Positions 1 through 56,123 of a stretch of 56,123 nt of DNA are shown here, in pieces; the stretch's first letter is position 1; each line of letters begins with the position of its first letter. Location: IMG/VR virus record IMGVR_UViG_3300009507_000021, positions 1-56,123 of that record, one strand, 5' to 3'. This DNA is from a virus. A model generated the notes under the pieces. The model was not told the DNA's origin, ran no database searches, and saw only the letters and a program-made list of their open reading frames with translations. Position numbers and translations under genes: made by a program.

Positions 1-1476
1 GATTGTAGGACCAGAAACTGCACCTAATAGTTCAGAAAAGTTTTCCATCTTGACTGGACTGATTGCTTCCATTCTGCCCAATTCATTATATGCATCAACG
101 ATCTTAGAGACGTTGGCAAGATTCACTTCACCACCAACATCGCTCATGTACTTGATGCCATCTGCCATTGGCTTTAGATTGTCATCAATTGCTTGAAGTC
201 CAACCGCACCCAGAAGATTATCTGTGCCGTCTAGCATTCGCTGAAAGGCTGGACCTATGAAGTGACTGAGTTGATCAAACCGCATGAACGTATCTTCATC
301 AACCACGTTTGTCATGTATTTGATACCATCAGCAATCGGCTTTAGATTATCATCAATACCTTGAAGTCCAGTAGCACCCAGAAGATCATCTGTACCATCA
401 AGAATTCTTTGGAATGCAGGACCTATGAAACCAGCCACTTGGAGAAATCTTTGCTCGTCAACCGCATTGAGTCTATCCATTCCCTCTGCGAGTGGTATCA
501 GATTGTCATCAATACTTTGTAAACCAGTAGCACCTAATAGATCGTCTGTGCCATCCAGAATAGATTGTAATGCCATACCGATGATAGGTCCCAGAGTCTC
601 TAATTGAGCGGCATCAACATCATTCAGTCGCACAAGCCCATTGGCGAGTGTTAGCATGTTGTCATCAATCATCTGGAAGACACCGGCTTCACCCATATCG
701 CCTGCCGAGAGAGGTTCAAGAATTGCGTTAAGCCCTTCACCGACTCCTCGCATTTTCTCTACTGTCGGTACTTCAGCCTTGGCCAGCGCATCAACACCAT
801 CGGCTAGAGCAACAAGATTGTCATCCATCATCTGAAGAACGCCTGCTTCACCTAGATCAAATCCAGATAGAGGTGCGAGCATTCCATCAATACCTTCACC
901 TACTGCACGAAGCGCCTCAGGATCAAACTCAACCTCATTGAGTCTTTCAATGCCATCTGCTAGATCATTGAATGCTGTACCCGCAAGAATCCTAATTCCA
1001 AGAGCACCACCAATACCAGCGCCACTGGTTAGTTCAGCGATTGCTTCTCCTATTAAGCGAAACTGATCACCGGTAATCTGTGCATTCTCAAGATCTTCAA
1101 GACCTACTGCCATTCTTGACAGACTAGGACCAAAGTCGTTAATTTGAGAGATGAGATAGCCAATACCAGCGGCAGCCGCACCAATGCCAAGACCACCTTT
1201 GAGAAATGCAGAACCCAGAGCGGCAACGATACCCGCTTCTTTGGATGGTATGACTGGATCGCCTATCGGCTCACTTTCTCGTGCGGCAGGCTCGGCGGGA
1301 GCACCTGGACCACCACCTCCAGCCCTACGTTCAGTCGCCGCTTCAAGCATTGCGGCACGTTGAAGTTCAGCATCCTGCTTCAACTGATTCGTAAAGTTGG
1401 ACATGTTGTCCGTTTGCAGATTTATAAATTCTGTTTGGAGTTCTAATTCCGATACTACGTCTTGTAGTGTTGCCAT
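1..1476 (-). CDS. Tape-measure-like tail protein, partial (3' end off the window)
   Basis: The frame is open on the minus strand from an ATG at 1476 to the window edge, giving 492 residues with no stop. After a charged N-terminus and a Gly/Pro/Glu linker comes a hydrophobic Gly/Ala stretch (about residues 92-116). From about residue 185 there are five diverged repeats of roughly 60 residues, with cores such as DDNLKPIADGIKYM and GPAFQRILDGTDDLLGA. A hydrophobic segment, helical repeats and a position just after a gp26-like gene with a frameshift extension suggest the tail tape measure or hub component (T4 gp29 role), which sets tail length and sits inside the tube. The start lies 2 bases after the stop of the -1 frame extension, so translation is probably coupled. 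It could instead be another internal tail protein. The identification rests on context and architecture, not on a recognised catalytic motif. Confidence 0.6.
   Translation of the reverse strand, partial: MATLQDVVSELELQTEFINLQTDNMSNFTNQLKQDAELQRAAMLEAATERRAGGGGPGAPAEPAARESEPIGDPVIPSKEAGIVAALGSAFLKGGLGIGAAAAGIGYLISQINDFGPSLSRMAVGLEDLENAQITGDQFRLIGEAIAELTSGAGIGGALGIRILAGTAFNDLADGIERLNEVEFDPEALRAVGEGIDGMLAPLSGFDLGEAGVLQMMDDNLVALADGVDALAKAEVPTVEKMRGVGEGLNAILEPLSAGDMGEAGVFQMIDDNMLTLANGLVRLNDVDAAQLETLGPIIGMALQSILDGTDDLLGATGLQSIDDNLIPLAEGMDRLNAVDEQRFLQVAGFIGPAFQRILDGTDDLLGATGLQGIDDNLKPIADGIKYMTNVVDEDTFMRFDQLSHFIGPAFQRMLDGTDNLLGAVGLQAIDDNLKPMADGIKYMSDVGGEVNLANVSKIVDAYNELGRMEAISPVKMENFSELLGAVSGPTI
152..900 (-). 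repeat. Approx. 60-residue coding repeats inside the tape-measure-like gene
   Basis: Diverged in-frame repeats carry the core LLGATGLQSIDDNL and variants such as DDNLVALADGVDAL. At DNA level the copies near 152-260 and 320-430 are clearly alike but differ at many third positions. They look like helical modules whose number could set protein length. Confidence 0.7.
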
Positions 1477-1478
1477 GT

Positions 1479-1667
1479 CTACGACCTATTTTGTTTTTCT
1501 CTGGCTTGTTTTTCTTCTTCCAATGCTTGCATTAACATAATAAGTTGTATTTCTCGCTCCCAAGGCATCATCATATCTAGTTCTGTCAAAGTATATTTAT
1601 GATGCCTCTGCAACAAAAAGTTAGTTTTATAATAATTTGCTAACTCTTCATGGGAGAGGCCAACTAA
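1479..1667 (-). CDS. -1 frame extension of the gp26-like gene (putative frameshift product tail)
   Basis: Starting at the slippery T-run, the -1 frame codes for 62 residues beginning LVGLSHEELANYY, passing a MPWERE motif, and ending in an acidic/basic helix (EEEKQAREKQ) with a stop at 1479-1481. The frame has a TGA nine codons before the slip and no ATG until the ATG triplet in its middle. No ribosome binding site is visible there, so most of the coding-like stretch lacks its own start. A -1 slip would append it to the 231-residue upstream protein, giving 293 residues. This is the G/GT tail-assembly-chaperone layout, immediately before a tape-measure-like gene. Alternatives are re-initiation at the internal ATGs (a short gp51-like protein) or an indel in the homopolymer. 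Confidence 0.6.
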   Translation of the reverse strand, partial: LVGLSHEELANYYKTNFLLQRHHKYTLTELDMMMPWEREIQLIMLMQALEEEKQAREKQNRS

Positions 1668-2359
1668 AAAAAACTTTGCATACCTCGCACTTCAATATCA
1701 TTATGATGCCCGCATTCCACACAGTCAAATATAATGTGGTGTTCTACTTGTGGCATTGTTCTTACAAAGTCAGACAGTTTTGCAAATTGTGTGCTAGTCA
1801 TAGACTCAAGGAACGCAAGAACTGTCTCTTGTGGTTCTTCGCTCACATCTATTCGTTCATCTTTTGTAAGGACTGCTTTGAGACTACTCGCCATAATATT
1901 GAATGCGGCGTCTGTTGCTTCTTCGGTACGCTCTATCTCTACATAACTTGGATACTTCATCTCAACAGAAATGTCATCGTCAATCTTGATCACATTCTTT
2001 TTCTTACTGTCTACAGGACACTGGACCTCATCTAAATTCAATGATGCTTCGTTGGATGCTTTGCATTCACTACAGGGCAACACCAAGTTTACAGTCTCAC
2101 CGACAGACTTGGCACGAATTTTTACAAAGAGATACTCTAGATCAAATGTTGTAAGATCATTAAGTCGGACTTTATCAGCGGTACATGCCCGAACCGTATC
2201 CGACACTGCTTCCATAATCTGATCTTGGTCTTTACTCTCCTTTGCGAGAAGAAGAATCTTTTCTTCTTTGACTAAGTAAGGACGATACTTGACCGATTTG
2301 CCTGTTGATGGTATTTTTAATGTATACTTTGGAACGTCATTCAATAGTGGTAATGCCAT
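1664..2359 (-). CDS. gp26: gp26-like baseplate hub / tail assembly protein
   Basis: This 231-residue protein resembles the T4_baseplate (gp26-type) family: an N-terminal LPLLNDVPKYTLKIPSTGK segment, a helical region, and two CxxC pairs (CSECKA near residue 100, CVECGH near 215) that could bind zinc. T4 gp26 (about 208 residues) is needed for hub assembly. The gene lies between a tube-family gene and the tape-measure-like gene, as expected for a tail assembly factor. Its last codons run through eight T residues directly into TAG, a perfect T_TTT_TTT heptamer (see the slippery site and the -1 frame entries). It starts 15 bases after the preceding gene ends. The family assignment is good; the exact role is inferred from T4. 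Confidence 0.75.
   Translation of the reverse strand: MALPLLNDVPKYTLKIPSTGKSVKYRPYLVKEEKILLLAKESKDQDQIMEAVSDTVRACTADKVRLNDLTTFDLEYLFVKIRAKSVGETVNLVLPCSECKASNEASLNLDEVQCPVDSKKKNVIKIDDDISVEMKYPSYVEIERTEEATDAAFNIMASSLKAVLTKDERIDVSEEPQETVLAFLESMTSTQFAKLSDFVRTMPQVEHHIIFDCVECGHHNDIEVRGMQSFF
1666..1673 (-). promoter_or_regulatory. Putative -1 ribosomal frameshift slippery site (T_TTT_TTT)
   Basis: On the minus strand, the codons AGT TTT TTT TAG of the gp26-like gene contain the X_XXY_YYZ heptamer T TTT TTT abutting the stop codon. After a -1 slip the next codon is TTA and 62 sense codons follow. No obvious strong stimulatory hairpin was identified by eye. Confidence 0.55.
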
Positions 2360-2374
2360 AATTTACTCCATGTG

Positions 2375-3040
2375 TTACCGATTAATAAAAATAGATGCTT
2401 TCTGTTTGCCGTTACTTACAGGTTCACCTTTCCAACTCTTGTATTCAAAACTCACAGTCACCGTATGAATCTCACCTGATCCATCTGCCATCTCGCTGGA
2501 TGAAACGTTGACAGGAAACGCACGATCAATAATCCAGTGGTAATTTGAAATAGCAGGTGTGGCTACATCAACATCAATATCAAGACTCAGATTGATTGGT
2601 CCTAACTTCTTTTCAAACTGCTTGTTGAATACAGGAAACCCTTTACCACGTTCTAACTGATATATGTGAAGCGGCGCTGTATATTTATCGGGATACTTGG
2701 CTTCAAATCTGGCTTCATCGTCCGAGTATTCGGGCAAAATGAACTGTTGCCATGACTCAAAATAATTTCTGGCACCCTGGTTGTTCAGAACACGAAATGT
2801 GGCTGAGATAGGTGGGTTGACATAACCATGAACAACTTTCTGTCGTGTGACACCAAGGTCACGTTCTACGCTGGTCAACTGACGGGAGGGTAAATTTATG
2901 TTACTGCACAAAAGCCCCATATCATATCCCGTAATGCCCGCTACTGTGGGAAACTTTACGAAATACAGATTGCTCTTGCTGAATCCACCACCGTCTGTTA
3001 TTGCAGACTTGATTTCGTCTACTGTGCCTAATTTAAGCAT
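2375..3040 (-). CDS. Tail tube family protein (gp54/gp19-like), likely baseplate-tube initiator
   Basis: This 221-residue protein has the T4 gp19 tube fold signature: a segment around LPSRQLTSVERDLGVT followed by VHGYVNPPISATFRV, then a YFESWQQFI helix and a C-terminal TVSFEYKSW strand. gp19 (163 residues in T4) polymerises into the tube; gp48 and gp54 are paralogues that cap the hub and start the tube. Its place near the divergent gp48-like gene, and its extra length, favour a gp54-like initiator over the main tube protein, but the two cannot be separated here. Its ATG overlaps the stop of the upstream gene by 8 bases (ATGCTTAA), which implies translational coupling. Confidence 0.65.
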   Translation of the reverse strand: MLKLGTVDEIKSAITDGGGFSKSNLYFVKFPTVAGITGYDMGLLCSNINLPSRQLTSVERDLGVTRQKVVHGYVNPPISATFRVLNNQGARNYFESWQQFILPEYSDDEARFEAKYPDKYTAPLHIYQLERGKGFPVFNKQFEKKLGPINLSLDIDVDVATPAISNYHWIIDRAFPVNVSSSEMADGSGEIHTVTVSFEYKSWKGEPVSNGKQKASIFINR

Positions 3041-3617
3041 TTATCTTTTTCCTAGAATCTTTGTATACCTGGTTCTTGTTACCTTGCCATTGTGCTGTTG
3101 GTAAGAACGTAGCAATCTCCCATTCAGGAGCAGGCACCTTTGCGAAGTTACCTTCCACTTGCGATGTTAGGTAGTGTTTGTAGCAGGGCCTAAAATATTT
3201 CATTGATGCCGCTCGGTTCAAAAAACTATATGTCACTCTGAACTTGGTATTCTCGTTATATTTTTTGTCGCTTGTCACACCCATCAGTTCATCAAGAAAC
3301 TTGGCTCTCAATGGTATGGGCAGATAGTGTAGATTCATGCCATAAAAACCTTTCTCAGCAGGTCCAATGGCAATAATGAGAGGAAACGAATCCCAATACG
3401 GAAGTGTCTTTCTATGCTTTGCATCGTAGAAAAACATATACATGTTGCCGGTAATCGTATCGCTCTCTTTTGAAATAGGTTCTTCCCGCATTAACTCACG
3501 CCTATTGACTCCCATTCTCTGCACTTTTTTGCGGAACCATGCGCGTGATTCTTTGGTGCGAGGCGTAATACCAGCACGAAATGCCTCTTGCTCTACCGTT
3601 TGAAAGAGATTACTCAT
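3033..3617 (-). CDS. Conserved T4-like protein, possibly gp2-like DNA end protector
   Basis: This is a 194-residue basic protein. It starts with a helical region containing an Arg-rich stretch (RKKVQRMGVNRRELM). The middle holds YWDSFPLIIAIGP and GFYGMNLHYLPIPLRAKFL, and the C-terminus holds EWEIATFLPTAQW and a basic tail. I recognise this as conserved in marine T4-like phages beside gp4/gp53. In T4 the order is 3-2-4-53, so a gp2-like role (protecting DNA ends in the filled head) is a reasonable positional guess, but no known motif proves it. It overlaps its neighbours on both sides by 8 bases, so it belongs to one translationally coupled minus-strand operon. Confidence 0.5.
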   Translation of the reverse strand: MSNLFQTVEQEAFRAGITPRTKESRAWFRKKVQRMGVNRRELMREEPISKESDTITGNMYMFFYDAKHRKTLPYWDSFPLIIAIGPAEKGFYGMNLHYLPIPLRAKFLDELMGVTSDKKYNENTKFRVTYSFLNRAASMKYFRPCYKHYLTSQVEGNFAKVPAPEWEIATFLPTAQWQGNKNQVYKDSRKKINA

Positions 3618-3756
3618 GTCGGTTGTCCATCATAGTTCGGGCTTTATTCTGCCAGAGATTTGGAAATAGACCATGCACTAGAAGCACGACCGCAACTTTC
3701 CAAGCAAATCGTAGATGCTGAAAGTATGTTTCGTTAATTTCTTTTAAATGACTCAT
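3610..3756 (-). CDS. Small membrane protein, 48 residues (DUF6356-like)
   Basis: The frame MSHLKEINETYFQ... ends DNRHE and carries one hydrophobic segment, WKVAVVLLVHGLFPNLW (residues 19-35), giving a single-span or amphipathic membrane protein. The ETYFQHL start, followed by a short hydrophobic helix with HGLFP, resembles the small DUF6356 proteins, recalled from memory. It overlaps the next gene by 8 bases (ATGAGTAA), good support for a real gene despite its size. A TATAAATA late promoter lies only about 6 bases upstream of the ATG, so a transcript from it would be nearly leaderless; read-through from the gp4-like gene is also possible. Function unknown. Confidence 0.65.
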   Translation of the reverse strand: MSHLKEINETYFQHLRFAWKVAVVLLVHGLFPNLWQNKARTMMDNRHE

Positions 3757-3761
3757 GCATT

Positions 3762-3769
3762 TATTTATA
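3762..3769 (-). promoter_or_regulatory. T4-type late promoter (TATAAATA)
   Basis: There is an exact TATAAATA on the minus strand, in the gap between the gp4-like stop and the 48-residue gene. It could drive the minus-strand cluster down to the tape-measure-like gene. The spacing to the first ATG is far shorter than at the plus-strand sites. Confidence 0.6.
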
Positions 3770-3774
3770 CGATT

Positions 3775-4275
3775 TTACCGAATTTGTTTCGTACATTTCT
3801 TCCTCGTAAAGGGCTTCATTTTCTTTAACGGTTTTAGTTTCTTAGGCATGATACCCATTTTGGTCAGTTCAATTTCAGTCCATATTTCAAACTTCCAATC
3901 ACGATCTTTAGCATATTCAGCCGCGGCTTCCCACTTGTTAATGTTCTTGACGTAGGTGTATCCTTCAGAAATGTATCTTTTGGTACGCTTATTGCCTGTG
4001 GGTGGTTTAGTTTCTTTATTGGGTTTGACTTCAATCAGTGTGGTTGTACCATCTTTCCATGTCACCTTGAAGTCCATAAAGTATCGGTGATATTTTCTAT
4101 CAACCTCATACAGATAAGGTATCACAACCTCTTCGCTTGACCATGATGCCACATCACTGTGAGCATCAAAATACATCATACAGTATTTTTCCCACATGGA
4201 TCTATAAATGACACCGCCGGCATTGCCTTTATACTTTAAAGGGTTTTTAACTTTATATCGTCCAGAGTATGCCAT
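3775..4275 (-). CDS. gp4: Head completion protein gp4-like (TnsA/endonuclease fold)
   Basis: This 166-residue protein is close in length to T4 gp4 (150). Motifs in order are: NPLKYKGNAGGVIYRSMWE near residue 11, YFDAHSDVASWSSEEVVIPY (residues 35-54), a RKYHRYFMDF segment, and IEVKPNKET. The D in YFMDF and the ExK in IEVKP form a PD-(D/E)xK-like nuclease core, as in TnsA-type endonucleases. In T4, gp4 acts on packaged heads before tail joining. The C-terminus is strongly basic (Lys-rich). It is the first gene of the minus-strand block, divergent from gp48; I see no exact TATAAATA upstream on the minus strand, only AT-rich sequence. Confidence 0.85.
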   Translation of the reverse strand: MAYSGRYKVKNPLKYKGNAGGVIYRSMWEKYCMMYFDAHSDVASWSSEEVVIPYLYEVDRKYHRYFMDFKVTWKDGTTTLIEVKPNKETKPPTGNKRTKRYISEGYTYVKNINKWEAAAEYAKDRDWKFEIWTEIELTKMGIMPKKLKPLKKMKPFTRKKCTKQIR

Positions 4276-4282
4276 AAATGCC

Positions 4283-4290
4283 TATAAATA
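4283..4290 (+). promoter_or_regulatory. T4-type late promoter (TATAAATA) for the gp48 operon
   Basis: An exact TATAAATA lies 33 bases before the gp48 ATG in the divergent gap, followed by A-rich sequence. Recognition by a gp55-type late sigma factor is inferred from T4. Confidence 0.75.
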
Positions 4291-4315
4291 AAATAAAAGT
4301 ATTTAGCGAGTTGAT

Positions 4316-5485
4316 ATGGCAACAGAAGCGCAACTAGAAGCCGTTCGGCAAAGGGCTAATCAAGAAGCATTGGATGCGATTGATCAGGCAAATGCCGAGC
4401 AAGAATTGTACAGCGAAAAAGCAGATGACTCTGAAAACGCGGAGGCATCCGGTTCTTCTCAAGCGGACAAAGACAAAGCACGAGATCTTTTTTATCCGCT
4501 GAGTATGAGCAAGAACTTTCCTGCAAGAATCATCTTTAAGGTTATTAAAATAGAAGGTGAAAACATTCTTGATGCTGTTGGCATTACGAAGGTGATTAAC
4601 TCAAATAACGACTCATTGACCAGTGTCACTACTCAGTCTGTTGCCGACGAAAGCACATCATCTCAAGACAAAAAACAGATCATTGAAGACTCTAAGAAAA
4701 AACAGAAAGAGTTGGTCAGTTATGAGAACAATTCAGGTGGTGAAAATTATGGCAAGATAACACTGCCTTTACCAAAAGGTCTGGCATATAATGATGCAGT
4801 ATCATATCAAGGCGCTGATCTTGGTATCTTAGGTGGGGCAGCCGAAGACGCATTGCTAGGTAGAAATCCTTTTGCGGGTGCTACTACAGCAAATGGCGAA
4901 CTAGTCAAAGCGGCGAGTGCAATCGCAGGTCAAGTTGTCGCCGCAAACGCTGGCAGTATTGCTGGTGCTAGTCTTGGCTTGTTGCCTAAGATTGGTGGCG
5001 GTGTCGCTGGTGCCGCTGGTGCTGTTTTAGGTTCTAATCTCACAGGTAATCTTGGCGCCGCAGTAAGTTCAGCGTCACGAGTTGCAAGTGCGCCCAACAC
5101 AAGAACACTGTTTGAAAAAGCCTCTATTAGAAATTTTGCGTTTAACTTTAAGATGATTGCCAATTCACCCGAAGAGGCCCGGGCGATCAAAAGCATTGTA
5201 CAGATGTTTCGTGAAGAATTATATCCTGAGAAAGTGCCTATCGGTAACTCGGGTGTGCCTCTTGCGTACAAGTATCCTAATGTGTTTGAGATAGAAGTAA
5301 AGAACAGACAGGGTGGTAATCCTGGATTCAAGATTCAACGATGCTATCTTCAAAAGGTTGATACAACATTTAACGAGACCGCTGATGGAATGTTTAACGA
5401 CGGTAGTTTCATTGAGGTTGGAATTGCACTTGGATTCACAGAGATTGTGGCACTGGATAAAGATAAGGTGAGGCAGGGTTACTAA
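4316..5485 (+). CDS. gp48: Baseplate tail tube cap gp48-like
   Basis: This 389-residue protein has an acidic, low-complexity N-terminus (residues 1-60, Glu/Ala/Ser rich), then a strand region FPARIIFKVIKIEGE. A Gly/Ala-rich stretch (about 155-250, with repeated GxxxG-like runs) could be an internal hydrophobic helix. The C-terminal tube-like domain includes FNFKMIANSPEEARAIKSI and ends GFTEIVALDKDKV. T4 gp48 (364 residues) sits on the hub and, with gp54, seeds the tail tube. Position directly before gp53 and length agree. Its stop overlaps the gp53 start (TAATG). Confidence 0.75.
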   Translation: MATEAQLEAVRQRANQEALDAIDQANAEQELYSEKADDSENAEASGSSQADKDKARDLFYPLSMSKNFPARIIFKVIKIEGENILDAVGITKVINSNNDSLTSVTTQSVADESTSSQDKKQIIEDSKKKQKELVSYENNSGGENYGKITLPLPKGLAYNDAVSYQGADLGILGGAAEDALLGRNPFAGATTANGELVKAASAIAGQVVAANAGSIAGASLGLLPKIGGGVAGAAGAVLGSNLTGNLGAAVSSASRVASAPNTRTLFEKASIRNFAFNFKMIANSPEEARAIKSIVQMFREELYPEKVPIGNSGVPLAYKYPNVFEIEVKNRQGGNPGFKIQRCYLQKVDTTFNETADGMFNDGSFIEVGIALGFTEIVALDKDKVRQGY

Positions 5486-6297
5486 TGAGTAATTATTTCA
5501 AGAATTTTCCAAAGACACTGTATCTGTTTGGTGATGAAATCACACCGACGGCTGTACAGAATATCAGTAAGTTTACCAATACGATTGATCAGATTGCGGA
5601 TCAGATATCGGCGTACATTGAGTATGAGATAAAAGACTTTGAACGCCCTGACACATTATCACACAGACTGTATGGTACCAGCGAATATGACTGGACATTT
5701 TTTGTGATGAATGATAAACTTCGTGAACGCGGTTGGCCATTATCAATGCAAAACGTCTATGATCTAGCACAGAACGATCTCTACACCGGTTGGACAAGCA
5801 AGATTGAATTCGCAAATGATACCGTAGACAGTGCGGCATCATGGGGACTTGACAAAACAACAATACCTCCGACTGAACTTTATCCTGTAGGTCAAGAGGT
5901 GTTGTTGAATGGTAGACCCATGATCGTCAAGAGCAAGAATCTTCAAGTTGGTGAAATCACATTCTACTCACCCTATTACAATATTGATCGTGATAGCGAT
6001 TACAGCACATCCTCTCAAGTATCATATACTACGGGTGCACACACCAAGATGCTAGAGAGCACCGTGAGAGAATACTTTGGTACATATGAGTACCGAAACG
6101 ACAGTGGTTTGCCTATTGATTTATACTTTGGTGAGTGGAACAATCAAACAGAAACGTATCAAATACCCGCCACAAGAATTCAAGTCACAAACCTAGACCA
6201 TTTGATTGAAGAGAATGATGAACTGAAAAGAATACGAATCATCAAATCAGATCTAATCGCACAAGTAGCAGGTAAGTTCAAGGCGGCAATCGGCTAA
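5485..6297 (+). CDS. gp53: Baseplate wedge subunit gp53
   Basis: This 270-residue protein opens FKNFPKTLYLFGDE and continues with a segment where YEIKDFERPDTLSHRLYGT leads into the YDWTFFVMND motif characteristic of gp53 proteins. T4 gp53 (196 residues) joins adjacent wedges during baseplate assembly. The C-terminal extension beyond T4 length is usual in marine relatives and ends in a mixed alpha/beta region. It is coupled on both sides by 1-base TAATG overlaps, in the T4-like order gp48/gp53/hub. Confidence 0.88.
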   Translation: MSNYFKNFPKTLYLFGDEITPTAVQNISKFTNTIDQIADQISAYIEYEIKDFERPDTLSHRLYGTSEYDWTFFVMNDKLRERGWPLSMQNVYDLAQNDLYTGWTSKIEFANDTVDSAASWGLDKTTIPPTELYPVGQEVLLNGRPMIVKSKNLQVGEITFYSPYYNIDRDSDYSTSSQVSYTTGAHTKMLESTVREYFGTYEYRNDSGLPIDLYFGEWNNQTETYQIPATRIQVTNLDHLIEENDELKRIRIIKSDLIAQVAGKFKAAIG

Positions 6298-7664
6298 TGG
6301 CTGATGAAACAAACAATACAATTCTAGAGGCTGTTCTTATATCTTCTAGAGTGCAGGGCAATGATATAGAAGTTGATATCAAGTCTAGCCTTCTAGAGTT
6401 CAAGACATTTGAGAACATAGGCAAGCCTTATATTGATGCTCAACTGGTGTTCATTGATGACTTCGGTCTCAAGGACACATTGTCAATCGCAGGCACAGAG
6501 AAGTTTAGAATCGTTCTGGGTAATCCCAATGATCCTCAAGGCGAGGTGTTTACTAAGTTCTTCTTTATTAGCCAGATCAACGACAGTCTCCGTCAAAACG
6601 ATAACAGCGAAATCATCTCGGTGTCTTTGGTAGAAGATCAACTGTATATAGATTCTGTCAAACAGATCTCACGATCTTTTACAGGTAACATTGAAGATAT
6701 CATTACTAACATTTGCAGTATTGAACTGGGCAAAACTGTTGAAAAGTTTATCACTCAGAGTGGTTCTGCCCAAGGTGTACGAAAGATCGTTGTACCTTAC
6801 ATGAGTCCACTAGAGGCGATCCAATGGATACTGACGCGAGCGACGACTCGCATTGGTGGTCCATTATATCTTTACTCTACACTATACAGCAACAATCTTT
6901 TGTTGTCTGACTTTGATGGTTTGATGCAACAACCTATATTCAACAAAGACTTTCCTTTGCGCTATGCAGATGCGGGTGCGGCGCTTGATCAGGAAGATGA
7001 AAGACTCCGACCGTACTTTCAGGTGTTAAATTATCGTGAACAGAACGGTGATAATTTGATGTTGCAAATGGAGAATGGCAACGTGGGATCAATGTACACG
7101 AATGTTGATGCAGGTAGTGGTAGTGTGTTAGGCGATCATATTTCAATTCGGGACATCGTTGATGAGTTCTATATAAACGATCTGTTAGATCCAAACACCG
7201 CACAGACGATGTTTGATCCATCACTGTTAATTGGTGATAAACTGGCAGATGAGTATAACTCTGCCAATATCTTTCAAGTCACATCAACAGGCACCTATAA
7301 TCAGTTTTTAGGGTATCATGATGAAGCAGTACTGACAGACACAAATGGTAATTTGATTGAATCACGACTAAAGATCAAGAACAAGATCATTCGTGCCATT
7401 CTCAAGAAGAACATCATAGATATAGGTATTGATGGAAGACTTATGATAGAATCTAAGTGTTCAGTGGGTGCAAGAATTCGTGTGTTGTTCCTTTCAACAC
7501 AACCCGAAGCATCAGACGAAGCCACATTGTACGACAGACTAGACAAGAAAAAGAGTGGTGATTATCTGATTATGGCAGTCCAGAATTATTTTAGACAAGA
7601 GAATCATGCCGCAACCCTCAGACTAGCCAAGATTGGCGACATACCAGAAGACGCAGAAATTTAA
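6297..7664 (+). CDS. Baseplate hub subunit (gp27-like)
   Basis: This is a 455-residue beta-rich protein. N-terminal strands around LEFKTFENIGKPYIDAQLVF and an FFISQINDSLRQ turn precede VPYMSPLEAIQWI, which I recognise as a hub motif in T4-like and related contractile tails. It lies directly before the OB-fold/amidase/needle genes, where the trimeric gp27 ring that holds the gp5 spike would be expected (T4 gp27 is 391 residues). The C-terminal part (about 330-455) contains KIKNKIIRAILKK and a final LRLAKIGDIPED. The family call comes from motif plus context. Confidence 0.7.
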   Translation: MADETNNTILEAVLISSRVQGNDIEVDIKSSLLEFKTFENIGKPYIDAQLVFIDDFGLKDTLSIAGTEKFRIVLGNPNDPQGEVFTKFFFISQINDSLRQNDNSEIISVSLVEDQLYIDSVKQISRSFTGNIEDIITNICSIELGKTVEKFITQSGSAQGVRKIVVPYMSPLEAIQWILTRATTRIGGPLYLYSTLYSNNLLLSDFDGLMQQPIFNKDFPLRYADAGAALDQEDERLRPYFQVLNYREQNGDNLMLQMENGNVGSMYTNVDAGSGSVLGDHISIRDIVDEFYINDLLDPNTAQTMFDPSLLIGDKLADEYNSANIFQVTSTGTYNQFLGYHDEAVLTDTNGNLIESRLKIKNKIIRAILKKNIIDIGIDGRLMIESKCSVGARIRVLFLSTQPEASDEATLYDRLDKKKSGDYLIMAVQNYFRQENHAATLRLAKIGDIPEDAEI

Positions 7665-8512
7665 TGAATGTATTAAGACCTATACAAAAAGAGTATTATG
7701 GTGATGACAATCGCTGGTTTCTAGGTTATGTCATTAACTCTGCGCCGCCGGCTGGTCTAGAGGGCAGAGTCAAAGTGCGAATTATTGGTGTTCACAATCC
7801 AGAAACGGGTGAAATACCAGAAGCCGATCTGCCTTGGGCACAAGTGTTGATACCTACAACAGAAGGTGGATCATCGGGCATTGGACGAATACCTCAGTTG
7901 ACAAAAGGTGCGTTTGTGTTTGGTATCTTTATGGATGGTGTTGCATCTCAAATACCACTTGTATTAGGTTCACTACCTCACACCGAGATGCCATCGTCTA
8001 TTCAAAAGAATAAGACAACCGGATTCAGCGATGGATTTCAGTACAATCAAAGCAGAGTACAAAATGTTATCATATCACCTTTACTAGATGATGAGAAAGC
8101 CGAAGCCGAAATTGGATTGAGACGCCAACAATCTATGAAGTTTTTTATAGACAATGGTTACGAAGCGATATATGCGGCCGCGATTACGGGTGCACTTCAA
8201 AAGACGAATTCATTTAAGACTGACGGCGGAGGCATTGCCAAATGGGATATCAATGCTTCGGTAGGTAGTCGTTATGTGGGTCTGCTTCGGTTTGCTCAAC
8301 AGTATCAACCGACGATAGATCCTCAGTTGTATTCTACCCAACTTCAGTACGTGTTGTTTGAATTGAGAACACGATTTAATCTTGCCAATTCTAAAATTCT
8401 ATCCGCTAACAATATTAAAGACGCCAGTAAAGCAGTCAATAGTTTCTATTTACAGTCTACTGCAAAAAGTGATCAGTTAGCCCAACGCGCATATGAAGAG
8501 GTATTAACATAA
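7664..8512 (+). CDS. gp5-like OB-fold spike protein
   Basis: This 282-residue protein begins with an N-terminal OB-fold seen in gp5/VgrG proteins: RWFLGYVINSAPPAGLEGRVKVRI, then LPWAQVLIPTTEGGSSGIGR and GAFVFGIFMDG...PLVLGSLPH (about residues 18-110). In T4 this domain docks the gp5 spike on the gp27 ring. Unlike T4 gp5, no lysozyme or beta-helix follows; the rest is helical with long Gln/Asn-rich segments and no recognised domain. The missing lysin and needle functions are in the next two genes, all linked by 1- to 8-base overlaps. Confidence 0.75.
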   Translation: MNVLRPIQKEYYGDDNRWFLGYVINSAPPAGLEGRVKVRIIGVHNPETGEIPEADLPWAQVLIPTTEGGSSGIGRIPQLTKGAFVFGIFMDGVASQIPLVLGSLPHTEMPSSIQKNKTTGFSDGFQYNQSRVQNVIISPLLDDEKAEAEIGLRRQQSMKFFIDNGYEAIYAAAITGALQKTNSFKTDGGGIAKWDINASVGSRYVGLLRFAQQYQPTIDPQLYSTQLQYVLFELRTRFNLANSKILSANNIKDASKAVNSFYLQSTAKSDQLAQRAYEEVLT

Positions 8513-10485
8513 TGACTGAAATAGTAGACGCTAAAACAGGTAAGATTAAGAATGTATCGCAAAGGGTAGCCAATGCCTCAACCGAGTCTTATAGTGAAGA
8601 GTTAAAGGAAACGGTCTCTAATACCAGTGATGCAATATCCAGATCGGGTATTAATGCGACTGCGGCAAATGCCAAGAGTGCATTGACAGACGCGACTACT
8701 GGTGTAACAGGTCAGATTGCGGGTCAAGTCACTGGCGGTATTGAGAGTCTGACACAACAAGCAGATGCGTTTAAAGGTGAACTCAATGAAGCCAAAGACA
8801 CAGTAACTGGACTTCTCAATGGTGATGCGTCAAGTCTAACGAACATGGCAACAGATATGGTAGAAGGTGCTGTCGCTGGACTTCTTGGTAAACTAGGCAC
8901 CAAAGTTGAAATTGAGTTCACGTTTGATCCAGACACAGGCGTGACATTGCCCGTCACATCATCTCTCAATCCTGAAGGTGGTGCAGACGCCCTCGCAGGT
9001 ATTCTGTCATTGATCACGGGTCTTGGAATCTCCACTGATCCATCAAGCATGATAGGAGATCTGCAAAAGGTTGCAACAAATGCATCGCCGGCGGGTCTTC
9101 TTAGTGCGGGTAAAGATTTGGTGGCAGGTAAAGTGGGTGCGTTTACATCCACATCCATAAACAGTCTTGCATCCGATGCAATTAAAAGTGTTACGAGCGA
9201 AGTTAAATCAACCATCACACAGGGTTTGGCATCGGCTGGTAATGTAAACAAACTTGTTTCATATCAGATATTGCTTGATGATGGATTGGGAAAGCCGCCC
9301 AGTGTAGACTCTGACGGAAGTATCACGTATTCTACTGCTACCACATCAAATCCAGGAACAGGTGGTGTTCTAGGCCGAACAGATAGTGATGAACTCTTTG
9401 GTGCTATCAAAAACATAGACTCCGATGCCCTTACTGACTTGAGTAATATTGTTACCCGAGGCAATGAGATAAGACAAAACATAGAAGGTGCTAAAGACGA
9501 TCTTACCAATCTAAGTGGTGGTAAAGACGGTGCTCAGGTTCTGAATTCAGTAAGTACACAAACTGCCACACAAAATGATTATCAAAGAAACGTAGAAGAG
9601 TATAAAGGTCTAGTCAAAACGCAAGCAGGCAACAATAGCGAATCTGGTATTATACAAGGTTTGAGTACCAAAGTATTGACACAGATTGAAGATCAGATTC
9701 GTGGCATATGTCCGGTATTATCTGACGAGAAGATTCAAGAAGTCATTGCACTATCGCAGGGTGATGCCGGTGATGAGAGTAAAGCAATCCAGATTCTTTC
9801 AGATTGTAGCGGATTGTCTTATGAAGAACTCAGACGATTTGTGAAGTCTATTGACACCACTATCGCCAGTGCAACACGGTTACCACCGGACGTTACGGTG
9901 TTCTCTGACCCATATGAAATTGGATCATACTCAAAGTCATGGAACAAAGGGCAAGGCAATCCAGTGTTTCCTTATGTGTCGTCCGTAGAAGAACTATCGG
10001 CGGAGTTTCGTGCGATTACTCGTGAATTGGATCCTGAGGTCACGGCTGTAGTTCATTGGACAGAGACACACACAAACAAAAATGTGGGTAGTGAGGAGAT
10101 TAACTCTTGGCACCTAGCGGCAGGACTAGATGGTCTGGGATATCATTATGTATGTCGGCGTGATGGATCTCTGCAACGTGGACGTCCAGTCAACGAAGAT
10201 GGACAACACACACCTGATTATGACAAAGGAACATTGTCGTTTGTATTTGTGGGTGGCATTAATGCTCCAACAGGTACACCTAACGCGGCTAACTTCCTAT
10301 CATCTCAATCATTGACACGAAGCCAAATAAATACCTTTGATCATTGGTGCCGAGCATTCTTTGCGATATATCCAGGAGGCATTATCAAAGGTCACTCTGA
10401 GTTAGATTTTACAGGACAGAACGTTGATCCTGGATTTGAAGTTACCGATTATGTTTTAACAAGGTTTGGAAAACACTATGACTAA
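8512..10485 (+). CDS. Tail-associated N-acetylmuramoyl-L-alanine amidase-like lysin
   Basis: This 657-residue protein has two parts. Residues 1-480 are low-complexity helical sequence rich in Ala, Ser, Thr and Gly. Residues about 505-655 form an Amidase_2/PGRP-like domain: AVVHWTETHTN (first zinc His), INSWHLAAGLDGLGYHYVCR (second His pair), SFVFVGGIN, and KGHSELDFTGQNVDPGFE (distal His followed by DPG, as in amidases). It would cut the stem peptide from peptidoglycan during tail penetration, the job done in T4 by the lysozyme domain of gp5. Position between the OB-fold and needle genes supports a hub location. The enzyme class is inferred from the motif pattern. Confidence 0.8.
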   Translation: MTEIVDAKTGKIKNVSQRVANASTESYSEELKETVSNTSDAISRSGINATAANAKSALTDATTGVTGQIAGQVTGGIESLTQQADAFKGELNEAKDTVTGLLNGDASSLTNMATDMVEGAVAGLLGKLGTKVEIEFTFDPDTGVTLPVTSSLNPEGGADALAGILSLITGLGISTDPSSMIGDLQKVATNASPAGLLSAGKDLVAGKVGAFTSTSINSLASDAIKSVTSEVKSTITQGLASAGNVNKLVSYQILLDDGLGKPPSVDSDGSITYSTATTSNPGTGGVLGRTDSDELFGAIKNIDSDALTDLSNIVTRGNEIRQNIEGAKDDLTNLSGGKDGAQVLNSVSTQTATQNDYQRNVEEYKGLVKTQAGNNSESGIIQGLSTKVLTQIEDQIRGICPVLSDEKIQEVIALSQGDAGDESKAIQILSDCSGLSYEELRRFVKSIDTTIASATRLPPDVTVFSDPYEIGSYSKSWNKGQGNPVFPYVSSVEELSAEFRAITRELDPEVTAVVHWTETHTNKNVGSEEINSWHLAAGLDGLGYHYVCRRDGSLQRGRPVNEDGQHTPDYDKGTLSFVFVGGINAPTGTPNAANFLSSQSLTRSQINTFDHWCRAFFAIYPGGIIKGHSELDFTGQNVDPGFEVTDYVLTRFGKHYD

Positions 10486-11941
10486 TACCGTAGACGATAT
10501 TTCAGGAAGAGAGAAATATCTTGATGAGGGTCAAGAAGCAACACAAGGAGTGCCTACTGATGGCATGGTTGATCCTACAGGCGAATATCCTAAGCGAGAC
10601 TACTTCTTCGGCACTAGTATTAACAAAGCGGCTGTTGGTGCAAAGATCAACAATCTGGCTCTAGGTGGCAGTGTGTATGGGGTTGATCTACAATTACCGG
10701 ATCAGAAATCCTCAGAGTACCCGTTCAATCAAGTTCAAGAAACTGAGTCTGGTCATGTTATTGAAATAGATGACACTCCTGGCGGTGAGAGAATTCTGAT
10801 CAAACACAGAACAGGCGCTGGCATGGAACTTCGTGCTGACGGTAGTGTTTTGATTTCATCACAACGACAGACTGTACAGGTTACAGGCGGTGATGCAACT
10901 GTCATTGTAGAAGGCGAAGGCAATCTTATTTACAAGGGTGATGTTAACTTTAAAGTGGCTGGTGATTTCAATCTAGATGTTGAGGGTAACTATAATCTCA
11001 ACATTGCGGGTGACAAGATAGAGAAGGTCAAGGGCAGACACACCAAGACTGTTGATCGTGATCAAAACTACACCGTTCGTGGATCAAGAAGTGCAAACGT
11101 GATAGGCAAAAACACAGAAGTAATTCTTGATGACCACAATACGATTGTGTCCGGCAATGCTAACTATCGCAGTGTGGGCTCAACAGAACTGACAGCAGGT
11201 CAGAATCTTGTGACTACGGCAGTATCAGAATGGACTGCCGCCGCAAGCACAGCCAACATTTCTGCTAGACATGTTTCATTAATCGGACACAAAGGAACCA
11301 TTGGTGGTTCTTTGATTGACTATTACGGCAAGTCATACGGTGGACTTCCTGGCGGTGTAACAAACATTGCGACATTCTATGGCGCTTTGGTAGGAAGAGC
11401 AACAGAAGCATTCCATGCTGATTATGCAATGAAAGCATCTCAGGCGGGCTACGCCATAGGTGCGGGTGCCGCACTTACAGCAGTCACAGCCAAAGACGCA
11501 AAGCCAGGTCCAAAACCCACGATAGTACCACCTAAGCCCGGCATCATGCCCTATCCAGTTTTGCCTCCCACTGCACCATTACCAAATCCAGGTATCGTTG
11601 AACTGATGCTGGCAACAAGTGCATATGGTGTGAGAAATGTGGCAGTAGATCCTAAACTCAAAGATAAGATACTCAAGTCAGATGACTATGATGATCTGTT
11701 TAACTTTGATCCTACGATAGCAGAGATCCGAAGTAAACTCCGATCACCCGCAAATATGAAGAACGGAAAGTTGACTGGCATCTTAGTGAGTGAGGGGCTG
11801 TTAAGTGAGAACTACAATAAGACCATACCTAAGAACATAGGACGATCTGCAAACAAAGAAGGTACTATACGATTTGGTGTTGAATTATTAGGCAACAATC
11901 CTGCTGACAATAGAAGCAAGCGTTTCAAGGTGAATAAATGA
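10478..11941 (+). CDS. Spike needle protein (gp5 C-terminal / VgrG-like beta-helix)
   Basis: I choose ATG 10478, which gives 487 residues and the 8-base overlap ATGACTAA with the amidase gene; a TTG 12 bases upstream is less likely. After an N-terminal linker comes HVIEIDDTPGGERILIKHRTG, the signature at the start of VgrG/gp5 needle domains. Regular short beta repeats follow (DVNFKVAGDFNLDVEGNYNLNI and on, about residues 145-250), fitting a trimeric beta-helix. A Gly/Ala region and a Pro-rich linker (KPGPKPTIVPPKPG, near 350) precede a globular C-terminus. It should form the membrane-piercing needle. Confidence 0.78.
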   Translation: MTNTVDDISGREKYLDEGQEATQGVPTDGMVDPTGEYPKRDYFFGTSINKAAVGAKINNLALGGSVYGVDLQLPDQKSSEYPFNQVQETESGHVIEIDDTPGGERILIKHRTGAGMELRADGSVLISSQRQTVQVTGGDATVIVEGEGNLIYKGDVNFKVAGDFNLDVEGNYNLNIAGDKIEKVKGRHTKTVDRDQNYTVRGSRSANVIGKNTEVILDDHNTIVSGNANYRSVGSTELTAGQNLVTTAVSEWTAAASTANISARHVSLIGHKGTIGGSLIDYYGKSYGGLPGGVTNIATFYGALVGRATEAFHADYAMKASQAGYAIGAGAALTAVTAKDAKPGPKPTIVPPKPGIMPYPVLPPTAPLPNPGIVELMLATSAYGVRNVAVDPKLKDKILKSDDYDDLFNFDPTIAEIRSKLRSPANMKNGKLTGILVSEGLLSENYNKTIPKNIGRSANKEGTIRFGVELLGNNPADNRSKRFKVNK

Positions 11942-12696
11942 ATATATTAGTTGATGCACAATATGATCCTACCGGTCAGATTATTACATCTGCCACTCAG
12001 TTAGGTCCTGGTATTACAATGGCTAAGTTTCTGGGTGCACCAGGATCACGTACACAGTTAAAGAAGTTATATAACGATTCATTTAATGGACCACCTGACT
12101 TTCAGCAACTAGCAAGAAATCTGGTGCTTCATGCCAAAATCATCCAGTCTATCTCGGGCATGAAACAGTTTGAGCAACACCGACTGGTAGTCAGTGAAGG
12201 TATATACGAACCTAATCCTAAGTTTGAGGTTCAAGAGATTCAAGCAGGTAACAAAGACACTGCAAAAAATATGGCGAGTGCAACGCCCGGTGCATCATAC
12301 AAAGAAAAGAAGAAAGGAATTGACGGACGAAATCAGAACGATGTGATTGGATGGGTTGTCAACAAGCCAAACTATATTGGTGAACGACCATCGGGTATTC
12401 TAGATCTAAGACGAAAAGGTCAAGCAGTCGTTTATCAGTTGATTGATCGTTCTGGACAAACAGATCCCGAGAAGACGTTTGATCTGGCAGTCTACTGGAA
12501 AGATTATATTGACTATGATAAACTGACACTGGACTATGACACGTTTGATCCAAAAGGTTCTCTTACGTGCCAGATTGTTATTGAAACACCTGAGGTGCCT
12601 GATACGTATGAAGTATCTTACAAATATGGTTTGGAGACAACATATAACGGCGAAGTACAAACAAGAAACGAACTTTTAGAAATTCTTCCTGAATAA
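11938..12696 (+). CDS. Conserved structural protein of unknown function
   Basis: This 252-residue protein starts at an ATGA overlap with the needle gene. Residues 30-90 are helical, with LARNLVLHAKIIQSI and QHRLVVSEGIYEPNP. A Lys/Gly-rich middle leads to a second domain with GILDLRRKGQAVVYQLIDR, KTFDLAVYWKDYIDYDKL and LDYDTFDPKGSLTCQIV, ending in strands. I recall similar proteins between gp5 and gp25 in marine T4-like phages, but no function is known to me. A baseplate hub or spike accessory role is likely from position only. It is the last gene before a late promoter. Confidence 0.6.
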   Translation: MNILVDAQYDPTGQIITSATQLGPGITMAKFLGAPGSRTQLKKLYNDSFNGPPDFQQLARNLVLHAKIIQSISGMKQFEQHRLVVSEGIYEPNPKFEVQEIQAGNKDTAKNMASATPGASYKEKKKGIDGRNQNDVIGWVVNKPNYIGERPSGILDLRRKGQAVVYQLIDRSGQTDPEKTFDLAVYWKDYIDYDKLTLDYDTFDPKGSLTCQIVIETPEVPDTYEVSYKYGLETTYNGEVQTRNELLEILPE

Positions 12697-12699
12697 TCA

Positions 12700-12707
12700 T
12701 ATAAATA
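12700..12707 (+). promoter_or_regulatory. T4-type late promoter (TATAAATA) before gp25
   Basis: An exact TATAAATA in the 34-base gap, 31 bases before the gp25 ATG. An AGGG ribosome binding site follows. Confidence 0.75.
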
Positions 12708-12730
12708 AAAGCATTAATTAGGGTATAATA

Positions 12731-13309
12731 ATGGCAAATTCAAACGAAGACGGAAACTTATCGAAGAGTCCTCGCGTAACCAAGGAGATACCTTGGTCTG
12801 ACTTTGATTTGAGTTTCTTTGCTCGTACGGCTACAGATGGTGATGTCTTTAAAAAGACAGACGCCGCGAGTGTAAAGCAGTCACTCAAATCTTTGCTCCT
12901 TACGAACAGATTTGAAAAGCCATATCGTCCTGCCTTTGGTGGTAATTTATCTGGCTTGTTGTTTGAGATGGCAGATGAAAACACAGGCGAAGAGATTGCG
13001 ACACGAATCAAATCAGCGGTTGCTCGATATGAGCCACGTGTAAAAATAATCAATCTCAAGGTAACAGCAAGACCAGATCGTTATACCGTTAATGTTATAA
13101 TAGAATTCAGAATAGTTAATACTGGTATTGTTGACGTATTGAAGTTGGTGTTAGGTGCGAGCGAAGATTGTGCACCAGAATTTAATCCAGCACCCGCTAA
13201 GTTACCGCCACCTAACGATAGAATTCTCACAGAAGATCTGCGAGGTCTTGTCACAGAAGGCGGTGGTACGATACAGTTTGACGATGCAGTACCTGGAATT
13301 TACCCATAG
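12731..13309 (+). CDS. gp25: Baseplate wedge subunit gp25
   Basis: This 192-residue protein has the GPW/gp25 fold: SDFDLSFFARTATDGDVFK at the N-terminus, VKQSLKSLLLTNRFEKPYRP, then GGNLSGLLFE and the EEIATRIKSAVARYEPRV core. All are hallmark segments of gp25-type sheath-initiator/wedge proteins. T4 gp25 has 132 residues; the 60-residue C-terminal extension is Pro-rich (PAPAKLPPPNDR). gp25 offers the first strand to the sheath and pairs with gp6 in the wedge. It is followed by gp6 as in other contractile systems. Confidence 0.92.
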   Translation: MANSNEDGNLSKSPRVTKEIPWSDFDLSFFARTATDGDVFKKTDAASVKQSLKSLLLTNRFEKPYRPAFGGNLSGLLFEMADENTGEEIATRIKSAVARYEPRVKIINLKVTARPDRYTVNVIIEFRIVNTGIVDVLKLVLGASEDCAPEFNPAPAKLPPPNDRILTEDLRGLVTEGGGTIQFDDAVPGIYP

Positions 13310-13318
13310 GAGATATAG

Positions 13319-15124
13319 ATGGCTACCACAATAAAATCTACTGAGTTAGATTTTAATACAATTAAAAACAATCTTAAAACGTTTTTGGCACAGAGCGATG
13401 AGTTTGCTGATTACAATTTTGAGGCAAGCGGGTTGTCTAGTCTTCTTGATGTAATGGCATATAACACACATTATAATTCTCTTCTTGCCAACTTTGCACT
13501 GAACGAATCGTTTTTGCCTACAGCACAATTAAGATCGTCACTTGTAAGTCTTGCTGGTGGATTAGGCTACACGGTAGGATCTAAAAATGCGTCATGTGCT
13601 TCTATTAATTTGTATGTTGTGAACCCATTATTTCCATCGTCAATGACATTGCCCGCTGGTTTTAAATTGACCACATCTGTTAATAACAAGTCATACACGT
13701 TTAAAACTCGCCAAACACTGACCGCAACCAACAATGGTGCTAACCAATACTTCTTTCAGTTAGGTGAGAATAGAAACGTTGCGATTCACGAAGGCACACA
13801 GAAGCGAAATATCTTTATTGCAGGTCCTGCAAAAGAAAACGAAAGTTACGTATTACCGACACAGAACTTAGATCTGAATACTGTCCAGGTAAGAGTTTAT
13901 ACAGATGTTTCTACAACATTCTATGATGTGTATAACAACCTCAATGACACCGTAAACATTGACAAGAACTCTAAGATATTTGTCATCAAAGAAACACCGA
14001 ATGGTGACTATGAGTTGACGTTTGGTAATGGTGCTAAGTTAGGTCAGTTCCCAGACGCAGGTAACAAGATAGAAGTCATATACGATCAAGTAGCAGGCGC
14101 AGAAGCCAACGGCGCAAGAACCTTTCAAGCCGTTGATGCTGTTTTTGATGGGAATGGTGAGTCGCTGCCTGTTGTTATTACTACAGTCAAGAGTGCGACT
14201 GCTGGATCAGAGAAAGAAGAAATTGCCTCTATTCGGAAAAACGCACCTTATTTGTATGCCGCTCAAAACAGAATGGTAACTGCTAAAGATTATGCCTCAC
14301 TAATTCTAAGATCATATGGCAATGTTATCACCGATATTAAATCGTGGGGTGGCGAAGATAACGTACCTGCCAACTATGGTTCAGTCTATGTGTCTATTGT
14401 ATTTAATACCCAAGACACTACTATTCAAGATGCAACAAAGACTGGCGTCATAGATCTGGCAAAGAATCTGTCGGTCGCATCGTTTGATGTTAATTTTACA
14501 GATCCTCTTACGACATTCTTGCAAGTCAACAGTGTGTTCCAGTGGAATCCTACACTGACAAGTTCATCACAGACAGCGATTGAAACGCTTGTTACACAGA
14601 CTGTGGAGAATTACTTCAATGATCAATTAGGTGGATTTGATAAGTCGTTTAGACGATCTAATCTTCTCACGTTAATTGATGATGCTGATCCATCTATTCT
14701 TTCATCACGAGCAGAGATCACAATGCAGTACAGATTTATACCGACGGTGGGTCAAAGCACGTATAGTCTGATATATCCTGCATCAATCGCCGCACCTGAT
14801 GATACCAATTACATCGTCCGAAGTGATATATTCACTATTGATTCAAGAAATTGTTTCTTAAGGAATAGATTGAACTCAAATGTCATTGAGGTCATTGATG
14901 CATCTCAAGGTACGACATTCATTGATAACATTGGTGAGTATGATGAAACGACAGGTGTGATTTCATTGAGTGGTTGGTCTGGTACACTTGCGACTGCAAC
15001 ACCTTACTTAAAGATAACAGCAAGGCCTGCTAACCAAGCAACGATCAATGCACAAAGGAACAACGTTCTGGCTTTTGATACATCTGCTTCAAATGCTTCA
15101 TCCGTTATCACAGATACCGTATAA
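13319..15124 (+). CDS. gp6: Baseplate wedge subunit gp6
   Basis: This 601-residue protein (T4 gp6: 660) opens with the gp6 N-terminal motif LDFNTIKNNLKTFL, then SGLSSLLDVMAYNTHYNS and ESFLPTAQLRSSLVSLAGGLGY. The middle has ANGARTFQAVDAVFDGNG and the baseplate_J-like AENRMVTAKDYASLILRSYG region (read as AAQNRMVTAKDY). The C-terminus includes RSDIFTIDSRNCFLRNRL. gp6 forms the inner iris ring of the baseplate and binds gp25 and gp53. A clear AGGAG ribosome binding site precedes the ATG. Confidence 0.9.
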   Translation: MATTIKSTELDFNTIKNNLKTFLAQSDEFADYNFEASGLSSLLDVMAYNTHYNSLLANFALNESFLPTAQLRSSLVSLAGGLGYTVGSKNASCASINLYVVNPLFPSSMTLPAGFKLTTSVNNKSYTFKTRQTLTATNNGANQYFFQLGENRNVAIHEGTQKRNIFIAGPAKENESYVLPTQNLDLNTVQVRVYTDVSTTFYDVYNNLNDTVNIDKNSKIFVIKETPNGDYELTFGNGAKLGQFPDAGNKIEVIYDQVAGAEANGARTFQAVDAVFDGNGESLPVVITTVKSATAGSEKEEIASIRKNAPYLYAAQNRMVTAKDYASLILRSYGNVITDIKSWGGEDNVPANYGSVYVSIVFNTQDTTIQDATKTGVIDLAKNLSVASFDVNFTDPLTTFLQVNSVFQWNPTLTSSSQTAIETLVTQTVENYFNDQLGGFDKSFRRSNLLTLIDDADPSILSSRAEITMQYRFIPTVGQSTYSLIYPASIAAPDDTNYIVRSDIFTIDSRNCFLRNRLNSNVIEVIDASQGTTFIDNIGEYDETTGVISLSGWSGTLATATPYLKITARPANQATINAQRNNVLAFDTSASNASSVITDTV

Positions 15125-15127
15125 ATA
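15120..15127 (+). promoter_or_regulatory. T4-type late promoter (TATAAATA) before gp8
   Basis: An exact TATAAATA overlaps the gp6 stop codon, 31 bases before the gp8 ATG. Confidence 0.72.
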
Positions 15128-15150
15128 GATAGGTTGAAAAGAGAAAAAAT

Positions 15151-16569
15151 ATGACATCTATTACAACCAACAGTTTTAGTGAGAACACATTTAGGCTTTT
15201 AAAGAAGGATCTAGACAGTGCGTCCACGCCTTATCATCTCGCATATTCAAGAGTTGATCCTCTGACTGAAGGTGAAGACATCAAGTCTGATTCTTTTCAA
15301 GAGGGTGTGAGACACACAATGTTAGCAGTAAAGACTGTCGGTGGTAGTTCTTATGTGGTACCATCTAACTCTTGGAACTCAGGAACCATATATCCAAGTT
15401 ATGACAATGATTTAGATATAGGTTTTTATGTTGTCAACAGTGCAAACGAAGTGTTTGTCTGTGTTGAAACAGGCAAGTTTACAGACGGTACTCAGGTGCC
15501 TTCTATTGTTGAACCATCATCAATCTTGGCAGATGCATTCAAAGTAGGTGTCTCAAAAGGAAAGACGTTTAGAACCACTGATCAATACAAGTGGCGTTTT
15601 CTGTATCCTTTAGGCAATAGTGCCGTAGCAACTTTTAAAACAAACGATTGGTTGCCTGTTAAGACAATCACTGACACATCGGTGTTTCTACCTATACCAC
15701 AAGAAAGTATTCAACGAAATCTTCAAGACTCGTCGGTAGGTGGTGAAATCATTAACATTCAGATTGATAGTGGTGGTTATGGTTTCTCTAACACCAGCAA
15801 TAATATTGCCTTGACTGTTGAGGGTAATGGCACAGGTGCTTCTTTTACTGCCGAAGTTGATGCAAACAAGATTGTGAGAATTCGTGTTGACTCTGATGCC
15901 GCGGGCACATTCTCTCATGGTAGTGGATATGATTATGCGTCAATCAAAGTAACAGGTGGAGATGGTGTGGGCGCAGTGTTGCGACCTATCATTGCACCGT
16001 ATGGTGGTTTGAATGCAAATCCATCACGCACACTCAAGACAAAGCACTTTATGCTTCAGACAGATGTTGCGGGTGATGAGTTTGATACCATTCTCGCAGA
16101 GAACGATTTCAATCAGGTGTCTATTGTCAAAGGATTTAAAACGGCGGCTGATCCAACGGTTGACTTTACACAGAACACCGCAAATGGCGCAAAGTATTTT
16201 TCTGGCATCAGTGCAAGCGGAACATTTTCTGAAGACGCTACCATTACCAATAGTGGTGAAACCGCTACAGCAAAGGTCGTTTTTCATGATACGGTCAACA
16301 ACCGACTGTATTATTATCAAGATGTCACGACCGGATTTGGTGAATGGACGGTTGATCCAACACCAGCAAATAATTCGGTAGTACAAACGATACCATCGTC
16401 AGTGGAAGCAACATATGTTGCTAAAGTAGAACCTACATTCAATCCATATACGGGTGAAATACTGTACATAAATAATGTAAACTCACTTGGTCTGGGTACT
16501 GTTACCGAAGGTATTACGAGAGCAGACACACAAACCGAAGACATAAGAATAGTTATTCAGTTAGGATAA
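15151..16569 (+). CDS. gp8: Baseplate wedge subunit gp8-like
   Basis: This 472-residue protein (T4 gp8: 334) begins near FRLLKKDLDSASTPYHLAYSR and has MLAVKTVGGSSYVVPSNSW, GTIYPSYDND and the TDQYKWRFLYPLGNSA motif that matches the gp8 wedge family pattern (core DxYxWxFLY). A Gly-rich beta region (about 195-270) and a C-terminal ILYINNVNS / EDIRIVIQ segment follow; this last part is usual in marine gp8-like proteins. It follows gp6 directly, as in T4-like wedge operons without a separate gp7. Confidence 0.75.
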   Translation: MTSITTNSFSENTFRLLKKDLDSASTPYHLAYSRVDPLTEGEDIKSDSFQEGVRHTMLAVKTVGGSSYVVPSNSWNSGTIYPSYDNDLDIGFYVVNSANEVFVCVETGKFTDGTQVPSIVEPSSILADAFKVGVSKGKTFRTTDQYKWRFLYPLGNSAVATFKTNDWLPVKTITDTSVFLPIPQESIQRNLQDSSVGGEIINIQIDSGGYGFSNTSNNIALTVEGNGTGASFTAEVDANKIVRIRVDSDAAGTFSHGSGYDYASIKVTGGDGVGAVLRPIIAPYGGLNANPSRTLKTKHFMLQTDVAGDEFDTILAENDFNQVSIVKGFKTAADPTVDFTQNTANGAKYFSGISASGTFSEDATITNSGETATAKVVFHDTVNNRLYYYQDVTTGFGEWTVDPTPANNSVVQTIPSSVEATYVAKVEPTFNPYTGEILYINNVNSLGLGTVTEGITRADTQTEDIRIVIQLG

Positions 16570-16572
16570 AAA

Positions 16573-19500
16573 ATGGCAAGCACATTTAGTAGTACAACAT
16601 TATCTGGAACGTACAACGACGATTGGACAGAAGATGACAATTATCACCAGATACTATTTAACTCTGGAAGGGCACTTCAAGCAAGAGAGTTAACACAACT
16701 TCAAACTATGATCTACCAAGAGATGGGTAGATTTGGACGAAATGTGTTCAAAGAAGGCGTGGCTGTTTCTGCGGGTAACATGGACTGTATAACGGACACT
16801 GATTTTGTGAAAGTCACAATGACCAGTGGAACCTTTACCGATATTCCTGTTGGATCTGTTATTCAACAAAACCCAGAGAATATCCGAGCAAGAGTAATAG
16901 CAGTCAAAGCGACAGGTTCAGGCACTGTGTCTGCACCCATCACTGATAATACATTGTATATTCAGTACATAGATGGCGCATCCCAGCCTTTGAGTAGCGA
17001 GCCTGTACGATTTAGTTCAGGTGTAGGTAAATCGCTAAGTGTTGTTGGACGTTCTGAAACAATGACCGCTACAGCACTTACTCCTACAGGTTTTAGTACA
17101 CGGTTTGAAGTAGACGCAGGCGAGTTTTTTGTTCTCGGGCGATTTGTATATTCAGAACCTCAATCACTCATATTATCTCCTTACACTGCTACGTTTGAGG
17201 GTGATATTGGATTTAAAGTCATTCAAGAAGTGGTCACTGTAAATGACAGTCCGGCACTCTATGACAATGCTGGCGATACTCCTAACACCGCGAGCCCGGG
17301 CGCTGACCGATACAGAATTACGCTTCAGTTAACTAACAAGGCTGACCTCGCTGCCGATGACACGTTTGTCTTTCTTGCACGAGTTGAAAATGGCACAATT
17401 GTAGAAGAAGTTCAAGAGTCGGACTCTTACAATAAGATTGCAGATGCTATGGCACTGCGAACAGAAGAAGAGTCTGGTGATTACATTGTTAATCCTTTCA
17501 CATTAGACTTTGATGAGATAGACGGTGACACAGAGAACTTGGCTGTCACTATCGGTGCGGGTACTGCTTATGTAAGTGGATATCGTGTTGACAATCCATC
17601 ACCTATTGAGTTAATTATACCACGATCTCAAGCGTTTGAAAGTGTTCCGGGTGAGCCTGTGTCTGTGATCTACGGTAACTATGTTCTTCTTGACAGTGCC
17701 CGTGATTTGCCAGAACTGGATCTTGGTACTGTTCACAACATGTACTCAGACACAAACGCAACAGAACTTCTTGGTACTACACGAGTTCGTGCGATTGATG
17801 CCGCGAGCGATAACATTAAACTCTACTTGTTTGACTTTACGTTTAACACCGCATTATCGCTGGGCGATAGTGATCTAGGTAAACTCCGATCAATCAAAGA
17901 TCCTGCCGCTACTGGTAAGTATGCGATACGAAACGAAACAGGCACTGATGCGTTTTTGAATGGCGCAACAGACAACGACTTGTTAATGCCTACAGCCAGA
18001 CCACGATTAAAAGCCACGTCAACTGCCGCTGCCGATGGCGGATTCTTATCTACTGCACAGTATAGTCAAACGTTCACTGTCTCTACAGGATCGTTTTCAT
18101 TGACGCAGTTGGGTAACGGCTCAGGTCCTCGCAGATACTCAGACAAAGAATTCTGGTTGATCGCCAAGACTGATGGTACTGAAGCGGCATTTACACCAAC
18201 AGTAACCGAAGCAATGCCTAGTTATGATGCGACAATCACGGGGCTCTCTAACGTAGAATATAGATTGATCTATTACATTCAAGACACTGAGACTGCCAAG
18301 AAGACGAAGACGTTTACGACATCTACTGCCGCTACGTATGCAGTAACTAACGGTGTTGTTGATCTTGGTGTTCCTGATGTTCAACAAGTATCCCTGATTA
18401 CCAAAGGCACAGTTGCCGGTGGTATTGATGTAAGCGACCGATTTGTTCTAGATGATGGTCAGCGAGACAACTATTATGATTACAGTCGCCTGATATTAAA
18501 AGAAGGTGAGACAGACCCCGGTGATGTATGGGTTCAGTATACGTACTGGGCACACAGTGGTGTGGGTGGTTTCTATTCTCCAGAATCATATGCTGGTGCT
18601 ACATATGCAGATATACCCGAGCATACAACAGCAGACGGTACTGTTATTGATCTGAGAAACTACTTAGACTTAAGGCCAGACAAATCATCTTCGGGTGTTT
18701 TTACAAACATCATGGCATTACCTCGCAGTGGCACTGCATTTTTAGGTAAAATTGATTACTGGTTACCACGTGCTGACAAGTTGATCGCTACAAAGAGTGG
18801 CGAAATCCAAATGCTTTTGGGTCAACAGTCGCGTGATCCACAATTAAAGCCTACTCCTGAAAACTCTATGGAGTTATATCAGGTTCTCATGAATGCAAAT
18901 ACGGCAGACGCAGACGATCTTCAGACTCGTGCGATTGAACACAAGCATTACACTATGGCAGATATTGGCAAACTAGAGAATAAGATAGATGATCTTAGAA
19001 CATATACAGAGTTCAATATTGCTGAACTCCGTGCGTTCCATACTCCTAGTTTAGATAGTGCGGGCGAAGAACGAGCAGATGCGGGTCTTTCTATAGATCT
19101 AGGCGATGATCAGACTGGCTCTGATACAGAGAACGATGACTATGCCGCATCAATTGATCCTGAAAATCAATTGATTAGACCCAAGGCTAATGAAGACAAC
19201 ATTCGTTTGATTTGTGAGCCTAACTATGGTACTGTCAATCCCACAATTCCTGGTACTGATCCTGGTATTCTGAAGAAAGGTGACAATGTTTATCTTTCAT
19301 ATGATTCAGATGAGTGGAAGTTTCAGTCACTCGCTTCACGATCAGTCAATCCAAATCCGTTTGGAAGAGTAGACAATGTAGGCGTCATCAAATTATCTCC
19401 TTCATCTGATGAATGGAAAGACTCAAAAGAAGATGCTATCAAAGCATTAAGAGGCGCTGGTAAATTAGATGTGAAGCAAGCCTTCTTGTGGAACAACTGG

Positions 19501-22047
19501 CAGTGGAACTGGAAAGGTCGTAATGACGAAGATCTTTGGCAGTCTCGAGGTACTGTAGGCAGATGTGGAAAGCCCACAACTACCTCGCGAGACGCAGTTA
19601 ACGCAATATCTCCTTATGCGTCAGAACGTGGTAGAACAGACACTCTTGGATTTGTACGAAGAGTTGTTCAAAACGACACATTAAGAATGCGAGTGGGAAG
19701 ACGTTATATTGATCTTGCTTTGATACCTTGGATGAGATCACGTAAAGTCTACTTCAAGGCGCAAGGTCTTAAGCCTAACACTAAGTTCACTCCGTTTTTT
19801 GATGGCAAAGATGTATCTGCATGGTGTAAAGAAGAAGCCTTTGTTCAGTTCTCTGACAGAACAGACGACAACGGAAACTTGTTTACTCAAAACACATTGA
19901 CAGGTCACCCCGACACTGCGTCTGATTTGATCTCAGATGCCAACGGTAATGTTGAAGGATCATTCTTCATTCCTAATCTAAAGCCATCTTATTACTTGAC
20001 GAAGAAGGGCAAAAGACGTAGAGTACTTCAGAACTATCTCAGGTTCAGAGCCGGTATTCGTGAGTTTAAACTGCTTGATATTAATGTCAATGATTGGGCA
20101 GCCGCAGACAGCAAAGCATTTACATACTACAGTGTATTTGGTGCGATGTGGCACAAATATCGAAACATACTTACAACACGCGGTATGTCATATGCATGGC
20201 CATTATCAACTGGTTATGGTCTGTTTCCCAATGCTTTCAACCAGAAAGAACTCAGAAGAGCAGTCAATGAGGTATCTGCGGGCAGTGTTGGCTTGTATAA
20301 ACCACAAGTCTCAGGTAGATATGGACCAGACACGACTCCTATTTCTACATTGTCAACATACAATGGAGAGATGGGACAAGTCATATCGGATTATGTGAAT
20401 GTCAACAACAAGCAGTTTGCGGGCACAGCAATTATACCCACAAACTTACCACAGAATCCAATGGCACAAACGTTCTATGTGGACAATCCGTTTGGTCTAG
20501 TCCTTGCGAAAATAGGGTTGTTTTTCCAGACAAAAGATGATACACTGCCTATCTCTATTCATATCAGACCTGTTATAAATGGCAAACCTTCTGATAATGA
20601 TATAGTTCCAGATTCACATGTATTTAAATCACCTAGTGAGATAAATGCGATTGGTCTGAGTCCTACGTTATCGGTTATCCAAGGTGGCGAAACATCGTTT
20701 GTATTTGATGAGCCTGTATTCTTACAACCTTGGACTCACTATGCAGTTGTGATCACATCACAATCTTCAAACTATAAGTTGTTTAGTGCGAAGACTCGTG
20801 AATCTGTGTTAGGTTCTACAGCAAGAACTGTGTCAACACAGCCTTCACCAGGATCTTTGTTCTTACCACAGAATGGTATTCACTGGTTTGAAGCAAAAGA
20901 TCAAGACCTCATGATGAGAATTGCACGAGCCAAGTTTAACTTAGGTGGTGGTACACTTATGTTAAAGAATGCGGATGCACCTAATGTTCTTCTTGACGAT
21001 AATCCAATCCGATTGGTGAATGACAGTACGGCAATGTATGTGAGAGCGCCTTGTAATGGTCTTCAAGCAGGTGATACTGTTCAAATTAGCGGTGCGACAG
21101 ATATTACAGATGGTGTTGAAACGTTAACTGCATCTAGTAATATTAATCAGATTCTTACCGTGGTCAAGGCTGACATCCACGGCTTCCAAGTAACATTAGG
21201 AGCAAAGTGGTTAGGTGAAAGTATGAGCGGTGGTGGTTCTGAGTGTATCACACAGCAAACACGAGTCTTTGATACTGCAAACCCAACCGTAGAGCAGATT
21301 ATACCTGAAGGAACATCCGTTGACATGTCAGCACGATTCATCTCAGGTATTCATGCGAGCGGTGATGTAGCAAATCGTTTTCAGCCTGGTACTGGCTGGT
21401 TAACATCCAACTTTGAAAGGCTTACCGCTGATCAAAACATAAACTTTGATTCGCCGCGAGCAATCTATCACGCAGGTATCACCGAAACTGATAGCGGCAT
21501 TGGTGGTGCGGTGGCTGGTAAAAACGCAAGTGCATATGTCAAGTTAGATTTGAAAACGACTAGTGATTATGTTTCACCTATTATTGATTTGCAACGAGCA
21601 TCATTGACATTGGTAGAACAATGCATTGATGATCCTGATCAAGCATCAGCAGATCAAACGATATCTGTGTGGTCTACAGATGAAACTGAACCCTCTGGCG
21701 GTAGTACCGGTTCCAAACACATCACAACACCGGTTACGTTGGAAGTCCCTGCTGTAGGTATAGATGTACAAGCAGATCTTTCGCTACCGCCTGGTTCAGG
21801 AGTAGACTTTTATTATAGAACAGCAGTTGCAGGAGAAGATATTACTCTGAGCAACTGGATCTATAAGCCACCGGTATCATCAGTAGCAAATACTGCGGCT
21901 GGACAATTCACCCGAGCAAACTATTTGCCAGGTGGTCAAGGTGGTTCTCTCAAAGAGTTCACTCAAGTCCAAACAAAGTATGTGATGAAAGGCACTATTG
22001 AATCGCCTGCCATTAGAGGTCTTAATATTAAGTATCTTGCTACTTAA
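16573..22047 (+). CDS. Very large baseplate/virion protein, DUF4815-type (gp7/gp10 position)
   Basis: This 1824-residue protein has a diagnostic N-terminus (DNYHQILFNSGRALQAREL, then TQLQTMIYQEMGRFGRNVFKEG; residues 23-63) shared by DUF4815 structural proteins of marine T4-like phages. Later segments include YVSGYRVDNPSPIELIIPRS (about 335) and NPMAQTFYVDNPFGLVLAKI with LFFQTKDDTLPISI (about 1295-1330), a motif also found in gp10-like wedge/fibre-attachment proteins. A Trp-rich patch, WNNWQWNWKGR, lies near 978. Position after gp8 and before the fibre genes suggests it does the jobs of T4 gp7 and gp10, linking wedges to fibres. Its AGGA ribosome binding site overlaps the end of gp8. Confidence 0.75.
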   Translation: MASTFSSTTLSGTYNDDWTEDDNYHQILFNSGRALQARELTQLQTMIYQEMGRFGRNVFKEGVAVSAGNMDCITDTDFVKVTMTSGTFTDIPVGSVIQQNPENIRARVIAVKATGSGTVSAPITDNTLYIQYIDGASQPLSSEPVRFSSGVGKSLSVVGRSETMTATALTPTGFSTRFEVDAGEFFVLGRFVYSEPQSLILSPYTATFEGDIGFKVIQEVVTVNDSPALYDNAGDTPNTASPGADRYRITLQLTNKADLAADDTFVFLARVENGTIVEEVQESDSYNKIADAMALRTEEESGDYIVNPFTLDFDEIDGDTENLAVTIGAGTAYVSGYRVDNPSPIELIIPRSQAFESVPGEPVSVIYGNYVLLDSARDLPELDLGTVHNMYSDTNATELLGTTRVRAIDAASDNIKLYLFDFTFNTALSLGDSDLGKLRSIKDPAATGKYAIRNETGTDAFLNGATDNDLLMPTARPRLKATSTAAADGGFLSTAQYSQTFTVSTGSFSLTQLGNGSGPRRYSDKEFWLIAKTDGTEAAFTPTVTEAMPSYDATITGLSNVEYRLIYYIQDTETAKKTKTFTTSTAATYAVTNGVVDLGVPDVQQVSLITKGTVAGGIDVSDRFVLDDGQRDNYYDYSRLILKEGETDPGDVWVQYTYWAHSGVGGFYSPESYAGATYADIPEHTTADGTVIDLRNYLDLRPDKSSSGVFTNIMALPRSGTAFLGKIDYWLPRADKLIATKSGEIQMLLGQQSRDPQLKPTPENSMELYQVLMNANTADADDLQTRAIEHKHYTMADIGKLENKIDDLRTYTEFNIAELRAFHTPSLDSAGEERADAGLSIDLGDDQTGSDTENDDYAASIDPENQLIRPKANEDNIRLICEPNYGTVNPTIPGTDPGILKKGDNVYLSYDSDEWKFQSLASRSVNPNPFGRVDNVGVIKLSPSSDEWKDSKEDAIKALRGAGKLDVKQAFLWNNWQWNWKGRNDEDLWQSRGTVGRCGKPTTTSRDAVNAISPYASERGRTDTLGFVRRVVQNDTLRMRVGRRYIDLALIPWMRSRKVYFKAQGLKPNTKFTPFFDGKDVSAWCKEEAFVQFSDRTDDNGNLFTQNTLTGHPDTASDLISDANGNVEGSFFIPNLKPSYYLTKKGKRRRVLQNYLRFRAGIREFKLLDINVNDWAAADSKAFTYYSVFGAMWHKYRNILTTRGMSYAWPLSTGYGLFPNAFNQKELRRAVNEVSAGSVGLYKPQVSGRYGPDTTPISTLSTYNGEMGQVISDYVNVNNKQFAGTAIIPTNLPQNPMAQTFYVDNPFGLVLAKIGLFFQTKDDTLPISIHIRPVINGKPSDNDIVPDSHVFKSPSEINAIGLSPTLSVIQGGETSFVFDEPVFLQPWTHYAVVITSQSSNYKLFSAKTRESVLGSTARTVSTQPSPGSLFLPQNGIHWFEAKDQDLMMRIARAKFNLGGGTLMLKNADAPNVLLDDNPIRLVNDSTAMYVRAPCNGLQAGDTVQISGATDITDGVETLTASSNINQILTVVKADIHGFQVTLGAKWLGESMSGGGSECITQQTRVFDTANPTVEQIIPEGTSVDMSARFISGIHASGDVANRFQPGTGWLTSNFERLTADQNINFDSPRAIYHAGITETDSGIGGAVAGKNASAYVKLDLKTTSDYVSPIIDLQRASLTLVEQCIDDPDQASADQTISVWSTDETEPSGGSTGSKHITTPVTLEVPAVGIDVQADLSLPPGSGVDFYYRTAVAGEDITLSNWIYKPPVSSVANTAAGQFTRANYLPGGQGGSLKEFTQVQTKYVMKGTIESPAIRGLNIKYLAT

Positions 22048-22274
22048 TGAGGGATCTAATTGAAGTTCGAGGATATCCCGGGCTAGTTCGCGACACCGAA
22101 ACCAATACAATATTAAATGTAGATGTTAAAAAGGTAGAACTAGCCCGGGCTAAGAAATTAGCCCGTCAAAAACAATCTCAAAAGCAAGAATTAATAGAGA
22201 CTCGCCTGAGTAGTATGGAGACGGATATGAAAGATATAAAAGATCTGCTCACACTGCTCACCAAAAACTTATAA
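22047..22274 (+). CDS. Small coiled-coil virion-associated protein
   Basis: This 75-residue protein overlaps the previous stop by one base (TAATG). It starts RDLIEVRGYPGLVRDTETN and continues as a charged helix (ELARAKKLARQKQSQKQ) and a predicted coiled coil (ETRLSSMETDMKDIKDLL). Similar short proteins, with the VRGxPGLVRD start, occur beside the DUF4815 gene in marine T4-like phages, recalled from memory. Probably a structural connector or chaperone; no function is known. The gene contains a 13-bp perfect inverted repeat (22077-22089 with 22137-22149). Confidence 0.7.
   Translation: MRDLIEVRGYPGLVRDTETNTILNVDVKKVELARAKKLARQKQSQKQELIETRLSSMETDMKDIKDLLTLLTKNL
22077..22149 (+). repeat. 13-bp perfect inverted repeat (long-loop hairpin) in the 75-residue gene
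   Basis: CCCGGGCTAGTTC at 22077-22089 is the exact reverse complement of GAACTAGCCCGGG at 22137-22149, separated by 47 bases. The right arm also contains the palindrome TAGCCCGGGCTA. These arms are much richer in GC than the surrounding sequence. Confidence 0.75.
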
Positions 22275-22277
22275 ATA
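22270..22277 (+). promoter_or_regulatory. T4-type late promoter (TATAAATA) for the giant fibre
   Basis: An exact TATAAATA overlaps the end of the 75-residue gene, 38 bases before the GTG start of the repeat protein. Confidence 0.72.
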
Positions 22278-22307
22278 GCAGTAATGATTTTATAAGATTG
22301 GTATAAC

Positions 22308-25300
22308 GTGTCTTCAAGACCTTTTAGATTTTCAAATTCTTTAGCCAATGATGGTGCGGTCAAAGAATTTCTGGTATCCGAAGAAGATTGGTTAGCCTAT
22401 CGTGCGGGTCTATATCTAAGTAATATTACCACCACTGAAGCAAGTTCACTCACATCTGGTCAAACAGCGAACAGTGTGGACGTTGGTACGTACATTGATA
22501 CCTTCTATGATGAGAATGCGGCGAGTGATCCACCTGTTACAAGAACACGAAACTATACAGTAGATGTTAGGTCCGTAGGTGGTGGTCATACCAATACATT
22601 TAGAAATCCCGTTGAGTTTCCACCGTTATGTTATGATGATGATACGATTATTATCAATGTCATCTTTGATACCGAAACTGCACCTACGGGCAATGGGTTT
22701 GAAGAACTTCAAGCCAGTTTAACGTTTAATACCAGTCCCGCTTATATTGTCACTAATGTCACTGCGACACCTGCCGCATCAAATATTAATGGTAATGTTG
22801 TCACCTGGGAGAAGTTTACCAATCCACGTTTAAAGGGTCAGTTCACCGCAACATATGAGATATCATTTACTCAGAACGTTGGCCTCTTTCAAGCGACTCT
22901 TGATGTATCATCACAAGATTCTGAAAACACACCCGCACAGGTAAGTTCTTCTTTTGTTGGAACAACACGGGTAGAAGATAGAAATGCGCCTGGCGCAAGC
23001 ACCATATCTCATCCGCTATACCAAAACAACAATCAAATACCTCTTCAGACAAGTAGTGAGAAAAGAAATCCAGTTTATTTTGATCGTGTGAGAAACGGTC
23101 TGAAAGAAATGAATGATAATGAACTAGAAGTGATGTGCGCACGAGTCATTTCTAACATTATGCAGAATGAAAGACCTGGTACGTACAGACTCTCCAACGA
23201 AGCGCCTAGTGCTGACTACACAGCCTATCTTGAAAACATCTTTACTGATACTCGGTCAGACGGTACTGCGATAACATACAGCATATACATCAAGACTTCA
23301 GATATAGTACCGACAGAAATAAGACCACTTGCAATCAAACGCAAGAACGATAATGTATTTGAAGCATTGCAAGAGATGACTGTACCTCAGATTGACTTCA
23401 CTTTAGGTGAACGATCTAAAAAAGTCATTATGGACACGGGCATTGGTACCTATCAGTTAAGAAGCAGTGCGCAAGGTGCTCCCACAGATACTGGTGTATG
23501 GCAACCCAGAGGCAAAGCCGTTGACTCGCGATTAAATTATGACTTTGCGGGTGGCTATGAGGGTGATCGGACCGAAGAATTCCAATATGAGTCTGAATAT
23601 CAGGCAACCTATATCGGCACTTATGTGGCTTCATATGAGGGCATTTATGTTAGTGAATATGAATCAGAGTATATCGCCTCTTATGTAGGTACATACACTA
23701 CAGAGTATGAAGGTTCATATGTCGGTGAATACATTTCAGGATACACGGGTTCGTACATCTCCGAATATGTGTCTGTGTATGAGGCACTCTATACAACTTC
23801 ATATGAAGGATCATATCTTGGTCAGTATGACGGCGCAATTGATGTAGAGTTTTTCTCTGACAAGTATGAAGGTTTACCTGTTGAGGAAGTCTATGAGCAA
23901 CAATTCTATACGGGTACAGTGTATGATTCAACCTATACAACCACCTATGATTCCAGTTATACAACTGGATACGAGTCTACTTATGAAGGAATTTACACAG
24001 GTCAAATAGAAGAGACCTATGAAGGATTCTATGAAGGCGATATTGCTGAACAATATATTGCCACTTACGTCGGACAAGTTGAAGAGTCTTACGCAACGAC
24101 ATATACTGGTCAAGTGCCTGAACAATATACCACACGATATGCTGGACAGATTGCTGAAGATTATGTGGGTGCATACACCGGTCAAGTCATAGAAGACTAT
24201 ACCACGTCTTATGTTGGCCAAGTACCCGAACAGTATGAAACTGCTTACACCGGTGGTGTTCCTGAACAATATGTCGGTGCATACACTGGTCAAGTCATAG
24301 AAGACTATACCACTGCTTACGTGGGTCAAGTGCCAGAACAATATGAAACAGCATATACAGGTCAAGTGCCTGAGCAATATGTCGGTGCATACACAGGTCA
24401 AGTGCCTGAGCAATATGTAGGAGCGTACACTGGTCAAGTACCCGAACAGTACGTCGGTGCTTATGTTGGTCAGGTAGAGGAAGATTATACAACTGCTTAT
24501 GTTGGTCAAGTGCCTGAGCAATATGTTGGCGCATACATCGGTCAAGTACCCGAACAATACACAACAGGTTACACGGGTCAAGTACCCGAAGATTATGTTG
24601 GCGCATACATCGGTCAAGTACCCGAGCAATATGTTGGGGCATACTCTGGACAGATACCCGAAGATTATGTCGGCTCTTATATCGGTCAGATACCCGAAGA
24701 TTATGTTGGTGCATATCAAGGTGAAATACCCGAAGATTATGTTGGATCATATGTTGGTCAGATAGCAGAACAATATGCGACATCTTACGTAGGTCAAGTA
24801 CCCGAGGATTATATTGGCGCTTATGTCGGTCAGATAGAAGAAGATTATGTTGGCGCTTATGTCGGTCAGATAGAAGAAGATTATGTTGGCGCTTACGTTG
24901 GTCAGATAGCAGAACAATATACGACTGGATACACGGGTCAAGTACCCGAAGATTATGTTGGCGCATATACTGGTCAAGTTCCTGAAGATTATGTAGGCGC
25001 ATATGTCGGTCAAATAGCAGAACAATATGCAACATCTTACGTTGGTCAAATAGCCGAAGATTATGTTGGTGCATATACTGGTCAAGTACCCGAGCAATAT
25101 GTAACATCTTATGTCGGTCAAGTGCCCGAAGATTATGTCGGTGCTTATGTCGGTCAAGTACCCGAACAGTATGAAACTGCTTACACCGGTGGTGTTCCTG
25201 AACAATATGTTGGTGCATATACAGGTCAAGTACCAGAACAATATGTTGGCGCTTACGTTGGACAAGTGCCCGAGCAATACACAACGTCTTATGTTGGTCA

Positions 25301-28300
25301 GGTAGAGGAATATTACACAACTGCTTACGTTGGACAAGTGCCCGAGCAATATGTGGGTGCATACATTGGTCAAATAGCAAAACAATATGTAACATCATAT
25401 GTCGGTCAAGTACCCGAAGATTATGTCGGTGCTTATGTTGGTCAAGTGCCAGAACAATATGTTGGTGCTTACGTCGGTCAAATAGAAGAGTTTTACACAA
25501 CAGGTTACACGGGTCAAGTACCCGAAGATTATGTTGGCGCATATACTGGCCAAGTTCCTGAAGATTATGTAGGCGCATATGTCGGTCAGATTCCTGAGCA
25601 ATACACAACGTCTTATGTTGGTCAGATTCCTGAGCAATATATTGGCGCTTATGTTGGACAGATAGAGGAAGATTACACAACATCATATGTCGGTCAAGTG
25701 CCCGAAGATTATGTCGGTGCTTATGTTGGTCAGATTCCTGAGCAATACACAACAGCATATGTTGGTCAAGTACCCGAACAATACACAACGTCTTATGTTG
25801 GTCAGGTAGAAGAAGTTTATGGTGCTGAGTACATTGGTCAAGTTCCTGAAGATTATGTTGGCTCTTACATAGGTCAAGTACCAGAAAACTACTTGGCTCA
25901 ATATGAAGGTCAAATATCTAAACCATATTCAGCAGAATATACCGGTCAAGTACCCGAAACTTACTTTGGAACTTACTCAAGAAACTTTGAAGGCACTTAT
26001 AGCCGAAACTTTGAAGGCACTTATGGCGGTCAGTACTCACGAGACTTTGTAGGGCAGTATTCAAGAAACTTTGAAGGCAATTATATTGGTCAATACGCTA
26101 GAGACTTTGTAGGGCAGTATTCAAGAAACTTTGAAGGCAATTATATTGGTCAATATGCTAGAAACTTTGCAGGCACTTTTAGTCGAAACTTTGAAGGCAC
26201 CTACATCGGACAGTATTCACGATTGTTTGCGGGGCAGTATGCACGAAACTTTGAAGGCAATTATATAGGGCAGTATTCTCGAAACTTTGCAGGCGTATAT
26301 TCAAGAAACTTTGAAGGAAGTTATGTTGGTCAGTATAGTAGAAACTTTGCAGGCACTTATAGTCGAAACTTTGAAGGTACCTATGGTGGTCAATACTCAC
26401 GAGACTTTGTTGGTCAATACGCACGAGCCTTTATTGGTCAATACACGGGCACATACGCACGAAACTTTGAAGGAAGTTATTCTCGGGCCTTTGAAGGCAA
26501 TTATATAGGCACATACTCGCGAAACTTTGCGGGTAACTATCTAAACAACTTCGCTGGTCAGTATACTGGTGCGTATAGTAGAAACTTTCTAGGCAACTAC
26601 GCACGAAACTTTGAAGGAAGTTATGTTGGTCAGTATAGTAGAAACTTTGCGGGTAACTATGCCAGAAACTTTGCGGGTACATATACTGGTACCTATTCCC
26701 GAAACTTTCTTGGTAATTATGCCAGAAACTTTTCTGGTCAATACACTGGGACATACTCTCGAAACTTTCTTGGTAACTACTCACGAAACTTTGCTGGACA
26801 ATACACTGGCACATACTCCCGAAACTTTCTTGGTAATTATGCCAGAAACTTTTCTGGTCAATACACTGGCACATACTCTCGAAACTTTCTAGGCAACTAC
26901 GCACGAAACTTCGCTGGTCAGTATACCGGCAATTATGCCAGAAACTTTGCTGGTCAATACGCGCGAGAGTTTTTGGGTAATTATCTTGGTAACTATGCCC
27001 GAAACTTTACTGGTTTCTATGCTCGAACCTTTCTAGGCGCTTATGTGGGCAACTACTCACGAAACTTTGCTGGTAACTATGCCAGAAACTTTACTGGTCA
27101 ATATACGGGCAACTACGCAGGAAACTTTACTGGTAACTATGCCAGAAACTTTGCTGGTCAGTATACTGGTAACTATGCCAGAAACTTTTTAGGTAACTAT
27201 GCCAGAAACTTCGCTGGACAATACACCGGTAACTACGCTAGAAACTTTTTAGGCAACTACGCTCGAAACTTTGCGGGTCAATATACTGGTCAGTATAGTA
27301 GAAACTTTTCTGGACAATATACTGGTCAGTATAGTAGAAATATTACTAACAACAATACGCCTGCAGGCAGTGCTACAATAACTATCGGCTTGACCCCCAA
27401 CCCTTATGTGTCCGATGAATATGGTTATATGTTCGGTGGCGGCTCTGGATCTATTAGTCCATCATCGTTTTCGTTTGGTATTCCATCTGTCACCATGTAT
27501 AATTTTAGTAAATTTGTACCAATCGGCGCGCCGCAGAACCTGCCCATAATCAGGGTATCGGCGGGGGGTACTCACCCTCAGTTCACCTTTACTCGTGTTC
27601 AGATAGTAGGTGCAAGTGGTACTCATCCGACAGGACCTTACTCAAGCCCCACAAAGAACTTATATACTTCTCCCAGTTTTGGTAGTGGACCCGCCGGCGG
27701 TTATTTTGTGAGTACCCCACCCTTCGGGCCCAGCCCTCTGACCAATTGGACGTGGTCAGTGCCGTACCCATTCGGAGGTTGGACTGACAGTTTTGATAAC
27801 CCCGTAGGAACATCATTTGGTATCAATTTCTTTGCACAGTCAACTACGAGCCAAAACTTTTCTGGACAATATACTGGTCAGTATAGTAGAAACTTTTCTG
27901 GTCAATACACCGGTAACTACGCTAGAAACTTTGCGGGTAATTATGCCAGAAACTTTGCTGGTCAGTATACCGGTAACTACGCCAGAAACTTTGCGGGTAA
28001 TTATGCCAGAAACTTCGCCGGTCAGTATACCGGCAACTATGCCAGAAACTTTGCAGGTAACTATGCCAGAAACTTTGCGGGTACATATGCTGGTAACTAT
28101 GCTCGAAACTTCTTAGGTAACTATGCCAGAAACTTCGCTGGCGCTTACGTTGGCGGCTATGCCAGATTCTTTCTTGGTCAGTATAGTAGAAACTTTGCTG
28201 GTAATTATCTTGGCGCATACACCCGAAACTTTACTGGTAACTATTCTCGTCAGTTTGCTGGTCAATACACCGGTAACTACGCTAGAAACTTTGCAGGTAA

Positions 28301-31300
28301 CTATTTAAACAATTTTGCTGGTCAATATACTGGTCAGTATAGTAGAAACTTTGCGGGTAATTATTTAAACAATTTTGCGGGACAATATACTGGCAACTAC
28401 GCACGAAACTTTGCGGGTAACTATCTAAACAACTTTGCTGGTCAATATACTGGTCAGTATAGTAGAAACTTTGCGGGTAACTATCTAAACAACTTTTCTG
28501 GTCAATACACCGGTAACTACGCTAGAAACTTTCTTGGTAATTATGCCAGAAACTTTCAAGGCACTTATATTGGTCAGTATAGTAGAAACTTTGCGGGTAA
28601 CTATGCAAGACAGTTTTTTGGTCAATACACCGGCAACTACGCACGAAACTTTCTAGGCAACTATTTAAACAACTTTTCTGGTTCATATTTAGGTTCGTAT
28701 TCAAGAGTCTTCATAGGACAGTATTCAAACAACTTTGCTGGACAATATACTGGTGCGTATAGTAGAAACTTTGCAGGTACGTATAGTAGGCAGTTCGGTG
28801 GTAATTACATTGGTCAATACTCTCGAAACTTTGTAGGACAGTATGCACGAAACTTTGAAGGCACTTATACTGGTCAATACGCACGAGATTTTACAGGTGA
28901 ATATGCACGAAACTTTGAAGGCACTTATACTGGACAATACGCACGAAACTTCACTGGTAACTATTCAAGAAACTTTGAAGGTTCGTATACGGGTCAATAT
29001 GTTAGAGACTTTGTAGGACAGTATTCAAGAAACTTTGAAGGCACTTATACTGGTCAATACGCCCGAAACTTCACTGGTACGTATACACGAAACTTTGAAG
29101 GCACTTATACTGGACAATACGCACGAAACTTCACTGGTACGTATAGTAGGCAGTTCGGTGGTAATTACATTGGTCAATACTCTCGAAACTTTGTTGGTCA
29201 GTATTCACGCGACTTCATTGGTGGCTATGAGGGCTTTTATGAAAGAACTCAATCTATTACTTACGTTGGAGAATACGAACGACAAGAGAGTGTTGTTTAC
29301 CAGGGCTTGTATGAACGTCAACAAGACATTACATACCAAGGGCTTTACGAAAGAAGTCAGACCATAGGATATCAAGGCTTATATGAACGCCAACAGGATA
29401 TTACCTATGAAGGCTTGTATGAACGTCAACAGGACATCACATACGAAGGTCTCTACGAACGCCAGCAGGATATTACATACACTGGACTCTATGAACGTCA
29501 ACAGGATATTACATACACGGGCTTCTACGAACGTCAACAAGATGCTACCTATGAGGGCTTGTACGAACGTCAACAGGATATCACATACGAAGGTCTTTAC
29601 GAACGCCAGCAAGATATTACCTACACTGGATTGTATGAGCGAACTCAAGAGATCACTTATACTGGACTTTACGAAAGAACTCAAGGTATAACGTACACGG
29701 GATTTTATGAAAGACAGCAGGATCTAACGTATGAAGGTCTTTATGAACGCCAGCAGGATATCACATACACTGGATTGTATGAGCGCCAGCAGGATATTAC
29801 TTATGAAGGCTTGTACGAACGCCAGCAAGATATCACATATGAAGGTCTCTATGAGAGACAACAAGATATCACCTACTCGGGCTTATACGAACGCCAGCAG
29901 GATATCACTTACGAGGGTCTTTATGAACGTCAACAGGACATCACTTATGAAGGCGCTTACGAAAGAACACAGGAAATAACTTACGAAGGTATCTACGGTC
30001 GTACTCAAAACATAACTTATGAAGGTTTGTACGAACGCCAGCAGGATATTACTTATGAAGGCTTGTATGAACGTCAACAGGATATCACTTATGAAGGCGC
30101 TTACGAACGAACAGAAGAGATAACGTACACCGGCTTGTACGAAAGACAACAAGACATAACTTATGAAGGTTTGTACGAACGTCAACAGGACATCACATAC
30201 GTTGGATTATACGAACGAACAGAAGAGATAACGTACACAGGTCTGTATGAAAGAACTCAAGGTATAACCTACGAAGGTTTCTATGAACGTCAACAAGACA
30301 TTACATACACTGGCTTGTACGAACGTCAGCAAGATATTACCTATCAAGGTTTCTATGAGCGGCAACAAGACACTACGTACACCGGATTATATGAGCGGCA
30401 ACAAGACATTACTTATGAGGGTCTCTATGAGAGACAACAAGATATCACATACACTGGTTTGTATGAACGCCAGCAGGATATAACTTACACTGGATTATAC
30501 GAACGCCAGCAGGATATAACTTACACTGGATTATACGAAAGAAGTGAAGAAGTTACCTATGAGGGTCTCTATGAGAGACAACAAGATATCACATACACTG
30601 GTTTGTATGAACGAACTCAAGGTATAACGTATGAAGGCCTTTATGAGAGACAGCAGAACATAACGTATGAAGGTCTCTATGAAAGACAACAAGATATCAC
30701 CTACACAGGTGCTTATGAAAGAACCGAAGAAATAACCTATGAAGGCTTATATGAAAGAACCGAAGAGATAACCTATGAAGGTTTGTATGAGCGAACTCAA
30801 GAGATCACTTATGAGGGTCTGTATGGTCGTACTCAAAACATAACTTACGAGGGTCTTTATGAACGACAGCAAGACATCACTTACTCTGGTGCTTACGAAA
30901 GAACGCAGGAAATAACTTACGAAGGTATCTACGGTCGTACTCAAAACATAACTTACGAGGGTCTTTATGAACGACAGCAGGATATCACCTACTCAGGTGC
31001 TTACGAAAGAACTCAAGAGATCACATACACTGGTCTCTATGAGCGACAGCAGGATATTACTTATGAAGGCTTGTACGAACGAACCGAAGGGATAACGTAC
31101 ACTGGATTTTATGAGCGATCACAGGACACTACTTACGAAGGCTTGTACACTCGTGAATCGCCTGAAGAATACACTGGATTTTATGAGAGAGAATCTATAG
31201 AATCTTATGACGGTGAGATTTATGAGACGACATATACCAGTGACTACTCTTCAGCATATACCTCTGAGTATGAGTCATCATATCTCGGAACATATACTGG

Positions 31301-31748
31301 CTTTTATATACCGTCATATCAATCCACTTATGTAGGAATATATGTTGCAACTTACGATGCAATAGGTTATACTGGTAGTTATGAGACAACTTACACAGGT
31401 CTCTATGATGCGGCATATGATTCTGAGTATGAAGCACTGTATGAATCGGCTTATGTGGGTGAGTACGGTGGTGATATTATTACAGCCAACTATGATGGGG
31501 CATCATATGATGGTGCGGGTTACACTAGTGTCTATGATTCTGGTTACAGTGGAATATTTGAAGGCGCGCCTGGCGCAGGCGGTAATAATCTCAATCCTCT
31601 TGATAAAGAACTGCCTTACGAGGGTGCTATATACACTAGTACATACAGCGGTACTGAGTTTTATTCTGGTGTATACGGCGATAGAGACAATCTGTTACAG
31701 CCGCCCGTGACTTACGAGATATGGACTCTCTGGTGTAGAGTCGCTTAA
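22308..31748 (+). CDS. Giant Tyr/Gly tetrapeptide-repeat tail fibre, 3146 residues
   Basis: The start is GTG (22308), as the conserved-looking N-terminus RPFRFSNSLANDGAVKEFL follows at once and no in-frame ATG is near; the ribosome binding site is weak. Layout: residues 1-420, a non-repetitive virion-attachment region; 425-560, degenerate YxxxY repeats; about 560-1225, 12-residue units like YVGAYTGQVPEQ; 1225-1680, units such as YARNFAGQYTGN; 1680-1848, a non-repetitive insert; 1849-2305, the second YARNF-type array; 2306-2960, units like YERQQDITYEGL; 2960-3146, degenerate Tyr-rich sequence and a C-terminus ending EIWTLWCRVA. All arrays reduce to a four-residue [Y/F]xGx rhythm. An adhesin or long-fibre role is inferred from size, repeats and neighbours. 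Similar, shorter [YF]xGx repeats occur in marine T4-like phages, recalled from memory. Confidence 0.8.
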   Translation: MSSRPFRFSNSLANDGAVKEFLVSEEDWLAYRAGLYLSNITTTEASSLTSGQTANSVDVGTYIDTFYDENAASDPPVTRTRNYTVDVRSVGGGHTNTFRNPVEFPPLCYDDDTIIINVIFDTETAPTGNGFEELQASLTFNTSPAYIVTNVTATPAASNINGNVVTWEKFTNPRLKGQFTATYEISFTQNVGLFQATLDVSSQDSENTPAQVSSSFVGTTRVEDRNAPGASTISHPLYQNNNQIPLQTSSEKRNPVYFDRVRNGLKEMNDNELEVMCARVISNIMQNERPGTYRLSNEAPSADYTAYLENIFTDTRSDGTAITYSIYIKTSDIVPTEIRPLAIKRKNDNVFEALQEMTVPQIDFTLGERSKKVIMDTGIGTYQLRSSAQGAPTDTGVWQPRGKAVDSRLNYDFAGGYEGDRTEEFQYESEYQATYIGTYVASYEGIYVSEYESEYIASYVGTYTTEYEGSYVGEYISGYTGSYISEYVSVYEALYTTSYEGSYLGQYDGAIDVEFFSDKYEGLPVEEVYEQQFYTGTVYDSTYTTTYDSSYTTGYESTYEGIYTGQIEETYEGFYEGDIAEQYIATYVGQVEESYATTYTGQVPEQYTTRYAGQIAEDYVGAYTGQVIEDYTTSYVGQVPEQYETAYTGGVPEQYVGAYTGQVIEDYTTAYVGQVPEQYETAYTGQVPEQYVGAYTGQVPEQYVGAYTGQVPEQYVGAYVGQVEEDYTTAYVGQVPEQYVGAYIGQVPEQYTTGYTGQVPEDYVGAYIGQVPEQYVGAYSGQIPEDYVGSYIGQIPEDYVGAYQGEIPEDYVGSYVGQIAEQYATSYVGQVPEDYIGAYVGQIEEDYVGAYVGQIEEDYVGAYVGQIAEQYTTGYTGQVPEDYVGAYTGQVPEDYVGAYVGQIAEQYATSYVGQIAEDYVGAYTGQVPEQYVTSYVGQVPEDYVGAYVGQVPEQYETAYTGGVPEQYVGAYTGQVPEQYVGAYVGQVPEQYTTSYVGQVEEYYTTAYVGQVPEQYVGAYIGQIAKQYVTSYVGQVPEDYVGAYVGQVPEQYVGAYVGQIEEFYTTGYTGQVPEDYVGAYTGQVPEDYVGAYVGQIPEQYTTSYVGQIPEQYIGAYVGQIEEDYTTSYVGQVPEDYVGAYVGQIPEQYTTAYVGQVPEQYTTSYVGQVEEVYGAEYIGQVPEDYVGSYIGQVPENYLAQYEGQISKPYSAEYTGQVPETYFGTYSRNFEGTYSRNFEGTYGGQYSRDFVGQYSRNFEGNYIGQYARDFVGQYSRNFEGNYIGQYARNFAGTFSRNFEGTYIGQYSRLFAGQYARNFEGNYIGQYSRNFAGVYSRNFEGSYVGQYSRNFAGTYSRNFEGTYGGQYSRDFVGQYARAFIGQYTGTYARNFEGSYSRAFEGNYIGTYSRNFAGNYLNNFAGQYTGAYSRNFLGNYARNFEGSYVGQYSRNFAGNYARNFAGTYTGTYSRNFLGNYARNFSGQYTGTYSRNFLGNYSRNFAGQYTGTYSRNFLGNYARNFSGQYTGTYSRNFLGNYARNFAGQYTGNYARNFAGQYAREFLGNYLGNYARNFTGFYARTFLGAYVGNYSRNFAGNYARNFTGQYTGNYAGNFTGNYARNFAGQYTGNYARNFLGNYARNFAGQYTGNYARNFLGNYARNFAGQYTGQYSRNFSGQYTGQYSRNITNNNTPAGSATITIGLTPNPYVSDEYGYMFGGGSGSISPSSFSFGIPSVTMYNFSKFVPIGAPQNLPIIRVSAGGTHPQFTFTRVQIVGASGTHPTGPYSSPTKNLYTSPSFGSGPAGGYFVSTPPFGPSPLTNWTWSVPYPFGGWTDSFDNPVGTSFGINFFAQSTTSQNFSGQYTGQYSRNFSGQYTGNYARNFAGNYARNFAGQYTGNYARNFAGNYARNFAGQYTGNYARNFAGNYARNFAGTYAGNYARNFLGNYARNFAGAYVGGYARFFLGQYSRNFAGNYLGAYTRNFTGNYSRQFAGQYTGNYARNFAGNYLNNFAGQYTGQYSRNFAGNYLNNFAGQYTGNYARNFAGNYLNNFAGQYTGQYSRNFAGNYLNNFSGQYTGNYARNFLGNYARNFQGTYIGQYSRNFAGNYARQFFGQYTGNYARNFLGNYLNNFSGSYLGSYSRVFIGQYSNNFAGQYTGAYSRNFAGTYSRQFGGNYIGQYSRNFVGQYARNFEGTYTGQYARDFTGEYARNFEGTYTGQYARNFTGNYSRNFEGSYTGQYVRDFVGQYSRNFEGTYTGQYARNFTGTYTRNFEGTYTGQYARNFTGTYSRQFGGNYIGQYSRNFVGQYSRDFIGGYEGFYERTQSITYVGEYERQESVVYQGLYERQQDITYQGLYERSQTIGYQGLYERQQDITYEGLYERQQDITYEGLYERQQDITYTGLYERQQDITYTGFYERQQDATYEGLYERQQDITYEGLYERQQDITYTGLYERTQEITYTGLYERTQGITYTGFYERQQDLTYEGLYERQQDITYTGLYERQQDITYEGLYERQQDITYEGLYERQQDITYSGLYERQQDITYEGLYERQQDITYEGAYERTQEITYEGIYGRTQNITYEGLYERQQDITYEGLYERQQDITYEGAYERTEEITYTGLYERQQDITYEGLYERQQDITYVGLYERTEEITYTGLYERTQGITYEGFYERQQDITYTGLYERQQDITYQGFYERQQDTTYTGLYERQQDITYEGLYERQQDITYTGLYERQQDITYTGLYERQQDITYTGLYERSEEVTYEGLYERQQDITYTGLYERTQGITYEGLYERQQNITYEGLYERQQDITYTGAYERTEEITYEGLYERTEEITYEGLYERTQEITYEGLYGRTQNITYEGLYERQQDITYSGAYERTQEITYEGIYGRTQNITYEGLYERQQDITYSGAYERTQEITYTGLYERQQDITYEGLYERTEGITYTGFYERSQDTTYEGLYTRESPEEYTGFYERESIESYDGEIYETTYTSDYSSAYTSEYESSYLGTYTGFYIPSYQSTYVGIYVATYDAIGYTGSYETTYTGLYDAAYDSEYEALYESAYVGEYGGDIITANYDGASYDGAGYTSVYDSGYSGIFEGAPGAGGNNLNPLDKELPYEGAIYTSTYSGTEFYSGVYGDRDNLLQPPVTYEIWTLWCRVA
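23980..25970 (+). repeat. Coding array 1: about 55 units of 36 bp (YVGAYTGQVPEQ type)
   Basis: In-frame 12-residue units with consensus Y-[VT]-[GT]-[AS]-Y-[TVI]-G-Q-[VI]-[PAE]-E-[QD]. Protein units are nearly constant while codons vary freely (for example GGT/GGC and TAT/TAC), so the array is conserved mainly at protein level. Confidence 0.92.
25971..27340 (+). repeat. Coding array 2a: YARNF-type units (8- and 4-residue blocks)
   Basis: In-frame blocks YARNFAGN / YSRNFEGT (8 residues) alternate with YTGQ or YIGQ (4 residues), mostly as 12- or 20-residue supra-units. Two adjacent 60-base copies (26041-26100 and 26101-26160) differ at one synonymous base. Confidence 0.92.
27302..27340 (+). repeat. 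39-bp direct repeat flanking the inserted domain, left copy
   Basis: Perfectly identical to 27854-27892. The offset is 552 bases (184 codons), so the frame is kept. It encodes NFSGQYTGQYSR, a standard array unit. Confidence 0.9.
27341..27853 (+). other. Non-repetitive inserted domain within the giant fibre
   Basis: About 170 residues without the [YF]xGx rhythm interrupt the YARNF array. The segment is Gly/Ser/Pro/Phe-rich, with YGYMFGGGSGSISPSSFSFG near its start, FTFTRVQIVGASG in the middle and TNWTWSVPYPFGG near the end. It looks like a small beta-sandwich domain of the kind seen as modules in marine phage fibres. Base composition is visibly richer in GC than the flanking arrays (GGCGCGCC, CCGCCGGCGG). 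It is bounded by a 39-bp perfect direct repeat. Confidence 0.75.
27854..27892 (+). repeat. 39-bp direct repeat flanking the inserted domain, right copy
   Basis: Perfect copy of 27302-27340, at the point where the YARNF array resumes. Confidence 0.9.
27893..29220 (+). repeat. Coding array 2b: YARNF-type units after the insert
   Basis: Continuation of array 2a, with frequent YLNNFAGQ variants in the first half and RNFEGTYTGQYARNF units toward the end. It closes with YSRDFIGGYEG at the switch to array 3. Confidence 0.92.
29221..31150 (+). repeat. Coding array 3: about 53 units of 36 bp (YERQQDITYEGL type)
   Basis: Twelve-residue units with consensus Y-E-R-[QT]-Q-[DE]-I-T-Y-[ETQ]-G-[LAF]. The composition is acidic and Gln-rich, unlike arrays 1 and 2. 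A 47-bp perfect duplication occurs at 30825-30871 and 30933-30979, an offset of three units. Confidence 0.92.
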
Positions 31749-31760
31749 TGAGGAAGATCA

Positions 31761-32204
31761 ATGAATCACTATTATTACCAAGACAATGCGTTTTGGACCA
31801 ATGATACAAAGACCGCTCTTAAATGCATTAGAGTCAGTAGACTAGAGAACGGCAAAGAAAAAACTGAAGTATTAACCAGCGAACAAGGCGATGGTATTTG
31901 GGATTCTATCATTAGTGAATTAACCATTCCTGGTATTGATGCATCAAGTGAAAAGCGAAGACAAGAGAAAGAGAATAGTCGTGCCACTCAAATCGTTCGG
32001 GACGAGCAACAAAAGCAAGCCAAAAAACTAGAATCGTTATTTGACCTCAAGATAAAAGCGTTTGAGATAGAAGCAATTAAGAATTGTGAGAACAGAAAAC
32101 TCCGTTCTAAATTACGCCGAGCAGAAAATGAAGTTGAAATGAATGCCCTTGCGACTTTAATTATTGCTATTGATATGGGCATATTGGAAGATCCAGATGT
32201 CTGA
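31761..32204 (+). CDS. Small coiled-coil protein downstream of the giant fibre
   Basis: This 147-residue protein has an AGGAAG ribosome binding site 5 bases before the ATG. Residues 1-60 start NHYYYQDNAFWTNDTKT and contain VLTSEQGDGIWDSIISEL; residues 66-130 form a highly charged coiled coil (EKRRQEKENSRATQI, later ENRKLRSKLRRAENE). It ends with a hydrophobic helix, LIIAIDMGILED. No family was recognised. Its place just after the fibre and before the glycosyltransferase suggests a fibre assembly chaperone or a linker, but this is inference. Confidence 0.65.
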   Translation: MNHYYYQDNAFWTNDTKTALKCIRVSRLENGKEKTEVLTSEQGDGIWDSIISELTIPGIDASSEKRRQEKENSRATQIVRDEQQKQAKKLESLFDLKIKAFEIEAIKNCENRKLRSKLRRAENEVEMNALATLIIAIDMGILEDPDV

Positions 32205-32940
32205 AGGTTATGTTGTTGTAGCGTCAACCAAAAAACTGTTTTACGATATGGCAATCAATCTGATTGATTCTATCAAAGATTTTCATCCTGACGCTCAGTG
32301 CGCACTCTTTACTGAAGAAAGATTTCTTGATGGTAAAGAAAAAATAGTGGATCATCTGGGCTTCATTGAAGATCATAAGCGTTCCAAACTCAAAGGTATG
32401 GCAATGAGTCCATACGACAAGACGTTTTATATTGATGCCGACTGTGAAGTTGAGCATGAAGACATTGCAAAAGTTTTTGATGAATTGAAAGACAATGATT
32501 TAGTTTTTACCGGCTTGCCCGAAGACCGACACTATTGTTATGCAGAGGTATTTTTTGAGGGGGCGCGAAAGCCTGATGGAAAACCCGGCGGCTTTGATCT
32601 GTGTGGTGGTGTGTGTTTGTATGATATGACTAACCCGCTTGTACGAGAATTTATGAAAGAGTGGTATGAACTGACCGTAGAACAATATGCGGGCAGATGG
32701 TGGCCGACGAAAGCAGACGGCACTGAAGATCTAGAGAATTATCCACAATCATTCAAACGATGGGATCAATTCTCACTCTGGTGGTTGGTCAACAAAGTAC
32801 CCAAGTACAAAGATCTCAAGGTAAGTATTTTTGAAGACGATGCGAGATGGAATTATTTCAATGGATACTTGTATAAGCACAACCAAGATCCAGTTGTCAT
32901 AAGGCACTACTCTAATATACAAATGAAAAGAGACCAATGA
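32197..32940 (+). CDS. Glycosyltransferase-like protein (GT-A fold, DxD motif)
   Basis: I choose ATG 32197, which gives 247 residues, a GGAAG site upstream and an 8-base overlap (ATGTCTGA) with the previous gene; an upstream in-frame ATG at 32164 would lie deep in that gene. The start SEGYVVVASTKKLFYDMA and the motif KTFYIDADCEVEHED (DAD at residues 80-82) fit a nucleotide-sugar transferase, with the metal-binding DxD. LCGGVCLYDMTNPLVREFM is typical of GT-A acceptor regions. Donor and target are unknown. It could modify the fibre next door, another virion protein, or the host surface. It is coupled to the next gene by ATGA. Confidence 0.72.
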   Translation: MSEGYVVVASTKKLFYDMAINLIDSIKDFHPDAQCALFTEERFLDGKEKIVDHLGFIEDHKRSKLKGMAMSPYDKTFYIDADCEVEHEDIAKVFDELKDNDLVFTGLPEDRHYCYAEVFFEGARKPDGKPGGFDLCGGVCLYDMTNPLVREFMKEWYELTVEQYAGRWWPTKADGTEDLENYPQSFKRWDQFSLWWLVNKVPKYKDLKVSIFEDDARWNYFNGYLYKHNQDPVVIRHYSNIQMKRDQ

Positions 32941-33626
32941 ATCATAGTTTCAGAAAAGGAATGCAAGACATTCCGCTCAATAATTATGCTTTAAGCAAAC
33001 TCAAAGAAGTAGAGTGGTTAATAACAGATGACAACTATCTAGTAACAGAACCTACTTGTTGGAATCAGAGACACGAACAAGAACGGTTTACTTCTGACGA
33101 AGAATTGTTTAAAATAATGGAGATGGGACGAGGTCATGACGGCTTTCCCGAAGCCATTTATGGTTACTCCATGACAAACAATTTAAAGTTTAAACCCGAC
33201 AGCACTAGTGCACAAAAGGCAGAGTTTGGCAAGCGTGTTCAGAGTATGATGAGCAATATCATGCTTTCTTTTAACTTCAAGACCAACGCTTTGTTCACTG
33301 TCTATCCTCCTGGTGGATATATCTCGTGGCATAACAACGCAAACGCACCCGCATACAATTTTATATTTACATGGTCTGAGACTGGCGATGGTTGGTTCAA
33401 GTATTGGGACATGGAGAAGAAAGCGATTGTGACAATGCATGATACTCCGGGATGGCAATGCAAGGCAGGTTTCTTTGGTGCCTATTCACATGGTGAAGAG
33501 CATTTGTTTTATCATGCCGCATCAACAAATTGCACGAGAATGACCGTTGCCTTCACACTTTCCCGCGATGAAACATCGTTAAATTGGCAAGATGACATCA
33601 TTGAAGAGATAAGTTCTTATAAATAA
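32937..33626 (+). CDS. 2-oxoglutarate/Fe(II) oxygenase-like protein
   Basis: This 229-residue protein has a C-terminal double-stranded beta-helix pattern. YPPGGYISWHNNANAPAYNF gives H132-x-N134, followed by FIFTWSETGDGWFKYWD, GWQCKAGFFGAYS, and the distal LFYHAAST (H193) with CTRMTVAFTLSRD (R201). The H...H...R layout is that of Fe(II)/2OG hydroxylases, with R eight residues after the second His, but the usual HxD is HxN here. The N-terminal 80 residues are unassigned. Coupling to the glycosyltransferase by an ATGA overlap suggests that the two act on the same substrate. Enzyme activity is not certain, given the Asn. Confidence 0.65.
   Translation: MNHSFRKGMQDIPLNNYALSKLKEVEWLITDDNYLVTEPTCWNQRHEQERFTSDEELFKIMEMGRGHDGFPEAIYGYSMTNNLKFKPDSTSAQKAEFGKRVQSMMSNIMLSFNFKTNALFTVYPPGGYISWHNNANAPAYNFIFTWSETGDGWFKYWDMEKKAIVTMHDTPGWQCKAGFFGAYSHGEEHLFYHAASTNCTRMTVAFTLSRDETSLNWQDDIIEEISSYK
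33618..33625 (+). promoter_or_regulatory. T4-type late promoter (TATAAATA) for the second adhesin cluster
   Basis: An exact TATAAATA at the very end of the oxygenase-like gene, 37 bases before the ATG of the next gene. Confidence 0.72.
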
Positions 33627-33654
33627 AACCATAGTAATATGGAAATTATAAGAC

Positions 33655-34005
33655 ATGGCACACTATGAAGATCTAACGATAGATCAAGGCACAGATGTTG
33701 CAATAGAAATCTACTTGGTTAATCCAGACGGCACTAAGAAAGACCTCACTGCACACACCGCTGCCGCTTCCATGGCTACCAGGTATGATGCGCCAGCGGG
33801 TGAAAAGATCGCCTTCACTGCCGCGATAGGATCACCCGCAACAGATGGCATAGTAAATCTATCACTTACCAATACAGAATCTCAGGCATTAAATCCTAAA
33901 AAACGTTATGTATATGATGTAGAAATATCTGTGGGCTCCGATCCAGTAGTTGTGGAGAGAGTTCTACAGGGGAAAATAACCGTTTCTCCTTCTGTCACTG
34001 AGTAA
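33655..34005 (+). CDS. Small Ig-like virion protein
   Basis: This 116-residue, beta-rich protein starts HYEDLTIDQGTDVAIEIYLV, then TAHTAAASMATRYDAP, TDGIVNLSLTNTESQAL and RYVYDVEISVG, ending RVLQGKITVSPSVTE. This matches a compact beta-sandwich family common among marine T4-like phage structural genes, recalled from memory. The terminal KITVSPSVT is typical of the family. It is probably a baseplate or fibre connector. It stands first in the operon from the late promoter just upstream and is 3 bases from the next gene. Confidence 0.65.
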   Translation: MAHYEDLTIDQGTDVAIEIYLVNPDGTKKDLTAHTAAASMATRYDAPAGEKIAFTAAIGSPATDGIVNLSLTNTESQALNPKKRYVYDVEISVGSDPVVVERVLQGKITVSPSVTE

Positions 34006-34008
34006 CGT

Positions 34009-35181
34009 ATGACAGATATCCGTGTTGATAAGATACTTGTAGGTTCACCTAGTTATAAAGTTTTAGTTGGTGAAACAACCAAAGTAGAAAAAATTGTTGT
34101 AGGTGTTCCTTTATCCACAATAACAATTGGTCCTTATGTTGATATTGATAACATAGTAGGGCTAGACACTTCGGGTGCGACCGACGGTGGAGTTATTACT
34201 TATGACTCCGATGCTGGTGGGTATATTGTTACTGACAGTCCTGTTCTAGAGGTAGATGGCAAGACATATCCTAGTGATAGTGATCATACAAACATTCTTA
34301 TCCGAAGATCAGGCACTCAAGGTGAGCCTGTCATTCTTCAGCAAGGCGAGATAGCATATTCTTACCTTGTTGACAATGCGACTGATGGTTTTGGTAATGG
34401 TGGTGATAGATTATATATCGCCACAGGTGCCAACAATGACAGCGGTTACTCTACCAATATAGAAACAATTGGTGGTAAATACTTTACAGATCTGCTGAAT
34501 CATCAACAGGGTACTTTGACAGCAAACAGTGCACTGATTACAGACGCAAACAAAACCCTTGATCAGATTCTAGCAGATAGTGCCACGTTTGTCAACATGC
34601 GGGCATCAGGCGCAGTTTATACACCTGAAATTATTTTAACACAATCGTTTATCACCTCTGACTCAGCAATGCTTCGTGACGGCACGGGTGCGCCTTATCT
34701 CACTTGGTCCGACGGACTGAGCGGGCAACTAGCCAAAGGGTTAGCAGGATATTACGACGGCAAGCAAGCATTTTATTCAGACTCCGCAAATAATCCCATT
34801 ACGGATTCTGATCATATTGGTATTACTGCACCCAACTTTGTAAAAACACTAGGATGGCTGGAAGGTAAGAGCCTTTATATAAATGAAAATGCAATCATCA
34901 CCGGTAATTTAACAGTTAATGGTGACCAAACGAATCTTAATACCGGTAAAGTATTAATAACTGATAAAAGAATTATCCTTGCCAACAATATACCAACAGC
35001 ACGAGACGCTGATCAAAGTGGTATTGCATTAGGAGATTCAAACACACCTATTGCCACAATCACTTACGTCAATAACGGTATAGACTCAGCGAGTTGGACG
35101 TTTGATCCTGGCATTATAGCGCCGTTTATTAAAGTAGAGAACTTAGAGTTCGCAGTCATTGACTGTGGAAAATACGCATAA
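34009..35181 (+). CDS. Tail-fibre-like structural protein
   Basis: This 390-residue protein begins with short valine-rich repeats (DKILVGSPSYKVLVGETTKV). A region with EPVILQQGEIAYSYLVD follows, then a C-terminal module containing ITGNLTVNGDQTNLNT, TDKRIILANNIPT and SGIALGDSN (about 300-370). The same module occurs in the 738-residue fibre at 43953. GNLTVNG-type modules are common in phage fibre shafts. There is no recognised enzymatic site. The role is inferred as a fibre or fibre-base component. Confidence 0.6.
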   Translation: MTDIRVDKILVGSPSYKVLVGETTKVEKIVVGVPLSTITIGPYVDIDNIVGLDTSGATDGGVITYDSDAGGYIVTDSPVLEVDGKTYPSDSDHTNILIRRSGTQGEPVILQQGEIAYSYLVDNATDGFGNGGDRLYIATGANNDSGYSTNIETIGGKYFTDLLNHQQGTLTANSALITDANKTLDQILADSATFVNMRASGAVYTPEIILTQSFITSDSAMLRDGTGAPYLTWSDGLSGQLAKGLAGYYDGKQAFYSDSANNPITDSDHIGITAPNFVKTLGWLEGKSLYINENAIITGNLTVNGDQTNLNTGKVLITDKRIILANNIPTARDADQSGIALGDSNTPIATITYVNNGIDSASWTFDPGIIAPFIKVENLEFAVIDCGKYA

Positions 35182-35184
35182 ATA
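35177..35184 (+). promoter_or_regulatory. Late promoter variant (CATAAATA) before the 2773-residue fibre
   Basis: CATAAATA overlaps the preceding stop, 36 bases before the next ATG. The spacing matches the exact TATAAATA sites, with one mismatch at the first base. Confidence 0.55.
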
Positions 35185-35212
35185 AAGAATAATATTTCAG
35201 AAGAACCCTGAT

Positions 35213-38200
35213 ATGGCAGCACGTAAAAAAATATTATTGCCTAGAAGCGATATTCCTAACCGAGCACCGACGGTCAACGAGATTGATTACGGTGAAATTG
35301 CTATCAATACGCATGATGGCAAGGCGTTTATCAAGCGCGATCAAAACGGTGAGGTAACAATAGAATCAATCGGTTCTGAACAGGTTGAGAATGTTTATTA
35401 CGTCTCTAAATCAGGAGTTTACGGTAACGACGGTCGATCATTGATGAACTCAATGAAGACACTAGACTCGGCTGTTGCCACTGTGTTGACCAAGCAAGGC
35501 TTTAAGTTTGATAAAATTACGTGTGAACGTGACACGCAGTTAATCATGGACGCTGTCCGTTATGACATGGTATTAGAAACAAACTTTAACTCTGTTAATG
35601 CTGGACTCGCATATAAAAGAGGCAACGCCGGCAAAGTAACAACTGAACAGAAGTATCAGACTCGCCGAGCAATCAATGAAGAACGTGTTGGCATGTTATC
35701 AGCGCCTCTGGTGGCATCAAATCCAACTGCAACAGCACGAGTAGGTGCAGGCTTTACAGAACTTATTGACATTTTCTATGACGGTGAGCCTGATGATTAT
35801 TACTTTACAAATCCACCTATAGAGTCACAGACAGACGCAAACAATGCATCACAAATTCTTCAAGAGAACAGAGCGGCGATTCAAGATGCTGTACTGTCCT
35901 ATCTGAACAATGCCAATCTAGATCCTTATGACTCTGCTAAATGCGAAAGAGATATAGGATTGATTCTTGATGCAGTCGTGGATGATCTGATAACAACGTC
36001 TGACTATAGAACTATTACTGCCGCAAATGCATATCTTCGTGCAAACTCTGCCTATGTGTTGAGTGATCAGTTTGAAATGACTGTGGCGGCATTAGAGTTT
36101 GCGAAGGGTCAAGTACAGTCTCTTGTTGGTGTACCAAGTGATGCGCTTATTGCTACGTTCTTTGATCGGGTAATTAATGTTGTCAATGGAACAACGACAA
36201 CTTATCCTGCTCCAACATATCCTACGACTGGTACTGCTACGTATCAAACGGCTGATAGAATTACGGCAAGTGCGGCACTGATAACAAATCGTGCGACTCT
36301 TGTATCAGACACTACGGCATATATTACTGCCAACTATCCTACTTTAGACTACGACTCAGCGGCATGTGAAAGAGACGTTGGTTATATTATAGATGCTTTA
36401 GCGCACGATGTCAAGTACGGTGGTAATGGTGGAACACGAGTAAACGCAGAGGCTTACTTTGTTGGCACAGAGTCACAGTTAGGCTTTGGTGAAGGCACTG
36501 CCACAATTGCGGCTTATAATGATCTAAAAACACGAATTAATGTTGTTGTTACTACCGCACCTGAGCAAACTGATATCGGTGCTCTGATAGACGAAATCAC
36601 GGGTGTTATTACTGCGGGTGATCTGACTGGTTTGTCGGCACCTGTTGCGATTGATCTAGATGGTTATCTCAGTGGTGTTCTCAGCGAAAGAACGATAATT
36701 CTAACCAACAAGTCTACGATTGAAGATGATACAATTGAGTATGTGGATGATAACTGGGCAATCAAGAACACTAATATCAAGTCATACGATGCTGGTAAGT
36801 GTTCACGAGATGTAGGTATTATTCTCGATGCCGTCCGAAGAGACTTTATTTTAGGAACAGACTACTGGACGATTACCGCAGGTAACTCATATCTTCGTGC
36901 GAATACAGCATACTTGAAATCTGAACAGAATTATGCTACTATTGAAGCAGTAAAGTTCGCAAGAGACACTGTTAAGACACTACAGAATGGAATCCCAGCA
37001 ACCAATGTTTTCAGTTCAGTTCAGCAGACCACACTTGATACTTTATTTGAGCGTGTTATTGATGTTATTGACGGCACAGTTACCACTCCAATTACAGCGA
37101 TCACGTATCCAACAGCAGGCGATTATGCATCGGTGGCAGGTAGAGCCACGCAATCAGCAAATATTATAACATCAAGAACTACTCTTGTCAACAACTTAAC
37201 GTCATTTGTTTCAACTACGTATCCTACATTTACTTACGACCAAGCGGCATGTGAGGCAGACACAGGCTTTATCATTGACGGCTTGGTGGCAGACTTACTG
37301 TACGGTGGTAACACAGCAACAAGACAGGCGGCATTTGCTTATTATGTCGGTGCTGTATCTCAGTTAGGTGCTGGCGAAGAGAAAGTAACGATTGCGGCAT
37401 ACAACAATTTGGCTACAGACATCAAAGCCCTCGTTGGTGTCACCGAAGATGCTCGGGTAGATGAACTCATAGCAATCATCACCACGGTGATTGAAGAAGG
37501 TGACACGTCCAGTCTTCTTCTCAATGAAGTAGAAATAACAACAACAGGGTTGACAACTACCGAATATGATGTTATACTAAGTGAAACGCCTGATATACAG
37601 ACTGCTACACTTGCATTCGTAGATAAAACATTCATACCAGAACTACCAGATTACGATCAAGTTAAATGTTATCGTGACGTAGGTCTCATCCTAGATGCTG
37701 TAAAACGAGATCTGATTACAGGATCTACTTACAACACCATCACTGCGGGTTTCTCATATCTTCGTGCCAATGCGTCTTATGTCCAATCGGATCAGTTAGA
37801 AAAGACGCTTAAAGGTATTAATTATGCCCGAGATGAAGTCAAGAAACTAGTTGGTGCGTCCGATGCAAGTATCGATATATTGTTTGCACGAGTCACCGAT
37901 GTTCTCAATGGAATTGTAACCACTTACGAAACACCAACTTATACTGCTCCTGGTGGTACTCACGACGGTTCACTAGGCGGAGACAGGATTACTGCGGTAT
38001 CAAATCTTCAAACCAATCGATCGGCTGCTGTAACCGCTCTTATTGATTATATTGATCTAGAATATCCTGCACTTGAGTATGACACAAATAAATGTAAGCG
38101 AGACGCAGGTTATATTATTGACGCCATATGTCACGATCTTCTTTATAGTGGTAACACTGCCGCAAGACAGAACGCCGCTTCATACTACGTAGGCAGTGTA

Positions 38201-41200
38201 AGTCAATTAGGTCCATTTGAAACAACAGCAACAGTTGCTGGTTACGAACAATTTAAAAGCATACTGTCAACTTACACCACTGGTCTTGACACTACAATCA
38301 TTACCGAAATTCAAGCATCGCTTGACATTATTATTGATGTAATTGAAGATGGTAATTTAGACAATCTTCCAGCGGAAGTAGAAATATCAACCGCAGGGTT
38401 GACAAGTACAGATTTTGATGCTATAACAACCGCAACATTACAGATTCAAGATGATACAATATTATTCATCAATGATTTATTTTTTAATCCTGCATACGAT
38501 CAAGCAAAATGTGCGAGAGATATTGGTCTCATTGTAGATGCATTATCACTCTTCATTATTGCAGGAAGCGAAGCACCAGATCGTTTCGTTGCATTGTCGT
38601 ACCGACGACCTAGTGCACAAAATGTTTATTTGAAACAAAGGGCTGCAACACTGGCGGCAGTTAACTATGCAGAAGATTTATTAAAGACTGCATTGACCAA
38701 TGGCGGTGGTGATCCACTCAAAACAAATGACCCGTTCGATAGAATTCGTGAAGGAATCAACGCAGGAGTATACACTTCTGGTGTAGATCGTGCTTGGGTT
38801 AACCCGAATACTTCATTGTACACCGGTACTGTCGGTGGTGTAGACAGTACGGGTTCTACCGCTAACACGATTGCGGCACAGAACACACTGAATCTGCAAA
38901 ACAATGCCTATGCTGATGCCGTCATAAACTATGTTAACAATACATTAGGCATTACCTCGTTTGATAATACCATATGTAAAGAAGATTTGATCATTCTTTT
39001 GCAAGCACTTGCATATGATGTAGATACCGGCACGAACTGGTGTATTCGCCAATTTGCTGAGAGTTATTTTACGGGTGTTGTCAATGCTTTAGGCAATGAT
39101 AGTGCCGAAATAGAAGCAACCATTGCCGCATATGAATATCTGAAAACTTATCTTACGACTAATCTACCTCTTGATGCTAACCTAGCCCAAGGCACAGATC
39201 AAACAGCATCCATTCTTGCGTACATCACGGGCGAAATTGATATTGTAATTGACGCAATCAAAGCAGACACCACACAAAACATGCCGGCATTGGTATTGCC
39301 TTCAACAATAGGTGAGGATGCTACTGACATAGCAGGCTTTAATGCAGTTCAAACAGCAAAGACTCAAACGCAAAATGCAGTCATTGATTTCGTTAATGAT
39401 TCTAATCCAGTGGATGCTTTTGATGATGAAAAATGTGCACGAGACTCTCTCTTAATTATTGATGCGATTTGTCTTGACATCCAGAACCAAACCAATTATA
39501 ATAGCATTACTGCTGGTTTAGCCTATCAAAGAGGCAATGCAAATAAAGTCCAAAGTGACCAGTTAAAATACACCATCCTTGCGATCAACTATCTTCGTGA
39601 TCTTATTAACGGCACGCCTAGCATTGATTCTACCACAAAGACTTATGTGACCGCTCGGACTCTAGAGATTACTGATCTGCTGACTCAAAGCACCGAGTAT
39701 GGTAAAGTAGATGGTGATCCAATATCATATAACACGACCAATGTTGTTCTTGATAAAGTCAATGCTGCCAATGCACTTCGTGCCAACAGGCGTCAACTTC
39801 AGAAGCAAATCACCACTTGGATCCAAGTCAACTACGACACCTTTGAATATGATCCCGATGCGTGTGAACGGGATATTGGTTATATTGTTGATGGACTTGT
39901 TCATGATATTCTATATGATGGACAATATGCTGCCGAAACTATAGCCCGATCTTACTGGGTTGAGACAGATCTTAACATAGAAAACAATCCAAATCAAAGC
40001 GAGAATCTGGACGGTGTTGCTGACACTTATAAGAATCAATTAGGTCAGAACGAAGTAGTAACCACTGCCGCGGCATATGCGCAACTTAAGGCTTTCATCA
40101 ATCAAATCGTGACGACTACTACCGAGCAAAGCGCTATTGGCAATCTGATGGACATCATTATTGATTCTATTACTGCGAGTGATAACACAGCGATTCCATC
40201 AACACCAATCTCATTTTTAAACGATCCGTTGTTGATTCAGGCGCAGAAAACAATCTACAAAGATCAGACAGTTCTTTATGCGAATCAGATATTCCCCGCA
40301 TATACTTACAATCAATCTAAGTGTAGACGTGACGTTGGATTTATTCTTGACGCACTGACATATGATATCAAGTATGGTGGTAACAGTGCTACGTCCATTG
40401 CGATGAGATCTTACTTCTCTATATTCAACAATGGATATGGTGATCTGTTAGGTCAGAATGAATTCACAATGACCATTAAAGCATATAGACATCTGAAGAG
40501 AAACATTCTCAAGAATTACTTTGAGACTCTGGACGCAGGCATTGAAACTACGAAGAACAATCTGCTTGATATTATTCTCAAAGCAATCATTCAAACAAAT
40601 CAAGGCACATTTACACTAGGCAATTTCTTTGGTGCTGACAGATCTTTAGACTTGTATCAGTACAACTATCCTACAGGATTGGCAGTTGGATATGATTCAC
40701 AAACATTCCCAGATCTGATTGCTTTGGGTCATAAAGTGACATACAATGCTTTGTATCTAGCCCACCAAGAATTCAACGTTGGTGCGAGTGAAAGACTTAC
40801 GATTGTCCGAGCGACAAATGCTGTCGCAAATAACCAAGGGACAGACACGACGATCTTCTTGAAGTCTGGTGATTATGTTATCAATAACCCGATTAAACTA
40901 CCACCCAAGACTGCGATTATTGGTGATGCACTCAGAACAACAACCATTCGTCCTAAGAACGTTGATAGTGATATCTTCTGGGCAGACAATGGTGTATACA
41001 TCAAAGAGATTACCTTCCGTGATCATCAGGATGGTGCCGCTGTTCTCGCATTTGATCCTCGTGTTGATTCGCCCGGAGCAGGACCATTTATTACACAGTC
41101 ACCTTATGTACAGAACTGTACGTCTTTGACTTCATCTGGTATTGGTTTACGAATTGATGGAAGCAAAGTGTCTGGTCTCCGAAGTATGGTACTAGACGCA

Positions 41201-43534
41201 TTTACACAGTTCAACGCTGGTGGTACAGGTGTGTATCTCCTAAACCGTGGATACTCACAGTTAGTATCATTGTTTACAGTATCAACAACCACCTCAGTTT
41301 TGGCTGAGACTGGCGGTCAATGCTCACTCACAAACTCAAACTCATCGTTCGGTGAACGTGGTCTTGTTGCTACAGGTGGATCACCATCACTTTACAACGG
41401 CGATCTTCACGCAAACTATATTCAGAACGACGACTTCATTCGGGTCAACGGAGTTATCACACAAGACTCGGCAGACTACACGTTGAATCTCGGTGATTAC
41501 AAGAAGCCTAACTACAATGATGCTATCAAATTTGACTCGGATAACTTCTATTATACAATTCTCAATGTATCAGATGAGATTACTCAGGACTGGGGAACAA
41601 CTGGAAACACCACCGAATCAACCACACTGAAACAAACAAACACAGTTAATCTTACTAAGTATGGTTCAAGTGTTCACATGAGTTCAAACGATCTCTATGC
41701 CGCAGTGGGTCAAAGTGCAACATTGCCGGGCGAACTGGCGGCTGTTGAGATTCGCAAATCAGACATTGTAGGCGGTATACCACAGTGGGACTTTGTACAA
41801 ACAATTAATCCTGCGGTTGCATTTGGCACAAACACAACATCCGACATTGACTTTGGATACGAAACACGACTGAACGAAGACGGATCTTATCTGGCAGTCA
41901 GTGCACCTAGTCAAAAGAATGTAGACGGAAGTGGTGGTGCGCAGAACAACGGTGCGATCTACATGTTCAGAAGAAGTGGTGAATCTTGGACACAAGATTC
42001 CATTGTTAATCTTGCTGAGGTTGCAGACCGATCACGATTCTTTGGTAGATCGTTTGACATGAGCGAGAGTGGATTATATCTTGCCGCTTCTACTGTGAAC
42101 GATGTAAGTCCCGCAAGTGCTGGTGCTGTATACGTCTTCCAGAGAACTGCGCCGGCTTCATCATCTTGGTCACAGACTCAACGTATTACGATACCTGATG
42201 GTACGGGCGCAAACGCGGGTGAACCTGAAGTCACAATAAATGATGACGGTGCTGATCTTCTAATCCAATGGAAAAATTCACTCACCAATAAAATTTATTA
42301 CTATCAGAAAAACATTGACAACGTATTCATTCTAGCACAGGTAATCATACCGCGGTCAAACGTTGGGGCTAACGGTAGAGATTCCAAGATTAGACTTGGA
42401 AAGAACACCACACACTTTGTCATGGGTGATAAGAATGCGCCTCGTGGTTACTTCACGAACATTCAAACTGACAGCGATCTTGGTGGTCAACTTCAATATG
42501 CAAGAAAACAGAAATTAGATCAGGCAACATTATCAGGTACTCTTTTGTCTACGACTGACGTTGATCGGTGGATAAATTTCACAACAGATTTTCCAACGAA
42601 CACAGTAGTGACAATTGAAGGTGCTGGTGCAAACGATGGTGATTATACAATCACCGACAGAACATCTAACACACTGTCAGTCACGCCTGCATTTACACCG
42701 GGTGGTAACTTCACGGACGTCCAGGTGTATATTCAGAACACAGGTGTCAGTGAGTTCTTCTTGTTTGATGAAGGTCAGTGGGTAACAGAAGATATTATTG
42801 AAGCACCTTATGATGCTGTCAAAGACTTTGGATATGGATACGATGTTGATATCAACACACGAGGTGATCTTGTTGCTGTTGGTAACAATCCAAACGTCAA
42901 CTCAATCAAGAACGAAGTCTCGGTTATTGAACGTGCCCGAAGTGACTGGAGAAGGATCTCTAGACTTGAACCATTGACTCCTGCAAATGCGGCATCAATA
43001 GGTAACGACGAATACGGTGGATCAGGACACTCAGTCGCCGTCGGCGGCACAGGTGATTATATTCTTATTGGTGCTCAAGATAGACGATCTGATCAAGGAG
43101 ATGCAAACACACAATTTGGTGCATTTTTTGAATACTGGTCTATTCTAGATGAAACAGGATCATATGAGATAGAACTTGCGCCTGCATTGAACAGGAATTT
43201 GAAGTCACTTCAAAATGTAAGTTTCCATCAGAGATCATTGATTACCGCATCAGGTCATACATTTGAATATGTAGGATCCGGAACAAACATGTTCACGGCT
43301 ATCCCACAAAACGGTGGTGTACCCAAGAAACAAAACGAAATACAATTTGACTCGGCAGATGCCGCCACACCAAACTTTGGTCTGGTATATTTTACTGCGA
43401 CAGACGAACGTGGTGACTTTAGAATTGGTGAAGACTTAACAATTAACAGAGAACAGGGTAACATTACTGGTGTAACATTTGACAGATCATTGTTTGCAGT
43501 AATGACCCCATTCATATTAGCACTAGAGGGATAA
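35213..43534 (+). CDS. Giant fibre with 12 Cys-helical modules, beta-helix and propeller-like C-terminus
   Basis: The protein has 2773 residues. N-terminal RAPTVNEIDYGEIAINTHDG is a baseplate/fibre attachment motif of marine phages. Twelve modules follow, each with a core like KCxRDVGLILDAVxxDL; the cysteines fall near residues 104, 244, 384, 528, 679, 818, 960, 1099, 1254, 1407, 1550 and 1703. Residues about 1850-2080 look like a right-handed beta-helix (TDTTIFLKSGDYVINNPIKL, later GYSQLVSLFTVSTTTSVLAE). Residues about 2140-2640 contain FG-GAP-like propeller blades (GSYLAVSAPSQKNVDGSG and GAIYMFRRSGESW). The end is ITGVTFDRSLF-like, forming a small terminal domain. A host-adhesion role is likely. 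Confidence 0.72.
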   Translation: MAARKKILLPRSDIPNRAPTVNEIDYGEIAINTHDGKAFIKRDQNGEVTIESIGSEQVENVYYVSKSGVYGNDGRSLMNSMKTLDSAVATVLTKQGFKFDKITCERDTQLIMDAVRYDMVLETNFNSVNAGLAYKRGNAGKVTTEQKYQTRRAINEERVGMLSAPLVASNPTATARVGAGFTELIDIFYDGEPDDYYFTNPPIESQTDANNASQILQENRAAIQDAVLSYLNNANLDPYDSAKCERDIGLILDAVVDDLITTSDYRTITAANAYLRANSAYVLSDQFEMTVAALEFAKGQVQSLVGVPSDALIATFFDRVINVVNGTTTTYPAPTYPTTGTATYQTADRITASAALITNRATLVSDTTAYITANYPTLDYDSAACERDVGYIIDALAHDVKYGGNGGTRVNAEAYFVGTESQLGFGEGTATIAAYNDLKTRINVVVTTAPEQTDIGALIDEITGVITAGDLTGLSAPVAIDLDGYLSGVLSERTIILTNKSTIEDDTIEYVDDNWAIKNTNIKSYDAGKCSRDVGIILDAVRRDFILGTDYWTITAGNSYLRANTAYLKSEQNYATIEAVKFARDTVKTLQNGIPATNVFSSVQQTTLDTLFERVIDVIDGTVTTPITAITYPTAGDYASVAGRATQSANIITSRTTLVNNLTSFVSTTYPTFTYDQAACEADTGFIIDGLVADLLYGGNTATRQAAFAYYVGAVSQLGAGEEKVTIAAYNNLATDIKALVGVTEDARVDELIAIITTVIEEGDTSSLLLNEVEITTTGLTTTEYDVILSETPDIQTATLAFVDKTFIPELPDYDQVKCYRDVGLILDAVKRDLITGSTYNTITAGFSYLRANASYVQSDQLEKTLKGINYARDEVKKLVGASDASIDILFARVTDVLNGIVTTYETPTYTAPGGTHDGSLGGDRITAVSNLQTNRSAAVTALIDYIDLEYPALEYDTNKCKRDAGYIIDAICHDLLYSGNTAARQNAASYYVGSVSQLGPFETTATVAGYEQFKSILSTYTTGLDTTIITEIQASLDIIIDVIEDGNLDNLPAEVEISTAGLTSTDFDAITTATLQIQDDTILFINDLFFNPAYDQAKCARDIGLIVDALSLFIIAGSEAPDRFVALSYRRPSAQNVYLKQRAATLAAVNYAEDLLKTALTNGGGDPLKTNDPFDRIREGINAGVYTSGVDRAWVNPNTSLYTGTVGGVDSTGSTANTIAAQNTLNLQNNAYADAVINYVNNTLGITSFDNTICKEDLIILLQALAYDVDTGTNWCIRQFAESYFTGVVNALGNDSAEIEATIAAYEYLKTYLTTNLPLDANLAQGTDQTASILAYITGEIDIVIDAIKADTTQNMPALVLPSTIGEDATDIAGFNAVQTAKTQTQNAVIDFVNDSNPVDAFDDEKCARDSLLIIDAICLDIQNQTNYNSITAGLAYQRGNANKVQSDQLKYTILAINYLRDLINGTPSIDSTTKTYVTARTLEITDLLTQSTEYGKVDGDPISYNTTNVVLDKVNAANALRANRRQLQKQITTWIQVNYDTFEYDPDACERDIGYIVDGLVHDILYDGQYAAETIARSYWVETDLNIENNPNQSENLDGVADTYKNQLGQNEVVTTAAAYAQLKAFINQIVTTTTEQSAIGNLMDIIIDSITASDNTAIPSTPISFLNDPLLIQAQKTIYKDQTVLYANQIFPAYTYNQSKCRRDVGFILDALTYDIKYGGNSATSIAMRSYFSIFNNGYGDLLGQNEFTMTIKAYRHLKRNILKNYFETLDAGIETTKNNLLDIILKAIIQTNQGTFTLGNFFGADRSLDLYQYNYPTGLAVGYDSQTFPDLIALGHKVTYNALYLAHQEFNVGASERLTIVRATNAVANNQGTDTTIFLKSGDYVINNPIKLPPKTAIIGDALRTTTIRPKNVDSDIFWADNGVYIKEITFRDHQDGAAVLAFDPRVDSPGAGPFITQSPYVQNCTSLTSSGIGLRIDGSKVSGLRSMVLDAFTQFNAGGTGVYLLNRGYSQLVSLFTVSTTTSVLAETGGQCSLTNSNSSFGERGLVATGGSPSLYNGDLHANYIQNDDFIRVNGVITQDSADYTLNLGDYKKPNYNDAIKFDSDNFYYTILNVSDEITQDWGTTGNTTESTTLKQTNTVNLTKYGSSVHMSSNDLYAAVGQSATLPGELAAVEIRKSDIVGGIPQWDFVQTINPAVAFGTNTTSDIDFGYETRLNEDGSYLAVSAPSQKNVDGSGGAQNNGAIYMFRRSGESWTQDSIVNLAEVADRSRFFGRSFDMSESGLYLAASTVNDVSPASAGAVYVFQRTAPASSSWSQTQRITIPDGTGANAGEPEVTINDDGADLLIQWKNSLTNKIYYYQKNIDNVFILAQVIIPRSNVGANGRDSKIRLGKNTTHFVMGDKNAPRGYFTNIQTDSDLGGQLQYARKQKLDQATLSGTLLSTTDVDRWINFTTDFPTNTVVTIEGAGANDGDYTITDRTSNTLSVTPAFTPGGNFTDVQVYIQNTGVSEFFLFDEGQWVTEDIIEAPYDAVKDFGYGYDVDINTRGDLVAVGNNPNVNSIKNEVSVIERARSDWRRISRLEPLTPANAASIGNDEYGGSGHSVAVGGTGDYILIGAQDRRSDQGDANTQFGAFFEYWSILDETGSYEIELAPALNRNLKSLQNVSFHQRSLITASGHTFEYVGSGTNMFTAIPQNGGVPKKQNEIQFDSADAATPNFGLVYFTATDERGDFRIGEDLTINREQGNITGVTFDRSLFAVMTPFILALEG
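35522..40330 (+). repeat. Twelve diverged Cys-helix modules, spacing about 140-155 residues
   Basis: Cores read CERDTQLIMDAV, CERDIGLILDAV, CERDVGYIIDAL, CSRDVGIILDAV, CEADTGFIIDGL, CYRDVGLILDAV, CKRDAGYIIDAI, CARDIGLIVDAL, CKEDLIILLQAL, CARDSLLIIDAI, CERDIGYIVDGL and CRRDVGFILDAL. Between cores, ITAGxSYLRANxAY and VSQLGxGE-type segments alternate, so the true unit may be a pair. Confidence 0.88.
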
Positions 43535-43535
43535 C

Positions 43536-43940
43536 ATGGCAACTCCATTAAATGCGTTTAAAACTAAAGTCTGGACGTTGAGAGACTCAGCGGCAAGCCA
43601 GGGTAAGTTAATATATAACACACCTCCAGGCGTGACCGCTATTGTTTTAATGGCGCAGATATCTAACGTAGATTCTGACGGAGGAGGTACATCAAGATTC
43701 TCTTTTGTGCACAAAGATGTTGGCACTGGACAAGAAACACCACTGGTGAATAAGTTTCCGGTAAGGCAAAATGATGCGGCGACACCTCTGACAGGTAAAT
43801 TAATTATTCAAGAGGGCAACCAAATATATGGATACTGTCATAAAAGGGTTACTCGGTCAGATGCTGGTGGTTCAGGAACAAATGACGCAGATGATACATT
43901 GAATTTAGTACTATCATTGTTAGAATCTTTGAACGCTTAA
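43536..43940 (+). CDS. Small beta-sandwich virion protein
   Basis: This 134-residue protein starts ATPLNAFKTKVWTLRDSA, then KLIYNTPPGVTAIVLMAQIS, FSFVHKD, DAATPLTGKLIIQEGNQIYG and LVLSLLESLNA. I recognise this arrangement as a small structural protein found among fibre genes of marine T4-like phages, recalled from memory; it resembles receptor-tip or fibre-cap domains. A GAGGG ribosome binding site lies within the end of the giant fibre gene. It is the second gene of the fibre pair, and 12 bases separate it from the next gene. Confidence 0.65.
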   Translation: MATPLNAFKTKVWTLRDSAASQGKLIYNTPPGVTAIVLMAQISNVDSDGGGTSRFSFVHKDVGTGQETPLVNKFPVRQNDAATPLTGKLIIQEGNQIYGYCHKRVTRSDAGGSGTNDADDTLNLVLSLLESLNA

Positions 43941-43952
43941 ACGGAAGATACG

Positions 43953-46169
43953 ATGTCGCAACTCACTACAATATCAGGTTACGTTCCACTTAGAGATAAA
44001 TCCGAGTTAGATTCTGATCGTTATGAATTCATAACATTAGATCAGACAGAACCAAACGCGGGTTTACCTGATTCAGAAGGTGCACTCTTTATATCGGGTG
44101 TTGATGGGACTCGGAGTTTTACTACAGAGCCACGTCTTACTCAGTTATCGTTTAAGTCAGGATCTCTTGAACAGATTGATCCACCCAGCCAGCCTAGTTA
44201 TTTTCTTGTCTTCAAGGAAGAGCCTGGTTCACAAGCAGGCATTGGATTAGATGACAGTGTTGCGTGGTCGCTGGGTGAGTTTGAAGAAGTAGATACTCTT
44301 CAAACTGTTACCGATCGTGGTAATGTCACTACACAGTCCATAACAATTGCTAACTTAGATGCTGACTCTGCGGTCTTTTCGGGCGGTGTAAGAATTGATG
44401 GTAACTTGTGGGTCAATGGTACTGAGACAATTATCAATTCAAGCACTCTTACGGTTGATGATAAGAATATTGTAATCGCTGAAGGTGCACCAGACGCGGC
44501 GACTGCGGACGGTGGTGGTCTCACATTAGACGGTGCAAATGCCACAATAACATATCAAGCATCAAGTGATCGCTGGAGACTCAACAAAGATCTTGAGTTA
44601 GACGGCACTGATAAGAAAATATATTTCGGTAACAACAATCTTACTTTCGTAGGCGAAAATGGTACAAGTGATAAGTTAAGTCTCAGTGGTGGCGGTACAG
44701 GCAATCCTACCGATACCGTCACGATTGATGCTGTAGGACAGGTTGGTATTGGAACAGACAATCCTTCGGTAGCACTTGACGTTCAAGGTAGTGCGAATGT
44801 ATCTGCCAATCTTGATGTTGCAGGTCTAACTCAGTTAGACTCTACCACGATTGATGGTCTTCTAGAGTTAAAGGAAGTTCTTCCAAAAGATCCTACAGCA
44901 AAGATATTGTTTCGAAGACAATCAGATGGTGTCATTCTTGAAGGCGAGACTACAGTTGCCAACGTAGATCAGATATCTACGAGCGACACAGACTCAGATG
45001 CTACTCACTATCTCATGTTCACTTATGCAAACAACGGTGTAGGTGGATTTGATAGTGCGCTGATAGACACAACAACACTCACATACAATCCCAGCACTAA
45101 CATTTTTACAACCGAAAATATTGTTGCCAATGGATTAACAAATCTTGATTCAACATTTATCGCAGGTGATGTACAGATTCAAACCAATTCCGGCAGACTG
45201 CTTGACAGTGCGGGTAGATCGTTTGTCATTTACGATTCAGCGGGTGCTTTGCTGTGGGGTAATAACGGGACTAGTGCAGGCAATCTAGGTGGAGCAAGTG
45301 CGGTTGCAAGACTCATTGATCTAGCAGATGTTTCTATATCAGAGCCTATCACAAGTGGATATGTTGTCAAGTGGGACGAGTTTGCGGCAGGTGGATCAGG
45401 TGCTTGGGTTGTAGGACCAGATAATACAGGTGTCGGCGGTGCTGGCATTGCGCTCACTGATCTTTCAGTTGTACAACAAGTCGCATCAGGTACTGGTACA
45501 TTATCTTATAGTAATGTAAGCGGCGTATTTACATACACTCCTCCTGAGTTATCACTTCTAAATCTGACAGATGTTGCAAGCGATGGCACGAACGGACAAG
45601 TTCTCCAGACAGATGGCGCAGGTAACTTCTCATTTGTAAATCAGACGGGCGGTGGTGGCTCTAGCATCACAACTTCAGATGAGGGCTCAAGTCTTACGAC
45701 TGGTACGACCTCGTTCAACTTTGTTGGTACTGGTGTTACTGCAACAAACAGCGGCGATGATGTCACAGTAACCATTCCTGGAGTAACCGGTGCACTCAGT
45801 ACACGATCTACTATTATTGGCACAACAGGTACGATATCAGATAACAACTCAGCAGACTTAGACATTACTGGTGGTGCACCTACTTATGCACTTCTCAAGA
45901 TTCAATCAAATGATGCATCATGGGTGCGATTGTATACAGACACCGCATCAAGAACAGCAGACGCCTCACGATTAATTACAGACGATCCTGCGCCCGATGC
46001 TGGTGTTGTAGCAGAGATTATTACCACAGGTAACCAGGTGATCAAGATGTCACCCGGCGTCATAGGTTGGCTTGACACGGGAACAACCGTTCATGCGAGA
46101 GTTACCAATCTTAGTGGTGGTGCAAGAGCAATCACAGTAACGCTCACCTTGCTCGCACTGGAAGCATAA
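43953..46169 (+). CDS. Tail fibre protein, 738 residues
   Basis: N-terminal ISGYVPLRDKSELDSDRYEF is followed by a beta-rich shaft. The GNLWVNGTETIINSSTLTVD module (about 150) is shared with the gene at 34009, and VGIGTDNPSVALDVQGSAN (about 267) is a shaft motif of many phage fibres. Later come RQSDGVILEGET and repeated DxxxYLMFTYANNG-like units shared with the fibre at 51015. The C-terminal part includes ISTRSTIIGTTG-like sequence and a beta-sandwich ending GARAITVTLTLLALEA, a common tip domain. A receptor-binding fibre is likely. It overlaps the protease gene by one base (TAATG). Confidence 0.7.
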   Translation: MSQLTTISGYVPLRDKSELDSDRYEFITLDQTEPNAGLPDSEGALFISGVDGTRSFTTEPRLTQLSFKSGSLEQIDPPSQPSYFLVFKEEPGSQAGIGLDDSVAWSLGEFEEVDTLQTVTDRGNVTTQSITIANLDADSAVFSGGVRIDGNLWVNGTETIINSSTLTVDDKNIVIAEGAPDAATADGGGLTLDGANATITYQASSDRWRLNKDLELDGTDKKIYFGNNNLTFVGENGTSDKLSLSGGGTGNPTDTVTIDAVGQVGIGTDNPSVALDVQGSANVSANLDVAGLTQLDSTTIDGLLELKEVLPKDPTAKILFRRQSDGVILEGETTVANVDQISTSDTDSDATHYLMFTYANNGVGGFDSALIDTTTLTYNPSTNIFTTENIVANGLTNLDSTFIAGDVQIQTNSGRLLDSAGRSFVIYDSAGALLWGNNGTSAGNLGGASAVARLIDLADVSISEPITSGYVVKWDEFAAGGSGAWVVGPDNTGVGGAGIALTDLSVVQQVASGTGTLSYSNVSGVFTYTPPELSLLNLTDVASDGTNGQVLQTDGAGNFSFVNQTGGGGSSITTSDEGSSLTTGTTSFNFVGTGVTATNSGDDVTVTIPGVTGALSTRSTIIGTTGTISDNNSADLDITGGAPTYALLKIQSNDASWVRLYTDTASRTADASRLITDDPAPDAGVVAEIITTGNQVIKMSPGVIGWLDTGTTVHARVTNLSGGARAITVTLTLLALEA

Positions 46170-47998
46170 TGGAAGAATATCTGGTTTTATTACATAGCCA
46201 TGATGACCTAGATACTTTCTATGCGGACATGGAGACAACTGGCGGTATTTTAGAACGTGCTATCGATATCTGTTGTCGCAGACCTTTGTCGCGAACAACT
46301 ATGTACATGCTCACATCAGAAGAGGCGGCCGCAGTCAAGGCTGATTCTCGTGTAAGACAAGTTGCTCGTTGGTCAGATCGCCCAGAAATGAAACCCACCG
46401 CATTTACTCGTACAGACTTTGAGTATGACAAAGGCGCAAACGAACCACCCAATGATTCACAATCAAAGAATTGGGGCACATGGCGTTCTAGAAACACATA
46501 CGAAGGCAACGAGTCTATTATCGACAACTGGGCAGATGACTTTTTAAATCCTGATCAGGTAACGGGTGAAAAATATACCGGTAGTGAGACATTCACCGAG
46601 ACTGGTAAGCACGTTGACATTGTGGTTAAAGATGGGCATCCAGATCCTAACATGCCAGACTTACAGATTAACGCAGATGGTACGGGCGGCTCACGAGTTA
46701 ACGAGATTAACTGGAATCTATACACGACCACTGTACAGGGTTATGAGGCTTTTGGTTCTTCTGATTATTTCTTAGCACAGGATTATGTGTACAGCCCATA
46801 CACTTCAGGCAATAGTGATATAAGCAGACAAAGGCAACACGGCGCTTCGGTTTCAACATGTGCCGCTGGCTCAACGCTGGGTCTGGCGCCGGGCGCAAAC
46901 ATATATTCGTTTGATCCGTATACTGCCAGTCAACTAGACTACGGCAATTTCAGTTCCCCAGATGGCTATCCTAATTACACTGACTTCGATTATATTCGAG
47001 CGTGGCACAATGCAAAGACGGTAAACCAAGCAACAGGATTTAAGAATCCTACTATCATTAATTGTAGCACTGGTTTTAGTGAACTGTTTTCAGAAGGTGA
47101 TAACACATGGCCTGTACAAGCCACAAATCGTGGTGTTACTTATGGCGATGGTATCAACCCAATGACGAATCAACAAGTCGAAGATGCTCAATTGGCTGGC
47201 GTAGGCGATATAGTCGGCAGCGCCGGGAATCGATATTTTTATTCGGTAATGGGCACTAATGGTAGTAACAGTTTCATTGACTTTGTTATTGCAGATGTCG
47301 AAGACTGTATCAACGATGGCATTCATGTTGTTATCTCGGCTAGTAATGATAACACATTAATGGCTTTCACAAACACCACTGAACACACAAACAATACTGT
47401 TACACTACAAGATGCGACAACACAAAACTGGAAGTCGCGCTCTTTTGGTACCGACCAAAAAGGATGTTACATTGTTGGAACACTCAGCACAAAATCAAGA
47501 CTGAGAGCCGGCGGTAGTGCAGGTCAAGGCGAGTGTCGGGTGTCTTATTCAAATTGTGGATTAGGTGTAGACTTCTATACATTTGCAGATGGTGTCACCG
47601 CGGGTTACAATGGAAACGGTGGGCAGGTCGCTGATCCTCGAAACGCAAGTTATACTCTTAGAACATTTAATGGTACTTCGGCGGGTGCACCGATGCTCAC
47701 CGGGCAACTTGCTTGCATACTAGAACGTTTTCCTGATATGACACCCGCACAACTATATGACTATATGGTGATGAGAAGTCGAACATTAGCAGAAAATGAA
47801 TGTGGAGATTTAGGCAACGATTGGCCTAATGCGTTTTGTTTTGAATCGACTGAATCACCACGTGTGGCTATGTCTATTGGTGATATTCGCCCACAGTCTG
47901 GCAGAATAGAAACAAAGAATATACATCTTGCAAGACCCTCATCAGGTGTCGCATACCCTAGACAAAGAACTGCCCGAACGTGGCGCCGAGTCGTATAA
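46169..47998 (+). CDS. Subtilisin-like serine protease (S8) in the fibre cluster
   Basis: This 609-residue protein has a subtilase triad: Asp155 in VDIVVKDGHPDP, His224 in RQHGASVSTCAAGSTLGLAP (the HGTxVA motif followed by the usual GLAPGA strand), and Ser504 in NGTSAGAPMLTGQLAC (GTSMAxP motif). The oxyanion-hole Asn is probably in VVISASNDN. The N-terminal 75 residues (LVLLHSHDDLDTFYADME) resemble an inhibitor-type prodomain. There is no signal peptide, so the enzyme would stay in the cell or the virion. It may process fibre proteins or degrade host surface proteins. It lies at the end of the cluster, just before a late promoter. Confidence 0.85.
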   Translation: MEEYLVLLHSHDDLDTFYADMETTGGILERAIDICCRRPLSRTTMYMLTSEEAAAVKADSRVRQVARWSDRPEMKPTAFTRTDFEYDKGANEPPNDSQSKNWGTWRSRNTYEGNESIIDNWADDFLNPDQVTGEKYTGSETFTETGKHVDIVVKDGHPDPNMPDLQINADGTGGSRVNEINWNLYTTTVQGYEAFGSSDYFLAQDYVYSPYTSGNSDISRQRQHGASVSTCAAGSTLGLAPGANIYSFDPYTASQLDYGNFSSPDGYPNYTDFDYIRAWHNAKTVNQATGFKNPTIINCSTGFSELFSEGDNTWPVQATNRGVTYGDGINPMTNQQVEDAQLAGVGDIVGSAGNRYFYSVMGTNGSNSFIDFVIADVEDCINDGIHVVISASNDNTLMAFTNTTEHTNNTVTLQDATTQNWKSRSFGTDQKGCYIVGTLSTKSRLRAGGSAGQGECRVSYSNCGLGVDFYTFADGVTAGYNGNGGQVADPRNASYTLRTFNGTSAGAPMLTGQLACILERFPDMTPAQLYDYMVMRSRTLAENECGDLGNDWPNAFCFESTESPRVAMSIGDIRPQSGRIETKNIHLARPSSGVAYPRQRTARTWRRVV

Positions 47999-48001
47999 AT
48001 A
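47994..48001 (+). promoter_or_regulatory. T4-type late promoter (TATAAATA) for the neck operon
   Basis: An exact TATAAATA overlaps the protease stop codon, 30 bases before the gp13 ATG, with a GGAG site between. Confidence 0.75.
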
Positions 48002-48023
48002 AACATAAACCGGAGACATTTAC

Positions 48024-48785
48024 ATGGCATCGCCCACAACAAGACAAGAACTAGTTGATTTCTGCTTGCGGAGATTAGGTTCGCCTGTTCTTGAAATTAA
48101 TGTAGACGATGATCAACTTGAAGATAAAGTTGATGATGCGCTTCAGATGTTTCAAGAGTATCATGCCGACGCTACTTTTACCACTTATATTAAGCATCAG
48201 ATAACAGCCGATGATGTAACAAATGAATACATTACTATTCCAAACACAGTGCTGTATCTTACCAAAGTATATCCATTTAGCAAGACCTTTGGTAGTACCA
48301 ACATGTTTGATATTAAGTATCAGATGATGTTGAACAGCATGGGCGACTTTATGAACTTTGCGGGTGGTTTATCGTATTACTATCAGATGGAACAGTATTT
48401 AGAATTTATTGCTGATATTCTAGACGGTGAGCCACGAGTTAATTTTTCAAGGCATCAGAATAGATTATATATTTTTGGCGAATGGGCTCCTAATCAGTAT
48501 AACAATTTAGCCGTAGGTGATTACATCATTGCGGAGTGTTTGTCACTTGTTGATCCCGCATCATTCGCTGACGTTTGGAACGACAAATTTCTCAAAGACT
48601 ATACCACACAGTTGATCAAACAACAGTGGGGTGGTAACATGATGAAATTTGAAGGCATGACTTTACCAGGTGGTGTGCAATTAAACGGTCGTCAATACTA
48701 TGACGATGCTACAGCAGAACTAGAAAAACTGGAAGAAAAATTACGTAATGAAAACGAATTTCCACCAGATTTTTTCATGGGTTAA
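48024..48785 (+). CDS. gp13: Neck protein gp13
   Basis: This 253-residue protein (T4 gp13: 309) opens TTRQELVDFCLRRLGSPVLEI with NVDDDQLEDKVDDALQMFQEYH, a clear gp13 signature, and has FDIKYQMMLNSM, ADVWNDKFLKDYTTQLIKQQ and WGGNMMKFEGMTLPGGVQLN at the C-terminus. gp13 forms the neck ring that closes the head after packaging. The order gp13-gp14-gp15 is as in T4, and the gene is expressed from the late promoter upstream. Confidence 0.92.
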   Translation: MASPTTRQELVDFCLRRLGSPVLEINVDDDQLEDKVDDALQMFQEYHADATFTTYIKHQITADDVTNEYITIPNTVLYLTKVYPFSKTFGSTNMFDIKYQMMLNSMGDFMNFAGGLSYYYQMEQYLEFIADILDGEPRVNFSRHQNRLYIFGEWAPNQYNNLAVGDYIIAECLSLVDPASFADVWNDKFLKDYTTQLIKQQWGGNMMKFEGMTLPGGVQLNGRQYYDDATAELEKLEEKLRNENEFPPDFFMG

Positions 48786-48788
48786 TGC

Positions 48789-49691
48789 ATGGCTACTAAT
48801 CTCTATTTTACTCAAGGCAGATACTCAGAGCAAGAACTCTATGAAGATCTGATTATTGAATCTCTCAAAATATATGGACAAGATGTCTATTATATGCCAA
48901 GAGAGATGGTCAATAAAGATTCTATATTCCAGGATGATAATGTATCACGGTTTGATGATGCATATAAACTGGAAATGTATATTGAGAATACCGAAGGCTT
49001 TGACGGAGAAGGAGATCTGTTCACTAAGTTTGGTGTAGAGATTCGTGATGCCGCTACCTTTATTGTATCACGTAGGAGATTTTTGTCAACCGTTTCTAAG
49101 TATGAACAGACATTAGAACCCGGCGGCCAGTTTTATAGGCCTCGCGAAGGAGATTTGATTTCTCTTCCACTTTCTAACTCTATATTTGAGATCACGAAGG
49201 TAGAAGACGAATCACCTTTCTATCAGTTAAAAGATATACCAGTGTTTAAGATTCGTGCAGAATTGTTTGAGTACAACGACGAAGACTTTGATACGGGTGT
49301 ACAAGCAATTGATAATGTTGAGGGAGATCATGCGTTTCAGACCGTGTTTACATTCCCATCAGTCACGGGTGCGTTTGCATTTAATGAGACTGTGACTCAA
49401 ACAAATGATTCGTTTACTCTCACCGGTGAGATTGTCAAAATAGACAATTCAAATCCATCGGCTAAGAAGATATATGTTGCTCACACTGGAGGTGCTTCAG
49501 ACGGTGAGTATCATGAGTGGACCACTACCGCTCCTATGGTTGGTTCAACATCAGGTGCTACTGGTACGCCTAATGCTATAGGAGAAGATCTACAAGACAG
49601 TGCTATGAATACTGCCTTTGATACAACACTAGAAGGTGGAGAGATCAATTTTATTGATTTTTCAGAATCTAATCCGTTCGGAGATCCATAA
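48789..49691 (+). CDS. gp14: Neck protein gp14
   Basis: This 300-residue protein (T4 gp14: 256) has the family start YSEQELYEDLIIESLKIYG, then DVYYMPREMVNKDSIF, RFDDAYKLEMYIENTEGFDG and FGVEIRDAATFIVSRRRF. Its C-terminus ends NFIDFSESNPFGDP-like, as in marine gp14 proteins. It forms the second neck ring joining head and tail. An extra segment (about residues 180-280) has beta-sandwich character. Its stop overlaps the gp15 start (TAATG). Confidence 0.92.
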   Translation: MATNLYFTQGRYSEQELYEDLIIESLKIYGQDVYYMPREMVNKDSIFQDDNVSRFDDAYKLEMYIENTEGFDGEGDLFTKFGVEIRDAATFIVSRRRFLSTVSKYEQTLEPGGQFYRPREGDLISLPLSNSIFEITKVEDESPFYQLKDIPVFKIRAELFEYNDEDFDTGVQAIDNVEGDHAFQTVFTFPSVTGAFAFNETVTQTNDSFTLTGEIVKIDNSNPSAKKIYVAHTGGASDGEYHEWTTTAPMVGSTSGATGTPNAIGEDLQDSAMNTAFDTTLEGGEINFIDFSESNPFGDP

Positions 49692-50977
49692 TGTTTGGTA
49701 CTCATTTTTATCATCAGCGAATTAGAAAAGCCGTTGCTGTTTTTGGATCATTGTTCAATGACATATATGTGGTAAGAAAAGACGCCGCAGGTAACTCATT
49801 ATCACAAGTCAAAGTACCTTTGTCATACTCTCCTAAGAGAGATTTTGTAGCACGTATTGATGCAATGAACGATGGCGAAAACGCTGAGAGACAGATTGCT
49901 TTAAAATTACCCAGGCTTTCTTTTGAGATATTAGCCATGCAGTATGATGCCGCGCGACAAATGCCTCGGACAAATTCATGTGTAGTGTTTCCTGATAACT
50001 ATGGCGATGGCGCTAGTAAGTTATACACTCCTGTTCCTTACATTATATCGTTTCAGTTGAATGCATATGCCAAGACACAAGATGATGCCTTGCAGATTGT
50101 TGAACAGATTCTTCCTTATTTTACACCAAATTACACAGTGACAATCAAGCCACTCAACGACTTTGATGTTGTAGAGGATTCGCCTATTACCATGACAGGT
50201 ATTACGTTCTCAGATGATTATGAAGCGCCTTTAGAGAGCAGGCGGTCTATCATATACACGATGGACTTTGACATGAAACTATACCTGTACAAGTCAATTG
50301 CAGATGGTTCTAAGATTATTGAAGAAGCGTGTGTAAACTTTTTGAATCTAGACGGCGGCACAGACGAAGAATTGTTTGTCAAGACATGTACTGATAGTGC
50401 ATGGACAGCCAGTCCTTTGAGTTTGAATCTTTCTGAAGATAACGCACAGTATGTGGCGCCGTTCACTATTGTAAATATTCCAGGAACACCCACGTCATTT
50501 ACAGTGAGTGATCCACAAAATGGAACTGCTTCGGCGGAATATCAAACGCTGACTACAAACAACGAAGGTATTATTACTGCGAAAGGTACTTGGAGTTATC
50601 AATCTAATCCAGATTGGAACGGAACAGACTCATTTAATGTGAGTGTTCTAGGCGATTGGGGTGCGAAATATTTCCCCATATCCATCACAGTTGATCCAGT
50701 CCAAGATGCATATGCAGTCAGTGCCTCAACCACTGTTGACACACCAGTTGATATCACAGTGAGTGGCAATGATACTTGGCAAGCAGGCAATACAGTATTC
50801 TCTGTTGCTGTAGGTGGACAACCATCTAACGGATCTGTGGTCGTACTAGATGCTTCCGCTGGCACATACACATATACACCTAATCCAGGATACACTGGGC
50901 AAGATACCTTTATCTATCGTGCATCACCAGAACAAGGTATTTCAGAAACAGCAATCGTTACTGTTACCATAACGTAA
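49691..50977 (+). CDS. gp15: Tail sheath stabiliser gp15 with C-terminal Ig-like extension
   Basis: This 428-residue protein (T4 gp15: 272) has a normal gp15 core in residues 1-230: MFGTHFYHQRIRKAVAVFG, LFNDIYVVRK, ALKLPRLSFEILAMQYDA, DALQIVEQILPYFTPNYTV and RRSIIYTMDFDMKLYL. Residues about 240-428 add two cadherin/Ig-like modules: NPDWNGTDSFNVSVLG, then GTYTYTPNPGYTGQDTFIY, a motif of bacterial adhesin-type tandem domains. gp15 ends the tail and binds the neck. The extra modules would project from the tail top as decoration. The fusion is continuous, with no frameshift. Confidence 0.9.
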   Translation: MFGTHFYHQRIRKAVAVFGSLFNDIYVVRKDAAGNSLSQVKVPLSYSPKRDFVARIDAMNDGENAERQIALKLPRLSFEILAMQYDAARQMPRTNSCVVFPDNYGDGASKLYTPVPYIISFQLNAYAKTQDDALQIVEQILPYFTPNYTVTIKPLNDFDVVEDSPITMTGITFSDDYEAPLESRRSIIYTMDFDMKLYLYKSIADGSKIIEEACVNFLNLDGGTDEELFVKTCTDSAWTASPLSLNLSEDNAQYVAPFTIVNIPGTPTSFTVSDPQNGTASAEYQTLTTNNEGIITAKGTWSYQSNPDWNGTDSFNVSVLGDWGAKYFPISITVDPVQDAYAVSASTTVDTPVDITVSGNDTWQAGNTVFSVAVGGQPSNGSVVVLDASAGTYTYTPNPGYTGQDTFIYRASPEQGISETAIVTVTIT

Positions 50978-50981
50978 CCGA

Positions 50982-50989
50982 TATAAATA
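50982..50989 (+). promoter_or_regulatory. T4-type late promoter (TATAAATA) for the last fibre genes
   Basis: An exact TATAAATA just after the gp15 stop, 33 bases before the next ATG. Confidence 0.75.
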
Positions 50990-51014
50990 AACCAAAGAAA
51001 CGAGATCAGGTACA

Positions 51015-52802
51015 ATGGCAGACATAAAAATTTCAGGTTTAAATTTGATAGACGGGACAACGGTGCCCCCTCTAGGATTGGAAGATGAAATCATCGTCAA
51101 TGACGTTGATGTCGGACCACCTATTACTGCTATTACGAAGAGAACCACTCTTCAGGCACTCCGAGATCTCGCAAACCAAAACATTGATGATGATCCTAGT
51201 GGATCTACAGTCACGGGTGATCTTACGGTCACGGGTACAATCAATGGCGTTGATATTTCTGATTTAGAAGCAAGCACTATTAATTGTGCCCGAGACTCGG
51301 TAGACGCCGATGGCATATGTGGTCTCAGAATTTTAGGTGATACTGTTATTGACAGTGATCTTACTGTTAGAGATAATATTTTCTGGGGAGGTGTTGCATC
51401 TGGTGATGGCCGTAATATTACCGATATTCAGTTTGCTCTCCGTTCTGATTCTGCCGATCATGCCCGAGTCAGTAAGTTTCAAGAAGTAGCAACTTTGGTT
51501 GACGCACAAAATTACTTTATAACCATGTCGCCAATACAAACAGGCGAAGATAGTGTTAATACAGACCCTGCGGTTTATTTTGATAAAAACACTGAAGCAT
51601 TATATTCACCTTTATTCGCTGGCGATGGTTCGCTTCTTATAAATGTAAATGCAGATAGTGCGGATCATGCACGAGTCAGTAAGTTTCAAGAAGTAGCACA
51701 AACAGACGCTGGCACTTACTATCCCCTCATGTCTGGTTTATTAGATGGAGTAGATAGTGTAAATACAAACTCACTAGTCAATTACAATACCGTCACTGAA
51801 GTATTTTCTGCACCTTTCTTTTCAGGTGATGGTAGTCTGTTAACAAATGTCACTGCGAGTGCCACAGTAACCGAAGCGACTAAAATATATACGAAACAGG
51901 CAACATTGTCAAGTCTTCATTATCTCACGATGGTTGAAACCACAGGCAGTGGTGTGAATCCTTTAGCAGATAGTGCGTTAACAGATAACAATCTTTTGTA
52001 TGATCCTATCAATGCGATCTTGCAAGATCCCGGCAATGCTTTGTTTGGAGCGATGGGTGTTACTTACGCTCAACAGACGACTGCTAAGGTTCCCGAAGAT
52101 GGTGTTAACTATCTTATGATGAGGGAAACCTCAACAGGTCAAGACAGTGTGGGTTGTATCACAGATCTCACGTATAACACGACTACCGACGGCGGCACAC
52201 TATTTTCTCCACAATTCTCAGGAGGCGGTGCATCACTCACAGATGTTGACGCAATAACAGCAACAACGGCAACCAACGTTGCAGTAACTGCTGACACTGC
52301 CAACTCAGTAAACTATCTCATGTTTAGTGGTAGTACCAGTGGAGGTAATGGCACAAAAGTTAACTCAAACATTCGGGTGAATCCAGGATTAGACGCGATG
52401 CATCTGTCTGCTTCAGGCAGTAGACTGTTGCTAGGTGCAGACTCAGACATTAGTATGTCGGTAGGCACCGGCGTACAGTATTCGTTTAATGTCACGAACA
52501 ACGGATCAACTGATTACGTTCTGTCTGATACAGGAAATGTTTGGTTCCCTACAAGCGAAAACGATCCTATACTTTACCTGAGGCGAGGTGATACATATAG
52601 ATTCGATCACAATCATTCGGGTCATCCATTTGAGATCAGAGTAAGTAATGCAGGTGCGGCTTACACAACAGGTGTTTCAGTAATATCTGGCACAAGTCAA
52701 GTTGGCATCACACAGTTTAAAGTACCAATGAGTGCTCCGCCAACCTTGTATTATCAGTGTACTGCTCATTCTGGTATGGGTAATACCATTAACATAGTAT
52801 AA
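51015..52802 (+). CDS. Tail fibre with cupredoxin-like C-terminal domain
   Basis: The protein has 595 residues. N-terminal KISGLNLIDGTTVPPLGLED is a short attachment domain; DLTVTGTINGVDISDLE is a shaft module. Two tandem units share DSADHARVSKFQEVA (about residues 149 and 221), with YxxMSxxxxGxDSVNT following. Residues about 500-595 hold a cupredoxin-like fold: ILYLRRGDTYRFDHNHSGHP, then PPTLYYQCTAHSGMGN, where the C-x2-H-x2-M spacing with an upstream His resembles a blue-copper loop. This domain is common at marine phage fibre tips. Copper binding is untested. Confidence 0.72.
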   Translation: MADIKISGLNLIDGTTVPPLGLEDEIIVNDVDVGPPITAITKRTTLQALRDLANQNIDDDPSGSTVTGDLTVTGTINGVDISDLEASTINCARDSVDADGICGLRILGDTVIDSDLTVRDNIFWGGVASGDGRNITDIQFALRSDSADHARVSKFQEVATLVDAQNYFITMSPIQTGEDSVNTDPAVYFDKNTEALYSPLFAGDGSLLINVNADSADHARVSKFQEVAQTDAGTYYPLMSGLLDGVDSVNTNSLVNYNTVTEVFSAPFFSGDGSLLTNVTASATVTEATKIYTKQATLSSLHYLTMVETTGSGVNPLADSALTDNNLLYDPINAILQDPGNALFGAMGVTYAQQTTAKVPEDGVNYLMMRETSTGQDSVGCITDLTYNTTTDGGTLFSPQFSGGGASLTDVDAITATTATNVAVTADTANSVNYLMFSGSTSGGNGTKVNSNIRVNPGLDAMHLSASGSRLLLGADSDISMSVGTGVQYSFNVTNNGSTDYVLSDTGNVWFPTSENDPILYLRRGDTYRFDHNHSGHPFEIRVSNAGAAYTTGVSVISGTSQVGITQFKVPMSAPPTLYYQCTAHSGMGNTINIV

Positions 52803-52805
52803 ATT

Positions 52806-55800
52806 ATGTCACACGAAAGATTTGTTAATAAACGCAGACGCTCTCTCAACCTGAGAGAGCCGGCTATTGGCAATATATTGCCTGAGCATTTTGCGGCGTT
52901 ATATCCAAAATTCATTACTCTGTTAAAGAAGTATTATGAGTTTCAGGATCAGAACGAGTCTACAGAATTGCTCAATCACTTATTTGCAACTCGTGATATT
53001 AATGAAACCGACATCACTCTTCTCACTTATATTGAGGACGAATTACTTTTAGGCGAATCCTATTTTCAGAAGTTTGGTTCAAACGATACTGAACTCCGAG
53101 CGGCAGCAAACTTTTCCAACACACTGTTTAGATCAAAGGGTAGTAAGTTTGCGATAGAATGGTTCTTTAGATCTTTTTATGGTGAAGACGTTGAAGTATT
53201 GTATCCAAAAGAGAATGTCTTTAAGATAGGTGAAACAGATTCACAGATCGGTGCTGACTCTCTCAAGTATATCACAGATGACAAGTTATATCAAACGTTT
53301 GCGCTTTTGGTTCGTGTGGGTGTTCCTATTGCGAAGTGGCGAGAAACGTTTAAACTGTTTGTTCATCCTGCAGGAATGTATCTTGGCGGTGAGGTGTTCA
53401 TTGTTGATGATGTTGCGGTTGATATTCAAGCACTCAATGACGCATTACTCACATACAACACGCCCGTTTATTCGGCCAGCGTAAATGCAACCACACAGAA
53501 CGAAGGCACTGATTTCGTCTTTACCATTACAGGAACAAATGTGCCTGATGGCATAGACGCACTCTATTGGTATGGAGTACACGGTACGACAAATGATGCT
53601 GACTTCGGCATTAACTCGTATGATCAAACAACAGGTTTACCTGATGCGAATAACAAACAATACTTTGAGATCAATGGGTCAAGTGGTATGTTCTCAGTGG
53701 TCTCTGTCATTGATGCCGAGACAGCGATAGCCGAAGGTGATGAGACGTTTACAGTCTACATTGAAGACGGTGATGGTCGTGCTATTGATAACTTCCCTCT
53801 TACGATAACGGATCTTATTCCTTCATATACTATATCAACAGATGCACCCGATCAAACCGTAGAAGCCGGCGATACCTCAGATGAAGGTGACAATGTAACA
53901 TTTACCATTAACGGAACAAATGTGCCCAATGCTGGCAGTGCTGTTCTTAAATGGTATGTTGATTTTGGAGTTAGTACAACCGATCAAACCAACTTTGAAA
54001 CGACAATACCAACATCACCTGGCACAGCACAAGATGTTACGATAACAGGCAGTACAGGTTCGTTTCAGATAAAAAGCCGAGTAGATGGTGATCCTCAGTC
54101 AAACAGCAACTATGTTATCAAACTTCTGAATGAGAACAACATTGAAAAAGTTTCTCGTGTTCAGTATCTTACACAGGTAGTACCCACACTTACCGTAGCA
54201 CCAGGTGTGACAGTTATTGAGGGTAACAACTTAGAGATTACAATCACCTCAGGCGGTTATAATGTAGGCAAAGATATTGATTATGCGATTACAGGTGCCG
54301 TGGTATCTGACGGTCGTATCGCAACCGCTGATCTTACAGGCTCAGTCACCATGATAGATGACGGTCTAGGTGGATCAACTGCGGTTACTTCTATTCCTGT
54401 TAGCGCAACGGACACTTACGAAAGCCCTACTGCGGGTACGTTTACTGCAACAGATAATAATTTAGACGCTGGTTTTCAAATTTCAGACAACGAGTCATTC
54501 ACTGTTAACGATGGACCACCCGCCTACACGATCACCGGCAGTCCTGCCGTAGGTCAAGACGGTGGTGCTGTTACTTACACAGTGGGTGGTCAAAATATTC
54601 CTGACGGGACAGTTTACTTTTATATCAATGATATTGACACTGACGATGCTGACTGGGTAGGTACTCCACCCAGAAATGGCAGCAGACTTGCAGTCACAGT
54701 ATCAGGTGGTACTGGAACTGTTACGAATCCAACTGCTTATACTGCCGACGGTGATACTGCGGATAACTTCTATCAGATATTTGTATATGATCAAGCCACA
54801 GGCGGCACTGAATTAGCAGAAGGTAATAGAATTATCGCGGGCACATCTAACTCGGTTACCATAACTCCAAGTGATTTGGCTCCTGAAGAAGGCGATACGA
54901 TCACTGTGGATGTAACACTAGGTGGAACTTATCAAGACACAGGAAGTGGTGGTGTTTACAAGTATTGGATTGCTGGCACTAATGTCACGTCTTCAGACTT
55001 TGACTCTGGTTACTCAAACGTTTCAGCACCCGTAGACTTGACAATCACCAGCAGTGCCGGACAAGTATCTCTTGCTATTGCAAATGATTTTAAAACAGAA
55101 GGCTCAGAAACCTTTACTGTTGTGGTAGGAGAAGAGACAGCACCAGGATCAGGTGTGTTTGCAATTATTGGTGAAAGCGCGGGTGTTGTAGTTCAAGATA
55201 CTAGTCAGCAAACATACTCACTAACTATGCCCGCAACGGTTACAGAAGATGAAAATTTGGTAATTACAATTACAGCAACCGATGTTGGTGAACCCGAACC
55301 ATTGTTTATACGTCTTACGCCGAGTTCTATTGGTACACAATATGTAGGAGGTGCAGATAAAGAGATCATAGGACCAGATTCCGGTGAATCTGTAGAGGTA
55401 ACATATGTAACACTTGGCGACAATCTTACAGAAGAATCTAATAGAAGTTTTCTTACTACGGTTAGAAGAACTAGTTTGGCAGGTCCAACTGTTGCGCTTG
55501 ATCCAATCACTACACTGACTGATCCTCAAAACTTTACGTTGACTGCGAGTGATACTACACCAGATGAAGCCACCACTGTAACTTTTACTGTGACTGGACC
55601 CGATGGCACTTACTATTACAGACCTCAGGGTTTTGAACCTGTAATAGTTGACAGTGTATCAGGCAGTACGATTTTGTCCACACAATCTACCACTTCTTCA
55701 TATTCTACCTTGCTCGCAGGAGACACACAAAGAACTACTGGGGTCAATGGAACCATCAATAATATTAATTCGAACTCGCTGACCATGTCGGCAACATCGT

Positions 55801-56123
55801 CTCTTACTGTACTCGGCATGCTTCCTGTGTTTGCTAGTGCTTCAAATTATGCCTACTTTGATGGTGCAAATAAACCTACAGGTACGGTGGTTATTTCAGG
55901 TGGCACAGGAACCTTTGATGTAGATATTACTACGAGCGCCGTTCAGGAAAACAAAGCGTTTGTTTACGAACTGCATGATGTTGAAGAGAATGTAAACTCA
56001 ACTGTGTTGGCGTCTGAGACGATCACCATTCAGAATGTCGCAGGTAATGGCATATTAGGATATACTGCGTTATTAAGTTACACTAATGAGGCGTATGAAC
56101 AAGTATATGATACTTTTTCTCCC
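52806..56123 (+). CDS. Large virion protein with Calx-beta/Ig-like repeats, partial
   Basis: The frame is open from ATG 52806 to the window edge, giving 1106 residues with no stop. Residues 1-215 form a conserved head: REPAIGNILPEHFAALYPKF, KKYYEFQDQNEST, and FRSKGSKFAIEWFFRSFYGE, a pattern known in baseplate-anchored proteins of marine T4-like phages. From about 218 onward, Calx-beta-like repeats follow (TEGDETFTVYIEDGDG-like and EGDNVTFTINGTNVP), about 90-110 residues each with EGxxxTFT strands. This suggests a long, flexible surface fibre. The start lies 3 bases after the previous stop, and a 9-bp hairpin occurs within codons 12-19. The 3' end is missing. Confidence 0.75.
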   Translation, partial: MSHERFVNKRRRSLNLREPAIGNILPEHFAALYPKFITLLKKYYEFQDQNESTELLNHLFATRDINETDITLLTYIEDELLLGESYFQKFGSNDTELRAAANFSNTLFRSKGSKFAIEWFFRSFYGEDVEVLYPKENVFKIGETDSQIGADSLKYITDDKLYQTFALLVRVGVPIAKWRETFKLFVHPAGMYLGGEVFIVDDVAVDIQALNDALLTYNTPVYSASVNATTQNEGTDFVFTITGTNVPDGIDALYWYGVHGTTNDADFGINSYDQTTGLPDANNKQYFEINGSSGMFSVVSVIDAETAIAEGDETFTVYIEDGDGRAIDNFPLTITDLIPSYTISTDAPDQTVEAGDTSDEGDNVTFTINGTNVPNAGSAVLKWYVDFGVSTTDQTNFETTIPTSPGTAQDVTITGSTGSFQIKSRVDGDPQSNSNYVIKLLNENNIEKVSRVQYLTQVVPTLTVAPGVTVIEGNNLEITITSGGYNVGKDIDYAITGAVVSDGRIATADLTGSVTMIDDGLGGSTAVTSIPVSATDTYESPTAGTFTATDNNLDAGFQISDNESFTVNDGPPAYTITGSPAVGQDGGAVTYTVGGQNIPDGTVYFYINDIDTDDADWVGTPPRNGSRLAVTVSGGTGTVTNPTAYTADGDTADNFYQIFVYDQATGGTELAEGNRIIAGTSNSVTITPSDLAPEEGDTITVDVTLGGTYQDTGSGGVYKYWIAGTNVTSSDFDSGYSNVSAPVDLTITSSAGQVSLAIANDFKTEGSETFTVVVGEETAPGSGVFAIIGESAGVVVQDTSQQTYSLTMPATVTEDENLVITITATDVGEPEPLFIRLTPSSIGTQYVGGADKEIIGPDSGESVEVTYVTLGDNLTEESNRSFLTTVRRTSLAGPTVALDPITTLTDPQNFTLTASDTTPDEATTVTFTVTGPDGTYYYRPQGFEPVIVDSVSGSTILSTQSTTSSYSTLLAGDTQRTTGVNGTINNINSNSLTMSATSSLTVLGMLPVFASASNYAYFDGANKPTGTVVISGGTGTFDVDITTSAVQENKAFVYELHDVEENVNSTVLASETITIQNVAGNGILGYTALLSYTNEAYEQVYDTFSP
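52840..52860 (+). repeat. 9-bp perfect hairpin just inside the last gene
   Basis: GCTCTCTCA, loop ACC, TGAGAGAGC. No T-run follows, so it is not a standard intrinsic terminator. It begins 34 bases downstream of the ATG of the following frame. Confidence 0.65.

Follow-up and report, generated by a model that had tools for sequence, protein, structure and literature searches.

In the long tail fibre of phage T4, which measures 145 nm, the gp37 chain comes out of the knob, runs to the tip, turns and ends at the knob again, with two stem stretches (residues 882-931 and 960-1009) flanking the tip (932-959) and both termini at the knob (PMC9603124). The needle formed by gp37 is six-stranded and antiparallel (PMC9659904). 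Here we analysed a 56,123-nucleotide stretch of viral DNA, in the following called the window, which derives from an IMG/VR record of a virus fragment of 56 kb and encodes a giant repetitive protein of 3146 residues. As far as can be read from sequence, this protein and its relatives resemble gp37 in the stem-tip-stem order, the equal arms and the antiparallel in-register pairing, and as a further likeness a gene for a fibre-assembly chaperone lies near the fibre gene. The arms of gp37 comprise 50 residues, whereas those of the window fibre comprise ~1250 and are thus ~25 times longer, and an aromatic/Gly/Arg code is found in place of the HxH iron motifs of gp37. We consider it very probable that a T4-like marine phage carries this protein as a fibre on its virion and that the array forms one antiparallel hairpin.

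The only clear named relative is CDS0201 of Phage C48C1 (OQ984149, unclassified Kyanoviridae), a protein of 3347 aa that is annotated only as 'hypothetical protein'. It shares with the window fibre a homologous N-module (42.6% identity over the 145 residues 264-408 of the window protein), the kind of array, a similar C-terminal end and the cassette of downstream genes, but differs by an Arg/Ser-rich code and by five extra domains, which are located in the returning arm only. A structural protein of Synechococcus phage S-RIM2 likewise follows a hydrophobic-x-Gly-x four-residue rhythm with its Val/Leu-Thr-Gly-Asn repeats; however, the stretch is short, has neither an aromatic ladder nor a homologous N-module, and its 33% identity over 137 residues is due to composition. 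No description of the fibre type was found in the open-licence literature.

The fibre gene lies in a T4-like tail module encoding baseplate hub, tail tube, tube cap and connector proteins, a gp6-like wedge protein (PHROG 219), a gp5-like lysozyme and the fibre-assembly chaperone. For the gp6-like baseplate protein, the nearest match was that of C48C1, followed by those of Pelagibacter and Methylophilales phages. None of the ten virus records was found to contain psbA, which leaves a cyanobacterial host without support. The tetrad register of the protein gives the zone order Z0, Z1 (12-mer), Z2a (20-mer), insert, Z2b (20-mer), Z3 (12-mer) and Z4 (Table 1). Profile searches with the N-module and the tip gave no PHROG or Pfam match, and nothing meaningful was retrieved from the PDB by sequence when Z2, the N-module, the tip or an N-module profile served as query. 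Two Pfam matches of the whole protein, NA-iREase3 and DUF1677, were rejected as low-complexity hits. On the opposite strand of Z1, a 497-codon open frame (24295-25788, minus strand) mirrors the repeat codons and has no signs of a gene.

Table 1. Zones of the fibre protein and genes of the downstream cassette in the window.
Feature	Positions	Strand	Residues	Remarks
Fibre ORF	22308-31748	+	1-3146	GTG start; 3146 aa in one reading frame
N-terminal non-repeat module (N-module)	22308..23585	+	1-426	predicted phage-proximal base
Z0	23586..24077	+	427-590	irregular acidic Tyr tetrads; base of outgoing arm
Z1	24078..25961	+	591-1218	outgoing arm; 12-mers YVGA-YVGQ-VPEQ; net charge -13.4 per 100 residues
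Z2a	25962..27341	+	1219-1678	outgoing arm; basic 20-mers; 460 residues
Tip domain	27342..27854	+	1679-1849	171 aa; located exactly midway in the array; predicted to form the distal tip
Z2b	27855..29225	+	1850-2306	returning arm; basic 20-mers; 457 residues
Z3	29226..31205	+	2307-2966	returning arm; acidic 12-mers YERQ-QDIT-YEGL
Z4	31206..31487	+	2967-3060	irregular acidic Tyr tetrads; base of returning arm
C-terminal tail	31488..31748	+		ends TYEIWTLWCRVA
147-aa protein	31761..32204	+		first cassette gene after the fibre gene; homologues in the same place
Putative glycosyltransferase	32197..32940	+		DxD-like YIDAD; weak Glycos_transf_2 match, synteny
Invariant HN...H...R protein	32937..33626	+		2-oxoglutarate/Fe(II) oxygenase-like by eye only
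Predicted fibre-assembly chaperone	33655..34005	+		PHROG 3304, synteny

Tyr or Phe occurs at positions i and i+4 in 395 cases, compared to 112 +/- 9 (maximum 140) in 500 shuffled sequences, which confirms the Y/F four-residue rhythm assigned to this 3146-residue ORF in a preliminary description. Tetrads of the type [YF]xxx[YF] cover 2076 residues, for which the proposed start with Tyr or Phe holds; it fails for one third of the tetrads in Z1 (VPEQ) and Z3 (QDIT), which have no aromatic residue. Three different array chemistries were also claimed and are borne out by a net charge per 100 residues that changes from the acidic Z1 to +6.3 in Z2 and -11.6 in Z3. A 12-residue supra-unit, suggested for every array, describes Z1 and Z3 (self-identity 0.65 and 0.78, respectively), whereas Z2 is built from 20-residue units (self-identity 0.75/0.72 vs 0.42/0.46 at lag 12). 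The picture of three arrays needed correction: the tetrad register is broken once, by the non-repeat tip domain, which had been missed and splits Z2 into almost equal halves, and irregular acidic Tyr arrays (Z0 and Z4) add to the three arrays counted. Collagen-like Gly at every third residue was not found, the self-identity peaks lying at 4, 8, 12 and 20 and none at 3, and His is absent from all array zones.

A search with an alignment of the N-module found 27 viral loci, which are metagenomic and partly redundant, and whose proteins range from 850 to over 3500 residues. The family members have in common the N-module, [Y/F]xxx arrays and the C-terminal ending, which reads ETYTLYVR[VL]A in the relatives. 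Over the N-terminal 426 residues, L008 and L010 are 92% and 90% identical to the window protein, and a diverged relative, L039, carries at the same place in its array an insert 60% identical to the window tip. A whole-gene nucleotide search of a phage collection gave no match. With more than 20 loci plus Phage C48C1, the earlier suggestion of shorter relatives in marine phages, and of a repeat type that may not be new, proved correct, and the family seems to be common among T4-like phages that have not been cultured. In L030, L031, L033 and L034 a large repeat domain is inserted in the N-module; that of L033 matches Pfam FG-GAP_2. These inserts would be further side domains, situated at the fibre base.

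Misassembly is known to be frequent in repeat arrays, and an artefact of assembly or repeat expansion could draw on two irregularities among the relatives. In L010 (10001-12656) a stretch of Z1 is read in another frame before the original frame resumes, reflecting a compensating frameshift pair or an assembly error, and C48C1 CDS0201 has an exact repeat of ~74 residues at ~2049-2123, which lies in one of the gaps of the pairing deduced below and may have arisen from an overlap error during assembly of OQ984149. Nevertheless, the 3146-aa ORF was also detected in four other IMG/VR contigs (L005, L006, L007 and L009), identical save for the start residue or one substitution, and therefore is not a one-off assembly error. 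As diverged relatives keep the same architecture as well, the probability of an artefact is close to nil.

In 13 full-length proteins (the window and 12 complete relatives), the tip occupies a relative position of 0.496-0.502 along the array. In the window the outgoing arm has 1252 and the returning arm about 1250 residues, the end of the latter being set by hand, which gives 1252/1251 for an end at 3100 or 1252/1275 for a 22-residue tail and matters only for the last 20-odd residues of the returning arm. Over the 13 proteins, with arms from 266 to about 1,275 residues, the two arm lengths measured from the turn core correlate with r = 0.9995 (slope 1.017, median difference 5 residues). The turn cores behind this value were partly picked by eye, whereas a fully automatic tip definition (r = 0.990) and the register scans described below are independent of them. 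Both arms also change together between relatives: compared to the window, L039 has a Z2a longer by 75 and a Z2b longer by 77 residues, leading to Z2 halves of 535 and 534 residues around its insert, and from L022 the arms grow by 118/119 residues to L026 and by 133/132 residues to L028. The Z3 of L039 is shorter than that of the window. In the window the zones mirror each other, acidic 12-mers facing 12-mers and basic 20-mers facing 20-mers. Similarity in arm composition, as opposed to complementarity, was rejected as a general mirror signal, as it is true for the window and reversed in the sister clade. In L016, L017 and L018 the tip is reduced to a short Pro-rich turn, e.g. GPPSPPIGPDPGD, which in L017 comprises 16 residues, indicating that a large tip domain is unnecessary for the turn.

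For the analysis of antiparallel pairing, residue i was placed opposite residue S-i. Cross-arm Arg/Gly and Gly/Gly correlations rose sharply only where the offset was that of the mirror and were otherwise flat over +/-160 residues. Pooled mutual information was highest for the offsets +2 and 0, counted from the base. In the peak register, each of Y/F, G and R faces another of these three residue types and avoids its own, and R is almost never found opposite anything besides Y/F or G. The base-anchored register +2 was the best of 121 offsets in all 12 relatives scanned, and a blind scan of ~500-2900 mirror centres per protein led to the same centre by summed score, again in 12/12; as the family members are related, these 12 tests are not fully independent. 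When the returning arm was shuffled in 12-residue blocks, the observed score was reached in 0 of 1000 cases for each protein (z 4.3-9.5). Since the rule had been learned from the same proteins, a log-odds table was trained on one half of the family, using the assumed register of that half, and the other half was scanned with it. Performed both ways, this recovered the exact centre in 12/12, mostly with about twice the score of the runner-up.

In Z2 of the window, S (i+j) = 3526 (0-based) was the best of 401 registers. At this register the Arg residues of the outgoing arm stand opposite Phe in 44 of 44 cases and the Tyr residues opposite Gly in 68 of 68, and for L039 the best of 401 registers gave 39/40 and 80/81, respectively. 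The corresponding tetrad tables place YxR opposite FxG and YxG opposite YxG, with no Arg opposite Arg. Extension of the Z2 register into the acidic zones is possible without a slip and brings VPEx of Z1 opposite YERx of Z3, with the Arg residues of Z3 diagonal to Asp/Glu of Z1 in 51 of 53 cases at i+j=3528. Z1 and Z3 are strictly periodic, and their register is therefore deduced by continuity from Z2 and not independently proven; covariation of irregular Z1/Z3 units was too weak to fix it there. No clear pairing register was found for the base arrays Z0 and Z4. In C48C1, dynamic programming carried out without supplying the insert positions paired residues 267-1260 of the outgoing arm (994 residues, gap-free) with six blocks of the returning arm, and the gaps between these blocks are its five inserted domains, which had been located independently by loss of periodicity.

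These data bear on a one-way fibre, in which the whole array would be a linear shaft, either a beta-solenoid or a parallel trimer, with three surface chemistries along its length. Short tandem repeats are generally known to be frequent in parallel trimeric and solenoid fibres, and a 12-residue unit could make up a solenoid coil, with which neither the 20-residue unit of Z2 nor the mirror code agrees. As such a shaft leaves the central insert, the equal arms, their co-varying lengths and the cross-arm code unexplained, and as the best parallel pairing scored far lower than the antiparallel one in 12/12, we regard it as very unlikely. The single fold with changing surface chemistry proposed earlier is half right, the zones being the two halves of a predicted hairpin (Z1 with Z3 and Z2a with Z2b) and not three consecutive segments. 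Where stacking of Tyr at every fourth residue had been proposed, the data instead give a code across the strands, with Tyr opposite Gly and Phe opposite Arg.

For the antiparallel hairpin we propose that the chain would leave the proximal N-module, extend over ~1250 residues as a beta strand, turn in the 171-residue tip domain and return in register over another ~1250 residues, ending beside the N-module. The strands would be held together by the code on one face, in which aromatic residues stand opposite Gly or Arg and like rarely opposite like; in the basic zone of the window it is nearly strict (Tyr:Gly and Phe:Arg), and in the acidic zones Glu/Asp is positioned diagonal to Arg. An aromatic residue opposite Gly is reportedly a favourable beta-sheet pairing (Merkel and Regan 1998), and Phe:Arg may represent a cation-pi contact. 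In analogy to T4 gp37, three chains probably intertwine to a six-stranded needle, and its tip would then bind the host. With a rise of 0.2-0.34 nm per residue, 1250 residues would lead to a fibre length of roughly 250-425 nm, compared to the 145 nm of the T4 fibre.

The i+j rule fits pairing within one chain and pairing between chains equally, and the same antiparallel register could thus be formed in trans, either by domain swapping in a dimer or in an oligomer with more intertwining. The gp37 chains of T4 twist round a neighbour before they turn back (PMC9603124), which is in line with this possibility. As pairing in cis is most simply achieved by a central turn or tip domain, trans pairing appears rather unlikely, though it deserves consideration, and the arms presumably pair within one chain.

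AlphaFold2 was run on monomers. For L027 (850 aa, 11 sequences), part of the alpha/beta N-module reached a pLDDT of ~70-80, the arrays remained at ~22 with the register absent from the model, and a Foldseek search of this model against PDB and BFVD returned nothing. The window tip with 60-residue arms had a pLDDT of 30 throughout; its model pairs strands 37-56 with 224-243 and 61-69 with 211-219 (i+j = 280), corresponding to S = 3526, and this low-confidence model may thus weakly support the register. For the arrays, these low-confidence monomer predictions confirm no fold. The pLDDT of ~22-30 across the arrays would fit a disordered, sticky low-complexity Tyr/Gly spacer with no defined fold, and disorder had been named beforehand as an observation that would speak against a fibre. 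A spacer of this kind, however, gives no reason why every relative should keep equal arms and a code that stays in register for hundreds of residues; the code argues strongly against disorder, which we rate as highly improbable.

Regarding a possible homology to gp37, the Collar domain (PF07484), which T4 gp37 itself matches, was not detected in six scans with the N-module, and an hhalign comparison of the N-module with the C-terminal region of gp37 indicated no relation (probability 0.1%). The stem region of gp37 contains seven HxH motifs and the arrays of the window protein none, since without His in the arrays HxH iron motifs cannot occur. As neither Collar nor HxH was found, the family is not filed as a gp37 homologue. 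By eye, a PGF..M motif and a C-terminal YxVRxA ending are alike in the N-module proteins and gp37. The comparison suggests that a needle built like gp37 can have arms ~25 times longer, and it raises the questions of how arms of 1250 residues fold and keep their register and how two parts of a gene that lie far apart come to grow in step. The chances are about even that the array is a new fold, a very long antiparallel beta zipper with a simple two-strand code (Tyr:Gly, Phe:Arg and Glu diagonal to Arg; in the sister clade, Arg faces Tyr or Gly) that keeps the arms in register. In such a zipper, arm length and the positions of side domains would evolve through matched insertions in both strands, and the fibre would possibly be modified by the glycosyltransferase-like and oxygenase-like enzymes of the neighbouring genes. 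Topology and register of this fibre can be read from single sequences, where long repetitive fibres usually defeat annotation and prediction, and the pairing code could guide the design of long programmable beta-hairpin fibres.

The cassette downstream of the fibre gene (147-aa protein, glycosyltransferase-like protein, oxygenase-like protein and chaperone) is present wherever the sequence of a family locus extends far enough downstream, and its position is shared by C48C1 and the family loci L016-L028. The chaperone assignment is based on a match to PHROG 3304 'L-shaped tail fiber protein assembly' with E 5e-12. Pfam Glycos_transf_2 was matched weakly in 7 of 8 homologues of the putative glycosyltransferase (best E 0.0011), and the oxygenase-like protein had no Pfam or PDB match. 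Although these enzyme assignments are weak, the fibre might be hydroxylated and glycosylated by the neighbouring enzymes. Further downstream, a second giant fibre gene (35213-43534) encodes a protein of 2773 aa without the tetrad rhythm, whose matches to cyanophage tail fibres are partial and of low identity.
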